In this document: one piece after another, positions 1 to 64,000 of the stretch
How the letters are laid out: every line of letters starts with the position of its first letter
Numbering within the stretch: the first letter of the stretch is position 1
Source of the DNA: Cymodocea nodosa
Taxonomy: Eukaryota; Streptophyta; Magnoliopsida; Alismatales; Cymodoceaceae
Direction of reading: 5' to 3'
Assembly: GCA_036874045.1 (NCBI GenBank)
Contig: CM072340.1
Coordinates: 9,873,001-9,937,000, forward strand
Length of the DNA: 64,000 nucleotides
Made by a program: the position numbers and the translations under genes
The notes under the pieces: generated by a model
The model's database searches: none
Told to the model about the DNA's origin: nothing
What the model saw: the letters and a program-made list of their open reading frames with translations, nothing else

Positions 1-1537
1 TTAATATTTTCTGAAATATAATTGAAACTTTAAAACTCAAAAACAAGTCAAGACATTGTTTTCATAAAATCATTTTTATTCAAGGTTTCAATTACAATAT
101 ACAATTCAATTCTCCTCAAAAATTGTAAATGCAATTATATTTCGATACCATGTATCATCTAAACAATTACATAACTACAAACAGAGAAAACTAATTTGTG
201 AAATTTAAAACTTTTGTCCCTATTTGAGATCTTCCTTCTTCTTCTTTTTCTTCTTCAGCAATTCTTCAGTGACGAATATCTTATCTTTTCATGCTTCACC
301 AAATTTGCTTTCTTCTGATACTTCAAATCTTCAGTGACTAAAATCTTACCTTTTTATGCTTCGCTGAACTTTCTTCCACTTGAGAGATTTTTCCCGAAGA
401 GGTGTTTTTGATCCCTAAAAAAGATTTTTCTTTTGGTGTGCAGGGATGGTTTGATACTTGAAAAGATTTTTCATTTTGTATGCAAGGATAAATTGATCAA
501 CGAGAATTCTATGCCTTTTATACTGTATCTTCATTTCATGCATATCCTTCATGTTTAACCACTACCAGTTTTCCACTTCTCCACGTCTTTCCTTTTTCCT
601 TCATCAAAACACACACATTCTAACCCACGTTTATATTTCAAATTTTCTTTAATCATCAGTCTTGGATCTCTGAAAAATTTCGTACAAAATAAACTTTCTC
701 GTCCAAAAGTTTTTTCATCAGTGTAATAAGAAATCGTTACTTTAATGTTAACTAAACGAGTAACACAAGTATATATATAACTTAACGTTTCTAACTTAAC
801 GAGTTCCTCATGTGCCATTTCACGTGACAAGTACTGTAGCTAACTCAACGAACTAAGTCTGTGGTGTTATGCTATCTCAACGAACCATCTCCGTTGTGTT
901 ATGATAACTTAACGAACCAATAATAAACAAATGTTTTTATAATAAGAATTTTACTATGTGCAAAAATAACAACTTAAGTTTATAACACTAACCTAACGCG
1001 TTGCCTTAGTGTTCAATATAGCAACTCAACGCATTTAGTTATGTTAACTTAACGAGTTAAACATGAGCACTTCACGTGATACAATACAACATTCGTAACT
1101 TATAATTTCACCACGTGTATAACACTAACTTAACGAGTTCGTCTCTTCTTTTACTCACTAACTTAACGAGTTATCATGTGACCTATTTTAACCTTTAAGC
1201 CTCTAACTTAACGAGTTCTCACGTTACCTCTATACAAACAAAACTCTAACTTAACGAGTTGTCTAAACGTGCACTGTTCATGATACAGAAGATATAACAT
1301 TAAAACATATCATGCTTTTCAATAAAAACACACGCTAACTTAACGTTTAGCTAAATGAGAAATTAATGCAACGAAACGACTAGTTATTAATTTCAGATCC
1401 AATACAGACAAGTATTTATATCAGTAAGCTTTTTCTGTATTAATTGATGATTTTAATTTCTTTTCACAAGCAATAGCAATTGAGCAAATATGATTATTTT
1501 CATTCAGCACACATCATCAAAACAAAAATACTCAACA
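1..1537 (-). repeat. A1 3' LTR (copia A), truncated by window start
   Basis: Reads on the minus strand from TGTTGAGTATT (ending at 1537), immediately after the polypurine tract. It matches the LTRs at 4929-6489, 15317-17176, 51593-53376 and 62549-64000. It contains the array of AACTCGTTAAGTTAG-type motifs and CACGTG sites typical of this family. It lacks the roughly 115-bp block with TTCGGTGAGTTA that A3 carries. Only the last few tens of bases are lost beyond position 1. Confidence 0.9.
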
Positions 1538-1552
1538 ATCTCCCCCTTTTTG
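1538..1552 (-). other. Polypurine tract of A1
   Basis: On the minus strand an AAAAAGGGGGAGAT tract lies directly before the LTR start. This is the standard place where plus-strand DNA synthesis is primed in LTR retrotransposons. The same tract precedes the A2 and A3 LTRs. Confidence 0.8.
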
Positions 1553-2032
1553 ATGATGACAAAATCATATTAAATCAATTATAAAATATGTTTAACTCAA
1601 CAAAGCACCTTCGTTGGGTTAACTTTTAATTCAACAAACTTGTTTGTTGACTTAAGTTCACTTAAGCTTATTTCTATTGCTTGTGTAAATTTTACCTCTC
1701 AGAACTAAAACTCTCAGATGTCAATAATTATATAAGTATCAATTTTCTAATTATCATCTGTCAGATTACAATAACCATTTAAATAGCATCTCCTTTTATA
1801 ATATATATATGCAATTAAGATCATAATCATCTTTTTATAATATTTCTCCCCCTTTTTGTCATTAATCAAAAAGATAATTACAGAGAATATATATATGTAT
1901 ATAAGAGAATTACAACATCGATTTCTGTAAACAAGAATAATAATTGAACATTTTACAGAAAAATGTATTGTTTAATGAATCGAACAAGTAATACAAACAT
2001 TACATTTGGTATTCAGAAACAAACAAAAACAG
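1553..2032 (-). other. A1 non-coding 3' region with hairpins
   Basis: No gene seen. In the element's direction it runs from the aORF stop to the polypurine tract. It holds a second AAAAAGGGGGAG tract near 1846-1862 and two inverted repeats (1594-1620 and 1632-1649) that recur at the same place in A2 and A3. Confidence 0.7.
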
Positions 2033-4302
2033 TTATCGACCCCTCCTAAGTATATCACTTATAGCATTACATATTTTATCTCCTAGATGCCTAATATCAT
2101 TTCTGATGTCGTTAAGCACTGCATCTAAGTCAAGAGGTAGCTGGGTTTGCTATTCTGCTTGAACTGAATAACTTTGTCGTTGTTGTTGTATATGGTCTAT
2201 ATCAAGTTGTTCTTGTTGTTGTCGTTGAGGTTTATGCATGGCCTGGAATTTTTGCAAATCTTTGACACTAAATGCTCTCATGCCTTTAGTTTCAGAGGGC
2301 CAGTCAGATAAAGTCAATTGGCTTGCAAGGATTGTACATACAGCATCACCATAAAATAACTTTGAACTCATATGCTGTAGTTGAGACATAAAAACATCAA
2401 ACCAATTTATTTGAATTTTATTCAGCAAGCCATACGTTGCATATAAATAGCTTCTGCTGACTTCCAAATTGTGTCCAACTCTCTGAAATAAATTTGCATG
2501 GAATATATTTGCAATAAACCTTGCCTCTACATTCAGATTTTCCATTAATCTCATTTCAGAATATACATCTGGAATTTTTGATAAAGACTGAATGTTCCAT
2601 TCTAGTTGTCTTATTATGTCAAATCTGTTGGTAACAACAACACTTTCATTCTTTAATCCTAAAACTTCAAAAATTAACTTAGGAGACAACATAAACTCTC
2701 CTGTTCATTTATTTGAGTTTTCAGTAAATTTCCATTCTTGACCAGATTGCTATAAAAAGCTGCAATAAGCTTTATGTATTGCTTCCATTTCGTTCTTACT
2801 GGCAAGAATTTAATGAGGCCTTGAAACTCAAACAGATCTCTTATTTCCATCAAATTTCTGAATTTTATTGGACGAGCATGCAGAATCTAACATGTAATCA
2901 GATTATTGTATTTCTGCAATGCTTCTTCAGATCTAAAATGATTTGCATTACCTTGAATTTTTAATATTGTACACAAAGAAGGTGATACCTGAAGCCGTGA
3001 TTCAGAGTTTAATTCATCTTTAGGAACCTCTTCTACAAAATGAATGTCATGTTGTTCCTCTTCCAAAATATTATCTTGAAGCTGCTCAGGTAAGCTTGAT
3101 TCTTCAGCTTCAACAGTGTTAGGAACATTGTCAATATGCTCAACATTCATCTGTTCAGTCTCTATAGAATGTTCAGAGTACAATTTTTCCACAAATTCTA
3201 CAACCGGTGTATTTATCTATAATAGTTCATTTTGTTCAACAGATAATTCCATTGATTCATGCTGTGAATTCTCAGACTCTGCTTCTATAGATTCTGTAGA
3301 AGGCTGGTTAACTTTTAGCTCTTCTGGAGTCTTAACATTTTCAATATCTGCTACTCCAGACAATTCAGCCTTTGAACTAGTTGCTGCCTCAACATTGTCA
3401 ATTATATCTGCAATAACTTGTTCAATGTTAGGTGCCTAATGCTCTGATTTGTCAATTTCTGCATCATCAGGACTTGTACTAATAGAAAAACTTGAGCTCA
3501 TATTTGACTTGGATTTCTTCTCAAGTTTTCTAGCAAGGGAAAATAAAGTCTAATTATCTTCATCAGTTTCAGTGTGTTTGGAACTGATGAGTTTATCAGA
3601 TGCACAATAAGGTACAATGTCTAGACATACATTGTTCTTTGGAAATAAATTTTCATCTGATTTTCCTTTTACAAAAGACTTTGTTTCCTTAGACATAATT
3701 TTTTTGACTTTCCTTCTTCTATAACATTTTTGTTTCTCCTTTTCAAGTATTGCTGTTTTCTTTTCAAATTGCTCCATAAAAGTTTTCTGCTTTAATTCTT
3801 CTAAGGCACTTTCTATTGCAACGGCCTTTCGAAGACTGTCAACTTTTTTTTTGTCTACAGCAATATCTGATTCTACTTGTTTTGAATATAAAGGAGTAGG
3901 GATAGCTGATTCATGCTCTTCCTCAAATGCATGTAGTCTTGTACCGTTTATAGGAGTTTGAGGAGTTCTATTTGATGAACCTACACCTTTTTCCAAATAT
4001 TTTGCATACTATTCCAAAAATACAATCTCAGCACATTTCATTCTGTATTCTCTATCATATTTACTTCGAATACCCATTTACATAATACTTGCATCAGTAT
4101 GTTGAAGTTCTTGTCTAACTTCATCTAATATATCCTGAGAAAAGAAGTAATCTCTATAAAGTTCTTCTAACCTTTTGTCCACTCGAAATATTTTCTTAAA
4201 CCAAGTACGTGGAACTTCATCATTCTCTATTTCTTTTCCTTTTGCATCTCTTCTGCTTTTGCCTTTTCCTCTGCCATGACCTTTGTAGAACTTGGAGACC
4301 AT
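2033..4302 (-). pseudogene. Copia-A additional ORF (aORF), copy A1
   Basis: A degraded copy of the copia-A 3' ORF, best read at 48832-51102. The start is the ATG at 4302 (MVSKFYKGHGRGKGK), which all three copies share. The N-terminus is basic and Gly/Arg/Lys-rich. The middle is acidic and Glu-rich, the second half holds the 'putative plant transposon protein' type domain (about 2890-2300), and a Gln-rich stretch and a predicted helix (ending in DILRR) follow. In-frame stops break it, including one where A3 has the CAG codon of EQYAKY and this copy has TAG. Function is unknown. It sits where SIRE-type elements carry their env-like ORF, but I see no convincing signal peptide or membrane segment. 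Confidence 0.8.
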
Positions 4303-4928
4303 CGTCGCAAGTTGTAATAGCAACAAGCGTGAAAGATTTCCTTGACAAAGTTTACAAATAACCTAAGTGCCCGTGTAATAAGTGTTTAAATAGGGTTTTT
4401 AGGCGTATAACTCAACGTGAAGAGAAGTCGAGTTTAGAAATAAAATAAATATTGAATAAAGCTTATTCAATCAAAGTACCCGGAATATTCTGGTATATCT
4501 CGTTGAGTTAACTAACCTAATGAGTAAAACGCTGTCTAGAGGCAGTTTTACACGTTACCTTATCTAACATAACGTCTAGTTAGTACACTTAAAACAATTT
4601 TCGGATGCTTCCAACTGAAACGTTCTGAAAACAACACACATGCTAAACTTAACATTATCTTGAGAACATTGTAAACTATTTGAACTTTAAATCTAAATAG
4701 TTTATTTGTCATTTTAAATTATTTCATCAAGATTTTAAGAGGACATTAATTCAGATTAATTAAGATTTGTATTCTAAATTATATTAATCTGTTTTCGACA
4801 TTGTTAATCCTCCCCCTACAAATATACTTCAAATATAGTCAATCAAAATACAAAATATACTTGTAGTGACAATAGATGTTAAGTATAACTATACTTTTAC
4901 ATTTTCTTTTCAGAGACTTCTGTTATCC
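4303..4928 (-). promoter_or_regulatory. Region upstream of A1 aORF, probable internal promoter
   Basis: Non-coding. Reading on the minus strand it contains an internal GGGGGAGGA tract (about 4806-4813), several CGTTAGGTTAG/AACTCAACGAG motifs and a TATTTAAA box (about 4385-4396), about 85 bases before the aORF ATG. The same layout is found in A2 and A3. That it acts as a promoter is inference from the TATA box and position. Confidence 0.5.
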
Positions 4929-6489
4929 TATGGCTACACAAGAGGGGGGTGAATTGTGTATTTTTAATATTTTCTGAAATATAATTGAAACTTTAAAACT
5001 CAAAAACAAGTTGACACATTGTTTTCATAAAATCATTTTTATTCAAGGTTTCAATTACAATATACAATTCAATTCTCCTCAGAAATTGTAGATGCAATTA
5101 TATTTCGATACCATGTATCATCTAAACAATTTCATAACTACAAACAGAGAAAACTAATTTGTGGAATTTAAAACTTTTCTCCCTGTTTGAGATCTTTCTT
5201 TTTCTTCTTCAGAAATTCTTCAGTGACGAATATCTTGTCTTTTCATGCTTCACCAAATTTGCTTTCTTCTGATACTTCAAATCTTCAGTGACGAAAATCT
5301 TACCTTTTTATGCTTCACTGAACTTTCTTCCACTTTAGAGATTTTTCCCGAAGAGGTGTTTTTGATCCCTAAAAAAGATTTTTCTTTTGGTGTGCAGGGA
5401 TGGTTTGATCCTTGAAAAGATTTTTCGTTTTGTGTGCAAGGATAAATTGATCAACGAGAATTCTATGCCTTTTATACTGTATCTTCATTTCATGCATATC
5501 CTTCACGTTTAACCACTACCAGTTTTCCACTTTTCCATGTCTTTCCTTTTTCCTTCATCGAAACACACGTTCTAACCCACATTTATATTTCAAATTTTCT
5601 TTAATCATCAGTCCTGGATCTCTGAAAAATTTCCTACAAAATAAACTTTTTCGTCCAAAAGTTTTTTCATCAGTGTAATAAGAAGTCGTTACTTTAATGT
5701 TAACTAAACGAGTAACACAAGTATATATATAACTTAATGTTTCTAACTTAACGAGTTCCTCATGTGCCATTTCACGTGACAAGTACTGTAGCTAACTCAA
5801 CGAACTAAGTCCGTGGTATTATGCTATCTCAACGAACCATCTCCGTTGTGTTATGATAACTCAACGAACCAGTAATAAACAAATGTTTTTATAATAAGAA
5901 TTTTATCACGTGCAAAAATAATAACTTAAGTTTATAACGCTAACCTAACGCGTTGCCTTAGTGTTCAATATAGAAACTTAACGCGTTTAGTTATGTTAAC
6001 TTAACGAATTAAACATGAGCACCTCACGTGATACAACACAACATTCGTAACTTATAATTTCACCACGTGTATAACACTAACTTAACGAGTTCGTCTCTTC
6101 TTTTACTCACTAACTTAACGAGTTATCACATGACCTATTTTAACCTTTAAGCCTCTAACTTAATGAGTTCTCACGTGACCTCTATACTAACAAAACTCTA
6201 ACTTAACGAGTTGTCTAAACGTGCACTATTCATGATACAGAAGATATAACATTAAAACATATTATGCTTTTCAATAAAAACACACGTTAACTTAATGTTT
6301 AGCTAAATGAGAAATTATTGCAACGAAACAAGTAGTTATTAACTTTAGATCCAATACAGACAAGTATTTATATCAGTAAGCTTTTTCTGTATTAATTGAT
6401 GATTTTAATTTCTTTTCACAAGCAATAGTAATTAAGCAAATATGATTATTTTCATTCAGCACACATCATCAAAACAAAAATACTCAACA
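4929..6489 (-). repeat. A1 5' LTR (copia A)
   Basis: Close match to 1-1537 with few differences, which suggests recent insertion. The 3' end has lost the usual GATCCTACA terminus: the sequence passes from the LTR motif GTGTAGCCAT straight into post-RNase H sequence. That marks the deletion joint that removed gag-pol. The edge at 6489 (TGTTGAGT on the minus strand) is intact. Confidence 0.88.
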
Positions 6490-8088
6490 CTAAAAATGAA
6501 GAAAGAAATAGCCTTCGAAATTAATTCAGATTCTGATATATCTACTGATTTTGACGAGGACTTGATTTTGCTGACTAGGAAATTCAAGAAAGCATGGAAA
6601 GCTAGGAAACACCAAAGGAACAAAAATGATAAACCCTCAACGTCAAAATCACTAAATGACAAGAATTCTTCATCTAGAAAGTATGTATGTTACAATTGTA
6701 AGAAACCTAGACATCTTTCTCCAAACTATCCTATGAGGAAAAATATAAAGCAAAGTAGGACAAATCGGAAGAAGATGGCTTAGAAAACTCAGACAAAGTT
6801 TTACAAGAAAAAGGCTTTGAAGGTCACTTGGGATGACGCGTCTAAAGAGTCTGAATCTGAGAAATCAGTATCAAAATCTTCACATTCAGAAGGAGAACAA
6901 GAGTTAGAAGACATTGCTCATGTGTGCTTCATGGCAGATGAGTCTAAGGTAATATCTGATCCTAAAAGTCATTTAGATTTCAACTTCGATGAATTATTAT
7001 GTGCTTATCATGCATTATTACAAAAACTTAAAGTATGTAAACTGGAAAATAAGAATATTAGAAAATCCTCATCCATTATGGAAGAAGAAAATTGTTTCCT
7101 GTCTACTACTTTAGAAAAGTTTAAATGTGATAATGAAAATCATGCTAGAGATTTGCAAAAATTTAGATTTAATGAATGTATCTTGCATGAACAAATACAG
7201 AATATAAATGTCAAAAAATTAAAGATAGAATCTGAAAATGAAATGTTGAGAAACAATATAAATGAACTTGAATTAGAGATAGATAAATTAAAACTGAGAG
7301 AGCTAGATTTAAATTCTACCATTGAGAAATAGAATTTAAGTCAAACTAAGTTAGACAAACTAACTAGTACTCCTACGGTGTCTTATAAATTTGGTTTAGG
7401 ATTTGATTATCCTGAATCTCAAGCCAATAAAGGATTTATTAGTTGCAGTTCAAGTAAATCTAAGATTAAAATTCCTTTTATTATGAAACAAGGTAATAAA
7501 TATGTAGAAGTAGGTACTTCAAGGGATGAATCATGCAGTAATAATATAAATCAATGTGATTTGTCAAATTGTACTTCTAACATGACTATAAATGTTTCTA
7601 AAAATCTTGTTTCTTATTCTGGAAATTCAGTTTCAAATGTTTCTAAAATTTCAAACAATTGTAGTAAACTGAAAATTCAGAAAACCAAGCATGTAATTCA
7701 ATACACTAGTATTAGACCAATTACTCATTCTGCATGTGATAAATTTGAAAACTTTTGTGCGAAAAAAGATTTTGTATACACTGAAAATTCAAATACAAGT
7801 ACAAAATCTTAGTATGAACTTACTAAAATGTATGAGCATGACCAAAATAAATTAACATCTGATAAAAATCCATTTGGTCTTGATTATACTACATCTGCAA
7901 ACAAAAAGAATGATTGTAAAAGTAATAATGCTATATGTGAGTATGAAGCTAATGATAAATCAATAGTACTTACAACTAATAAGAATTTAAATGATAATGT
8001 TAAACTATTTTTAAACAAAAAGAAGAAATATGCGTTTAATGAACTTGGTCCTCAACAACATTGGTTACCAAGAAAAAGTTTTTCTTAA
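6490..8088 (+). pseudogene. gag: Copia-A gag, C-terminal part (A2)
   Basis: Capsid/nucleocapsid precursor remnant. It has one CCHC-like zinc knuckle near 6690-6738 (CYNCKKPRHLSPNY), in which the last Cys has become Tyr. A long Leu/Glu/Lys-rich predicted coiled coil follows (about 6960-7330), then a Ser/Asn-rich linker, as in SIRE-type gag proteins. All pieces lie in frame 1 and are separated only by stops at 6781, 7330, 7810 and 8086. The N-terminal gag core is missing. It continues in the same frame into the protease, so gag and pol probably formed one polyprotein. Confidence 0.8.
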
Positions 8089-9552
8089 TTTGTGTTGCTG
8101 GAGGAAACAACATCAAAATGGATCTTGGATAATGGAGCGTCAAGTCACATGACCGGAAAGAAAAGTCTACTACAAAATTTTACAAATACCATGAAAGGAA
8201 GTGTAACATTTGGAAACAAAAGCAAAGATAAAATCACAGGTATGGGCAATGTTCAAATAACTCCTACTTGTGTTATTTCGAATGTACTATATGTAAAAAA
8301 CCTAGGATTGAATTTGCTGAGTGTCATAAAACTAACTGAAAATGGATATTATGTAGTGTTTGAAGATAATGTATGCAAAATAATTGATAAAAATACAGAT
8401 GAAATTAAGTTTATTGCTAAAAGAAAAGGTTTTGTATGTATTTTATCTTTACCTTTTGGTGTAGTTGATTTAAATTCAGGTTTGCTAGCTGAAACTAGTG
8501 ATGCATATCTGTGGCATAGAAGGATTGGGCATATAAATATGAAACTGTTACATAATCTATCAAAAAAACATTTAGTGAGAGGTTTACCAAAGATTAAATA
8601 CTCAAAGGACTTTATGTTTGATGCATGTGAGTTAGGTAAACTTCATAAAAACTCTTTTAAATCCAAAACTAATATTTCAAGCAAGAGAGCCTTATAACTT
8701 ATACATATAGATCTATTTGGACCAACAAGAATCATGAGTCTTGGTGGTAAATGGTATGTATTTGTTTTAGTAGATGACTTCTCTTCATACACTTGGGTAT
8801 ATTTCTAGCATCTAAGATAGAAGTTTTTGAAAAGTTTAAAATGTTTTGCAATTTTGTTCAAAATGAATAGTGTTTCTATTCAAAAACTTAGGAGTGATCA
8901 TGGAACTGAATTTGATAATGATCAAATGGATAATTATTGTAATGAGCATGACATTGATCACAGATTTTCTTTTCCAAGAGCACTATGTCAAAATGGTGTT
9001 GTTGAGAGAAAAACTAGATCACTTCAAGAAATGGCCAGAACTATGTTGAATGAACATAAGTTACCTCAAAATCTTTGGGCTAAAGTAGTAAATACAACTT
9101 GTTATGTTATTAACAGAAGTCATTTAAGCCCTTACGTTAATAAAACTCCTTTTGAAATTATGTTTAATAGGGTTCCAAAAATTTCCTATATGAAATCATT
9201 TGGATGCAAGTGTTTTATTTTTAATACTAAGGATAAAAGGGATAAATTTCAAGTCAAATCAGATGAAGGAATTTTTGTAAGTTACTCTACTAGAAGTAAA
9301 GCCTATAGAGTATATAACAAGACTTCTAGGACAATTGAAGAAACCCTCCATGTAAGCTTCAATGAAAATTCTTTTAGAGAATCTCAATCTAAAGCTGATA
9401 ATGATGATTTGATCAATCTTCCAAAAGAGTTAGAGATCAATAGAGAGATTGATGATTTATCTGAGAAAATCAAAAATATGAACTTAAATGATCAAACTAA
9501 TGATGAAAGTGATGTACCTTCAAATGTTGATGAGAATATTAAGGAAAATTAG
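8089..9552 (+). pseudogene. pol: Copia-A protease and integrase (A2)
   Basis: Starts with the aspartic protease motif WILDNGASSHMTG (about 8113-8157). The usual residue after the catalytic Asp is Ser or Thr, here Asn. Next comes the GAG-pre-integrase region with a Zn-binding-like WHRRIGH (about 8512). The integrase core follows, with the three acidic residues visible in HIDLFGP (about 8704), RSDHGTEF (about 8890) and GVVERKT (about 8995). Stops occur at 8695 and near 8805-8822. The reading frame shifts between about 8815 and 8870 (IEVFEKFKMFCNF is in another frame) and then returns. Not functional as it stands. Confidence 0.88.
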
Positions 9553-11205
9553 AGAAATTGGCGTTATTCTTCATCACATCCCATTACTCAAGTCATTGGT
9601 AATATTAATGAGTGAGTTAAAACTAGAGTTTCAGTAAATTTAAATAGTATGTGTATGTTTGTTTCTATGGTGGAACCAAGGAATATACAAGAAGCATTAT
9701 CTAATGAAAATTGGATAGTGGCAATGCAAGAAGAACTAAATCAATTCATTAGAAATGATGTATGAGAATTAGTCTCTCTACTAGAAAATTAGACCATAAT
9801 AGGTACAATGTGGATCTTTAGAAACAAAACTAACGAAACTGGTCAAGTTATAAGGAATAAAGCTAGATAAGTTGCACAAGGGTATACACAGAAAGAAGGA
9901 TTAGATTATGATGAAACATTTGCTCCTGTGGCTAGGTTAGAAAGTATTAGAATATTATTGGCCTATGCTTGTTATATGGATTTTAAATTATTTCAAATGG
10001 ATGTAAAGAGTGCATTTCTAAATGGTTTAATTAATGAAGAAGTCTATGTAAAATAACCACCTGGATTTGAAGATATTAAAAATCCTAACTTTGTGTATAA
10101 ATTGAAGAAAGCCTTATATGGTTTGAAGCAAGCACCTAAATCATGGTATGAAAGATTGTCTACTTTTCTAATAGAAAAAGGCTATATCATGGGAAAAGTG
10201 GATCATACTCTATTTATTAAGAGAGATGGTAAAGATCAGATTGTTGTTCAAATATACGTGGATGATATAATCTTTGGAGCAACCTCTGATAAGTTGATAA
10301 AAATATTCTCTAAAGAGATGACTAATCAGTTTGAAATGAGTATGATAGGAGGACTTTCAAATTTTCTAGGACTTCAAATTAAGCAAATGGATAAAGGTCT
10401 ATTTTTAAGTCAGGAAAAATATGTAGATGAAATGCTTAAGAAATTTAATTTTAATGATACAAGGATTCAAGGAACTCCTATGAGTACTTCTTTAAAGTTA
10501 GATATTGATGACATAGGAAAATCTATAGATCAAACAAAGTACAAAAGTATGATTGGTTCTTTACTTTATTTGACTACTAGTAGACCTAATATTATATTTG
10601 TTATGTGTGTTTGTGCTAGATTTCAATCTAATCCTAAATAATCACACTTAATTGCAGTTAAAAGAATATTTAGATATATACAAGGAACTAAAAATTTTGG
10701 ACTATATTATTCTAAAGATAGTTCAATAGATCTTATAGGATATACTGATGCTAATTATGTAGGATCTAAATCTGATAGAAAGAGTACCAATGGAACATGT
10801 CAATTATTGGGAAATAATTTGGTGTCATGGTTTAGTAAAAAGCAAAACTATGTAGCACTTTCTACTATAGAAGTTGAATATGTTGCTGCTACACTATGTT
10901 GCACTCAGATTCTGTGGATAAGGCAAACTTTAGAAGATTTTGGATTATCTTATGATACAACTGAGATTTATTGTGATAGTAGTTCTACAATAAATCTTTT
11001 CAAAAATCCTATATTACATTCAAGAGCAAAGCATATATAGGTTAGACATCATTTTCTAAGAGATAACGTAATTAAAGTAAAAATTAAATTAGAATTTGTG
11101 TCTAATAAAAATCAATTAGCTGATATATTTACAAAACCTCTAGACGAAAATACATTCTGCAACATTAGATTAAATTTAGGTATTTGTAGGCTATGTGATG
11201 TGTAA
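9553..11205 (+). pseudogene. pol: Copia-A reverse transcriptase and RNase H (A2)
   Basis: RT motifs are clear: [13 protein letters not shown] (stop in place of one residue), [31 protein letters not shown] and the catalytic YVDDIIFG (about 10255). RNase H follows with SWFSKKQNYVALSTIE (about 10825-10870), IYCDSSSTI and a C-terminal QLADIFTKPLD, ending in LCDV and TAA at 11205. In-frame stops include positions near 9613, 9763, 9790, 9868, 10054, 10639 and 11038. I saw no frameshift in this part. Confidence 0.9.
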
Positions 11206-12289
11206 AATGCTTAAACTCCACATAAAAAGATAAATAGTATTGATGATGTTGTTCACCTCATAGATATTATATACTTATCATAAATATCAAAAGTAATATC
11301 TAAACTGCTGCTTAAGATACTATGTATTTATTGTAAAATCATAGTAGTATCTTATTGATTTTAAGTAGTTTATCAATTTTAATGGTTTTTACGATTTTAA
11401 GTGGAAGTGTAAATGAAAAACATTAAATACTTCTGACATTCTGAAATTTTGATTAAATGTTTTCTTTGAATCCAGGAAAATGCATATGATCTTGCATAAA
11501 ATTGACTTAATTGATTAAACTTGTAGAATAAGTTATATGTAACTCATCTTAAACTGTTAATCAAAAGTATAAGCTTATTGAAACTAATTCATATTCTCAG
11601 TACAATCATAGAAGTAAAAATTGTATCAGATTTGTGTTTTATTGCATCTGTCTTAATGGAATACATATATACTGTGCTTAAAATGAAAAGTACTTACAAA
11701 GTGAAAATCTTTGAGAGTTTATTGATCGATTTGATCACGAGTATTTTGTACTTTAGCAGATAGGTATGTAAGGATTGTTGTCCTAAAAAAGTATTCTTTA
11801 AATCTGGCAACCTAAGGTCCTGATCAGATCTAGGATTGTTGACCAAAAGCTCATTACACGGGTGCATTAGAAAGCTCTTGTATGATGCAAGCTTTTCAAA
11901 CTAACTTTTAAAGAAAATTATCAATATTTACTATTTTGAAAAAAAAAAAAAAAAATTGTTGTGTCATTAATTGCAGTTATCTTTGAATCGCATATTGTTT
12001 CTACCAATATGACTACTAATTTATTGAATCAACATTAGTACTTTTGAAAACGTTTATTTGAGATACATTCTTTTATTCTCCTTGAATTAATCACATTGAG
12101 TTCAAAGTTGTGTTTTGATTCATATACAGTAGGAATTGATTCTGGAAATCATTTTTGATGATGTCAGAATAACGAAAGTCTCTAAAAAGAAAATTTAAAA
12201 GTATAGTTATACTTAACATCTATTGTCACTACAAGTATATTTTGTATTTTGATTGAATATATTTGAAGTATATTTGTAGGGGGAGGATT
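11206..12289 (+). other. Copia-A post-RNase H non-coding block (A2)
   Basis: No gene. About 1 kb that resembles the non-coding block before the 3' LTR of the gypsy elements (45000-46055 plus; 19815-20770 minus). The best-preserved stretch is 11700-11915: GAGAGTTTATTGA, then GATCACGAG, TATGTAAGGATTGTTG, GATCAGATCT, GGATTGTTGAC and AGAAAGCTCTTGTATGAT. A poly-A run is at 11938. It ends in an internal polypurine-like tract, AGGGGGAGGA (12278-12287), which could prime a second plus strand. Confidence 0.75.
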
Positions 12290-12801
12290 ACCAATGTCGA
12301 AAACAAATTAATATAATTCAGAATACAAATCTTGGTTAATCTGAATTAATGTCCTCTTAAAATCTTGATGAAATAATTTAAAAAGACAAACAATCTATTT
12401 TAGATTCAAAGGACAAAAATGTTCGAATAGTTTAAAATGTTCTCAAGATAATGTTAAGTTTAGCATGTATGTTGTTTTCGAAACGTTTCAGTTGGAAGCA
12501 TCCAAAACTTGTTTAAGTGTACTAACTAGACGTTATGTTAGATAAGGTAACGTGTAAAACTACCTCTAGATAGCGTTTTACTCGTTAGGTTAGTTAACTC
12601 AATGAGTTATACTTGAATATTTCGGGTACCTTGATTGAATAAACCTTATTCAATATTTATTTAATATCTAAACCCGACTTCTCTTCACGTTAAGTTATTC
12701 ACCTAAAACCCTATTTAAATACTTATTACATGGGCGCTTAGGTTATTTGTAAACTTTGTCGAGAAAATATTTCCCGCTTGTTGCTGTTACAACCTGCAAC
12801 G
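12290..12801 (+). promoter_or_regulatory. Probable internal promoter of A2 aORF
   Basis: Non-coding DNA between the internal purine tract and the aORF ATG. It holds ACTCGTTAGGTTAG and TTAACTCAATGAGTT motifs (about 12580-12610) and a TATTTAAATA box at 12712-12721, about 80 bases before the ATG. A1 and A3 have the same arrangement. No transcript evidence is available. Confidence 0.5.
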
Positions 12802-14820
12802 ATGGTCTCCAAGTTCTACAAAGGTCGTGGCAGAGGAAAAGGCAAAAGTAGAGGAGATGCAATAAGAAAAGAAATAGAGAATGATGAAGTTCCATACACT
12901 TGGTTCAAGAAAATATTTCGAGTGGACAAAAGGTTAGTAGAAATTTATAGTGAATATTTCTTTCCTGAAGGTATACTGAATGAAGTTAGACAAGAACTCC
13001 AAAATACTGATGCAAATATTACACACATGGGTATTCCTAGTAAATTTGATAGAGAATACAAAATGAAATGTGTTGAGATTGCATTTCTCGAGCAATATGC
13101 AAATTATTTGGAAAAAGGTGTAGGTTCTTCAACTAGAACTCCTCAAATACCAATAAATGGTACTAGACTACATGCATTTGAGGAAGAGCATGAATTAGCT
13201 ATCCCTACCCCTTTATATTCAAAACAAATAGAATCAAATATTGTTGTACACAAAACAAAAGTTGACAGTCTTCGAAAGGCCGTTGCAATAGAAAGTGCCT
13301 TAGAAGAATTAAAGCAGAAAACTTTTATGGAGCGATTTGAAAAGAAAATAGCAATACTTGATGAGGAGAAATAGAAATGTTATAGAAGAAAAATCAGAAA
13401 AATTATGTCTAAGGAAACAAAGTCTATTGAAAAAGGAAAATCAGATGAAAATTTATTTCCAAAGGACAATGTATGTCTAGACATTGTACCTTATTGTGCA
13501 TCTAATGAACTTTTACTTGAATGTTAAGACTCTAGAAGAGCTAAAAGTTAACCAGCCTTCTTCAGAATTTATAGAAGCAGAGTTTGAGAATTCACAGCAT
13601 GAATCAATGGAAATATCTGTTGAACAAAATGAACAATTACAGACAGATACACTAGCTATAGAATTTGTGGAAAAATTGAACTTTGAAGATTCTATAGAGA
13701 CTGAACAGATGAATGTTGAGCATATTGAAGATGTTCCTAACACTGTTCAAGCTGAAGAGTCAAGCTTACCTGAGCAGCTTCAAGATAATATTTTGGAAGA
13801 GGAACAACATGACATTCATTTTGAAGAAGAGGTTCCTGAAGATGAATTAAACTCTGAATCACGGCTTCAGGTATCACCTTCTTTGTGTACAGTATTACAA
13901 ATACAAGGTAATTCAATTCATTTTAGATCTTAAGAAGCATTACAGAAATACTATAATCTAATTACATGTCAGATTTTGCATGCTCATCCAATAATGTTCA
14001 GAAATTTGATGGAAATAAGAGATCTATTTGAGTTTCAAGGCCTCATTCAATTCTTGCCAGTAAGAATGAAATGGAAGCAATAAACAGACCTTATTGCAAC
14101 TTTTTATAGCAATCTGGTCAAGAATGGCAATTTTCTAAAAACTCAAATACATCAATAGGAGTTTATATTGTCTCCTGAGTTAATTTTTGAAGTTTTAGGA
14201 TTAAAGAATGAAGGTGTCGTTGTTACGAACAGATTTGACATGATTAGACAACTAGAATGGAACATCAGTCTTTATCAAAAATTCCAGATGTATATTCTGA
14301 AATGAGATTAATGGAAAATCTAAATGTAGAGGCAAGGTTTATTGCAAATATATTGCATGCAAATTTATTTCAGAGAGTTGGACACAATTTGGAAGTCAAC
14401 AAAAGCTGTTTATATGTAACTTATGGCTTGCTGAATAGAATTCAAATAAATTGGTTTGATGTTTTTACTTCTCAATTATAGCATATGAGTTCAAAGTTAT
14501 TTTATGGTGATGCTATATGTAGAATCCTTGCAAGCCAATTGACTTTATCTGACTAGCCCTATGAAACTAAAGGCATGAGAGCATTTAGTGTTAAATATTT
14601 GCAAAAATTTCAAGCCATGCATAAACCTCAATGACAACAACAACAACAACCTAATTATACAGACCATATACAACAACAAAGTTATTCAATTCAAGCAAAA
14701 CAACAAACCCAGCTACCTCCTAACTTAGATGTAGTGCTTAACGACACCAAAAATGATATTAGGCATCTAGGAGATAAAATATGTAATGCTATAAGTGATA
14801 TACTTAGGAGGGGTCAATAA
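12802..14820 (+). pseudogene. Copia-A aORF, copy A2
   Basis: Same ORF as 48832-51102. Starts MVSKFYKGRGRGKGK. Compared with A3 it has lost about 265 bases near 13520 (from the VPYC region to just before KTPKELKV), which shifts the frame. It also has stops at 13372 (AAATAG), in the central domain (about 14480-14580) and in the Gln-rich part. The transposon-protein domain covers about 13960-14570. The last helix ends in DILRRGQ, TAA at 14820. Confidence 0.82.
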
Positions 14821-15302
14821 CTATTTTTGTTTGTTTCTAACTACAAAATGTAATGTTTGTATTACTTGTTTGATTCATTGAACAATACATTTTTCTATAA
14901 ATGTGTTTAATAATTATTCTTGTTTACAGAAAGAGTTGTTGTCAATATATCTCTTATATATATATATATTCTTTGTAATTATCTTTTTGATTAATGACAA
15001 AAAGGGGGAGAAATCTTATAAAAAGATGATTATGATCTTAATTGCATATATATTATAAAAGGAGATGTTATTTAAATGGTTATTGTAATCTGATAGATGA
15101 TAATTAGAAAACTGATACTTATATAATTATTGACATCTGAGAGTTTTAGTTCTGAGAGGTAAAATTTACACAAACAATAGAAATAAGCTTAAGTGAACTT
15201 AAGTCAACAAACAAGTTTGTTGAATTAAAAGTTAACCCAACAAAGGTGCTTTGTTGAGTTAAACATATTTCATAATTGATTTAATATGGTTTTGTCATCA
15301 TC
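14821..15302 (+). other. A2 non-coding 3' region with hairpins
   Basis: No gene. Contains a first AAAAAGGGGGAGAAA tract (14998-15012). It also has a cluster of inverted repeats just before the LTR: CTTAAGTGAACTTAAG (about 15187-15202), CAACAAAC/GTTTGTTG (15205-15222) and AACCCAACAAAG/CTTTGTTGAGTT (15234-15260). Confidence 0.7.
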
Positions 15303-15316
15303 AAAAAGGGGGAGAT
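15303..15316 (+). other. Polypurine tract of A2
   Basis: AAAAAGGGGGAGAT directly before the LTR start TGTTGAGT. It is the expected primer site for plus-strand synthesis. Confidence 0.85.
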
Positions 15317-17176
15317 TGTTGAGTATTTTGTTTTGATAATGTGTGCTGAATGAAAATAATCATATTTGCTCAATTACTATTGCTTGTGAAAAGAAATTAA
15401 AATCATCAATTAATACAGAAAAAGCTTACTAGCATAAATACTTGTCTATATTGGATCTGAAGTTACTAACTAGTCATTTTGTTGCATTAATTTCTCATTT
15501 AACTAAACGTTAAGTTAACGTGTGTTTTTATTGAAGAGCATGATATGTTTTAAAGTTATGTCTTCTGTATCATGGACAATGCACGTTTAGACAACTCGTT
15601 AAGTTAGAGTTTTGTTTGTATAGAGGTCACATGAGAACTCGTTAAGTTAGAGGCTTAAAGGTTAAAATAGGTCACGTGATAACTCATTAAGTTAGAGGCT
15701 TAAAGGTTAAAATAGGTCACGTGATAACTCATTAAGTTAGTGAGTAAAAGAAAAGACGAACTCGTTAAGTTAGTGTTATACACTTGGTGAAATTATAAGT
15801 TACGAATGTTGTATTGTATCACGTGAGGTACACATGTTTAACTCGTTAAGTTAACATAACTAAACGCGTTGAGTTGCTATATTGAACACTAAGGCAACGT
15901 GTTAGGCTAGCGTTATAAACTTAAGTTGTTATTTTTGCACATGGTAAAATTTTTATTATAAAAACATTTGTTTATTACTGAATTAATGAGTTAAAGTTTT
16001 TTCAGAGACTTACAATCGTAACTTTCTGAAAGGTAACTTAAGTCATGTTTTCAGGTCTTGACACATGTCTCACTAGTTTTATGGTATAAATAGTTTTTCG
16101 GTGACTTACAACCGTAACTATCTAAAACTTAAACTATTTTCGGTGAGTTATCATTTAACATTCCGAAAGAATTGTTAAGCTGGTTCGTTGAGTTAGTGTA
16201 ACACCACGGACTTAGTTCGTTGAGTTAGCTACAGTACTTGTCACGTGAAATGGCACATGAGGAACTCGTTAAGTTAGAAATGTTAAATTATATATGCTTG
16301 TGTTACTCATTTAGTTAATATTAAAATAACAACTTCTTATTACACTTGATGTAAATTTCTTTGGACGAGAAAGTTTATTTTGTAGGAAATTTTTTAGAGA
16401 TCTAGGACTGATGATTAAAGAAAATTTGAAATATAAGCGTGGGTCAGAACGTGTGTGTTTCGATGAAGGAAAAAGAAAAGACATGGAGAAGTGAAAAACT
16501 GGTAGTGGTTAAACGTGAAGGATATGCATGAAATAAAGATACAGTATAAAAGGCATAGAATTCTCGGTGATCAAACTATCCTTGCACACAAAGAGAAAAA
16601 TCTTTTCAAGGATCAAACTATCCCTGCACACCAAAAGAAAAATCTTTTTCAGGGATCAAAAACACCTCTTCGGGGAAAATCTCTCAAGTGGAAGAAAATT
16701 CAGTGAAGTAGAAAAGGTTAAATTTATGTCGTTGAAGATTTGAAGTATCAAGTGGAAGAAAATTCAGTGAATCAGAACCAGGTATTATTTATGTCACTGA
16801 AGATTTAAAGTATCTGAAGAAAGCAAATTTGGTGAAGCAGAGAAAGACAAGATATTCGTCACTAAAGAATTGCTGATGAAGGAAAAGAAGAAGAAGAAAG
16901 ATCTCAAACAAGGAGAAATGTTTTAAATTTCGCAAATTAGTTTTCTCTATTTGTAGTTATGAAATTGTTTAGATGATACATGGTATCGAGATATAATTGC
17001 ATCTACAATTTCTGAGGAGAATTGAATTGTATATTGTAATTGAAACCTTGAATAAAAATGATTTTATGAAAACAATGTCTCGACTTGTTTTTGAGTTTTA
17101 AAGTTTCAATTATATTTCAGAAAAATATTAAAAGTACACAATTCACCCCCCTATTGTGTAGCCATACGATCCTATA
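15317..17176 (+). repeat. A2 3' LTR (copia A)
   Basis: Starts TGTTGAGTATTTTG and ends GATCCTATA (the last CA has become TA). Length 1860 bp, longer than the A1 LTRs. It carries a direct duplication of about 50 bp (15640-15740, unit from AACTCGTTAAGTTAG to AGGTCACGTGAT) and an extra motif block near 15995-16100. The TATAAAAGG box at 16545 probably sets transcription start. U5 ends with the conserved ATTCACCCCCC and GTGTAGCCATACGATCC. Confidence 0.92.
16545..16553 (+). promoter_or_regulatory. LTR TATA box (A2)
   Basis: CAGTATAAAAGGCATAG recurs in the A2, A3 (about 52679) and A4 (63563) LTRs at the same LTR position. It is a good core-promoter match for the genomic transcript. Confidence 0.65.
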
Positions 17177-17547
17177 ATTTTGGTGCTTAATTTGTTGGGA
17201 ATCCAAATCACAATATCAATAGGATATATGAAGTTTTTGATTTTAATTAAGACATTCTCTATTTTTCCTCTAGGGTATCTTATACTTCTATTAGCTAATT
17301 GAATAACAGTCCTAGTAGGGATTAAGTCTACTAACCCTAAGGATGCAAATATATCACTCGACATAATATTTATACCTGCACCTAGGTCTATTTAGGTTCT
17401 TTCTAGAATAGTATTTCCTATGGTGCATGATATAATAGGGATTCCAGGATCAGATAACTTTTTAGGAATTTGTGGCAGAAATAGAGAACTACTTTGCTTA
17501 GCTAAAAAGACTTTCTTTAAAACTTTTTGCTCTCTTTTCTTAGTACA
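17177..17547 (-). pseudogene. pol: Gypsy-G protease fragment
   Basis: Minus-strand piece matching 35130-35480 of G2: KKRE-type region, then the protease core (SSDIFASLGL, TRTVIQLANRSIRYPRGKIE) and IYPIDIV. It is cut at 17176 by the A2 LTR. The catalytic region upstream is degraded. It lies about 40 bases after a primer-binding site, so the gag-knuckle region that G2 has here is deleted. Confidence 0.8.
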
Positions 17548-17587
17548 TGTTTGGTGTTTTTAGGCAGCACCACAGAACTTGTTTAGT

Positions 17588-17605
17588 TCTCCGGCAACGG
17601 TGCCA
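17588..17605 (-). other. Primer-binding site, gypsy G (tRNA-Asp-like)
   Basis: On the minus strand TGGCACCGTTGCCGGAGA, seven bases after the LTR end. It resembles the TGGCGCCGTTGCCGGGGA site (complementary to tRNA-Asp) known from Athila/Tat elements, with two changes. Confidence 0.75.
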
Positions 17606-17612
17606 GAAAACT

Positions 17613-19636
17613 TGTATTTGTTAACTTCTATTTTTAACTTGGTTAATTTGTCTTTATGCTTATATTAATAATTTCTTTTAGAAGTAAACAAACAACCATT
17701 CACACAAATTAGATATTAATTCTAATTTGTATTTTAACTACAAGTGCATAGTGTATATTGTATTTGTGTACAAGTACAGGTCGATCCCACAAGGAATTGA
17801 GTAAGAATTGTGTACTATTCTATTTTTTATATTATACTTAATGTATTTAGTAATCACTCCGTTGAGTTACAGTTAACACAATGGACTAAGTTCATGGAGT
17901 TATGGCTAACTCAACGGACTAATCTCGTGGACTTAAGTTAACTCCACGAGCCTATCTTTCCAGTTTAATACTCCTATTTACAAAGGAATTCGGCCAACCA
18001 TTAGGCGGTTCCGCAGATTCTAAATAACATCAATTAAGCTCTTTAATGCTATTTAATATTAGATTTATCATTAAGCAATACTAACATTCAAATATTTCAA
18101 ATAGTAACCATTAAAATCTTTAAGTATCTAGAATGAATCAATTTCAGTAAACTATAATACTATTTTCTATTTTTTGAATCAAGCAAGCATAAAACATTCA
18201 CAATACTAATAATGATAACTTTAATCACGATATAAAATAAACAATACAACACTTAAATACTAAATATAAACATAGATAAGTTGTTGTTTTTAGTATTTTT
18301 GTTTTGAGATGTTCATGAAAATAGGCGAAAGGTGAAATGTAAAAATCTCTATCAATAGTAAATACTTCTATCACTACATGCGACGCGATTACACCACTGA
18401 AAACTTAATCACTTACAATCCTACCTCCTCTCCCTATAGAATCATGAGTCCAAAATTGTAAGATGATCACCTCTTTAGCATATTGGCATCAACCCAAAAC
18501 CAAGGTTAGAAGCTTTACAATCTCCTAAGATATGAGTCGGTGCTTGGTGAAAATGACTTCCCTTCCCACGATGCGATCACTCCTCACAGTGGTTGTCAGG
18601 TACTGTGTTTGACTCGGAATCGACCTGACATCAGAAAAGTATCCTCACAAACCTCTGATGGTTGGTGATTATGGTAATGTTGGTGATGTTGGTGAATTGT
18701 TGGTGATGATGTGGATGATTCAGTGAACTTCCGACGCTGCCTATAGTTAGCATGGTCCTCCACCTTTACATACACTGCCACACACAACCAACCATACCTT
18801 CTTCGTTTTTTCTCCTCTTCTTTTATATTTCCTCAGTAGTAACTTCTTTTGCTTTAGATGATTGGTTGGATTTTCTTCATTCAGATCAACGATAGTGATT
18901 TCTTCGCCCTTCTACGAGTGTATTCCTACATGATACATGCAATCGTGGTTTTCCATTGAATGTCCTATTTCTGTAACCGCTATAGTGGCATATTACAAAA
19001 TAAATGGTCCGTGGAGTTACAGATAACTCAACGGACTTACTTCATTGATTTAACTATAAAACACTTACAATAAAGAAATAAGCTACTAACATAATGTGTT
19101 ACCTTAGTGTGTATTCATGTAACTCAACGCGTACAGTTATGCTAACTTAACAAGTTAAACATGTGCATCTCACGTGATATACTAAAGCATTTAAATTCAA
19201 CACGTGCAGAATTCTAACTTAACAAGTTCAAATATTTCAGACACTTACGAACCTAACTATCCGATGCCTACATGCATTTCGAATAATTAACAGATAACTT
19301 ATCGAAAATCCACTTAAGTCATGCATTATGGTTTCAACACGTGTACTTTAGAAAACAGTAAAATATTCTTTAAAAGATAACTATTCAGTACATTAAACAT
19401 AACTCTCCGAAATAATAGAAAATTCGGATACTTAAGAATTTCACAACCTGCAATTTATCGACAGTTCAGAAATGTACTAGATTAACATTAATTCCCTGAA
19501 ATTATGCAAATTCTTTCATTAAAGCATATAATAGTGCAATTATAACATACTGGCTTAATTCTCATATGATAAGCTAAATATTATGCAATTAACCATCATT
19601 TAACCGTTAATATTATGCACTTTTTCATTCTAAACT
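17613..19636 (-). repeat. Gypsy-G LTR (G1), shared between two internal regions
   Basis: About 2.0 kb, similar to 46203-48089. It follows the G1 polypurine tract and is itself followed by a primer site and protease fragment. One LTR is thus the 3' end of G1 and the 5' end of a second unit. The first base pair is mutated (AGTTTAG for TGTTTAG). It contains inverted CGTTGAGTTA/TAACTCAACG arrays and His-codon-like CAC repeats. I regard short ORFs inside it (for example 18596-18787) as chance. Confidence 0.85.
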
Positions 19637-19650
19637 CTTCCCCCATACTT
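19637..19650 (-). other. Polypurine tract of G1
   Basis: Minus strand AAGTATGGGGGAAG immediately before the LTR. The same tract (TATGGGGGAAG) precedes the G2 3' LTR at 46192-46202. Confidence 0.7.
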
Positions 19651-21431
19651 AAATTTTGCTAGTCCCTTAGCAAACTAAGATCTAACTAGTTGGTCTTTCT
19701 AAAGTGCTAGAATTAATTCTTCACTTAGTTCTTCTTTAGAATACATAATTTAGATTACTATATAGATATTCTGTATTTTTTAGTAATCTATTTTAACTTT
19801 GCTTTCTCCTCTTCAACCTACAAATATATTTAGAATATATGTAAATTACATACAAAATACATTAGCATCACATAGGTGTTAATTATATTATCATTTCTTT
19901 TTTCTTCTTCTTTTTTTTCAACATCTATCATCTTGAATTTTCCAATATGATTTCCAAAATAAATTTCAAGTACATACGAATCGAAACACAATCCAATTAA
20001 ATATGATTAAGACAAGTAGAATAAAGAATTGTATCTCAAATAAACAACTACAAAAGTCTATTCTAAATTCATACTTCAGCAATTTTAGATAACAAAAAAT
20101 ATACTCGATTCAAAAGATATCTATATTTCATAAAACACTTGTATCTTTTCAGAACAGTATATGCATATTTGTACTTTAAAAGTTAATTTGATAAGCTTGA
20201 ATCATACAAGAGCTTTCTAGTGTACCCATGTATCGAGCTTTCAATCAACAATCCCAAATCTGATCAGGATCTTAGGTTGCTAGATTTAAAGAGTCATTTT
20301 TCAGGTCAACAATCCTTACATACCTATCAGCTCAAGTACAAAAGGCTCGTGATCAAACAAGTCAATAAACTCTCAAAGTTTTTCTCTCTTTTTTTTCTTT
20401 TTTTCTTTTCAACACAATATATGTATGTATTTCATTAATACAGATGTAATAAAACACAAATCTCATATAATCCTGCTTCTATTATTTACTGAAAATATGA
20501 ATCCATATCAATAAGCTCATACTTTTTCTATAGTTTAATAATATTTACACATAAATCATTCTACAAGTTTAATCAATCAAATTAAATGTATCCTTGATCG
20601 TATGTATCTCATTTAATCCAAAAATCAACATTTCAGCTCTTTCAGGATTTCAAATAATTTACTAAGTTTCAGTTAAGCATTTTCTTTTTAAAATCATGAA
20701 ACTATTAAACTCATAAAATTCAATAAAATTATAAGATACTATATCTAGATTTGTATGAATAATAAAATTTGTAGCATCATATATAAGATTATAAATATAA
20801 CATTCAAGTAGTTACAGTACTTAAAAATTTTACAGTTTCAATTATCGAATAGTTACAGTAAATTCTTGTTCAAAAAAAAAAAAATTTCAATTTCCATAAA
20901 CAAAACTTTTGCAATACCATTCTAATTCCTCTAATTAACAAAATTACATAACTGTTACTTTAATTACCTCCCACCCATACCTACATTTTGCATTGTTCTC
21001 AATGTAAAAGATTTTACAATAAATACAGTAAATGTAGCAGGCATAAATATTGTTTCGTTGACTTGGCATCTAACTCAATGAACTTAGTCGAAATGTAAAT
21101 TCAAGATAAGTAATCAATTACATACCTTGTCCTTTTGTATTTCCTTCAATATCTTCCGATTTTTTATTCTGAAAAACTTCTCATTCACACATAAAAGCAA
21201 AATATATAACAAAATAACAACTTAACTTGTTAAATCAGTGTCTTGTGTGGAACCCAAGCTCCTATGCCTTTGGTGGCTCACAAGCAAGCCAGTTGGTTTC
21301 CCAAAATAGATACCAACAAATTGGATTGATATATATATATTTTTTTTATAGAATAAAACTAAAACTAAAATTTTTTCTTTTCTAAAATAAAATGTAGAAT
21401 ACATAAAACATTAAAAACATAGAATCATAGT
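19651..21431 (-). other. G1 non-coding region between F-box gene and LTR
   Basis: No gene seen. It includes a second purine tract (about 20967-20978, TGGGTGGGAGG in the element's direction) after the Athila-typical 'TTGAGAACAATGCAAAATG' context. It also includes the block shared with copia A (19815-20770), with AAAGCTCTTGTATGAT, GATCAGATTTGGGATTGTTGA and TATGTAAGGATTGTTGACC. Several T-rich runs. Confidence 0.7.
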
Positions 21432-22568
21432 TTAAAAACATAATTGAAAAGTAGTAACAAATGGAATAAACGTGTCAGTCCATGCAAACTTTTTAGGCAT
21501 AATTCTTCTTACTATTAATTCTGTTTTAATGCAATTTACTTTCCTTTTTAGCTTGTAAACTTGCAGTATGTTATCAATACTAAATATAAGTGTATTACCA
21601 TTAATGAAATGAAATGCAAAAAGGGATCCTCTTATGTTCTAAGATAATGTAGCTGTTTCTATTTCTACATCTATTTCAATATATTCTTCTTCCCACTTCC
21701 ATTCATTTAGGTCTTTCATAATCCATATTTGAAATTTCTTCAATTCATCCCACCATCTTATCAGACATAAAGTAGGATCATCATATTCATTATACCACAT
21801 TCCCAATTGAATTTCATCATATTCTGAAGATGGTGATTTAGCTATATCACTAGGTATAGGTATTATTTCTATAAAATCATCATAACTGTCTGTGCTTACT
21901 ATGTATAAATCAGATCTAAATGCAACTGATATATCTATGACTAGATATATATATCCATTAAGTATGACATGCATACTGTTAATTAATGATTTCAGTCCTA
22001 GATATATCATAGTATTTTCAGTCCAAGATCTATTTAGAAAATTATACACACTTAAGCATAAATCTTCATCCCAATTTCCAGTTGGTCTCCAATAATATAA
22101 TTTTTCAGGAATGGTCGAATTTTTATCAGAAAATATTAAAGCTGACCCACAATTTTCAGTTGGTACTTCTTATCTATTAGGCCTTCCTATATTTCATTTT
22201 TCTCTTGTGATAGGATTTCTAATCAAAATGTCGGGTAACAGAATTGCATACCTTGGTTTGGTTCTGTATATAATTAATCCTTCATCCATCCCCATAATAT
22301 GGTCTATTCCTTCTAATGTATTAGGTGGAATTCCAATAGTTTCTTCCATATTCAGGTATTCATAGTAGATTGAACTACGATTAAATGACTTCCATAAAAA
22401 TCCATCTCTAATCTTAGTCATTTTTGTAGCTTGTAGTCCATGAAAATATTTTTCTCTAACACAGTCTTTGATTTCCTTTGATACACAACACAATCTGCAT
22501 AGATCTTTAGCTGACAGGTTACTTAGTACTTCCCTCAGTGCATCTAGTAGTAATTTCATCAATTCCAT
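21432..22568 (-). pseudogene. F-box protein gene carried by G1
   Basis: A 379-codon frame homologous to 43283-44422. The N-terminal F-box (about residues 5-45) reads LREVLSNLSAKDLC, then CCVSKEIKDC. Later come WRPTGNW, SVYNFLNRSW and IQLGMWYN, as in the F-box-associated region of plant F-box proteins, which recruit substrates to SCF ubiquitin ligases through SKP1. Three internal stops (after ITREK, after GRPNR, and TAG after ETATLS) break it. Most differences from the other copy are conservative (K/R, I/V, D/E), which hints at past selection. An intron-like leader lies upstream. Its placement between a gag core and an LTR is shared with G2. Confidence 0.85.
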
Positions 22569-22579
22569 CTGTTGTGATT

Positions 22580-22757
22580 CTGTATAACATAAACAATAAT
22601 TAATAGAGAAAAAATTAACATAGCTATTTCACACCCTTGTGGAGTTAGGTCATAACTCAACGAACAAAGTTCGTTGAGTTAAGTAATAACTCTACGATAC
22701 TACTAACTATAATTAAACTTACATTTTTTTTTTTCTTTTTTATATTTTTCTACTTAC
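22580..22757 (-). other. Putative intron/leader upstream of G1 F-box gene
   Basis: Minus strand: donor CTAT|GTAAGTAG at 22757, acceptor TATACAG|AATC at 22580, eleven bases before the F-box ATG. 178 bp. It contains an inverted array, GTAGAGTTA..TTAACTCAACGAAC..GTTCGTTGAGTTA. G2 has the counterpart at 43112-43273. Confidence 0.5.
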
Positions 22758-23924
22758 ATAGTTACATAGTTATTTCAATTATACTGTTTCATTCAGCTAC
22801 CCTCCTAGAGGAGGTATCAATTTCATTAACAATTTAGTTGATAGGATTAGGTATTGCTTGCATTGGCAATCCTCTAGTAGGTCTAACTTCCATTGATTCT
22901 TTCTGTCTAGGGGGTATATTTCTATTTATATTTTAATTTTGAATTGCAGCATTTCCAAATACAAGATCGAGATGATTGTTTAATTGTTGGATTATCTTTT
23001 CTAATTTCTCTATTCTAGATCCTTGTTCAATTAAAGCTTCATAACTTATATTATTATCATTTATATTTTCTCCTCCCTAGAAATTATTATTTCTCCAAGA
23101 TAAATTTGGGTGATTTCTCCAATTAGGGTTATAAGAATTTCCAAAGTTATCTTTCTGGTTTCTAACATAAATAATATCTAAATCATTAACGTTTGCATTC
23201 TTTTCTATTAGCTTTTGATTTAATGATAACTCTTCTATTTCTTTGTTAATTCAGTTAATTTAACTTCAAGCATAGTGCTTGAATCTATTTCATGCATTCC
23301 CCTTGGCAATATTCTTTTATCTGTAATAGCTTGAGTTGAGTTTTTCTACTATGCAGTTCTTTTTGCAAAGTTTTCTAAATATGCCCATGCTTCTTCACTA
23401 CATAGTTTTAAAAATCCATTCTAACAAGTAGATTCTAATAAAGATTTTGTTGAAACATTTATGCCTTCATAAATTATACCTATTAATTGTGCTTTACTCA
23501 TTGCATGATGTGGACATTGAGTTAATAAATCTTTAAATCTTTCAAAATATTTCTAGAATGATTCTCCCTATTTTTGGCTACACATTAATATTTCCATCTT
23601 CTTTTTAATCGTTTGATGTGTTGGATAATATTTTTCTAAAAAAATAGAGCAAAATTCAATCCATGTAGAGATTGAATCAGGCAACAGAGTATATAACCAT
23701 CTCTTAGCTATGTCTTTTAAAGCAAAAGAGATATATCTAAGTTTAATAGCATCAATACTCATGTTCAACATTTACATCATTTGACAAACTTCGTTAAATT
23801 CTCTATGGAAATAATAGGCATCCTCTCTTTCTAATCCATGAAAATGTGGCAATTGACTAATATAATTAGATTTCAGTTCAAACCTTTCTCCCTCAATGTT
23901 TGGCAATCGAATACATGAAGGTTC

Positions 23925-25725
23925 TGTTAGAACCCGAGTATTTTTATAATGCAAAACCTATGTGAGGAAATATATTGTATTTCACAGTTAAGTCTGTACT
24001 GCATTAGATCAGAAGGTTGTTAGAACAATTTCCAAGTAGATGAACAGATCAAGAAGGTGCCAGATGATAATACCTTCAAGATACAGCAAAATCGGACAGT
24101 TACAGGTTCAAGTATCCGAAGAGTAAAACAGCAGCAAGACTATCGGATAGTTAGAAGGATAACTATCTGAATTTTACAAAGCCTTTGGAGAGTTATTTAA
24201 TCAGACAGTTAAGGGGATTGAATGATCGGATAGTTAAGGAGTTAACTATCCAGAAGCTTAAAGGACTTTTCGGAGAGTTACAGGTATAACTATCCGAAAG
24301 TTAAGTCATTCAATAAACCACGTGCAGAAATACAGAACGGAAGCTTAAAGGACTTGTCGGAGAGTTAGATAACTATCTGAGTTTTCTTTTCAAAGAGTTA
24401 GATAACAATTCGAGTTTTTCGGTAAGTTGCAGGCATAACTTTCCAGAACTTAAGTCCTTTTATTACGCACGTGCAAAATGGAGTAGCCAGTAGTCGAAAG
24501 CTTAAAAGGGAAAATCAGAGAGTTAGAAAGATAACTATCTGAAATTTCAAGAGAGTTTCGGAGAGTTACAGTTTAACCATCCGAAACTTAAGTCAATGAA
24601 TTTCCCACGTGTAGAATTCCAAGCAAATGCTCAAATGGGTTTTCGGAGAGTTAGAAAGAAAACTATTCGAAATTTCAAAAGAGTTTCGGTGAGTTATAGA
24701 TTAACCATCCGAAACTTAAGTCATTGAATTTCCCACGTGCAGAATTCTAGAAAGAAGTGCAAATAAGTTTTCGGAGAGTTAGAAAGATAACTATCTGAAA
24801 TCCTAAAGCGTTTCGATGAGTTATAGGGATAACCATCCGAAACTTAAGTTAGCCTTTATGCACGTGCTGAATTAAAGCAATCGAAAAGTTAACAGAGACA
24901 AACTATCAGACAAGTATATAACTGTTCGGTGAGTTACAGTTATAAGTATCTAATTGAATGGTAGCTCACATTTAATATTCTAGAATCCTACTTGGTAGTA
25001 AAGGTTAAGTGATCTTTCGGTGAGTTACAAATACTCTTCGGAAAGTTGCATAGCTAACTATCCGAAAGGATAGGAAAATTGGTAAGATATCTTGAAACGA
25101 TTTTCTAAATGGTAACTTACTGTATTGGGACTTGATCCTAATCAAGTATAGTAGAATACATCCGTTGGAGGAAAATATGATCGTTGTACATATCAAGTAT
25201 ATATTCAAAATACAGACAACGGATATACAGAAGAGATATATAGTGAGCTACACTCCAATTCCATTGACACTCAAGTCTGCAAATAGTGAAGCATATTCTA
25301 AAGATCTACTGCAGAAAAAGCTCTTGCGCCAAAACTCTGATTGAAGGTTTAAAGTTGTTGATTCGTGGCTTCAACCTGAAAGCTACATACAGTGTTGGTT
25401 TGAGTTTCGACCTGAAAACTCTAGAGGTTGGTTTACTGAAGTTTTTACCTAAAAACTTCTGTGTAGTTGGTTCTTGCTTTGACCTAAAAGCAAGTGTATA
25501 AGTGTTGAATCACTTAGTGAAGCCCAAGTGAATCTTGGGGGTGGACTAGCCAAGTTGGTGAACCACCTAAAAATTTGCTGTGTTTCTTGTCTCTACTGTT
25601 TTGCACTCACTTAGTTTCATCTCATTACATTTCTGTTAAATCATTCGAGTCAACATCAAAAGAATTTTAAAAACTTGACACGTTCACCATTCACCCCCCC
25701 TCTAGTGAGCCTATCGATCCTAACA
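23925..25725 (+). mobile_element. Solo LTR of family D with 5-bp target duplication
   Basis: Starts TGTTAGAACCC and ends GATCCTAACA, so the ends form TGTTA/TAACA. It is flanked by GGTTC on both sides (23920-23924 and 25726-25730) and interrupts the G1 gag exactly between codons that are contiguous in G2 (ELIDEP|SCIRLP). 1801 bp, no coding region. It holds five tandem copies of a 127-149 bp unit around CACGTG sites. The 3' end has the ATTCACCCCCC motif typical of plant copia LTRs. Confidence 0.93.
24236..24880 (+). repeat. Tandem array inside LTR-D with CACGTG sites
   Basis: Five CACGTG boxes at 24319, 24468, 24606, 24734 and 24861 (spacings 149, 138, 128, 127). Each unit has TTCGGAGAGTTA, an inverted ATAACTATC(C/T)GAA, then CCGAAACTTAAGT and CCACGTGCAGAATT. 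It looks like a regulatory array of the U3 part. Confidence 0.85.
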
Positions 25726-25943
25726 GGTTCATCAACTAATTCAGGATACAGAATTTCCCCTAACGGTTTCTCTACTAGAGTAGCCATATCTTCGTTCTCT
25801 TTTAAAGAAATGTTAGCTACACCCCTAAGGATTTCGTTAAAGTCTAATTTAGAAAATATTTTAGTACGTCTTTGTGTTGAATAATCTTGTGTAGGTGTTC
25901 TTACTAATCGTTTAATGCTAGGAGAACGAATCCATGTACTCAT

Positions 25944-26928
25944 AAACTCTTAACATAAAGTAAAATAGCAGAAGATTAATTACATACCAGTCTAAAGCTT
26001 TATATTTAGTAAATAGTTGTTGACGGATGAAGTTGAATCAACTGCTTCTCCTTCCAGTTCTCCAACAAATTTCCTTTTCTTCCCCAAGTGCTGGTAACTC
26101 GTAAACAACATTCTGTTCTGTATTTATAATACATGTTCATAAAGAAAATGAATCTTGTTGTAAGAACGTGTCTTGTAATGTGTAGTGTGGTTCCTACTTT
26201 TATGGGTGCATGTGTCACTTCTAATTTCAAATTTTAGTAACCGCTAAACCCACAAAGTTTCGTTCGTGGCTAAAAGAATAGTCGTTTAGCTTAATCCACG
26301 AACTAACTTTGTTGAGTTACAGTTAACTCAACGGACTAGCTTCAATTACTGTTGCTAACTCCACGGACTAACTTCATTGAGTTATAAATAACTCAACGGA
26401 GTAACCTTATATTATATTATTGACCTCGTGGAGTTAAGGTTAACTCAACGAACTTATTTCATTGAGTTAACACTTAACAACTTCTAAAAACTTACTTCTC
26501 GTATTAACTTATATATTTTTCTCTCTTGCATTCTATTAACTTAAATAAAGTTAAATACATGTCATTAATTAAGTGTTCTAATTTAAAACTCATTTGAATT
26601 TGAACATTACATAAATATTTAACTTGCAGTTCATTACATGTTATGCAGAATTTATATTTTACCTTGCGACATGCAGATATTTTCAGACATTAACCAGTTA
26701 TCTTGCATTTAATCCTATCATTCAGCAAATTTGTATATATTTTAAACAATCTTGCATCTTGTTCAAACAATTATATAATATTCAAGATAATTCATCCATT
26801 ACATCATTCTCAAACATAAATGTAAACACATCTAAAAAAAAACATACATTCATTTATATGGATAGTTTACATTACAATCAATCAGATATTTTTCATACAA
26901 ATATATACAAGTAGACGAACAATACAAT
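25944..26928 (-). promoter_or_regulatory. Probable promoter and leader of G1 gag
   Basis: Non-coding. It contains at least five inverted pairs of CGTTGAGTTA/TAACTCAACG (26270-26480). A minus-strand ATTATAAATAC box lies near 26121-26131, about 180 bases before the gag ATG, and a possible leader intron has donor CTG|GTATGTAA (about 25990). In G2 nearly all of this is deleted: the aORF end there runs directly into the gag leader. Confidence 0.45.
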
Positions 26929-28972
26929 TTAATCTTTTCTCCTAAGTTCATCTACTTCCTTTTGGAGTTTTTCTAATTGTTGCTCTAATTGGTTTATCCT
27001 ATCTACAGCTCCTGTAATTCCTCTAGAAGGTTCAACAATCTCTGCAACAACATAATTTCTATATTCTTTCACTGAAATTGCTCTAGATCTTATCCTTTTG
27101 GATGCCCATTTCGTGAAATCAATACAGTCCACCATTAATAGTGGAATCAAATCTCCATAATATAATTTCTTCTTCACTATTCTCAGCTTGGAGATAAAAA
27201 CTGCAGACCAATTTATCTGAATTCTGTTCACAACTGCATATGTGGTCCATTTGACAAATTGACTCAATTCTATATCATGGCCTTATTGTTGGTAGACATT
27301 CTTAATCAAAATGTTAGCTATCATGTGTGCTTTACCATTTAATTGCTATAGTCTATTTAATAATGGCACACCAAGATTGATAACTAAACAATCCTTTATG
27401 ATCTATTTTGTCCACTCGACTGTAGTTGTGCTTTCTAGAATTTCTAGTCCATTCTTCAATCATAAAATGTTGTGGAGAAGCTCTGGTGTTATCTGTACAT
27501 CAGCTTGTTCCATGTTGGAAATTAATCCTCTTTCTCCTTCTCTTAAGTTTGCATTAAAATAGGGCACTAGATTCTCATATACTACATGGCCTCTTTCTTG
27601 AGAAATAAACTACAGTAGACCTTGGAACTCAAATAAATCCTTAATTTCTTGCATCCCATCCCAATTTACTAGTCTACTATAAATGATATCATAACCCCTA
27701 ACCTCTTAGTATTTATTATATGTTTCCTGACTTCAAAAGTGTACTTCATTCAAAACTATTGTTTTAGTCGGGTCAAGAATGTGAATTTGTTGCTCCAAAG
27801 GGGTTTGCTCTTGAACTTGTTGAAAATGCTCTAAAGATTCCTACATTTTTGCTTCCGCTTTTGTCTATGGTGGTGAGCCAGCAGAACTCTCCACTCTATC
27901 TTGAATTCTATCAAAAATTTGTTGAAGAGTTCCTTGCTCTTCAAGGGAATTTGTCGAGTTATCTCTTTCCATATGTAATTATTCAGCTTCTTGTTCATTT
28001 TCTTCTTTTTCTTCTTCCTCTTGACTACAAATCTGCAATGTCACTATTCTTTCTGATTTTGTGGCAGATTGGGATGGAGTTATAGGCAAATCAACTTCTG
28101 CCCTAATTTCTATTTCTTCTACTTGTACAGGCTATAGACTAGTTTCAGCCTGTTTTTCTTCTTTTCTTTGCTCTTGCTGTTGCTACTCCTACTCCTCCTT
28201 AGAATCGGATAGCAGGTTTACAAAACTCGGCTCTACAAGCCCTATTGATCTTGGTATTTCAGATTTAATCTCCTCTTGATATTCAGGCACTATCTCTTTT
28301 CCTTTCCTTCTTTAGATTAATTACGTCTGATCTTCCTCTTCTTCTTCTAAGATTAAATCTATAAAAATAGGCTTTGCAGGCATTTGAGCCATAGGTACTG
28401 GCTCTTCCTGTTTAACTTTTCCATAATTACTAGTCTCGAAGGACTAGCTTCAGCTCCTCTTACAGTAGGTTTGGTAGTAGTTTCTTGATGTTGTTCCACT
28501 TTAATTTTATATTGGGCTTTCAACTTTTCTACAACCCTCTTTTTGCACCGTGCATCAAACACCAGATGTGCTATAGCTACTACCAACTCTTCTGGTTCTC
28601 CTTGGTCTTTTTCAATTTGAACCAATTCTTGAAATTCTTCTATTTCTTCCTTAGTAGAAGGCCCCAAAATTGCTGCTCGTTCTAACGACCTTAGTGGTGG
28701 AACTGAAGGTTCTGGCTACTGTTTCTCAGGAACAAGTCTTTCAGTAGTCGACTCCTCTTGTTCTTCAGTTCTTATTCTTCATTTTCTTTCCTTTGTTGCT
28801 CCCAAATTGCCCATTGAGCCTGTCTACCTATGCGTCTTTTGAACCAGAGGTAGGATTTATGTTGGATTAGTTCTAGGGCAACTTCGTTATTTGGCTTGAT
28901 TCTTCTCTCTTTGCTTACAACTTCCGTAGCAACTTTGATTCTAGTTTCCATAATCTAAGGTATTTGTATACC

Positions 28973-30180
28973 TGTTAGGTATTTAATTTTGATGATATAT
29001 GCTTTATTAACATTTTTAAATAAGTCTACATAATATTCTCTAAGTATAATAGTTAACAGATTATCGGAAAGTTTCATTTTTATGTCGGATAAATTAAAGA
29101 TTTCCAAAGAGTTAAATTTTCAATAGTAAAACTTTCGGATAGTTAACGTTTTAGATAGTTAAACTTTCGGATAGTTAACATCTCATTTTTGTCGAATACT
29201 TTATGTTAAAACTCATATAGTTAAGTTATCTGCACGTGTGTTTTTAATGTTTTAAGTTGTCACGTGTTTTCTATGTGCGTTCAGTAATGAAAAATTGAAT
29301 AGTTAGATAACTATTTGAGTTTTTATACGCATGGATAGATAACTGTTCGAGTTTTTTAAAAGGACTAACGACCAGATAAGTTTCTTTGTTTAGTCACGTG
29401 TTTTGCAAGTGCAAAAGCTCGAAGAGTTAAAGGATAAGTGTTTGAGTTTTACAGGACTTAAAGGATAAGTATTCGACTAAATCAAAGACTTAGAAGATAT
29501 TCTACAAGACTCCAGGAAGATAAAGTTTTGATGAATCTACGAAGTGGAGATCGTGGAAATTCAAAATGTTAGTGGAGAAAGTGGAAATTCAAATAGAAAG
29601 TAATTTGGATTAAAGAGAAAATTAGTACGTAGATTATGGATTAAGTGGATGAACATGCTGAATGTGAAAGACAACAGAGTTCGGCTACAAATAGAGAGTA
29701 CGAGCTACATTACAGCAGGGGATCCCAATCTCAAAAACCAAGTCTGAATATCCAATCCAGATCCCTAACTGAAAAGTTAAGTTTGAATATTCATATTCTG
29801 AAAAGTTCTCCAACATTAGAAGAAGTTCGAAATTCCAAGTAATTTCAAAAAAGGAGTTGCAAACGTAAGATGTTTGGAAATTCAACAACTAGAGAAGAAG
29901 AGATATAGAAGCTGAGTAAAGACAAAGAAATATTAGGTTTTATACAATTCGAAATTAGTTTTCAATAAGAGCTTTATTGTTATATTCGAATTGTATATCG
30001 ATCATTTCTGTATCAAAACCGTCAAGAGGGAAATTGAGTTGAAAAGATATTGTAAATTTTGTCCTTACATAAAGAATAGAATTTCATTTACGAGCGTTTT
30101 GTGCTCTTGTTTTATCCGCTAGTATTTTAATTACTAAAGACACAATTAACCCCCTCTCTTGTGATACAGACGATCCTACA
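28973..30180 (+). repeat. Copia-B LTR in the chimeric insertion
   Basis: Matches 61201-62457: TGTTAGG start, TTTATTAACATTTTTAAATAAG, repeated ACTTTCGGATAGTTAA motifs, CACGTG boxes, CCCCCTCTCTTGTGATACAG and GATCCTACA end. Confidence 0.85.
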
Positions 30181-30185
30181 ACAAG

Positions 30186-30198
30186 TGGTATCAGAGCC
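30186..30198 (+). other. Primer-binding site, initiator tRNA-Met type
   Basis: TGGTATCAGAGCC, five bases after the copia-B LTR end. It is the standard copia primer site complementary to the 3' end of tRNA-iMet. Confidence 0.9.
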
Positions 30199-30237
30199 TA
30201 CTCACAAACGCGGGATGCATTTTTCGAGGGGCGATAT

Positions 30238-30463
30238 TGTTGAGGAACCTATTAAGGGACTCAAGGGATGACGGGCTAAGGGACCTAAAGGACTTGGAGG
30301 GTGAAGGGAGAAGGCCTTAGGGACTTATGGGAGAAGGGGGTTAATCCTAATGGTTCCTCTCACGAACTCGGACTTGTGAGAGTTTCTGGGCTTATTTAAA
30401 AGGAATGGTAACGCCTTTGCTATCAACTTGAGCTTTTGGTATAATGGTAGCCTGGTCCTAACA
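30238..30463 (+). repeat. 226-bp TRIM-like LTR end
   Basis: Begins TGTTGAGGAACC after a purine-rich stretch and ends GGTCCTAACA next to the target duplication. It has a TTATTTAAAAGG TATA-like box near 30402. It resembles no other LTR in the window. A small terminal repeat of a TRIM-type element is my best guess. Confidence 0.45.
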
Positions 30464-30639
30464 ATACCCAAATCTACTAACACTTTTCTCCAATAGAAAA
30501 GGTCAGATTCTACCTTTTGTAGCTCTTTTTCCCTTGTCGTATTCTTGATTTTCTACCTTGTGTGCCATTCCTCTAAATCTTTGAGAAATTCTAACGTATC
30601 AACTACATTTTCCTAGAACTCGAGTGTCATCTTCCTCAT

Positions 30640-31344
30640 CGTGGAGTTACACAACGGAACAGAATCGCTCTGATCTCTACTATTCCAAGTTCTAAATGAT
30701 TCTACAGATAATGCTCCCAAACCCTAAGTTTAGTATAAATAAGCCCTAAGTTTAGGCGGGTAATCGAGTCACTTCCCAAACAAAACTCTCGCTCTCTCAT
30801 CCGTGAAATTACGGTTAACTCCACAGACTTAGTCCATAAACTTAACTACAGTACTCTGTTGAGTTAGAGTTAACTCAACAAGGTAAATTCGTTAACTTAT
30901 CCTAGACTCAACGAAGTAAGTTCGTTCAGTTAAGTGTAACTCAACAGACTTCTCGTAAAGTTATATTTAATAAAAATATATATAATAATAATTTTTACTT
31001 TAGTCAAGACTAAAGAATTTTCGATCTAGCCGATCTTAATTTTCCAACATTTTAAAATTTTTTGGTCAAACCGTTATATTCCTCGGTTGATCCTAAATTA
31101 ATTTTTTTTTTTTTCTATCGATTGAACCAATACTATACTTCGATAACACCAACATTAAACTAAATATAATATATATATCTTTTTATGTTTTTGTATTTCG
31201 GTCAAATCGATGGATCTTGTCGGTTGAACCGCAACAATTTTTTTCTTTTTAAAATATGTTTTGGTAAAACTGATAATTCCTTTCGGTTTAACCGTGATTA
31301 TATTTAAATGAGGTTTTTTTTTAATATACTTAAAAAATTTCTTA
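30640..31344 (-). promoter_or_regulatory. G1 spacer between integrase and aORF
   Basis: Non-coding. It holds CGGTT/AACCG-type repeats (31020-31310), TAACTCAACGAAG-type motifs (30810-30960), and GATTACCCGCC followed by a TTATTTATAC box (about 30735-30750) about 100 bases before the aORF ATG. This is equivalent to 38750-39480 of G2. A promoter is inferred. Confidence 0.5.
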
Positions 31345-31841
31345 CTAATTGAAGCTCAAGTAATCCTCTACAATTACTTCTTCTATAATTCCAAAGGAAC
31401 TTTTTGGTATTTTCAAAATAGGTCTAAGTCTTTGTCCATTTACATGAAATATATTCTGATTTTTAGGATTTTCAATTTCAATAGCTCCATAAGGGTAAAT
31501 ATTTCGAACTATGTAAGGTCCTACCCATCTAGATCTTAATTTTCCTGGATGGTTATAGAGTCTAGTCATATAAAGATATACTTCTTGCCCTATTTCAAAG
31601 GTTTTTGGAATAATTTTCTTGTCATGCCAAAACTTCATTTTCTCTTTTTCTCTTACAGTTCTTGAGTAAGCTTCATTCCTAAATTCTTCTAATTCAATCA
31701 ATTGTATTTTTCTATTCTTAGGAGCTTGATTTAAATTAGTGTTCAGAGTTTTTAATGCCCAATAACCTTTATGTTCAATTTCAACTGCTAAATGACAACT
31801 TTTTCCATATACTAGCCTAAAAGGTGACATACCTAAGCTTT
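31345..31841 (-). pseudogene. pol: Gypsy-G integrase C-terminal fragment (G1)
   Basis: About 161 residues matching the end of the G2 pol: [48 protein letters not shown] and [10 protein letters not shown], the Athila-type C-terminus without chromodomain. Open to its natural stop, but cut at 31841 by LTR-D/LTR-B debris, so the catalytic core is absent. Confidence 0.88.
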
Positions 31842-31842
31842 G

Positions 31843-31896
31843 AAAGGACCTCTAGATTTCGATAATGCAAAAATCAATGTGAGGATTTAAATTGTA
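31843..31896 (+). repeat. Short LTR-D-like start fragment
   Basis: About 54 bases (TGAAAGGACC, then ATAATGCAAAAATCAATGTG, GAGG..ATTGTAT) resembling the first 60 bases of LTR-D at 23925. Cut by the copia-B LTR end at 31897. Confidence 0.5.
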
Positions 31897-32355
31897 TGTA
31901 GGATCGTCTATATCACAAGAGGGGCGGTGAATTGTGTCTTTAGTAATTAAATACTAGCAGATAAAACAAGAGCACAAAACACTCGTAAATGAAATTCTAT
32001 TCTTTTATTTCAAGACAGAATTTACAATATCTTTTTAGCTCAATTCCCTTCTTGACGACTTTGATACAGTAATGTTCGATATACAATTCAAATAGGAAAA
32101 CAAAGCTCTTATTCAAAACTAATTTTGAATTGTATATAACCTGATCTTTATGCACACAGCTTCTTTCTTTCTCTTTGCTTAGCTTCTGTTTCTCTTCTTC
32201 TCCAATTGTCGAATTTCCAGACTTCTTACGTTTGCAGCTCCTTTTCTGAAATTGCTTGGAATTTTGAACTTCTTCTAATGTTGGAGAATTTTTCAGAATA
32301 TGAATATTCAAACTTAACTTTTCAGTTAGGGATCCGCATTGAATATTCAGACTTG
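31897..32355 (-). repeat. Copia-B LTR fragment, minus strand
   Basis: On the minus strand it ends GATCCTACA with CCCCTCTTGTGATATAGAC before it. It matches about the last 460 bases of 61201-62457. Truncated where the copia-A LTR begins (32356). Confidence 0.8.
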
Positions 32356-33256
32356 GAAGTTAATAACTAATCGTTTCGTTGCATTAATTTCTCATTTAAC
32401 TAAACATTAAGTTAACGTGTGTTTTTATTGAAAAGCATGATATGTTTTAAAGTTATATGTTTTGTATCATGAATAGTGCACGTTTAGACAACTCGTTAAG
32501 TTAGAGTTTTATTTGTATAGAGGTCACGTGAGAACTCGTTAAGTTAGTGAGTAAAAGAAGAGACGAACTCATTAAGTTAGTGTTATACACATGGTGAAAT
32601 TATAAGTTACGAACGTTGTATTGTATCACATGAGGTGCACATGTTTAACTCGTTAAGTTAGCATAACTAAACACGTTGAGTTGCTATGTTAAACACAAAG
32701 GCAATGCGTTAGGTTAGCGTTATAAACTTAAGTTGTTATTTTTGCACGTGGTAAAATTCTTATTATAAAAACATTTGTTTATTGCTGAATCGGTGAGTTA
32801 AAGTTTTTCAAAGACTTACAACCGTAACTATCCGAAACTTAAACTATTTTTGGTGAGTTATCGTTTAACCTTCTGAAAGAAAGGTTAAGCTGGTTCGTTG
32901 AGTTAACGTAACACCAAGGACTTAGTTCGTTGAGTTAGCTACAATACTTGTCATGTGAAATGGCACATGGAATTCGTTAAGTTAGAAACGTTAAGTTATA
33001 TATATATACTTGTGTTACTCATTTAGTTAACATTAAAGTAACGACTTCTTATTATGCTTGATGAAAGATTTTGGACGAGAAAGTTTATTTTGCAGGAAAT
33101 TTTTCAGAGATCCAAGACTGATGATTAAAGAAAATTCGAAATGTAAACGTGGGTCAGAACGTGTGTATTTCGAAGAAGGAAAAATAAAAGATATGAAGAA
33201 GTGGAAAACTAGTAGTGGTTAAACGTGAAGGATATGCATGAAATGAAGATACAATA
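32356..33256 (+). repeat. Copia-A LTR fragment (5' LTR remnant of A3)
   Basis: Matches 51731-52675 of the A3 3' LTR, with AACTCGTTAAGTTAG, CACGTG-like and TTCGTTGAGTTAG motifs. It lacks the first about 140 bases and stops just before the LTR TATA box (GAAGATACAATATA), where it joins post-RNase H sequence. Confidence 0.85.
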
Positions 33257-33497
33257 TAACTATGTGATGTGTAAAATGCTTAAACTCCACATAAAAAGAT
33301 AAATATTATTGATGATGTTGTTCACCTCATAGATATTATATACTTATCATAAATATCTAAAGTAATATCTAAACTGCTGCTTAAGATACTATGTATTTAT
33401 TGTAAAATCATAGTAGTATCTTATTGATTTTAAGTAGTTTATCAATTTTAATGGTTTTTACGATTTTAAGTGGAAGTATAAATGAAAATCATTAAAT
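33257..33497 (+). other. Copia-A post-RNase H fragment (A3)
   Basis: Nearly identical to 11190-11432 of A2 (CTATGTGATGTGTAAAATGC onward). The joint at 33256/33257 shows that primer site, gag and pol were deleted. At 33498 it is cut by the truncated G2 5' LTR. Confidence 0.88.
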
Positions 33498-33973
33498 ACA
33501 ATGTAACTAGCATTAAAAAGCTTAATTGATGTTATTTACAATCTATGGAATCGCCCAATGGTTGGCCGAATTCCTTTGTAAATAGCAGTATTATATAGAA
33601 GAGACAGGCTCGTGGAGTTAACTTAAGTCCACGAGGATAGTCCGTTGAGTTATCCACAACTCAACGAACTTAGTCCGTTGAGTTTACTGTAACTCAACGG
33701 AGTGCTTATTGAATATAAATTTGAATTGTTCACAATCAAACATTTCTTAAATTCGTCTGCAATTTCCTATGGGATCAACTTGTACTTGCACACTGATACA
33801 ATAGACACTGTGCACTTGCAGTTAAAGTACAAATTGGAATTAATATCTAAATTGTATTAAAGGTTGTTTGTTTACTTATAAAAGAAAGAATAGGCATAAA
33901 GATAAATTAACTAAGTAAAAATAGAAGTAACAAATCCAAGTTTTTCTAGTGTAGTGTTGGGAAAACCCGAACA
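33498..33973 (+). repeat. G2 5' LTR, 3' part only
   Basis: Matches 47582-48089, including GGAATCGCCCAATGGTTGGC and the TCGTGGAGTTAACTTAAGTCCACGAGG inverted motif (about 33610-33637). It lacks one 30-base inverted repeat unit present in the 3' LTR (47750-47780). It ends CCGAACA, seven bases before the primer site. Confidence 0.88.
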
Positions 33974-33980
33974 AGTTTTA

Positions 33981-33998
33981 TGGTGCCGTTGCTGGGGA
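33981..33998 (+). other. G2 primer-binding site (tRNA-Asp-like)
   Basis: TGGTGCCGTTGCTGGGGA, two changes from the Athila/Tat consensus complementary to tRNA-Asp. Followed at once by a (GAATT)n run (33997-34033). Confidence 0.78.
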
Positions 33999-34033
33999 AT
34001 TGAATTGAACTGAATTGAATTGAATTGAATTGA
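33997..34033 (+). repeat. GAATT microsatellite after primer site
   Basis: About seven units of GAATT/GAACT between the primer site and the first coding region. Absent from the equivalent place in G1. Confidence 0.85.
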
Positions 34034-34051
34034 TATAAGCAACTGTTAGAG

Positions 34052-35785
34052 TTGTTTCATTTTAATAGTCAGAGTTGTGTATTTTCTTCTATAATTGAGA
34101 ATATGGCATATGCTTATGCTCAAAGATTTCTGAAACCTTTAATTAGCATATGTGAATTCTGCAATTCTGAAGGACACGACATTTCTGATTGTTTGAAATT
34201 GAGACAGTTACAAATTGATAGATCTCATGAACAACAAATGAATTATCCTCAATATAATAGAGTCGAGTATGAGAATCCTATAGTTTACCCAACTAATGGT
34301 TAGTATAGAATGTGTAATATGATGAGAGACACTGAAGTTTGGGATAGCTATGACAGACTGGAGCATAGTATAGAGCAAAATCTGAACAAACTAGAATACT
34401 TTGTGTGTCGACAATAAGAAGTCAACCAATTAAACTATAAGGAGGCATATTCAGAACCTAAACAGGATATAATTTACGAAACTAAAAAAGCCATAAAGAA
34501 AATTGATCAAAAATTGAATGCAATGAAATTAGATGACTTGGAAACAAAATTAAAAGCATTAGACAAAAATGCAATGAAAATACAAGTTTTGCAACAGGAC
34601 AATGAAAATTATAATGTTATAAACCTGCACAACTTGCAAAATATACAACAAACAGAAAACACTAATGTAAGAGAATTTAAAGAATGCACTTTAAAACTAA
34701 AAACAATTGAAGATCATAATCACGAAAATGATATACAAAAACATCATGAAAGTAACGAAAATCTAGAAGATGTATGTGTAACATTAAGATCTGGAACTGA
34801 TATACCACCAAGAACTCAAAATGAAAATGATATGAAGGTGGACAAGAGTAAAAATCAAAATGATAATGAAAATGTAATAACTGAAAATCTACAAATCACT
34901 GAAGAACAATCTGAATCTGCAATTGAAGCTAAAAATGATCAAACAAATCAACTTAAAGAAAAAGAGTCTTTGAAATCAAAATCTTTAGCACCCTATCCTA
35001 AAAGATTACAACAAACAATTCCTGAAAAACAAGAAAAAATCAGAGAAATTTTTGAAAAAGTACAAGTTAACATTCCTTTGTTAGATCTATTGCAGAATAT
35101 GCCACCTTGTGCTAAATTTCTAAAGGATTGGTGTACTAAGAAAAGAGAGCGAAAAGTTCTTAGAAAGGTCTTTTTAGATGAGCAAAGTAGTTACCTATTT
35201 CTGCCACAAATTCTTAAAAACTTATCTGATCCTGGAATCTCTGTTATAACATGCACCATAGGAAATACCATTCTAGAAAGAACATTAATAGACTTAGGTG
35301 CAGGTATAAATGTTATGTCAAGTGATATATTTGCATCCTTAGGATTAGAAGGCTTAACTCCTACTAGTACGGTTATTCAATTAGCTGATAGAAGTATAAG
35401 ATACCCTAGAGGAAAAATAGAGGATGTCTTAATTAAAATCAAGAATTTTATATATCCTATTGATATTGTAATTTTGGATTCCCAACAAATTAAGCATAAA
35501 AATAGTGATACATCTTTAATTTTGGGAAGGCCATTTTTAGCAACATCAGGGGCTATTATAAATTGTAAAACTGGAGTAATGAAGTTAGCATATGGTAATG
35601 AGGATACTCAATTAAATATTTTCAAACCAGAAAGGTTTGAGGAGTTAGAAATGTCCTTACATACCATAGACTTTTTAGAGGATGAAGGAGATATGTTAGA
35701 TGATGTGATTCAAGAAGAATTAAATAGGCAAATCAATTCTGAAACTTTAGAAGAAAGTGAAAGCATAAATATAGAAGGAGATTAG
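34052..35785 (+). pseudogene. pol: G2 nucleocapsid knuckle and aspartic protease
   Basis: First part of the pol frame (frame 2). CCHC knuckle CEFCNSEGHDISDC (about 34150-34192). A Lys/Asn/Glu-rich coiled-coil-like region follows, then VTLRSG (about 34775), a gag-pol junction motif in Athila-type elements. Next come SLAPYPKRLQ and the retroviral-type protease with LIDLGAGINVMSS (about 35287-35325) and LGRPFLATSGA. Stops at 34301, near 34415 and at 35783. Otherwise in frame throughout. The usual gag core is not here: it lies at 41745. It makes the protease that would cut the polyprotein. Confidence 0.88.
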
Positions 35786-37380
35786 GAAGAAATTAATTTA
35801 AAAAATGATGATGTTCAATTAGGAGCTTTAGCTTCTGATGGGCAGCATTTAGAATTAAAACATTTACCTCCTGAATTAACCTATATATTTCTGGAAGATA
35901 AATGGACCTGTCCAATCATTATTGCTTCAGATTTGAAAGAGGATCAAATAGCTAAATTAAAAGATGTAGTAAAAAGTTATAAAGAAGCAATAGGATGGAC
36001 TATGACTGATATAAAAGGGTTAAGTTCAACTTTATGCTGTCACCACATATATTTAGAAGAGAATGCTAAACCTGTTAGAATTCCTGAGATGAGATTAAAT
36101 CCAAACCTTAAAGAAGTAGTCAGGAAGGAAATAGTTAAATGGTTAGATAATGATATAATATATCCGATTTCTAATAGCTCGTGGGTTAGTCCAATCCATG
36201 TAGTTCCCAAGAAATCAGGATTAATAGTTATTAGGAATGAAAGTCAAGACTTGATACCTACTAGAATTCAATCAGGCTGGAGAGTATGTATAGACTATAG
36301 AAAGCTGAATGGTGTGACTAGGAAAGATCATTTTCCCTTACCTTTTATAGATCAAATGCTGTAAAGATTAGCAGGGCAAGAATATTTTTGTTTCCTAGAC
36401 GGGTATTCAGGGTATAATCAAATTCCAGTAGCATTAGAGGATCAAGAGAAAACAACTTTCACCTGTCCTAATGGAACTTATGCTTTTAAAAGAATGCCAT
36501 TCGGATTATGCAATGCACCAGCTACCTTTCAAAGGTGTGTGTAGGGCATATTTACTGGAATGACTGATGAATTTTTAGAAATATTTATGGATGATTTTAC
36601 TGTATATGGCAACTCATATGAAGTGTGTTTAAGCAATTTAGACCAAATATTAAAACACTGTGTGGAAAAAAATTTGGTTTTAAATTGGGAAAAATGTCAC
36701 TTCATGGTTAAATAATGAATAGTCTTATGGCATGTTGTTTCTAAAAAAGGGTTGGAAGTAGATAAAGCTAAAAAAGAAGTAATTTCTAATCTACCAGAAC
36801 CTAAATCAGTACAAGATATTAGATCATTTCTAGGACATGCTGGTTTTTATAGAAGATTTATTAAAGACTTTAGCAAGATAGCTAGAGCTTTAACTAATCT
36901 ATTAAAAGATGTTCCATTTAACTTTGATAAAAATTGCAAGGAAGCATTTTTCAGACTTAAGACTAGCTTAATTTCAACTCCTATAATTCAAACACCTAAT
37001 TGGAACCATCCATTTGAATTAATGTGCGATGCTTCTGATTTTGCTGTAGGAGCAATGTTAGGACAGAAGATAGAAAAATCTCCTAGTGTGATTCATTATG
37101 CAAGCAAAACCTTAAATGATGCTCAAGTTAATTACACAACTAATGAAAAAGAATTATTAGCTGTTGTGTTTGCTTTAGAAAAGTTTAGATCATATTTGAT
37201 TGGAGCTAAAGTGATAGTATACATGGATCATTCAGCTCTAAAACATCTAATAAAGAAAAAAGAAACTAAACCTAGATTGATTCGATGGATATTATTATTG
37301 CAAGAATTCGATCTAGAAATTAAAGATAAAAAATTGTGTGAGAATGTAGTAGCAGATCATTTATCAAGATTACAAATAGA
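35786..37380 (+). pseudogene. pol: G2 reverse transcriptase and RNase H
   Basis: RT blocks: WVSPIHVVPKKSG (36180), WRVCIDYRKLN, FCFLDGYSGYNQI (36390), FKRMPFGLCNAPATFQR (36485) and catalytic MDDF (36586; the usual Tyr or Phe before it is Phe). RNase [17 protein letters not shown] (37015), [12 protein letters not shown] (37140) and VYMDHSAL (37220). Only a few stops: 36362, 36544 and a double stop near 36712. All pieces are in frame 2, so the copy is young. Copies RNA to DNA and removes the RNA strand. Confidence 0.93.
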
Positions 37381-38749
37381 AAAATCAAATATTGAAATTA
37401 AGGATAATTTTCCTGATGAACAATTAATGACCATCAACACAATGCATTGGTATGCAGACATAGTTAATTACTTAGTTACTGGTTTAACACCTAAGGATTG
37501 GAATAGACAGGATAAGAAATTATTTTTCTCAATAGTAAAATATTACTATTGGGAAGACCCTTACTTATTTAAGAAATGTCCTGATCTGGTTTTAAGGAGG
37601 TGTATTCCAGAAATTGAATATTCGAGCATATTGTCTTTCTGTCATGACCAAGCTTGTGGAGGACATTTTGGTTCAGGGAAAACTACTGCAAAAATTCTGC
37701 AATGTAGGTTTTATTGGCCAACACTATTCAAAGATGCTCATAAATATTGCTTAATTTGTTTAAGATGTCAACAAATAGGAAGAATATCAAAGAGGAATAT
37801 GATGCCTCTTAATCCTATTGTTGAGGTTGAAATCTTTGATGTGTGGGGAATAGATTTTATGGGTCCATTTCCTATGTCTAATCAATTTAATTACATATTG
37901 TTGGGGGTGGATTATGTATCTAAATGGATAGAAGCTATTCCTACAAAAACTAATGATAAGAAAGTGGTAATACAATTTATAAAAACAAATATATTTGCCA
38001 GATTTAGATTACCTAAAGCTATTATCAGTGATAGAGGAACTCATTTCTGTAATAGAAGTTTTGAAGCCTTAATGAAGAAATATGGAGTAAACCACAAAAT
38101 TGCAACATCATATCATCTGCAAACAAGTGGACAAGTAGAAAGTGCAAACAAACAAATTAAATTAATCTTGGAAAAAGTAGTAAATCCTACTAGAACAGAT
38201 TGGGCTAATAGATTGATTGATGCACTTTGGGCTTATAGAACTGCTTATAAAACGAGCTTAGGTATGTCACCTTTTAGGCTAGTATATGGAAAAAGTTGTC
38301 ATTTACCTGCTGAAATAGAATATAAAGCTTATTGGGCATTAAAAACTCTGAACACTAATTTAAATCAAGCTGCTGAAAATAGGAAAATGCAACTAACTGA
38401 ATTAGAAGAATTTATAAATGAAGCTTATTCAAAGACTATAAGAGAAAAAGAGAAAATTAAATTCTGGCATTTTAGAAAAATTATTCCTAAAAGCTTTGAA
38501 ATAGGAGAAGAAGTATATCTTTATATGGCTAGACTCCATAACCATCGAGGAAAATTAAGATCTAGATGGGCAGGACTTTACATAGTTCGAAATGTTTATC
38601 CTTATGGAGCTATTGAAATTGAAAATCCTAAAAATCAGAATATATTTAAAGTAAATGGACAAAGACTTAAACCTATTCTGAAAACACCAAAAAGCTCCTT
38701 TAGAATTATAAAAGAAGTCAGAGTAGAGGACTACTCGAGTTTTACTTAG
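37381..38749 (+). pseudogene. pol: G2 integrase (end of pol)
   Basis: Uninterrupted to its stop at 38749. HHCC zinc region: [21 protein letters not shown] (about 37645-37775). DDE core: [10 protein letters not shown] (37845), ISDRGTHF (38027) and [12 protein letters not shown] (about 38123). The C-terminus has [22 protein letters not shown] and [10 protein letters not shown], the Athila-type tail with no chromodomain. It would insert the cDNA. It is the largest open pol part, but the whole polyprotein is broken upstream. Confidence 0.93.
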
Positions 38750-38767
38750 TAAGAAATCAGTTTTTAT

Positions 38768-38803
<36 letters not shown>

Positions 38804-39230
38804 ATTAAAAATATATATAAAACATAAAAATAGTTGCGGTTCAACCGATTGGATCCATCGGTATGACCGGAAAATTTAAAAAAATATTTAGGTCTAATTG
38901 AAGCGTAGCATCGGTATGACCGAAACATTAAAAAAAATTTTGGTTTTACCGAAACATAGTATCGGTTCAACCGAAAGAAAAGTAAAAAAATAAAAAATTC
39001 TTAGGTCTAACCGAAGAGTAGTATCGGTTAAACCAGAAAAAAAAAATTGTATATTAATTTTCAGAAAAAAAAATATTAGTTTTATCGAAACATAATATCG
39101 GTTCAATCGAAAGAAAAATAATAAAAAATAAAAAATATTTAGGTCTGACTAAAGCATAGTATCGGTTAAACCTGTAAAAAAACAAAAAAACTATTCTCTG
39201 TAATATTTTTATTATTATATTTGCTTGTAC
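38750..39230 (+). repeat. (TA)n run and CGGTT/AACCG tandem repeats
   Basis: A TA dinucleotide run (38770-38800) followed by about six irregular units of roughly 55-65 bases with TAGGTCTAACCGAAG..TAGTATCGGTTAAACC. G1 has the degenerate counterpart at 31020-31310. Open frames on the minus strand across it are caused by the repeats. Confidence 0.8.
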
Positions 39231-39480
39231 GGGGAGTCCGTTAAGTCTTGAGTTACTCAACGAGCTTATTACATTGAGTTACCTGTAGCTCAACGGAGTA
39301 CTGTAGCTAAGACCGCGAATAAAATAGTAATAGTTGGTTCGGGAAATGACCCGATTACCCGCCTAAATTTAGGGCTTATTTAAACTAAAACCTAGGGTTT
39401 TAGGGGCATTATCTGGCAAATCATTTAGAATCTAGAATAGTAGAAATCAGAGCGATTCCGTGCTGTTGTGTAACTCCACT
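39231..39480 (+). promoter_or_regulatory. Probable internal promoter of G2 aORF
   Basis: GAGTTACTCAACGAG, TTGAGTTACC, GCTCAACGGAGT motifs (39240-39310), then GATTACCCGCCTAAA and a TTATTTAAAC box (about 39377-39386), about 100 bases before the ATG at 39481. The G1 counterpart is similar, and copia A has the same order of motifs, TATTTAAA and ATG. Confidence 0.5.
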
Positions 39481-41664
39481 ATGAGGAAGATGACGCTTGA
39501 ATTCTAGGAAGATGTTGATACATCAGAATTTCTGAAGGAATTAGAAGAGTGGCACACGTGGTAGAAGATCAGAAATATGACAAGAGAGAAAGAGCTACAG
39601 AAGGTAGAATCAGAACTTTTGAAGTTTAGAAGAGATTTAGTAGATATGGATATACAAATACCTCAAATAATGGAAACACCAATCAGAATAGCAACAGAAA
39701 TAACTGTAAGCAAGGAAAGACAAATAAGGCCAAGTAATGAAGTTGCCTTAGAATTAATCCAACGTAAGTCCCGGCTCTGGTTCAAAAGACGAATCTGTAG
39801 ACAAGCTAAATGGGCGATCTGGGAGCAAGAAAGGAAAGCAAATGAAGAGGCAACTAAAGAATAGGAGGAACCAACTGTTGAAAGACCTGTTCCTGAGGAG
39901 CAGCAGTCTGGACCTTCAATTCCACCATTTAAGCCATTGGCACGAGCAGAAATGATGGGGCCTTCGACTGAAGAAGAAATAAGAGAATTTGCAGAACTGG
40001 TTCAAGTTGGAAAAAACTAAGGAAAATCAGAAGATTTGGTAGTGGCTAAAGTACACCTGGTGTTTGATGCACTATACAAAAAGAGGGCTGCAGAAAAGTT
40101 GAAAGCCCAATATAAAATTAAAGTGGAACAGCATCAAGAAGCTACTACCAAAGCTGCTATTAGAGATGCTGCAAAAGAAGCTGAAGCTGGTCCTTCGAGA
40201 CCAGCAATTATTGGAAAAATTAAATAGGAAGAGCCAGTACCTGTGGTTCGAAAGCCTGTAGAGCTTATTTTTGTAGATTTAATTTCAGAAGATGAAGAGG
40301 AAGAGCAGACACAACTAATCAGAAAAAAGAAAGAAAAAGACAAAGTGCCTGAATATGAAGAAATTAAATCTGAAGTACCAATTTTTACAGGGCCTGTGAA
40401 GTAGATTTTTATTAACCTGCTATCCGAATCTGAGGAGGAGCAAAGAAAAGAAAAAAATCAGGCTGAAATTAGTTTGCCTGTACAAGAAGAAACAGAAATT
40501 AGGGCAGAAACTGAATTGCTCGTGACTCCATCCCAATCTATTACAGAATCAGAAAGAACAGTAATAGAATAGATTGGTAGTCAGGAGGAAGAAGAAAGAG
40601 TAGAAAATGAAGAGGCTAAAAGAAGCCATTTGGACAAAAATAATTTCACAGATTCCACTGAAGAGCAAGAAACTCTTCAGTAAATTATGGAAAGAATTCA
40701 AGATAGAGTGGAGAGTTCTGCCGGCTCACCACCACAGACAGAAGCAAAAGCAAAAATTCAGGAATCTGAAGAGAATGTCCAAATGCAACCTATGCTAGAG
40801 GAAGAGCAAGAGCAAACCCCTCTGGAGCAACAAAGTCACCTTCCTGACCCGACTGAAACAACAATTTTGAATGAAGTACATTTTTGTAGTCAGGAAGCTT
40901 ATACCAAATACCAAGAAATAAGGGGTTACGATATTATTTACAGTAGACCAGTAAATTGGGATGGAATGCAAGAAATCAAAGATCTATTTGAATTCCAAGG
41001 TCTACTACAATTTATATCTCAAGAAAGAGGGCATGCAGTATATGAGAATTTAGTGCCCTGTTTCTATGCAAATTTAAGAGAAGGAGAAGGAGGATTAATT
41101 TCAAACGTGGAGGAAGCTGATGTACAGATAACACCAAAGCTTCTTCACAACATATTTGGTTTAAAGAATGAAGGAACAAAAATTTTGGAAGATACAACTG
41201 CAGTTGAATGGACTGAGCAGCAAATTAAGGATTGTTTAGCTATCAATCCTAGTGTGCCATTATTAAACAGATTGAAGCATTTAAATGGTAAAGCACACAT
41301 GGTAGCTAACATTCTAATTAAGAATGTCTATCAACGACAGGGCCATGACATAGAATTAAGTCAATTTGTCAAATGGGCCACGTATGCAGTTGTAAATAAG
41401 ATCCAAATAAATTGGTTTGCAGTTTTTATCTCCAAGCTGAAAACAGTGAAGAAGAAATTATTTTATGGAGATTTGATTCCACTACTGATGGTGGATTGTA
41501 TTGATTTCACTAAATGGACATCAAAAAGGATCAGATCAAGAACTATTTCAGTGAAAGAATACAGAAATTTTGTAGCTGCAGAACTAGTAGTACCTTTTGG
41601 AGAAATTACAGGAGCTCTAGAGAAAGGAGAAAGCGTTGGAGGAACTGGAAGGAGAAGTAGCTGA
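39481..41664 (+). pseudogene. Gypsy-G aORF, copy G2
   Basis: One frame (frame 1) of about 728 codons with stops near 39505, 39562, 39862, 40018, 40225, 40402, 40570 and 40681. The last 326 codons are open. N-terminus: basic/helical (REKELQKVESELLKFRRDL). Middle: Lys/Glu-rich, acidic clusters. C-terminal half (about 40900-41550) is the transposon-protein domain: SRPVNWDGMQEIKDLFEFQG, ENLVPCFYANLREG, ITPKLLHNIFGLKNEG, AHMVANILIKNVYQRQGHD and KKLFYGDLIPLL. It is homologous to the copia-A and copia-B 3' ORFs. The C-terminal coiled coil kept in G1 is replaced here by GGTGRRSS, because a deletion fuses the ORF to the gag leader. Function unknown. Confidence 0.85.
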
Positions 41665-41744
41665 TTCAACCTTCATCCGACAACAAATATTTATAGAATG
41701 GAAAGCTTCAGACTAGTATGTAATTAATCTTCTACTATTTATTT

Positions 41745-43086
41745 ATGAGCACATGGACTCGTTCTCTAAGCACTAAACGATTAGTAAGAACACCTACCTA
41801 GGAATTTTCATTACAGAGGAGTACTGAAAAATTTTCTGAACTGAACTTTAACGAAATTCTTTGGGGTGTAGCTAACCTTTCTTTAAAAGAGAACGTAGAG
41901 ATGGTTGCTCCAGTAGAAAAACCATTAGGAGAGATTCTGTATCCTGAATTAATTGATGAACCTTCATGTATTCGATTGCCAAACTTTGAGGGAGATAGGT
42001 TTGAACTGAAATCTAATTATATTAGTCAATTGCCACATTTTCATAGATTAGAAAGAGAGGATGCGTATTATTTCCTTAGAGAATTTAACGAAGTTTGTCA
42101 AATGATGAGAATGCCGAACATGAGTAAAGATGCTATTAAACTTAGATATATCCCTTTTGCTTTAAAAGATACAGCTAAGAGATGGTTATATACTCTATCG
42201 CTTGATTCAATTTCTACATGGACTGAATTTTGCTCTATTTTTTTGAAAAATACTATCCAATACATCAAACGATTAAAAAGAAGAAAGAAATATTAATGTG
42301 TAGCCAAAAATAGGGTGAATCATTCTGGAAATATTTTGAAAGATTTAAAGATTTACTGACTCAATGTCCACATCATGCAATGAGTAAAGCATAATTAATA
42401 GGCATAATTTATGAAGGCATAGATGTTTCAACGAAATCTTTATTAGAATCTACTTGTCAAAATGGATTTTTAAAATTATGTAGTGAAGAAGCATGGGCAT
42501 ATTTAGAAAATTTTGCAAAAAGAACTGGACAGTGGGAAAATTCGGCTGAAGCTATTGCAGATAAAACATTATTGCCAAGAGGAATGCATGAAATAGATTC
42601 CAATACTATGCTTGAGGTGAAATTAAATGAATTAACAAAGAAAATAGAAGAGTTATCATTAAATCAAAAGCTAGCAGAAAAGAATACAAACATAAATGAC
42701 TTAGATATTATTTATGCTAGAACCAGAGAGATAACTTGGGAAATTCTTATAATCCTAATTGGAGAAATCACGCGAATTTATCTTGGAGAAACAACAATTT
42801 CCAAGGAGGAGAAAATATAAATGAGAAGAACATAAGTTATGAAATATTAATTGAACAAGGAGCTAGAATAGAGAAATTAGAAAAGATAATCCAACAAGTA
42901 AACAATCATCTAGAATTTATATTTGGAAATGATGTAAATCAAAATCAGAATAGAAATATACCACTTAGACAGAAGGAACCAATGGAAGTTAGACCTACTG
43001 GAGGATTGCCAATACAAGCTATACCTAATCCTGTCAATAGAACGGTTAATGAAATTGATACCTCTTCTGGGAGGGTAGCTGAATGA
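41745..43086 (+). pseudogene. gag: Gypsy-G gag core (G2), located after integrase
   Basis: Starts MSTWTRSLSTKRLVRTPT then TAG. It continues with PSCIRLPNFEGDRFELKSNY, a plant gypsy gag signature, LREFNEVCQMM, KLRYIPFALKDTAKRWLYTL (41150 region of the G1 homologue is equivalent), QCPHHAMSKA, YNPNWRNHANLSWRN and a Gln/Asn/Arg-rich end, RVAE TGA at 43086. Frameshifts near 42240 and 42730. It lacks the zinc knuckle, which sits alone at the start of pol. A capsid-forming protein by family. Its position downstream of integrase is unusual and is shared with G1. Confidence 0.88.
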
Positions 43087-43111
43087 AGCAGCATATCTGA
43101 AGCAACTATCT

Positions 43112-43273
43112 GTATGTATATATGTTTTTTATTTTTATTTTAAGTTAATAGTATCGTAGAGTTAATTTTTAACTCAACGAACTTAGTCCGTTGAGTTATG
43201 CCATAACTCTACGAGGGTGTGCAGTAGTTATGTTAATTTTTGTCTCTGCTAAATTTCTATTTTTATTTTACAG
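43112..43273 (+). other. Putative intron/leader upstream of G2 F-box gene
   Basis: Donor ATCT|GTATGTAT at 43112, T-rich acceptor TTTTATTTTACAG at 43273, nine bases before the ATG. It holds GTAGAGTTA..TTAACTCAACGAAC..CCGTTGAGTTATG. G1 has an aligned donor (GTAAGT) and acceptor. If spliced, the F-box message could start within or before gag. If not, the motif array may be the gene's promoter. Confidence 0.5.
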
Positions 43274-43282
43274 AATCGACAA

Positions 43283-44422
43283 ATGGAATTAATGCAATTA
43301 CCGTTGGATGCACAAAGGGAAATACTAGGTAACTTGTCAGCTAAAGATCTGTGCAAGGTGTGTTGTGTATCAAAGGAAATTAAAGACTGTATTGAAGAAA
43401 AATATTTTCAGGGACTACAAGCTGCAAAAATGACTAAGATTAGAGATGGATTCATATGGAGGTCATTTAATCGTAGTTCAAATACCCATGAATATCTGGC
43501 TATGGAAGAAACTATTGGAATTCCACCTAATGCATTAGAAGGAATGAGTCATATTATGGGGATAGATGAAGGATTAATCATATACAAGACAAGACCAAGG
43601 TATGCAAGTTTATCATTACCTGAGATTTTGATAAGAAATTCTATAACATGAGAAGAATGTAATATAGGAAGACTGAATATATTTGAAGCACCAACTGAAA
43701 ATTGTGGGTCAGCTTTAATATTTTCTGATAAAAATTCTGCAATTCCTGAAAAATTATATTATTGGAGACCTACAGGAAATTGGGGTGAAGATTTACGCTT
43801 AAGTGTGTACAATTTTCTGAACAGATCTTGGAATGAAAACATTATAATATATCTAGGACAAAAATCATTAATTAACCAAACACATGTCATACTTGATGGT
43901 TATATCTATTTAGTCACAGAGATATCAATAGCATATAGATCTGATTTATACATAGTGAGCATAGACAGTTATGATGATTATATAGAAATTTTACCTGTAC
44001 CGAGTGAAATAGCTAAACCACCATCTGAAAAATTTAATAAAATTCAAATAGGAATGTGGTATAATGAAGAAGATGATCCTACTTTATGTCTGATAAAATG
44101 GTGGGATGAACTGATGAAATTTCAAATATGGATTATGGAAGACATGAATGAATGGAAGTGGGAAGAGGAGTATATTGAAATAGATGTAGAAATAGAAACT
44201 GCTACATTACCCTGGAACCAAAAAGGATCCCTTTCTGCATTACATATCATTAATGGTAATACACTCATATTTGGAATTTATAATATATTGCATGTTTACA
44301 AATTAAAAAGGAACAAGAACTGCGTTAAAACAGAATTAATAGCAAGAAGAACTATGCCTAAAAAGTTTGCTTGGACTGATACATTTATTCCATTTGTTTC
44401 TACTTTTCAATCATGTTCTTAA
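43283..44422 (+). pseudogene. F-box protein gene carried by G2
   Basis: A 379-codon frame with one internal stop (TGA at 43649). F-box domain at about residues 3-45: LMQLPLDAQREILGNL, SAKDLCKVCCVSKEIKDC. The region from about residue 60 to the end matches the F-box-associated type: GIPPNALEG, YYWRPTGNWGED, SVYNFLNRSW, IQIGMWYNEEDDPTLCLIKWW, LSALHIINGNTLIF. F-box proteins bind SKP1 and choose substrates for SCF ubiquitin ligase. The lone stop aligns with Arg in G1 and so looks like a CGA to TGA change. It lies 200 bases after gag and before the non-coding block. A captured host gene is the likely origin. Confidence 0.88.
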
Positions 44423-46190
44423 GCTGTGATTTTGTGTGTTTAATGTTGTGTATTCTGCATTTATTTTTAGAAAGAAAAAAAAAACAAACAAAACAAACAA
44501 AACAAAATATCAATCCAGTTTGTTGGTATCTGTTCTGGGAAACCAACTGGCTTGCTTGTGAGCCACCAAAGGCATAGGAGCCTAGGTTCCACACAAGACA
44601 CTGATTTATTAACATCTGTTAAATGTTATTTTGTTTTATATTCTGTGTTTATCTGGGAATGAAAAGTTTTTCAGAATCAAAAATCGGAATATGCAGAAAG
44701 AGATACAAATGGAACATGGTATGTAACCAATTACTTATCCTGAATTTTAAATCAAACAAAACTTTATTCATGCCTGCTACAATTACTGTACTTATTGTCA
44801 AAACTTTTACATTGAGGACAATGCAAAATGTAGGTATGGGGGGGAGGTAATTAAAGTAACAGTCATGTAAGTTTGTTAATTAAAGGAATTAAAATGGTAC
44901 TGCAAAGTTTTGAGGAAATTGAAAATTTTTATGAACTTGTTGTAACTATCCGATAATTGAGACTATAAAATTTTTATAAACTGCTTGAATGTTATATTTA
45001 GAAGGCTATAGAAGATGCTATAGAATTTATTATTTATGTAAATCTAGATATAGTATCTTATGATTTTTATGAATTTCATGAGTTTAATAGTTTCACGATT
45101 TTAAAATGAAATCAGAATATTTAATGCTTAATCAGAAAATTATCTAAAGTCCTAAAGGAGCTGAGATGTGAATTCTAGATTAAATGAAACACATATGATG
45201 AAAGATACATTTACTTTGACTGATTGAACTTGTAGAATGATTTATGTGTAGATCTTATTAAACTATAGATAAAGTATGAGCTTATTGTTATGGATTCATA
45301 TTTTTAGTAAATGATAGAAGCAGGATTATATGAGATTGGTGTTTTACTGCATTTGTATTAATGAAAGACGTGCATATACAGTATGTGATTAATGCTTTGT
45401 TTTGTGTGTGCATTTATTTTTAGAAAAAAAAAAAGAAAAAAAAAGAAAAAAAACCTTGAGAGTTTATTGACTTGTTTGATCACGAGCCTTTTGTACTTGA
45501 GCAAATAAGTATGTAAGGATTGTTGACCTGAAAAAGGACTCTGAAAATCTAGCAACCTAAGATCTTGATCAGATCTGGGATTGTTGACTGAAAGCTCGTT
45601 ACATGGGTACATTAGAAAGCTCTTGTATGATTCAAGCTTGTCAAATTAACTTTTAAAGTACACAAAAAAAAGAAAAAAAAAAAAGAAAAAAAAAAGAAAA
45701 AGAAAAAGAAAAAAACATATATTGTTCTGAAAAGATACAAGTATTTTGTGAAATACAGATATCTTATGAATCGAGTATATTTTCTGTTATCTAGAATTGC
45801 TAAAATGTGAATCTGGAATTGACTTTTGAAGTTGTTTAATGGAAATACAATTCATTATTCTACTTGTCTTAATCAGATTGAATTGGATTGTACTTTGATT
45901 CGTATGTTGTTGAAATTTCTTCTAGAAAAACTTATTGGGAAATTCAGGATTACAGATGATGAAAAGAAGAACAAACGATAATATAATTAACACCTATATG
46001 AAGATGATATACTTTGTATGTAATTTACATATATTCTAAATATCTTTGTAGGTTGATTACTAAAACATACAGAATATATGTTTATGCTGAACAGAAAAAA
46101 AAAAAAACAAAAGGGGAAGAATTAATTCTAGCACTTTTTGAAAGACAAATTAATTAGATCTTAGTTTGCTAAGGGACTAGCAAAATTTAG
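44423..46190 (+). other. G2 non-coding region between F-box gene and 3' LTR
   Basis: No gene. An ATTGAGGACAATGCAAAATG followed by TATGGGGGGGAGG (44810-44850) is the Athila-type purine tract and could be an earlier plus-strand primer. 45000-46055 is the block shared with copia A. Long A/G runs at 45421-45456 and 45666-45715. Confidence 0.75.
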
Positions 46191-46202
46191 GTATGGGGGA
46201 AG
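46191..46202 (+). other. Polypurine tract of G2
   Basis: GTATGGGGGAAG directly before the LTR start TGTTTAGAATG. Confidence 0.8.
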
Positions 46203-48089
46203 TGTTTAGAATGAAAAAGTGCATATTATTAACGGTAAAATGATGGTTAATTGCATAATATTTAGCTTATCATATGAGAATTAAGCCATTATGTTATAAT
46301 TGCACTGTTATATGCTTTAATTGAAGAATCTGCTTAATTTTGGGGAATTAATGTTAATTTAGTACATTTATGAACTGTCCGTAAATTGCAGGCTGTGAAA
46401 TTCTTAAGTATCTGAAAATGCATCTAAGCATCGGATAGTTATACTTGTAACTCTCTGAGATGTTATTTTATGTTTAAACTACTACTAGCACGTGTTAAGA
46501 GTTGGTAGATTTACTTATGTTATAACTCGTTAAGTTAGTATAACTACACGCGTTGAGTTACATGAAAATACACTAAGGCAACGTGTTAGGTTAGCGTTAT
46601 AAACTTAAGTTGTTATTTTTGCACGTGTTTTATAGTTAAATCAACGAAGAAAGTCCGTTGAGTTATATGTAACTCCACAGACTATATATTTTCTAATATG
46701 CCACTGTAGCGGTTGCAGGAACAGACAGTTGGAAGGAAAAACCACGTTCGCAAGTATCACGCAAGAATTCAATCGTGTAGGGAGAAAGAAATCATCGTCG
46801 TTGATCTGAAGGAAGGAAATCCAACCGATCATTCAAGCAGAAGCAGTTACCACTGAAGAAATATAAAAGAAAAGAAGAAAAAAAGAAAGAGTGTGATCGA
46901 TGAACGGCCAATGTATATAGAGGAGGAGCACCGAGCTTTCTATAGACAGTATCGGTGATTCTCCAAAATATCACACCAACCATCGTTATCACCACCATAA
47001 TTACCTATCATCGGAGATCTGTGAGGATACTTGCTTGATGTGAGGTCGATTCCGAGCCAAACATAGTGCCTGACAACCATTGTGAGGAGTGATCGCGTCG
47101 CGGGAAGGGAAGATATTTTCACCAAGCGCCAACTCATATTTTAGAAGATCGTAAAGCTTTTAGCCTTGGCTTCGGGTTGATGCCTGTATGCTGAAGAGGA
47201 GATCATCTTGCAATTCTGGACTCGCGATTCTGTAGGGAAAGGAGACAGAATTGTAAGTGGTTTAATTTTCAGTGGTGTAATCATGTTATAAGTAGTGTCG
47301 GAAGTATTTACTATCAAGTGAGATTACTTTACATTTCACCTTTCGCCCATCACATCAAAACAAAAATACCAAAAACAATTTATCTTTGTTTGTATGTTGT
47401 ATTTGAGTGTTGTATTGTTTGTGTTGTATCGTGATTAATGTTATTTGTATCAGTTTTGTGATTGTTTTATGTTAGTTTTAATTTTACAGTTTATTGAAAT
47501 TGGTTCGTACAAAACAACTTAAAGATTTTAATGGTTACTATTTGAATCATCTGAATGTTAGTATTGCTTAATGATAAATCCAATGTTAACTAGCATTAAA
47601 AATCTTAATTGATGTTATTTACAATCTGTGGAATCGCCCAATGGTTGGCTGAATTCCTCTATAAATAGCAGTATTATATAGAAGAGACAGGCTCGTGGAG
47701 TTAACTTAAGTCCACGAGGATAGTCCGTTGAGTTATCCATAACTCAACGAACTTAGTCCATTGAGTTATCCATAACTCAATGAACTTAGTCCGTTGAGTT
47801 AACTGTAACTCAACGGAGTGCTTATTGAATATAAATTTGAATTGTTCACAATCAAACATTTCTTAAATTTGTTAGCAATTCCCTGTGGGATTGACCTATA
47901 CTTGCACACTGATACAATAGACACTGTGCACTTGCAGTTAAAGTACAAATTGGAATTAATATCTAAATTGTATTAAAGGTTTTTTGTTTACTTCTAAAAG
48001 AAAGAATAGGCATAAAGATAAATTAACTAAGTAAAAATAGAAGTAACAAATCCAAGTTTTTCTAGTGTAGTGTTGGGAAAACACGAACA
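46203..48089 (+). repeat. G2 3' LTR (gypsy G)
   Basis: 1887 bp, TGTTTAGAATG to CACGAACA. It has TCGGATAGTTA motifs, a 107-bp block shared with copia-A LTRs (46521-46627), and a TATAAAAG box (about 46862). Repeated inverted CCGTTGAGTTA/TAACTCAACG units lie at 47700-47820. It is followed at 48090 by copia-A sequence equal to 12061 on. Confidence 0.9.
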
Positions 48090-48831
48090 AGATACATTCT
48101 TTTATTCTCCTTGAATTAATCACATTGAGTTCAAAGTTGTGTTTTGATTCATATACACTAGGAATTGATTCTGGAAATCATTTTTGATGATGTTAGAATA
48201 ACGGAAGTCTCTGAAAAGAAAATTTAAAAGTATAGTTATACTTAACATCTATTGTCACTACAAGTATATTTTGTATTTTGATTGAATATATTTGAAGTAT
48301 ATTTGTAGGGGGAGGATTACCAATGTCGAAAACAGATTAATATAATTTATAATACAAATCTTGGTTAATCTGAATTAATGTCCTCTTAAAATATTGATGA
48401 AATAATTTAAAAAGACAAAAAAACTATTTTAGATTCAAAGGACAAAAATGTTTGAATAGTTTACAATGTTCTCAAGATAATGTTAAGTTTAGCATGTGTG
48501 TTGTTTTCGGAACGTTTCAATTGGAAGCATCTGAAAATTGTTTTAAGTGTACTAACTAGACGTTATATTAGATAAGGTAACATGTAAAATTGCCTCTAGA
48601 CAGCGTTTTACTCGTTAGGTTAGTTAACTCAACGAGTTCTACTTCAATATTTCGGGTACCTTGATTGAACAAACTTTATTCAATATTTAGTTAATATCTA
48701 AATTCGACTTCTATCACGTTGCGTTACTCACCTAAAAACCCTATTTAAACACTTATTACACGGGCACTTAGGTTATTTGTAAACTTTGTCAAGAAAATCT
48801 TTCCTGCTTGTTGTTGTTACAACCTGCGACA
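48090..48831 (+). promoter_or_regulatory. A3 post-RNase H remainder and aORF promoter region
   Basis: Equals 12061-12801 of A2. Internal purine tract AGGGGGAGGA (about 48308-48317), ACTCGTTAGGTTAG and TTAACTCAACGAGTT (about 48610-48637), TATTTAAAC box at 48742, ATG at 48832. No gene. Confidence 0.6.
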
Positions 48832-51102
48832 ATGGTCTCCAAGTTCTACAAAGGTCATGGCAGAGGAAAAGGCAAAAGCAGAGGAGATGCAAAAGGAAAA
48901 GAAATAGAAAATGATGAAGTTCCACGCACTTGGTTCAAGAAAAAATTTCAAGTGGACAAAAGGTTAGCAGAAATTTATAGAGATTACTTCTTTTCTGAAG
49001 AAATACTAGATGAAGTTAGACATGAACTTCAACATACTGATGCAAATATTACATACATGAGTATTCGTAGTAAATTTGATAGAGAATACAAAATGAAATG
49101 TGCTGAGATTGCATTTCTCGAGCAGTATGCAAAATATTTGGAAAAAGGTGTAGGTACTTCAACTAGAACTCCTCAAATACCAATAAACAGTACTAGACTA
49201 CATGCATTTGAGGAAGAGCATGAATCAGCTATCCCTACTCCTTTATATTCAAAACAAGTAGAATCAAATATTGCTGTAGACAAAACAAAAGTAGACAGTC
49301 TTCGAAAGGCCATAACAATAGAGAGTGCCTTAGAAGAATTAAAGCAGAAAACTTTTATGGAACAATTTCAGAAGAAAATAGCAATACTTCAAGAAGAGCG
49401 ATTCACTTGTTATAGAAGAAGAAAAATTAGAAAAATTATGTCTAAGGAAACAAAGTCTATTGTAAAAGGAAAATCAAATGAAAATTTATTTCCGAATGAC
49501 AATGTATGTCTAGACATTGTACCTTATTGTCCATCTGATAAACTCATCAGTTCCGAACACACTGAAACTGATGAAGATAATGAGACTTTATTTTCCCTTG
49601 CTAGAAAGCTTGAGAAGAAATACAAGTCAAATATAAGCTCAAGTTTTTCTATTAGTACAAGTCCTGATGATGCATAAATTGACAAATCAGAGCATCAAGC
49701 ACTTGACATTGAACAAGTTGTTGCAGATATAATTGAAAATGTTGAGGCAGTAACTAGTTCACAAGCTAAATTGTCTGGAGTAGTAGATATTGGAAATGTT
49801 AAGACTCCAAAAGAGCTAAAAGTTAACCAGCCTTCTATAGAATCTATAAAAGTAGAGTCTGAGAATTCACAACATGAATCAATTGAAATATCTGTTGAAC
49901 AAAATGAACAATTACAGACAGATACATCGATTGTAGAATTTATGGAAACATTGAACTCTGATCATTCTATAGAAACTAAACAGATGAATGTTGAGCATAT
50001 TGAAGATGTTCCTAACACTGTTGAAGTTGAAGAATCAAGCTTACCTGAGCAGCTTCAAGATAATATTTTGGAAGAGGAACAACATGACATTCATTTTGAA
50101 GAAGAGGTTCCTGAAGATGAATTAAACTCTGAATCATAGCTTCAGGTATCACCTTCTTTGTGTATAGTATTACAAATTCAAGGTAATGCAATTCATTTTA
50201 GATTTGAAGAAGCATTGCAGAAATACAATAATCAGATTACATGTTAGATTTTGCATGCTCGTCCAATAAAGTTCAGAAATTTGATGGAAATAAGAGATCT
50301 TTTTGAGTTTCAATGCCTCATTCAATTCTTGCCAGTAGGAACGAAATGGAAGCAATACAAAGAGCTTATTGCACCTTTTTATAGCAATCTGGTCAAGAAT
50401 GGAAATTTTCTGAAAACTCAAATAAATCAACAGGAGTTTATATTGTCTCCTAAGTTAATTTTTGAAGTTTTGGGATTAAAGAATGAAGGTGTTGTTGTTA
50501 CGAACAGATTTGACATGATTAGTCAATTGGAATGGAACATTCAGTCTTTATCAAAAATTCCAGATGTATATTCTGAAATGAGATTAATGGAAAATCTGAA
50601 TGCAGAGGCAATGTTTATTGCAAATATATTGCATGCAAATTTATTTCAAAGAGTTGGACATAATTTGAAAGTCAGCAGAAGCTGTTTATATGCAACTTAT
50701 GGCTTGCTGAATAGAATTCAAATCAATTAGTTTGATGTTTTTACTTCTCAACTACAGCATATGAGTTCAAAGTTATTTTATGGTGATGTTGTATGTAGAA
50801 TTCTTGCAAGCCAATTGAATTTATCCAATTGGCCCTCTAAAACTAAAGGCATGAGAGCATTTAGTGTTAAAGATTTGCAAAAATTTCAGGCCATGCATAA
50901 ACTTAAAAGACAACCACAACAACAACTTGACTGTACAGACCATATACAACAACAACAACAAAGTTATTCAGTTCAAGCAGAACAGCAAACCCAGCTACCT
51001 CCTGACTTAGATGCAGTGCTTAACGACATCAGAAATGATATTAGGCATCTAGGAGATAAAATATATAATGCTATAAGTGATATACTTAGGAGGGCTCGAT
51101 AA
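48832..51102 (+). pseudogene. Copia-A aORF, best copy (A3)
   Basis: 757 codons in a single frame with only four stops (49675, 50137, 50224, 50728; the last replaces a Trp codon). No frameshift. N-terminus MVSKFYKGHGRGKGK is basic and could bind RNA or DNA. About 49150-49450: helical Lys/Glu-rich part with RRRKIRKIMSKETK, a possible nuclear signal. About 49680-50130: acidic. About 50240-50850: transposon-protein domain (RPIKFRNLMEIRDLFEFQ, APFYSNLVKNG, LSPKLIFEVLGLKNEG, ANILHANLFQRVGHN, KLFYGDVVCRILAS). Gln-rich stretch, then helix LNDIRNDIRHLGDKI. It is the counterpart of the gypsy aORF. Not a typical envelope: no signal peptide or membrane segment seen. Confidence 0.85.
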
Positions 51103-51237
51103 TTATTTTTATTTGTTTCTGAATACAAAATGTAATGTTTGTATTTTTTTGTTTGATTCATTGAACAATACATTTTTCTGTAAATGTGTTCAATTATTAT
51201 TCTTGCTTACATAAATTGTTGTTGTAAATATATCTCT

Positions 51238-51271
<34 letters not shown>

Positions 51272-51579
51272 TCTGTAATTATCTTTTTGATTAATGACAA
51301 AAAGGGGGAGAAATATTAATTGCATATATTATAAAGGGAGATGATATTTAAATGGTTATTGTAATCTGATAGATGATAATTAAAAAACTGATACTTATAT
51401 AATTATTGACATATGAGAGTTTTAGTTCTAAGAGGTGAAATTTACACAAACAATAGAAATAAGCTTAAGTGAACTTAAGTCAACAAACAAGTTTGTTGAA
51501 TTAAAAGTTAACCCAACAAAGGTACTTTGTTGAGTTAAATATATTTCATAATTGAATTAATATGGTTTTGTCATCATCA
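51103..51579 (+). other. A3 non-coding 3' region with hairpins
   Basis: No gene. A TA run (51240-51270), first AAAAAGGGGGAG tract (51299-51311), hairpins at 51481-51498 and 51510-51536 as in A1 and A2. Confidence 0.75.
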
Positions 51580-51592
51580 AAAAGGGGGAGAT
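51580..51592 (+). other. Polypurine tract of A3
   Basis: AAAAAGGGGGAGAT before the LTR start TGTTGAGT. Confidence 0.85.
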
Positions 51593-53376
51593 TGTTGAGT
51601 ATTTTGTTTTGATGATGTGTGCTGAATGAAAATAATCATATTTGCTCAATTACTATTGCTTGTGAAAAGAAATTAAAATCATCAATTAATATAGAAAAAG
51701 CTTACTAACATAAATACTTGTTTGTATTGGATCTAAAGTTAATAAGTAGTTGTTTCGTTGCATTAATTTCTCATTTAACTAAACGTTAAGTTAATGTGTA
51801 TTTTTATTGAAAAGCATGATATGTTTTAAAGTTATATCTTCTATATCATGAATAGTGCACGTTTAGACAACTCGTTAAGTTAGAGTTTTGTTTGTATAGA
51901 GGTCACGTGAGAACTCGTTAAGTTAGAGGCTTAAAGGTTAAAATAGGTCATGTGAGAACTCGTTAAGTTAGTGAGTAAAAGAATAGACGAACTCGTTAAG
52001 TTAGTGTTATACACGTGGTGAAATTATAAGTTACGAATGTTGTATTGTATCATGTGAGGTGCACTTGTTTAACTCGTTAAGTTAGCATAACTAAACACGT
52101 TGAGTTGCTATATTAAACACTAAGGCAACGCGTTAGGTTAGCGTTATAAACTTAAGTTGTTATTTTTGCATGTGGTAAAATTCTTATTATAAAAACATTT
52201 GTTTATTGTTGAATCGGTGAGTTAAACATTTTCGGAGACTTACAACCGTAACTATCCGAAACTTAAACTATTTTCGGTGAGTTATCGTTTAACCTTCCGA
52301 AAGAAAGGTTAAGTTGGTTCGTAGAGTTAGTGTAACACCACAGACTTAGTTCGTTGAGTTAACTACGGTACTTGTCACGTGAAATGGCACATGAGGAACT
52401 CGTTAAGTTAGAAATGTTAAGTTATATATATATACTTGTGTTACTCGTTTAGTTAACATTAAAGTAACGACTTCTTATTACGCTTGATGAAAGATTTTGG
52501 ACGAGAAAGTTTATTTTGCAGGAAATTTTTCAGAGATCCAGGACTGATGATTAAAGAAAATTCGAAATGTCAACGTGGGTCAGAACGTGTGTATTTCGAT
52601 GAAGGAAAAAGAAAAGACGTGAAGAAGTGGAAAACTGGTAGTGGTTAAACATGAAGGATATGCACGAAATGAAGATACAGTATAAAAGGCATAGAATTCT
52701 CGTTGATCAAATGAATCATTGCACACAAAACAAAAAATCTTTTCAAGGATCAAACTATCCCTGTACACCAAAAGAAAAATCTTTTTTGGGGATTAAAAAC
52801 ACCTCTTCGGGGAAAAGCTCTCAGGTGGAAGAAAATTCAATGAAGCAGAAAAATGTAAGATATATGTCATTGAAGATTTGAAGTATCAGGTGGAAGAAAA
52901 TTCAATGAAGTAGAAAAAGGTAAGATATATGTCATTGAAGATTTAAAGTCTCAAGTGAAACAAAATTCAGTGAAGTAGAAAAAGGTATTATTTATGTCAC
53001 TGAATATTTAAAGTATCAGAGAAAGCAAATTCGGTGAAGTAGAAAAGGACAAGATATTTGTCATTGAAGAATTGCTGAAGAAGAAAAAGAAGAAGAAGAA
53101 AGATCTCAAATAGGGAGAAATGTTTTAAATTTTGCAAATTAGTTTTCTCTGTTTGTAGTTATAAAATTGTTTAGATGATACATGGTATCGAGATATAATT
53201 GCATATACAATTTCTTAGGAGAATTGAATTGTATATTGTAATTGAAACCTTAAATAAAAATGATTTTATGAAAACAATGTCTCGACTTGTTTTTGAGTTT
53301 TAAAGTTTCAATTATATTTCAGAAAATATTGAAAAACACAATTCACCCCCCTCTTGTGTAGCCATACGATCCTACA
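51593..53376 (+). repeat. A3 3' LTR (copia A)
   Basis: 1784 bp, TGTTGAGTATT to CGATCCTACA, both termini intact. It contains CTCGTTAAGTTAG units, CACGTG boxes, the 52070-52174 block shared with gypsy LTRs and a TATAAAAGG box near 52679. It abuts a gypsy LTR that lacks its first about 98 bases. Confidence 0.92.
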
Positions 53377-55233
53377 AATTGCACTGTTATATGCTTTAAT
53401 GAAAGAATCAGCATAATTTCAAGAAATTAGTGTTGATTAAGTATACTTCTGAATTGTTGGTAAGTTACAGGCTTTGAAATTCTTAAGTATCTGAATTTTC
53501 TATTATTTCGGAGAGTTATATTGCGTGTACCGAATAGTTATGTTTTAAACGCTTAAAGAATATTTTATTATTTCCTAGAGCACACATGTTGAAACCTTAA
53601 TTTATGACTTAAGTGGATTTTCAATAAGTTATCTACTAACTATCTGAAATGTGTCTGAGCATCGGATAGTTAGGTTTGCAAGTATCCATAATATCTTTTT
53701 ATCATAAAACTGCCTGACACATGTCGCATTCTGGAAACTTGATATAAGTTATCTTTCGAAAGGTTAGGTACTAACTATCTGAAATGCATATAAGTTTTGG
53801 ATACTTATAGTTATAACTATCTGAAACATCTAAACTCGTTAAGTTATTTCTTTATTACATGTGTTTTATAGTTAAATCAATGAAGTAAGTCCATTGAGTT
53901 ACACTAACTCCACGGACCATTTATTTTCTAATATGCCATTGTAGCAGTTGTAGAAATAGGAAATTCAAAGGAAAACCATGATTGCACGTATCACATAGGA
54001 ATTCACTTATGGAATGAAGAGGAAATCACCATCATTGATATGAATGAAGAAAATCCAACCGATCATTTAAGCAGAAGTAGTTATTACTGAAAAAATATAA
54101 AAAAAGAGGAGAAAGACGAGGTGTGTGTGTGTGTAGGTAGAGAACCACACTAACTATAGAAAGCATTGGAAGTTCCCTAAAGTCCCACACCACCACCAAA
54201 ATCACCAACCATTGGAGGTCTGTGAGGATACTTTCTAGATGTCGAGTCGATTTCGAGCCAAACACGGTGACTAACAACCACTATGAGGAGTAATCATGTC
54301 GTAGGAAGGGAAGCCATTTTCACCAAGCACCAACTCATATCTTAGGAGATCGTAAAGCTTCTAGCCTTGGTTTCGAGTTGATGCCAATATGCTGAAGAGG
54401 AGATCATCTTACAATTCTTGATTCGCGATTCTATAGGGAGAGAAGGCAAGATTGTAAGTAATTAAGTTTTCAGTGGTGTAATCACGTCGCATGTAGTGAT
54501 AGAAGTTTTTACTATCGATAGAGATTTTTACATTTCACCTTTCGCTCATCTTCAAGAACATATCAAAACAAAAATACCAAAAACAACAAATTATCTGTGT
54601 TTACATTTAGTATTAAAGTGTTGTATTGTTTGTTTTGTATCATGATTAATGTTATCATTGTCAATATTGTGAATGTTTTATGTTTGTTTGATTCAAAAAA
54701 TAGAAAATAGTTTTACAGTTTACTGAAATTGAATTGTCCCAGATACTTAAAGATTTTAATGGTTATTGTTTGAAATATCTAAATGTTAGTATTGCTTAAT
54801 GACAAATTTAATATTAACTAACATTAAAGAGTTTAATTGATGTTATTTACATTATGTGGAACCGCCCAATGGTTGGCCGAATTCCTCTGTAAATAGTAGT
54901 ATTTAACTAGAAAGGTAGGCTCGTGGAGTTAACTTAAGTCCATGAGGTTAGTCCATTGAGTTAACCATAACTCCACGGACTAAGTTCGTTGTGTTAACTG
55001 TAACTCAACAAAGTGTTTAACTAAACACATATAAACTCCAATATAAAAATTAGAATAGTACACAATTCTTACTCAATCTTTGTGGGATTGATCTATACTT
55101 GCACACAAATACAATATACACTGTGCACTTGCAGTTAAAATACAAATTGGACTTAATATCTAATTTGTGTGAAAGGTTGTTTGTTTACTTCTAAGAGAAT
55201 TTATTAATATAGGCATAAAAACAAAATAAAACA
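53377..55233 (+). repeat. Gypsy-G LTR G3, 5' truncated
   Basis: Matches 46301-48089 of the G2 LTR. It carries more TCGGA..AGTTA units (53510-53830) than G2 and a GT run (54120-54134). It ends AAAACA at 55233. It is then joined to copia-B RT sequence, with no gypsy internal region. Confidence 0.85.
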
Positions 55234-55253
55234 AGTTTATGATGTGACTTAAC

Positions 55254-56380
55254 AACCCCAAATAGTTTACAAGCTTAAAAAGGCACTATATGGCCTTAAA
55301 CAAGCCCCTAGGTCTTGGTATGAAAGATTATCCAAATTTCTTATAGAAAAAGGGTATTCTATGGGAAAGGCAGATCACACTCTTTTTATCAAAAAGGTCG
55401 AAAAAGATATATTGGTAGTTCAAATCTATGTAGATGACATTATATTTGGAGCAATAAATGATAAATTAGTTGAGTCTTTTTCAAATGACATGACTAATCA
55501 ATTTGAAATGAGTATGACGGGTGAACTATCATTTTTCCTAGGCTTACAAATTAAGCAATTAGAATAGGGTACTTTTATTTCACAAGAAAAATATACTCGA
55601 GATTTATTAAAGAGGTTCAGATTAGACAACACTAAAATAAAGAATACACTAATGAGTACTATCACTAAGTTGGATAAAGATGACTCTAGAAAAACTATAG
55701 ATATAAAACAATATAGAAGTATGATTGGTGCATTACTTTATTTAATAGCTAGCCGACCAGATATTATGTTTAGTATGTGTACTTGTGCTAGATATCAATC
55801 TAATCCTAAGGAATCACACCTACTTGTTGTTAAACAAAATTTTAAATATCTATTAAGAACCATCAATTTCGGATTGTTTTACTTTAAACACAGTTCTTTA
55901 AATTTAATAGGTTATAGTGATGTTGATTTTGCAAGATGTAAGTTTGAAAGAAAAAACACTAGTGTCACCTGTCAATTATTAGAAAATTCTTTAGTGTCAT
56001 GGTTTAGCAAAAAGCAAAATTGTGTAGCATTATCTACAATTGAAGCTAGAAAATATATAGCTGCTACACTTTGCTGTGCTCAAATCCTGTGGATTAGACA
56101 AACTTTAAAGGATTTTAATTTAGCCTATGAACTAACTAAAATTTTCTGTGATAGTAGATCTACAATAAGTTTGTCCAAAAATCCTGTTTTACATTCATGA
56201 GCTAAATATATAGAAGTTCAACATCATTTTCTAAGGGATAATGTGATAAAAGGAAAATTAATATTAAATTTTGTTCCTACCATAAAACAATTAGCAAATC
56301 TATTTATAAAACCCTTAGATGAGAATACCTTTTCAAAATTACGATTAAAACTTGGTATCTGTAGGTTTTCTAATGTTTAA
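55254..56380 (+). pseudogene. pol: Copia-B reverse transcriptase and RNase H, 5' truncated
   Basis: Frame 2: VYKLKKALYGLKQAPRSWYE (55265), catalytic YVDDIIFGA (about 55430), FFLGLQIKQLE, LLYLIASRPDIMF (about 55730). RNase H: SWFSKKQNCVALSTIEA (about 55998; the usual Glu-Tyr after it is Arg-Lys-Tyr), IFCDSRSTI. End FSNV, TAA at 56380. Stops at 55565 and 56198. About 60% similar by eye to the copia-A protein, so a distinct family of the same SIRE/Maximus-like group. Confidence 0.88.
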
Positions 56381-58227
56381 ATTGTCTTGTTTATTACATA
56401 AAATTTTGGTTTGTTACAAATTTAGAATTATATTTAATATATATATATATATCTATTTTAGAATTATTGTTTACTAGTAGTTAAGAATTTATGAAATTTT
56501 GATTTTTATTGAAGTCAATTTATTTAAGGAAAAATTTAGAAACAGTTACTTAAGGAAAATTGATTTAATTTAATATGAGTACCAACTGTATTTTTGTTAC
56601 TTATGTATATGCCATTATAGAGATTTGAACTGGAAAATACATTGAAAATATGTACCATTTATTAAAGAAAAGTTATTAACATACTGTTAGAAAAATTAAG
56701 TCTTGTAGTTGCCTCTTATTCAATTTCTTGTCTTGTTTTATTATTTGTCTGCAATTACTTGAGCAATTAAGTTTGTTGGGGGATCTTAAACCCTAGTCAC
56801 TTGAACCAACTGATTTGGGATGTGCTAATTGAAAACTCATTTTACAAGTAATTTAGATTCTATTTAAAAAAAAAGGGTTATTTGTTCTCACTTATCATTG
56901 AGTAACTAGTTATCTTTTCCCTAAGCAATGGATTGTGATCACGTAAAAAGATGATATTGTGGGAGCTAATATATAAAATATATATATAAAAAAAATAATA
57001 ATAATAAAAAGGGGGCAATGTACTCAAGCTTAGTTTCTTTTACAAGTGTTATAACAATTCTGTCATAATCTGTGCATATAATCTTTGATATTTTTCTTTG
57101 TTATTATTTATTCTTTACACATAATGTAATGCATTTATTTTCTTATGTTTGTGTACTCATTATTGAATTATTTTAAGTTACCTAAAGGTATATCTTTATG
57201 AATTTTCTTTTATAAACTAAATAAAATAAAAGTCAGAAAGTCTAAATTGTTAAATCTACTACTTATTTCTGTATTTAAATTTTTCTTTTAAAAGAAAAGA
57301 AGTAGAGAGACTCAAATCTATTAAGGCTTGGCAACCTAGTTTAAGTATGTCATTTGTACTTAAAAGACAAATCTATTAGGGCTTAGCAACCCACTTAAGT
57401 CAGCTATTTTGAATTTAAATGACAAATTTATTAGGGCTTGACAATCCAGTTTAAGTACGCCATAGTTTCTCTTGACTACATTTATGTAGGGGGAGCAAAC
57501 AATGACAAACAATGGTAAATTTAATCAAATACAAATATTCTAGAACTTATATTGATAAAAAGTTAAACTCATTCAGTTAGTTTAACATACGGTTATGTAT
57601 TTCACTTGAATTTAGCTATTTTATTTCATATATCGATAACTAACCATCCGAGTTTTTCGTATTGTTATGTTTTACTCTTCTACAAACTCGAATAGTTAGA
57701 TTTCTCTCTGAGTTTCTATTTTAAATTCTTATATTTTATCCTTTTAAGAAACTCAAATAGTTATGCTTAAGTCTTCGACTTTTTCACATATCCATCCGAG
57801 AAACTCAAACAGTTAACTTAATATTATTATATTTTTATGAAAGACTTAAAATATGACAATAACTATTCTAGTTTGTCGTATAGTTATGTGCTTTACTGCT
57901 CATAAAACTCAAATAGTTATCATAAGTCTTCAAGTTTTCTCATTTTTACTTAGTTAGTAGTTATTTTCTTTACATGAACAGTTACACTAAGTCTTCTACT
58001 TTTATAGGTGGTAAAACTCGTACAGTTATTGTAAGCATTCGAGTTATTTATCAGTAACGGATCTTATATTTATGATTTCAATGATTGAATCCGTTTATCC
58101 ATTTATAAACTTGAAGAGTAATAAATGTTTTACTGACAACCTTTCGTGTTTCTACCTTGGTAAAACCCTAGTTTCACAATTTTTCCTTCCACTAAGTTCT
58201 ATAGTGAACAACGAAGATTAATCGACA
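56381..58227 (+). promoter_or_regulatory. Copia-B non-coding block and aORF upstream region
   Basis: No gene. 56750-56870 has ACTTGAGCAATTAAG and GATTTGGGATGTGCTAATTG, a distant match to the block shared by copia A and gypsy G. A triplicated unit is at 57318-57466 and a purine tract AGGGGGAG at 57488-57495. 57620-58110 is dense in AACTCGAATAGTTA/ACTCAAATAGTTAT motifs. The aORF ATG is at 58228. No clear TATA box found. Confidence 0.55.
57318..57466 (+). repeat. Triplicated unit in copia B
   Basis: Three copies of about 50-58 bases: AAATCTATTAGGGCTTAGCAACCCA..TTAAGT..GCCAT, separated by 'TTTAAATGACA'-type links. Confidence 0.8.
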
Positions 58228-60791
58228 ATGTTAGGACGTAGAAGAGGACATGGTAGAATGACAAAAGTGCAAAAAAGAGAGATGGAACTTCAGAAGATAG
58301 AAAGTGAGATCAATGACATTTACTCATGGTATACTTTTTCTAATGAAGTACTACATGAAATTAGAAAAGTTGTACATGACGAGAAAAATTTCTATTGGAA
58401 ATTTATTAGAAACTATGTTGAGACATAGTTTAGACTAAAATAGACCCAACTTTTTACGTTACAAATGTGGAAAAGAACATTACAACCTAATCCTAAGGTT
58501 GTTATAAGTTCTAGACAAGTACTTCAAAAATTGATACAGTCTATTACTTATTATGGAAAGAAATGGGGACTAATGATAAAAAATGCCAACAAGGAATTAG
58601 AAACTTTGTATTCCCAACATTATTTTTCCCCGGCTATTTTAGACGAAATTTAAAAGTTTATTGATAAACAGAAAACTACCATTTGTACAATGAGCCTTCA
58701 AAGTGAAGGACAAAAAGTTTATCAACTAAAAATGGTAGAGGTTGAGAGCTTAAAACTCTATATTCCATTATTGCAACTTAGGCATCATGGTGAAGGACCA
58801 TCGAGACCATAGGTGCCTCTAATAGGAGAAATTAAGAAAACATTAGATCCTCCTGAACAACTTGAAATACTATAGACATATAGTCGGAAAAAGAAGAAGA
58901 CATTCGAATATTTTGGACTAATTACAAGTATACAAGGCATATTGCAGCAAAGAGAAAAATCATTGAAAAATGGAAAACTATGTTTCATTGCACAAGCTGG
59001 ACAAGATTTTATTTCAGGAATTCCAACAGATGTGATAAATATCGAATTACAAGCATGCACTTTAAGGTATTGTGTCACATTAGTGCATAATGTTTCTTTT
59101 AATATAATGGACAATTTTTCACATCATGTTGCAAGCCAACATTCTTTTCCTATGGAAAGAGAACATGTAGGAAATTTTGATGATATATGTACAAATGATA
59201 TCAATTTTGATGATATTTTTGATGACATAGACATTAAGTCTATGAATTTTGAATATATTTCATCTGAAGAGGAATGTACAGATATTTTTCCTCTTACCGT
59301 ATCTCGGATAGAGATTTTTGATTTTTGGTATAGTTGCTTATACTACATTTTATACATGTGGTTATGTCTATTACAATATACAATATATTTGTTCATAAAT
59401 GTATATAATCTGCAAACTACATAGTTACAAATAGAATATGGCATTACTAATGTCTCCATTATAGCAATTTCAGAATTATAGAATGACTCTATTACACAGA
59501 CAGAGATAGAATATTCTTTCATATAGAGACAGTTGTTACATAGACCAATTATAGAAATAAATGTTGTTGATAGATAGAATAATACATTAACTATTGATAA
59601 TGATATAGAAATGTTAGTTGCTGATATGTTTGAAGAATATCAAATAGAAACAGCTTAGCAGATTATTGATACAAACATACTAGATACTTCTGACATTTTT
59701 ACAAGTTTTGATAGAAACTCCTCTAGTTTTGATAGATCTGAACATGAAGATGCTGTTAATAATATTGAAACAAGTCCTAGGTTAGAAAATCATGACAGGA
59801 AAATACCTATTCCTGAATAGAATTTAGACGACAATACATTATTATGGTTTAAAAATAGCTCATGTTATGAAAAATTTCAAACATATAAAACTTTTACAAT
59901 ATTATATTGAAGACCAATTAAGTTTGAAGGGATGGCACATATACGAGAAATGTTTGAATTTTAAGGCTTGTTGACTCTACTTCCACAACAGTCATGCCAT
60001 CTTGTTATACCAGAACTTGTAAGTTGTTTCTACCCAAACTTAACAATGGAAGAAGATATTCTTGTTTCAAATATATAAGAATTTGATATATATTTAACTC
60101 TAGAATTACTTTATCAAGTACTTGGTCTGAAAATGAAGGAGTTAAATTATCAGAAAGAAAATAGGTTTATCAATTGGGATGAGACATTAAAAATTTAGCC
60201 AAAGATCTGATTGCCAATAATCAAATGAGATTACTAAATGATTTAAATGGCCAAGCACGTTTTATTACAAAAATACTGCATGCTTCACTATTTCAAAGGT
60301 TTGGTCATGGTGTAGAGGTTGACAAATGTTGTCTTTATGCTACATATGCATTGATTAACCATATATAGGTGAACTGGTATGATATTTTTGTTTATCATAT
60401 TTTAAACTTGCAAAGTAAATTATTTTATGGTGATACACTTTTAAGAATTGTGGCAAGTCACATAGATATTATACATTGGCCATAGAAAAGATTAAAGTCA
60501 AGATCTTTCTCTACAAAAGAACTACAAAAATACCAAGAAGCAAATACACTTGTAATTCGACAACAACAACAATAGGATCAGCAAACTCAGTCACAGCAGC
60601 AACAGTAATAGTCAACACAGTTTTTAGAACAACAGCAACATACAATACATGAACAACATACAGGTATACATACAGATACAAATATACATACAGATACACA
60701 TACAGATTTACATACAAACATAAATATAGAATTCTTACAGCAACCATCACAAGTTTCACATTCAGATTTAGATCAAGCAATATTGATTAGA
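58228..60791 (+). pseudogene. Copia-B aORF
   Basis: About 855 codons. Frame 1 to about 60200, then frame 3. Starts MLGRRRGHGRMTK, then KREMELQKIESEINDIYSWY, which resembles REKELQKVESELLKFRRDL of the gypsy aORF. The second copy of a YSQHYFSPAILDEI motif (58605) matches YFFSEEILDEV of copia A. Acidic middle (about 59160-59270). The transposon-protein domain at about 59911-60470: RPIKFEGMAHIREMFEF, VSCFYPNLTM, KILHASLFQRFGHG and KLFYGDTLLRIVAS. Gln-rich tail with a TACATACAGA repeat (60655-60720). Many stops. Its role is unknown. Confidence 0.82.
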
Positions 60792-61187
60792 TCAACAGAG
60801 TAAGTATAGAAATTACAAGGCAAATTTCAAATACTCTACTAAATATTTTTTGAAGACAAAGCAACTTGTGATTATACAAATTATGTATTGCATGATTTAT
60901 TCATTGTAATTTGTTACCGAAAAATACTAATGTAAAGAAATTGCATTATGTAAATTGTTTACTACATTTAATGATCATACACTTATTTTTGACAATTCTT
61001 GTTTAAAATAGTTTTATTTAAATAGTTTATTCTTATCCACAAAGTTATGCATGTTTAAAAAAAAATTCTTTTTGAACGATATGTACTTAGCAAATTTTTC
61101 TTCCTTACATTTTATTTATTTTTTTTATATAATACCAAAAAGGGGGAGAAGATAGATTATTTGACTTATTAGGTTTTGACATCATCG
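60792..61187 (+). other. Copia-B non-coding 3' region
   Basis: No gene. Ends with a first AAAAAGGGGGAGAAG tract (61136-61150) about 40 bases before the main polypurine tract. The doubled tract is the same arrangement as in copia A, where the spacing is larger. Confidence 0.7.
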
Positions 61188-61200
61188 AAAAGGGGGAGAT
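61188..61200 (+). other. Polypurine tract of copia B
   Basis: AAAAGGGGGAGAT directly before TGTTAGGAATT. Confidence 0.85.
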
Positions 61201-62457
61201 TGTTAGGAATTTTGTTTTGATGATGAATGCTTTATTAACATTTTTAAATAAGTCTAAATAATATTTTTCTAAGTATAATAGTCACGTAATTAAATGTTGA
61301 CAAGTTATCGGAAAGATTCATTTAAAATTTTGGATAGTTAAAGTTTTTGGATAGTTAAAGTTTTAGGATAGTTAAACTTTCGGATAGTAAACATTTTGAT
61401 TTAATCGAAGAGTTATGTTAAAAACTCGTATAGTTAAGTTATCTACATGTGTGTTTTTAATATGTTAAGTTGTCACCTGTTTTCCATGTGTATTCAGTAA
61501 TGAAAATCGAAGAGTTAGATAACTGTTCGAGTTTTATAAAATGAGTAACGAACAGATAAGTTTTCTTTATTCAATCACGTGTTTTGTAGGTGCAAAAACT
61601 TAAAGAGTTATAGATAAGTGTTCCAGTTTTTACAGGACTTAAAGGATAAGTGTTCGACTAAAGTGGTGATTTAGAAGATATTCTACAAATCTCTAGGAAG
61701 ATAAAGTTTCAGTGAATCTACGAGTGGAAATCGTGGAAATTTCAAAATGATAGTGGAGAAAGTGAAAATTTCAAAATGATAGTGGAGAAAGTGGAAATTT
61801 CAAAATGATAGTGGATATAGTGGAAATTCAAAAAGATAGTGGAAATCGTGGATAATTTGAATTCAAAATTAGTACGTGGATTATGGATTAAGTGGATGAA
61901 CATCCTGAACATGATGTTAGAGTTCGACTACTAAAAATAGAGGATACGAGCTGCATTATGATCATCCAAATTACAATCCCTAATCAAGATCAAGTCTAAA
62001 TATTTAATCCCAAATCTCAAATATCTAATCTGAATATTCAATTGCATATCAAATCTAGAAAAATTCTCCAACATCAAAAGAAGTTCGGAATTCCAAGCAA
62101 TTTCATAAAAGGAGCTGTAAACGCAAGAAGTTTGGAAATTCGACAACTAGAGAAGAGATACAGAAGCTGAGCAAAAAAAAAGAAAAGGAACTACATGCAT
62201 AAAGATCAAGTTTCATACAATTCGAAATTAGCTTTGAATAAGGACTTCATTTTCTATTTGAATTGCATATCGGACATTACTGTATCAAAATCAACAAGAA
62301 AGGAATTAAGCTAAAAAGATATTGTAAATTCTTTCTTTAAAGTTTATAAATAATAGAATTTTATTTACGAGTGTTTTGTGCTCTTTTTTATTTGTTAGTA
62401 ATTTTAATTACTAAAGACACAATTCACCCCCCTCTTGTGATACAACGATCCTATAGA
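61201..62457 (+). repeat. Copia-B 3' LTR
   Basis: 1257 bp, TGTTAGGAATT to CGATCCTATA. Repeats of TTTCGGATAGTTAAA (61320-61390), a CACGTG box (61577) and short direct repeats of GATAGTGGAGAAAGTGG (61748-61850). Matches 28973-30180 and 31897-32355. Confidence 0.88.
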
Positions 62458-62548
62458 GTCGGTGCTTAGAGAAAATGGCTTCCCTTCCTGCAATGTGATC
62501 ACTCCTCACAGTGGTTGTCAATCAACGTGTTTGGCTCAGAATCAACTC
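62458..62548 (-). repeat. Gypsy-G LTR scrap (G4)
   Basis: 91 bases matching 18533-18630 (GAGTCGGTGCTT, GAAAATGGCTTCCCTTCC, ATCACTCCTCACAGTGG). It lies between the copia-B LTR and the A4 LTR. Confidence 0.8.
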
Positions 62549-64000
62549 TGTTGAGTATTTTTGTTTTGATGATGTGTGCTAAATGAAAATAATCATATTT
62601 CCTCAATTACTATTGCTTGTGAAAAGAAATTAAAATCATCAATTAATACAGAAAAAGCTTACTGATATAAATACTTGTCTGTATTGGTTTTGAAGTTAAT
62701 ATCTAGTCGTTTCGTTGCATTAATTTCTCATTTAGCTAAACGTTAAGTTAACGTGTGTTTTTATTGAAAAGCATGATATGTTTTAATGTTATATCTTCTG
62801 TATCATGAACAGTGTACGTTTAGACAACTTGTTAAGTTAGAGTTTTGTTTGTATAGAAGTCACATGAGAACTCGTTAAGTTAGAGGCTTAAAGGTTAAAA
62901 TAGGTCACGTGATAACTCGTTAAGTTAGTGAGTAAAAGAAGAGACGAACTCGTTAAGTTAGTGTTATACACATGGTGAAATTATAAGTTACGAATGTTGT
63001 ATTGTATCACGTGAGGTACACATGTGTAACTCGTTAAGTTAACATAACTAAACGCATTGAGTTGCTATATTGAACACTAAGGCAATGCGTTAGGTTAGTG
63101 TTATAAACTTAAGTTGTTATTTTTGCACGTGGTAAAATTCTTATTATAAAAACATTTGTTTATTACTGGTTCGTTGAGTTATCGTAACACAACGAAAATG
63201 GTTCGTTGAGTTATCATAATACCACGGACTTAGTTCGTTGAGTTAGCTACAGTACTTGTCACGTGAAGTGGCACATGAGGAACTCGTTAAGTTAGAAACG
63301 TTAAGTTATATATATACTTGTGTTACTCATTTAGTTAACATTAAAGTAACGACTTCTTATTACACTGATGAAAAACTTTTGGACGAGAAAGTTTATTTTG
63401 CAGGAAATTTTTCAGAGATCTAAGACTGATGATTAAAGAAAATTCGAAATATAAACGTGGGTTAGAACGTGTGTGTTTCGATGAAGGAAAAAGAAAAGAC
63501 GTGGAGAAGTGGAAAACTAGTAGTGGTTAAACGTGAAGGACATGCATGAAATGAAGATACAGTATAAAAGGCATAGAATTCTCATTGATCAATTTATCCT
63601 TGCACACAAAACGAAAAATCTTTTCAAGGATCAAACCATCCCTGCACACCAAAAGAAAAATCTTTTTCAGGGATCAAAAACACCTTCTTGGGGAAAATCT
63701 CTCAAGTGGAAGAAAGTTAAGTGAAGCATAAAAAGGTAAGATTTTCGTCACTGAAGATTTGAAGTATCAGAAGAAAGCAAATTCGGTGAAGCATGAAAAG
63801 ACAAGATATTCGTCACTGAAGAATTGCTGAAGAAGAAAAAGAAGAAAAAGAAAGATCTCAAACAGGGATAAAAGTTTTAAATTCCGCAAATTAGTTTTCT
63901 CTATTTGTAGTTATGAAATTGTTTAGATGATACATGGTATCGAAATATAATTGCATCTACAATTTCTGAGGAGAATTGAATTGTATATTGTAATTGAAAC
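62549..64000 (+). repeat. Copia-A LTR A4, runs off window end
   Basis: Starts TGTTGAGTATT at 62549. CACGTG boxes at 62906, 63008, 63126 and 63260. TATA box TATAAAAGG at 63563. It resembles the short A1 form (double GGTTCGTTGAGTTATC near 63170-63230). Whether it is a 5' LTR of a further element cannot be seen. Confidence 0.9.

Follow-up and report, generated by a model that had tools for sequence, protein, structure and literature searches.

An Athila-like Ty3/gypsy retrotransposon family of Cymodocea nodosa carries an F-box gene as a regular module and gag 3′ of pol

A high-copy Athila-like Ty3/gypsy family in the Cymodocea nodosa genome probably (at roughly 0.6, in our estimate) encodes its own F-box protein as an SCF adaptor that would remove a protein limiting the element, host restriction being the likeliest target. 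The gene, which joins an F-box to a probable F-box-associated (FBA) domain, is a regular module of the element and lies before the 3′ polypurine tract and LTR. Its product is most likely, from its sequence, a putative SCF adaptor serving the element. The window, that is, the whole stretch of DNA analysed, comprises 64,000 nt of contig CM072340.1 (assembly GCA_036874045.1, 374.6 Mb in 28 contigs). It holds two copies of the gene, in elements named here G2 and G1. An earlier description made from the letters of the window alone (the sequence-only reading) had placed F-box/F-box-associated frames at 43283-44422 (+) and 21432-22568 (-), each between gag and an LTR; both frames are present there, in that position. 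The module order that it gave (aORF, gag, spacer, F-box, purine tract, LTR) also matches, and the pol of the same element, absent from that description, lies upstream of the aORF. The claim that both copies are full length holds by alignment, but neither is open, G2 having one stop and G1 three. The features of G2 are as follows.

33493-33973 (+), 3′ part of the 5′ LTR, its upstream part missing or disrupted; end ...GAACA at 33973
33981-33998 (+), PBS, TGGTGCCGTTGCTGGGGA; a similar site follows the 5′ LTR in fetched copies
34000-34417 (+), start of the pol frame, interrupted by stops in G2, with the CCHC zinc knuckle CEFCNSEGHDISDC
34418-38746 (+), PR, RT, RNase H and INT region; stops between 35782 and 36719 break the frame
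40687-41664 (+), aORF; weak PF20167 (Transposase_32) match, E 8e-5, below cut-off
41745-43086 (+), gag (capsid region), broken; 3′ of integrase and aORF; no zinc knuckle seen
43260-43273 (+), intron-like 3′ splice site TTTTTATTTTACAG at the end of the spacer, just before the F-box ATG
43283-44422 (+), F-box and F-box-associated gene; TGA at codon 123 (43649-43651)
46185-46202 (+), polypurine tract, ATTTAGGTATGGGGGAAG, like the tract in fetched copies
46203-48089 (+), 3′ LTR, TGTTTAG...GAACA

The LTR parts of G2 are 89.6% identical (33493-33975 versus 47575-48091), and the motif TGGTGCCGTTGCTGGGGA is one that we take to be a PBS of the Athila/tRNA-Asp type. Pfam matches in pol comprise RT_RNaseH (E 3.7e-35), rve (9.2e-15), Integrase_H2C2 (3.7e-12) and, below cut-off, Asp_protease_2 (1.4e-4). 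The knuckle pattern at the pol start, seen in G2, is intact in four of eight fetched copies. The best PF20167 score of the aORF is 25.5 bits, under the cut-off of 45. Gag of G2 presumably starts at the ATG at 41745; its Retrotrans_gag match (E 2e-4) is below cut-off, and a piece of the fetched copy L012 scores 70.2 bits (E 1.7e-19). A short motif, gttgagttatccataactcaacgaa and its variants, is repeated at 39240-39320, 43140-43220, 46540-46680 and 47695-47820; these sites fall in the LTR and in the two spacers that precede the aORF and the F-box.

The second element, G1, lies on the reverse strand and belongs to an older subfamily.

31345-31839 (-), C-terminal part of the integrase, upstream of the G1 aORF and gag
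27002-28970 (-), aORF region, 80% identical to 39651-41621
22700-23924 (-), gag (C-terminal and core parts), upstream of its F-box
21432-22568 (-), F-box and F-box-associated gene; stops at 22194-22196, 22170-22172 and 21639-21641
17607-19636 (-), LTR downstream of the F-box; a PBS (17588-17605) and then a PR-region fragment (17177-17547) come next

Further G1 gag at 25725-26066 is set apart by an insert. The LTR previously noted 3′ of the G1 F-box is present, but it runs on into the PBS and PR fragment and is therefore not a simple 3′ LTR end. In the stretch 17177-19636 (-) two elements meet, either head to tail or through LTR recombination. One other repeat (~85% identical) occurs in or next to gag both in G1 (24394-25725, -) and in a divergent relative described below (L079:470-1822).

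The frame encodes, as judged by profile matches, an F-box protein with a plant FBA-like domain. PF00646 matches the first open pieces of the window copies (G2, E 9.5e-9; G1, E 4.7e-9; 35.3 and 36.2 bits) and all 15 uninterrupted genomic copies examined (best E 4e-11), with copy L012 at 38.7 bits, above the curated cut-off of 20.5. The F-box-associated profile TIGR01640 likewise matches 15 of 15 uninterrupted copies (best E 2.6e-8); L012, the first copy, scores 23.5 bits, under the cut-off of 37.9, and the family copies L070 and L072 exceed it. FBA_1 (PF07734) gives weak matches in 6 of the 15 (best 0.011). Some other genomic copies of the frame are open throughout, unlike both window copies. 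AlphaFold models of the window pieces gave no usable fold, with low confidence (pLDDT 34 and 39).

A 29-base F-box tag, at no more than three mismatches, has 3,784 sites genome-wide, beside 3,619 for an integrase tag and 3,544 for a gag tag under the same limit; reversed-pattern control tags have none. These similar numbers indicate that the F-box gene is about as frequent as the canonical genes. Six-frame genome searches returned copies 93-100% identical to the C-part of G2 (148 of 6,107 candidates scored) and 86-100% identical to G1 (150 of 5,429 candidates scored). In a tree of the F-box copies, some nodes of which are weakly supported, a ladder of subfamilies leads toward G2, and all of them carry the F-box. 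With 86.5% identity between G1 and a G2-type copy, the two window copies fall into different subfamilies. The two frames are thus separate copies, as had been proposed, with the correction that they represent different subfamilies of a family with thousands of members. A local segmental duplication as the source of G1 and G2 is ruled out by the copy number and the subfamily tree.

The family also weighs on F-box gene counts in this genome, where the best matches are mostly copies of it: ten loci read from the best F-box/F-box-associated matches comprise eight family copies, one divergent relative and one host gene. A genome search with TIGR01640 gave a top score of 49.8 bits (150 of 1,634 candidates scored), and the three of these loci that were read (L069, L070 and L072) are all transposon-borne, suggesting that typical host FBA genes may be few in the genome.

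Whole copies show how the module is carried. Ten were fetched via F-box matches, as two 10-kb stretches each; the LTR and TSD tests cover the eight that were delimited, all except L023/L024 and L025/L026. All eight have paired LTRs and a 5-bp TSD (five exact, three with one mismatch). The LTRs of a pair are 95.0-97.1% identical, compared with a mean of 93.6% and a maximum of 96.1% between copies, and for 15 of the 16 LTRs the closest LTR is its own partner. They read TGTTTAG...AACA (AATA in L021); the 5′ LTR is followed by a PBS, and the 3′ LTR is preceded by a purine tract. The TSDs and paired LTRs identify single insertions, mobilised as a unit that includes the F-box. That the gene is carried by the element itself, as first suggested from the window, is borne out by these units, by the parity of its tag with those of gag and integrase, and by its occurrence in a divergent element. 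Other members of the family also have it, among whole copies fetched via F-box hits rather than by LTR sampling. Paired LTRs, PBS, polypurine tract, 5-bp TSD and the order PR-RT-RH-INT are those of a Ty3/gypsy element; the Athila label is a provisional fit, from the PBS motif and the weak resemblance of the aORF to PF20167.

Where present, the markers follow the order 5′ LTR, leader, PR, RT, RH-INT, aORF, gag, F-box, 3′ LTR. All modules lie between the LTRs in five of the ten copies (L009, L011, L015, L019 and L027, the F-box being truncated in L015), and L013, L017 and L021 are internally deleted, their remaining modules in order; L023/L024 resembles a recombinant of two elements and L025/L026 is without pol. 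The full element therefore reads LTR - CCHC-PR-RT-RH-INT - aORF - gag - F-box - LTR, an order that puts gag 3′ of pol. This departs from the canonical LTR-gag-pol order: INT and the aORF come before the capsid part of gag, and the CCHC knuckle stands where the pol frame begins. A view independent of the fetched copies comes from exact tag sites on C1 (49 F-box, 100 INT and 87 gag sites among the matches listed). Within these listed matches, a gag tag lies 1.73-1.80 kb upstream on the same strand for 22 of the 49 F-boxes, and other gag-F-box pairs within 12 kb number two upstream, one downstream and one on the opposite strand. Pairs of INT and F-box within 12 kb, again among the matches listed, have INT upstream in 19 cases, downstream in none and on the opposite strand in 7, and the corresponding numbers for INT relative to gag are 28, 4 and 6.

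It is very improbable that this order is a composite artefact, in which pol and the aORF-gag-F-box part would come from different or nested elements and gag would not truly lie 3′ of pol. Nested and tandem insertions are common here, the G1 LTR is joined to another fragment, and L023/L024 looks recombinant. However, half of the fetched copies hold every module between TSD-flanked paired LTRs (with the truncated F-box of L015), three more are deleted versions of the same order, and same-strand INT-gag pairs on C1 are 28 to 4 in favour of INT upstream among the matches listed. The divergent element likewise has an integrase end, an F-box and a gag. Separately, one locus (L016, C14:12138494-12148493) has a 677-codon open frame, seemingly a gag-F-box fusion through loss of the spacer and the F-box start.

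The divergent element was found in the TIGR01640 search (locus L069/L079, 49.8 bits), and 4.9 kb of the locus was read.

L069:778-2979 and L079:1-470, divergent element: integrase end, acceptor-like site, F-box, gag with CCHC knuckle

Its F-box/FBA protein is 34-38% identical to that of the window family; the frame is broken, with an open piece of 258 codons. An integrase C-terminal frame, 52% identical across 46 residues, ends ~150 bp before the F-box, which has its own acceptor-like TTTTATTTTCAG in front of it and a gag (53-63% identical) with a CCHC motif behind it. F-box and gag are thus swapped relative to the window family. With gag 3′ of the integrase and an F-box nearby in this divergent element also, the arrangement seems older than the window family.

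Searches beyond the genome gave no relatives of the protein. An alignment of 15 copies against 5.8 billion proteins yielded none among 3,664 candidates at E <=0.1, a search with the C-part of the G2 protein none among 98 at E <=0.01, viral contigs three pattern matches with none confirmed, and the PDB no match. As a positive control, a host F-box/kelch gene (L071) taken from this assembly gave 564 matches, the best from Colocasia (69%) and Zostera (67%), so the database does contain plant F-box proteins. Transposon proteins are often omitted from protein sets, which makes the absence of relatives elsewhere weak evidence. The family protein resembles those of host F-box/FBA genes in joining an F-box to a probable F-box-associated domain; it differs from them as a transposon protein without close database relative (0/3,664 at E <=0.1).

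Signs of constraint were sought in 56 projected F-box copies, seven of which (L006, L007, L033, L035, L050, L025x and L022x) were dropped for indels or divergence, leaving 30 G2-type and 19 G1-type copies (window G1 included) for site counts and dN/dS. The tree was also made without L001, and counts of subfamily steps used 13, 4 and 30 copies. The copies are best protein matches mostly chosen for open frames (19/20, 16/20 and 10/10 per fetched set), which lowers dN within groups.

The window pair was not chosen by similarity. Its NG86 dN/dS is 0.36 for the F-box, 0.33 for the integrase C-terminus, 0.24 for the aORF and 0.24, 0.41 and 0.66 for three gag pieces. Its F-box changes, ~90N:54S, depart from the expected nonsynonymous fraction of 0.769 (p = 1e-4). 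Between the G1 and G2 subfamilies the F-box ratio is 0.43 (95% codon bootstrap 0.32-0.60), so that neither comparison gives the value near 1 that the sequence-only reading had associated with a chance passenger. Among fetched copies the ratio is 0.35 within G1 (bootstrap 0.27-0.48) and 0.48 within G2 (0.34-0.76). A few whole G2-type copies give 0.48 for the PR region, 0.50 for RT, 0.72 for RH-INT, 0.50 for the aORF, 0.48, 1.74 and 0.71 for gag pieces and 0.41 for the F-box, a comparison that favours the F-box because the copies were picked by it.

Site counts separate old from recent changes in G1. Singletons (139N:38S) are close to the neutral expectation of ~3.3:1 and fit decay after insertion, whereas variants in at least 4 of the 19 copies are 42N:44S (Fisher p = 2e-6 against singletons). 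Such depletion of amino-acid changes among common variants is the pattern that purifying selection in source elements leaves. Clear depletion was not seen in G1 variants present in two copies (38N:12S) or three (15N:7S). Within G2, variants in at least three copies (20N:14S) show no difference from singletons (100N:39S; p = 0.15), and those in two copies are 34N:6S. A first count of near-fixed differences between G1 and G2 gave 44N:15S. Changes on the branch that leads to the young G2 subfamily (51N:23S) are indistinguishable from the neutral expectation (p = 0.13), and also from those of the step before (16N:12S; p = 0.35); on that branch constraint may have been relaxed, or the protein may have changed adaptively. 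Taken at the level of sequence, the counts suggest that selection kept the F-box gene working in the source lineages of the older subfamilies.

We consider it improbable that the gene is a captured host F-box gene hitch-hiking and decaying neutrally in the copies, as has been thought for single captures by LTR retrotransposons. Such decay would account for the stops in both window copies, for the G1 singletons and for the near-neutral step to G2, and one flax copia element whose LTRs enclose an F-box gene has been published (PMC5142383, partial text). It conflicts, in these sequence comparisons, with the copy-number and constraint results: the F-box gene, in ~3,800 copies, is about as numerous as gag and integrase, the common G1 variants are depleted in amino-acid changes, and the window pair departs from neutrality as given above. 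Moreover, among the fetched copies, mostly chosen for openness, 21 of 33 of the G2 type and 14 of 20 of the G1 type have uninterrupted frames (L037, with a net one-base insertion, is excluded from the G1-type open count), and these open-framed copies differ by 9-15% at the nucleotide level.

Gag and the F-box, both being far 3′, would be translated from spliced subgenomic RNAs. The intron-like acceptor just before the F-box ATG points to spliced expression; ACAG is kept at this site in seven of eight fetched copies that retain the region (ACAA in L012). The description of the spacer as intron-like stands for its end, TTTTTATTTTACAG in G2, but not for a donor: one weak site and none convincing was found in the 5′ leader. 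The F-box would bind SKP1, the FBA domain would bind a target, and the SCF ubiquitin ligase would remove a protein limiting the element. The likeliest class of target would be host restriction, for example RNA-silencing or DNA-methylation factors; by analogy with polerovirus P0, silencing factors would rank first among the candidate targets of a transposon F-box protein, and the sequence-only reading had likewise put them forward as a possible example.

Alternatively, the protein might regulate the element itself, whether its proteins or its copy number, for instance through turnover of Gag or integrase, instead of acting on host defence. The constraint on the F-box in the window pair is similar to that on integrase and aORF, and in both kinds of element the F-box adjoins gag (downstream of it in the main family, upstream of it in L069/L079), which would suit such self-regulation; virus-encoded F-box proteins, however, target the host proteins RB and AGO1 (PMC3588083, partial text), and we regard self-regulation as unlikely. 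An SCF adaptor directed at a host protein remains our preferred reading. A more far-reaching form of it, which we put forward tentatively and hold to be less probable than not, is that of an old lineage with a permuted genome and spliced 3′ genes, whose own changing SCF adaptor would destroy host silencing factors. The element would then carry Pol, an accessory ORF, a Gag split from its zinc knuckle and an F-box protein, and counter-defence, if this is true, would be present in nearly four thousand copies.

Viral proteins offer the nearest functional parallels. Silencing suppression by polerovirus P0 requires an F-box-like motif, nanovirus Clink is an F-box protein that binds RB, and P0 is without typical C-terminal repeat domains, according to the available part of one review (PMC3588083); F-box counter-defence has a viral precedent in a further partial text (PMC6593998). 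P0 and Clink resemble the family protein as F-box proteins of plant-infecting mobile genomes, and SKP1-type binding is theirs; P0 differs in that the protein described here has a plant FBA-like domain and is known from sequence alone. VANDALs are DNA transposons. Their VANC, a plant-transposon protein that acts against silencing in a sequence-specific manner (PMC10398659 and PMC5735166, both in part), may be likened to the present protein as a proposed anti-silencing protein from a plant transposon; it differs in that no F-box link is shown for VANC.

In its structure, the family is like Athila, Calypso and Diaspora in its TG...CA LTRs (1.9 kb here), a PBS resembling the Athila motif shortly after the LTR, a 5-bp TSD, the order PR-RT-RH-INT and, 3′ of pol, an aORF that weakly resembles PF20167. 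The PF20167 domain is reported for the 3′ aORF of sunflower Athila (PMC11728184, in part). Diaspora has the order Gag-zinc finger-PR-RT-Int in one frame (PMC1142308, in part); the present family, by contrast, has gag downstream of the integrase and aORF, keeps the zinc knuckle where pol begins and has an F-box gene in addition. Additional ORFs are already a familiar feature of plant LTR retrotransposons. Elements with additional ORFs (env-like, TRP28 and Transposase_32) and spliced expression in Bagy2 are described in the accessible portion of a review (PMC7264820), the text of which has no mention of F-box, and TRP28, Smc and other antisense domains are described for Retand (PMC11963269, in part). 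Like these, the family has extra ORFs between pol and the 3′ LTR; it differs in that the extra ORF is a recognisable F-box protein.

Nor is an F-box in an LTR retrotransposon new as such, given a flax Ty1-copia insertion with an F-box protein gene acquired between its LTRs by transduplication (PMC5142383) and an LTR-gene in the F-box family in Thlaspi (PMC8764390), both sources being partial texts. In the flax case, as in the present one, the LTRs of a plant retrotransposon enclose an F-box gene; as far as the partial source goes, the flax element is one insertion, whereas here a gypsy family has thousands of copies, parity with gag and integrase, and signs of constraint. In the open-licence PMC literature, no description of a family-wide, constrained F-box module was found, and narrow phrase searches of that literature found none of gag 3′ of pol. 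A family-wide F-box module at gag/integrase parity, together with gag after pol, thus appears new within the literature searched. The escape of retrotransposons from silencing is an open question in plants, and the functions of extra ORFs are mostly unknown; since this one has a recognisable role, that of a predicted SCF substrate adaptor, and signs of constraint, its target can be sought directly. A gag-after-pol order would challenge the usual picture of Gag as the first product of genomic RNA.

The window also holds several copies (~90% identical) of another element type, at 12061-16031, 48090-52261 and 905-4930 (-). It has an ORF starting MLLLQPATMVSKFYKG and an aORF resembling the PF20167-like one (2150-2692 and 50251-50730).
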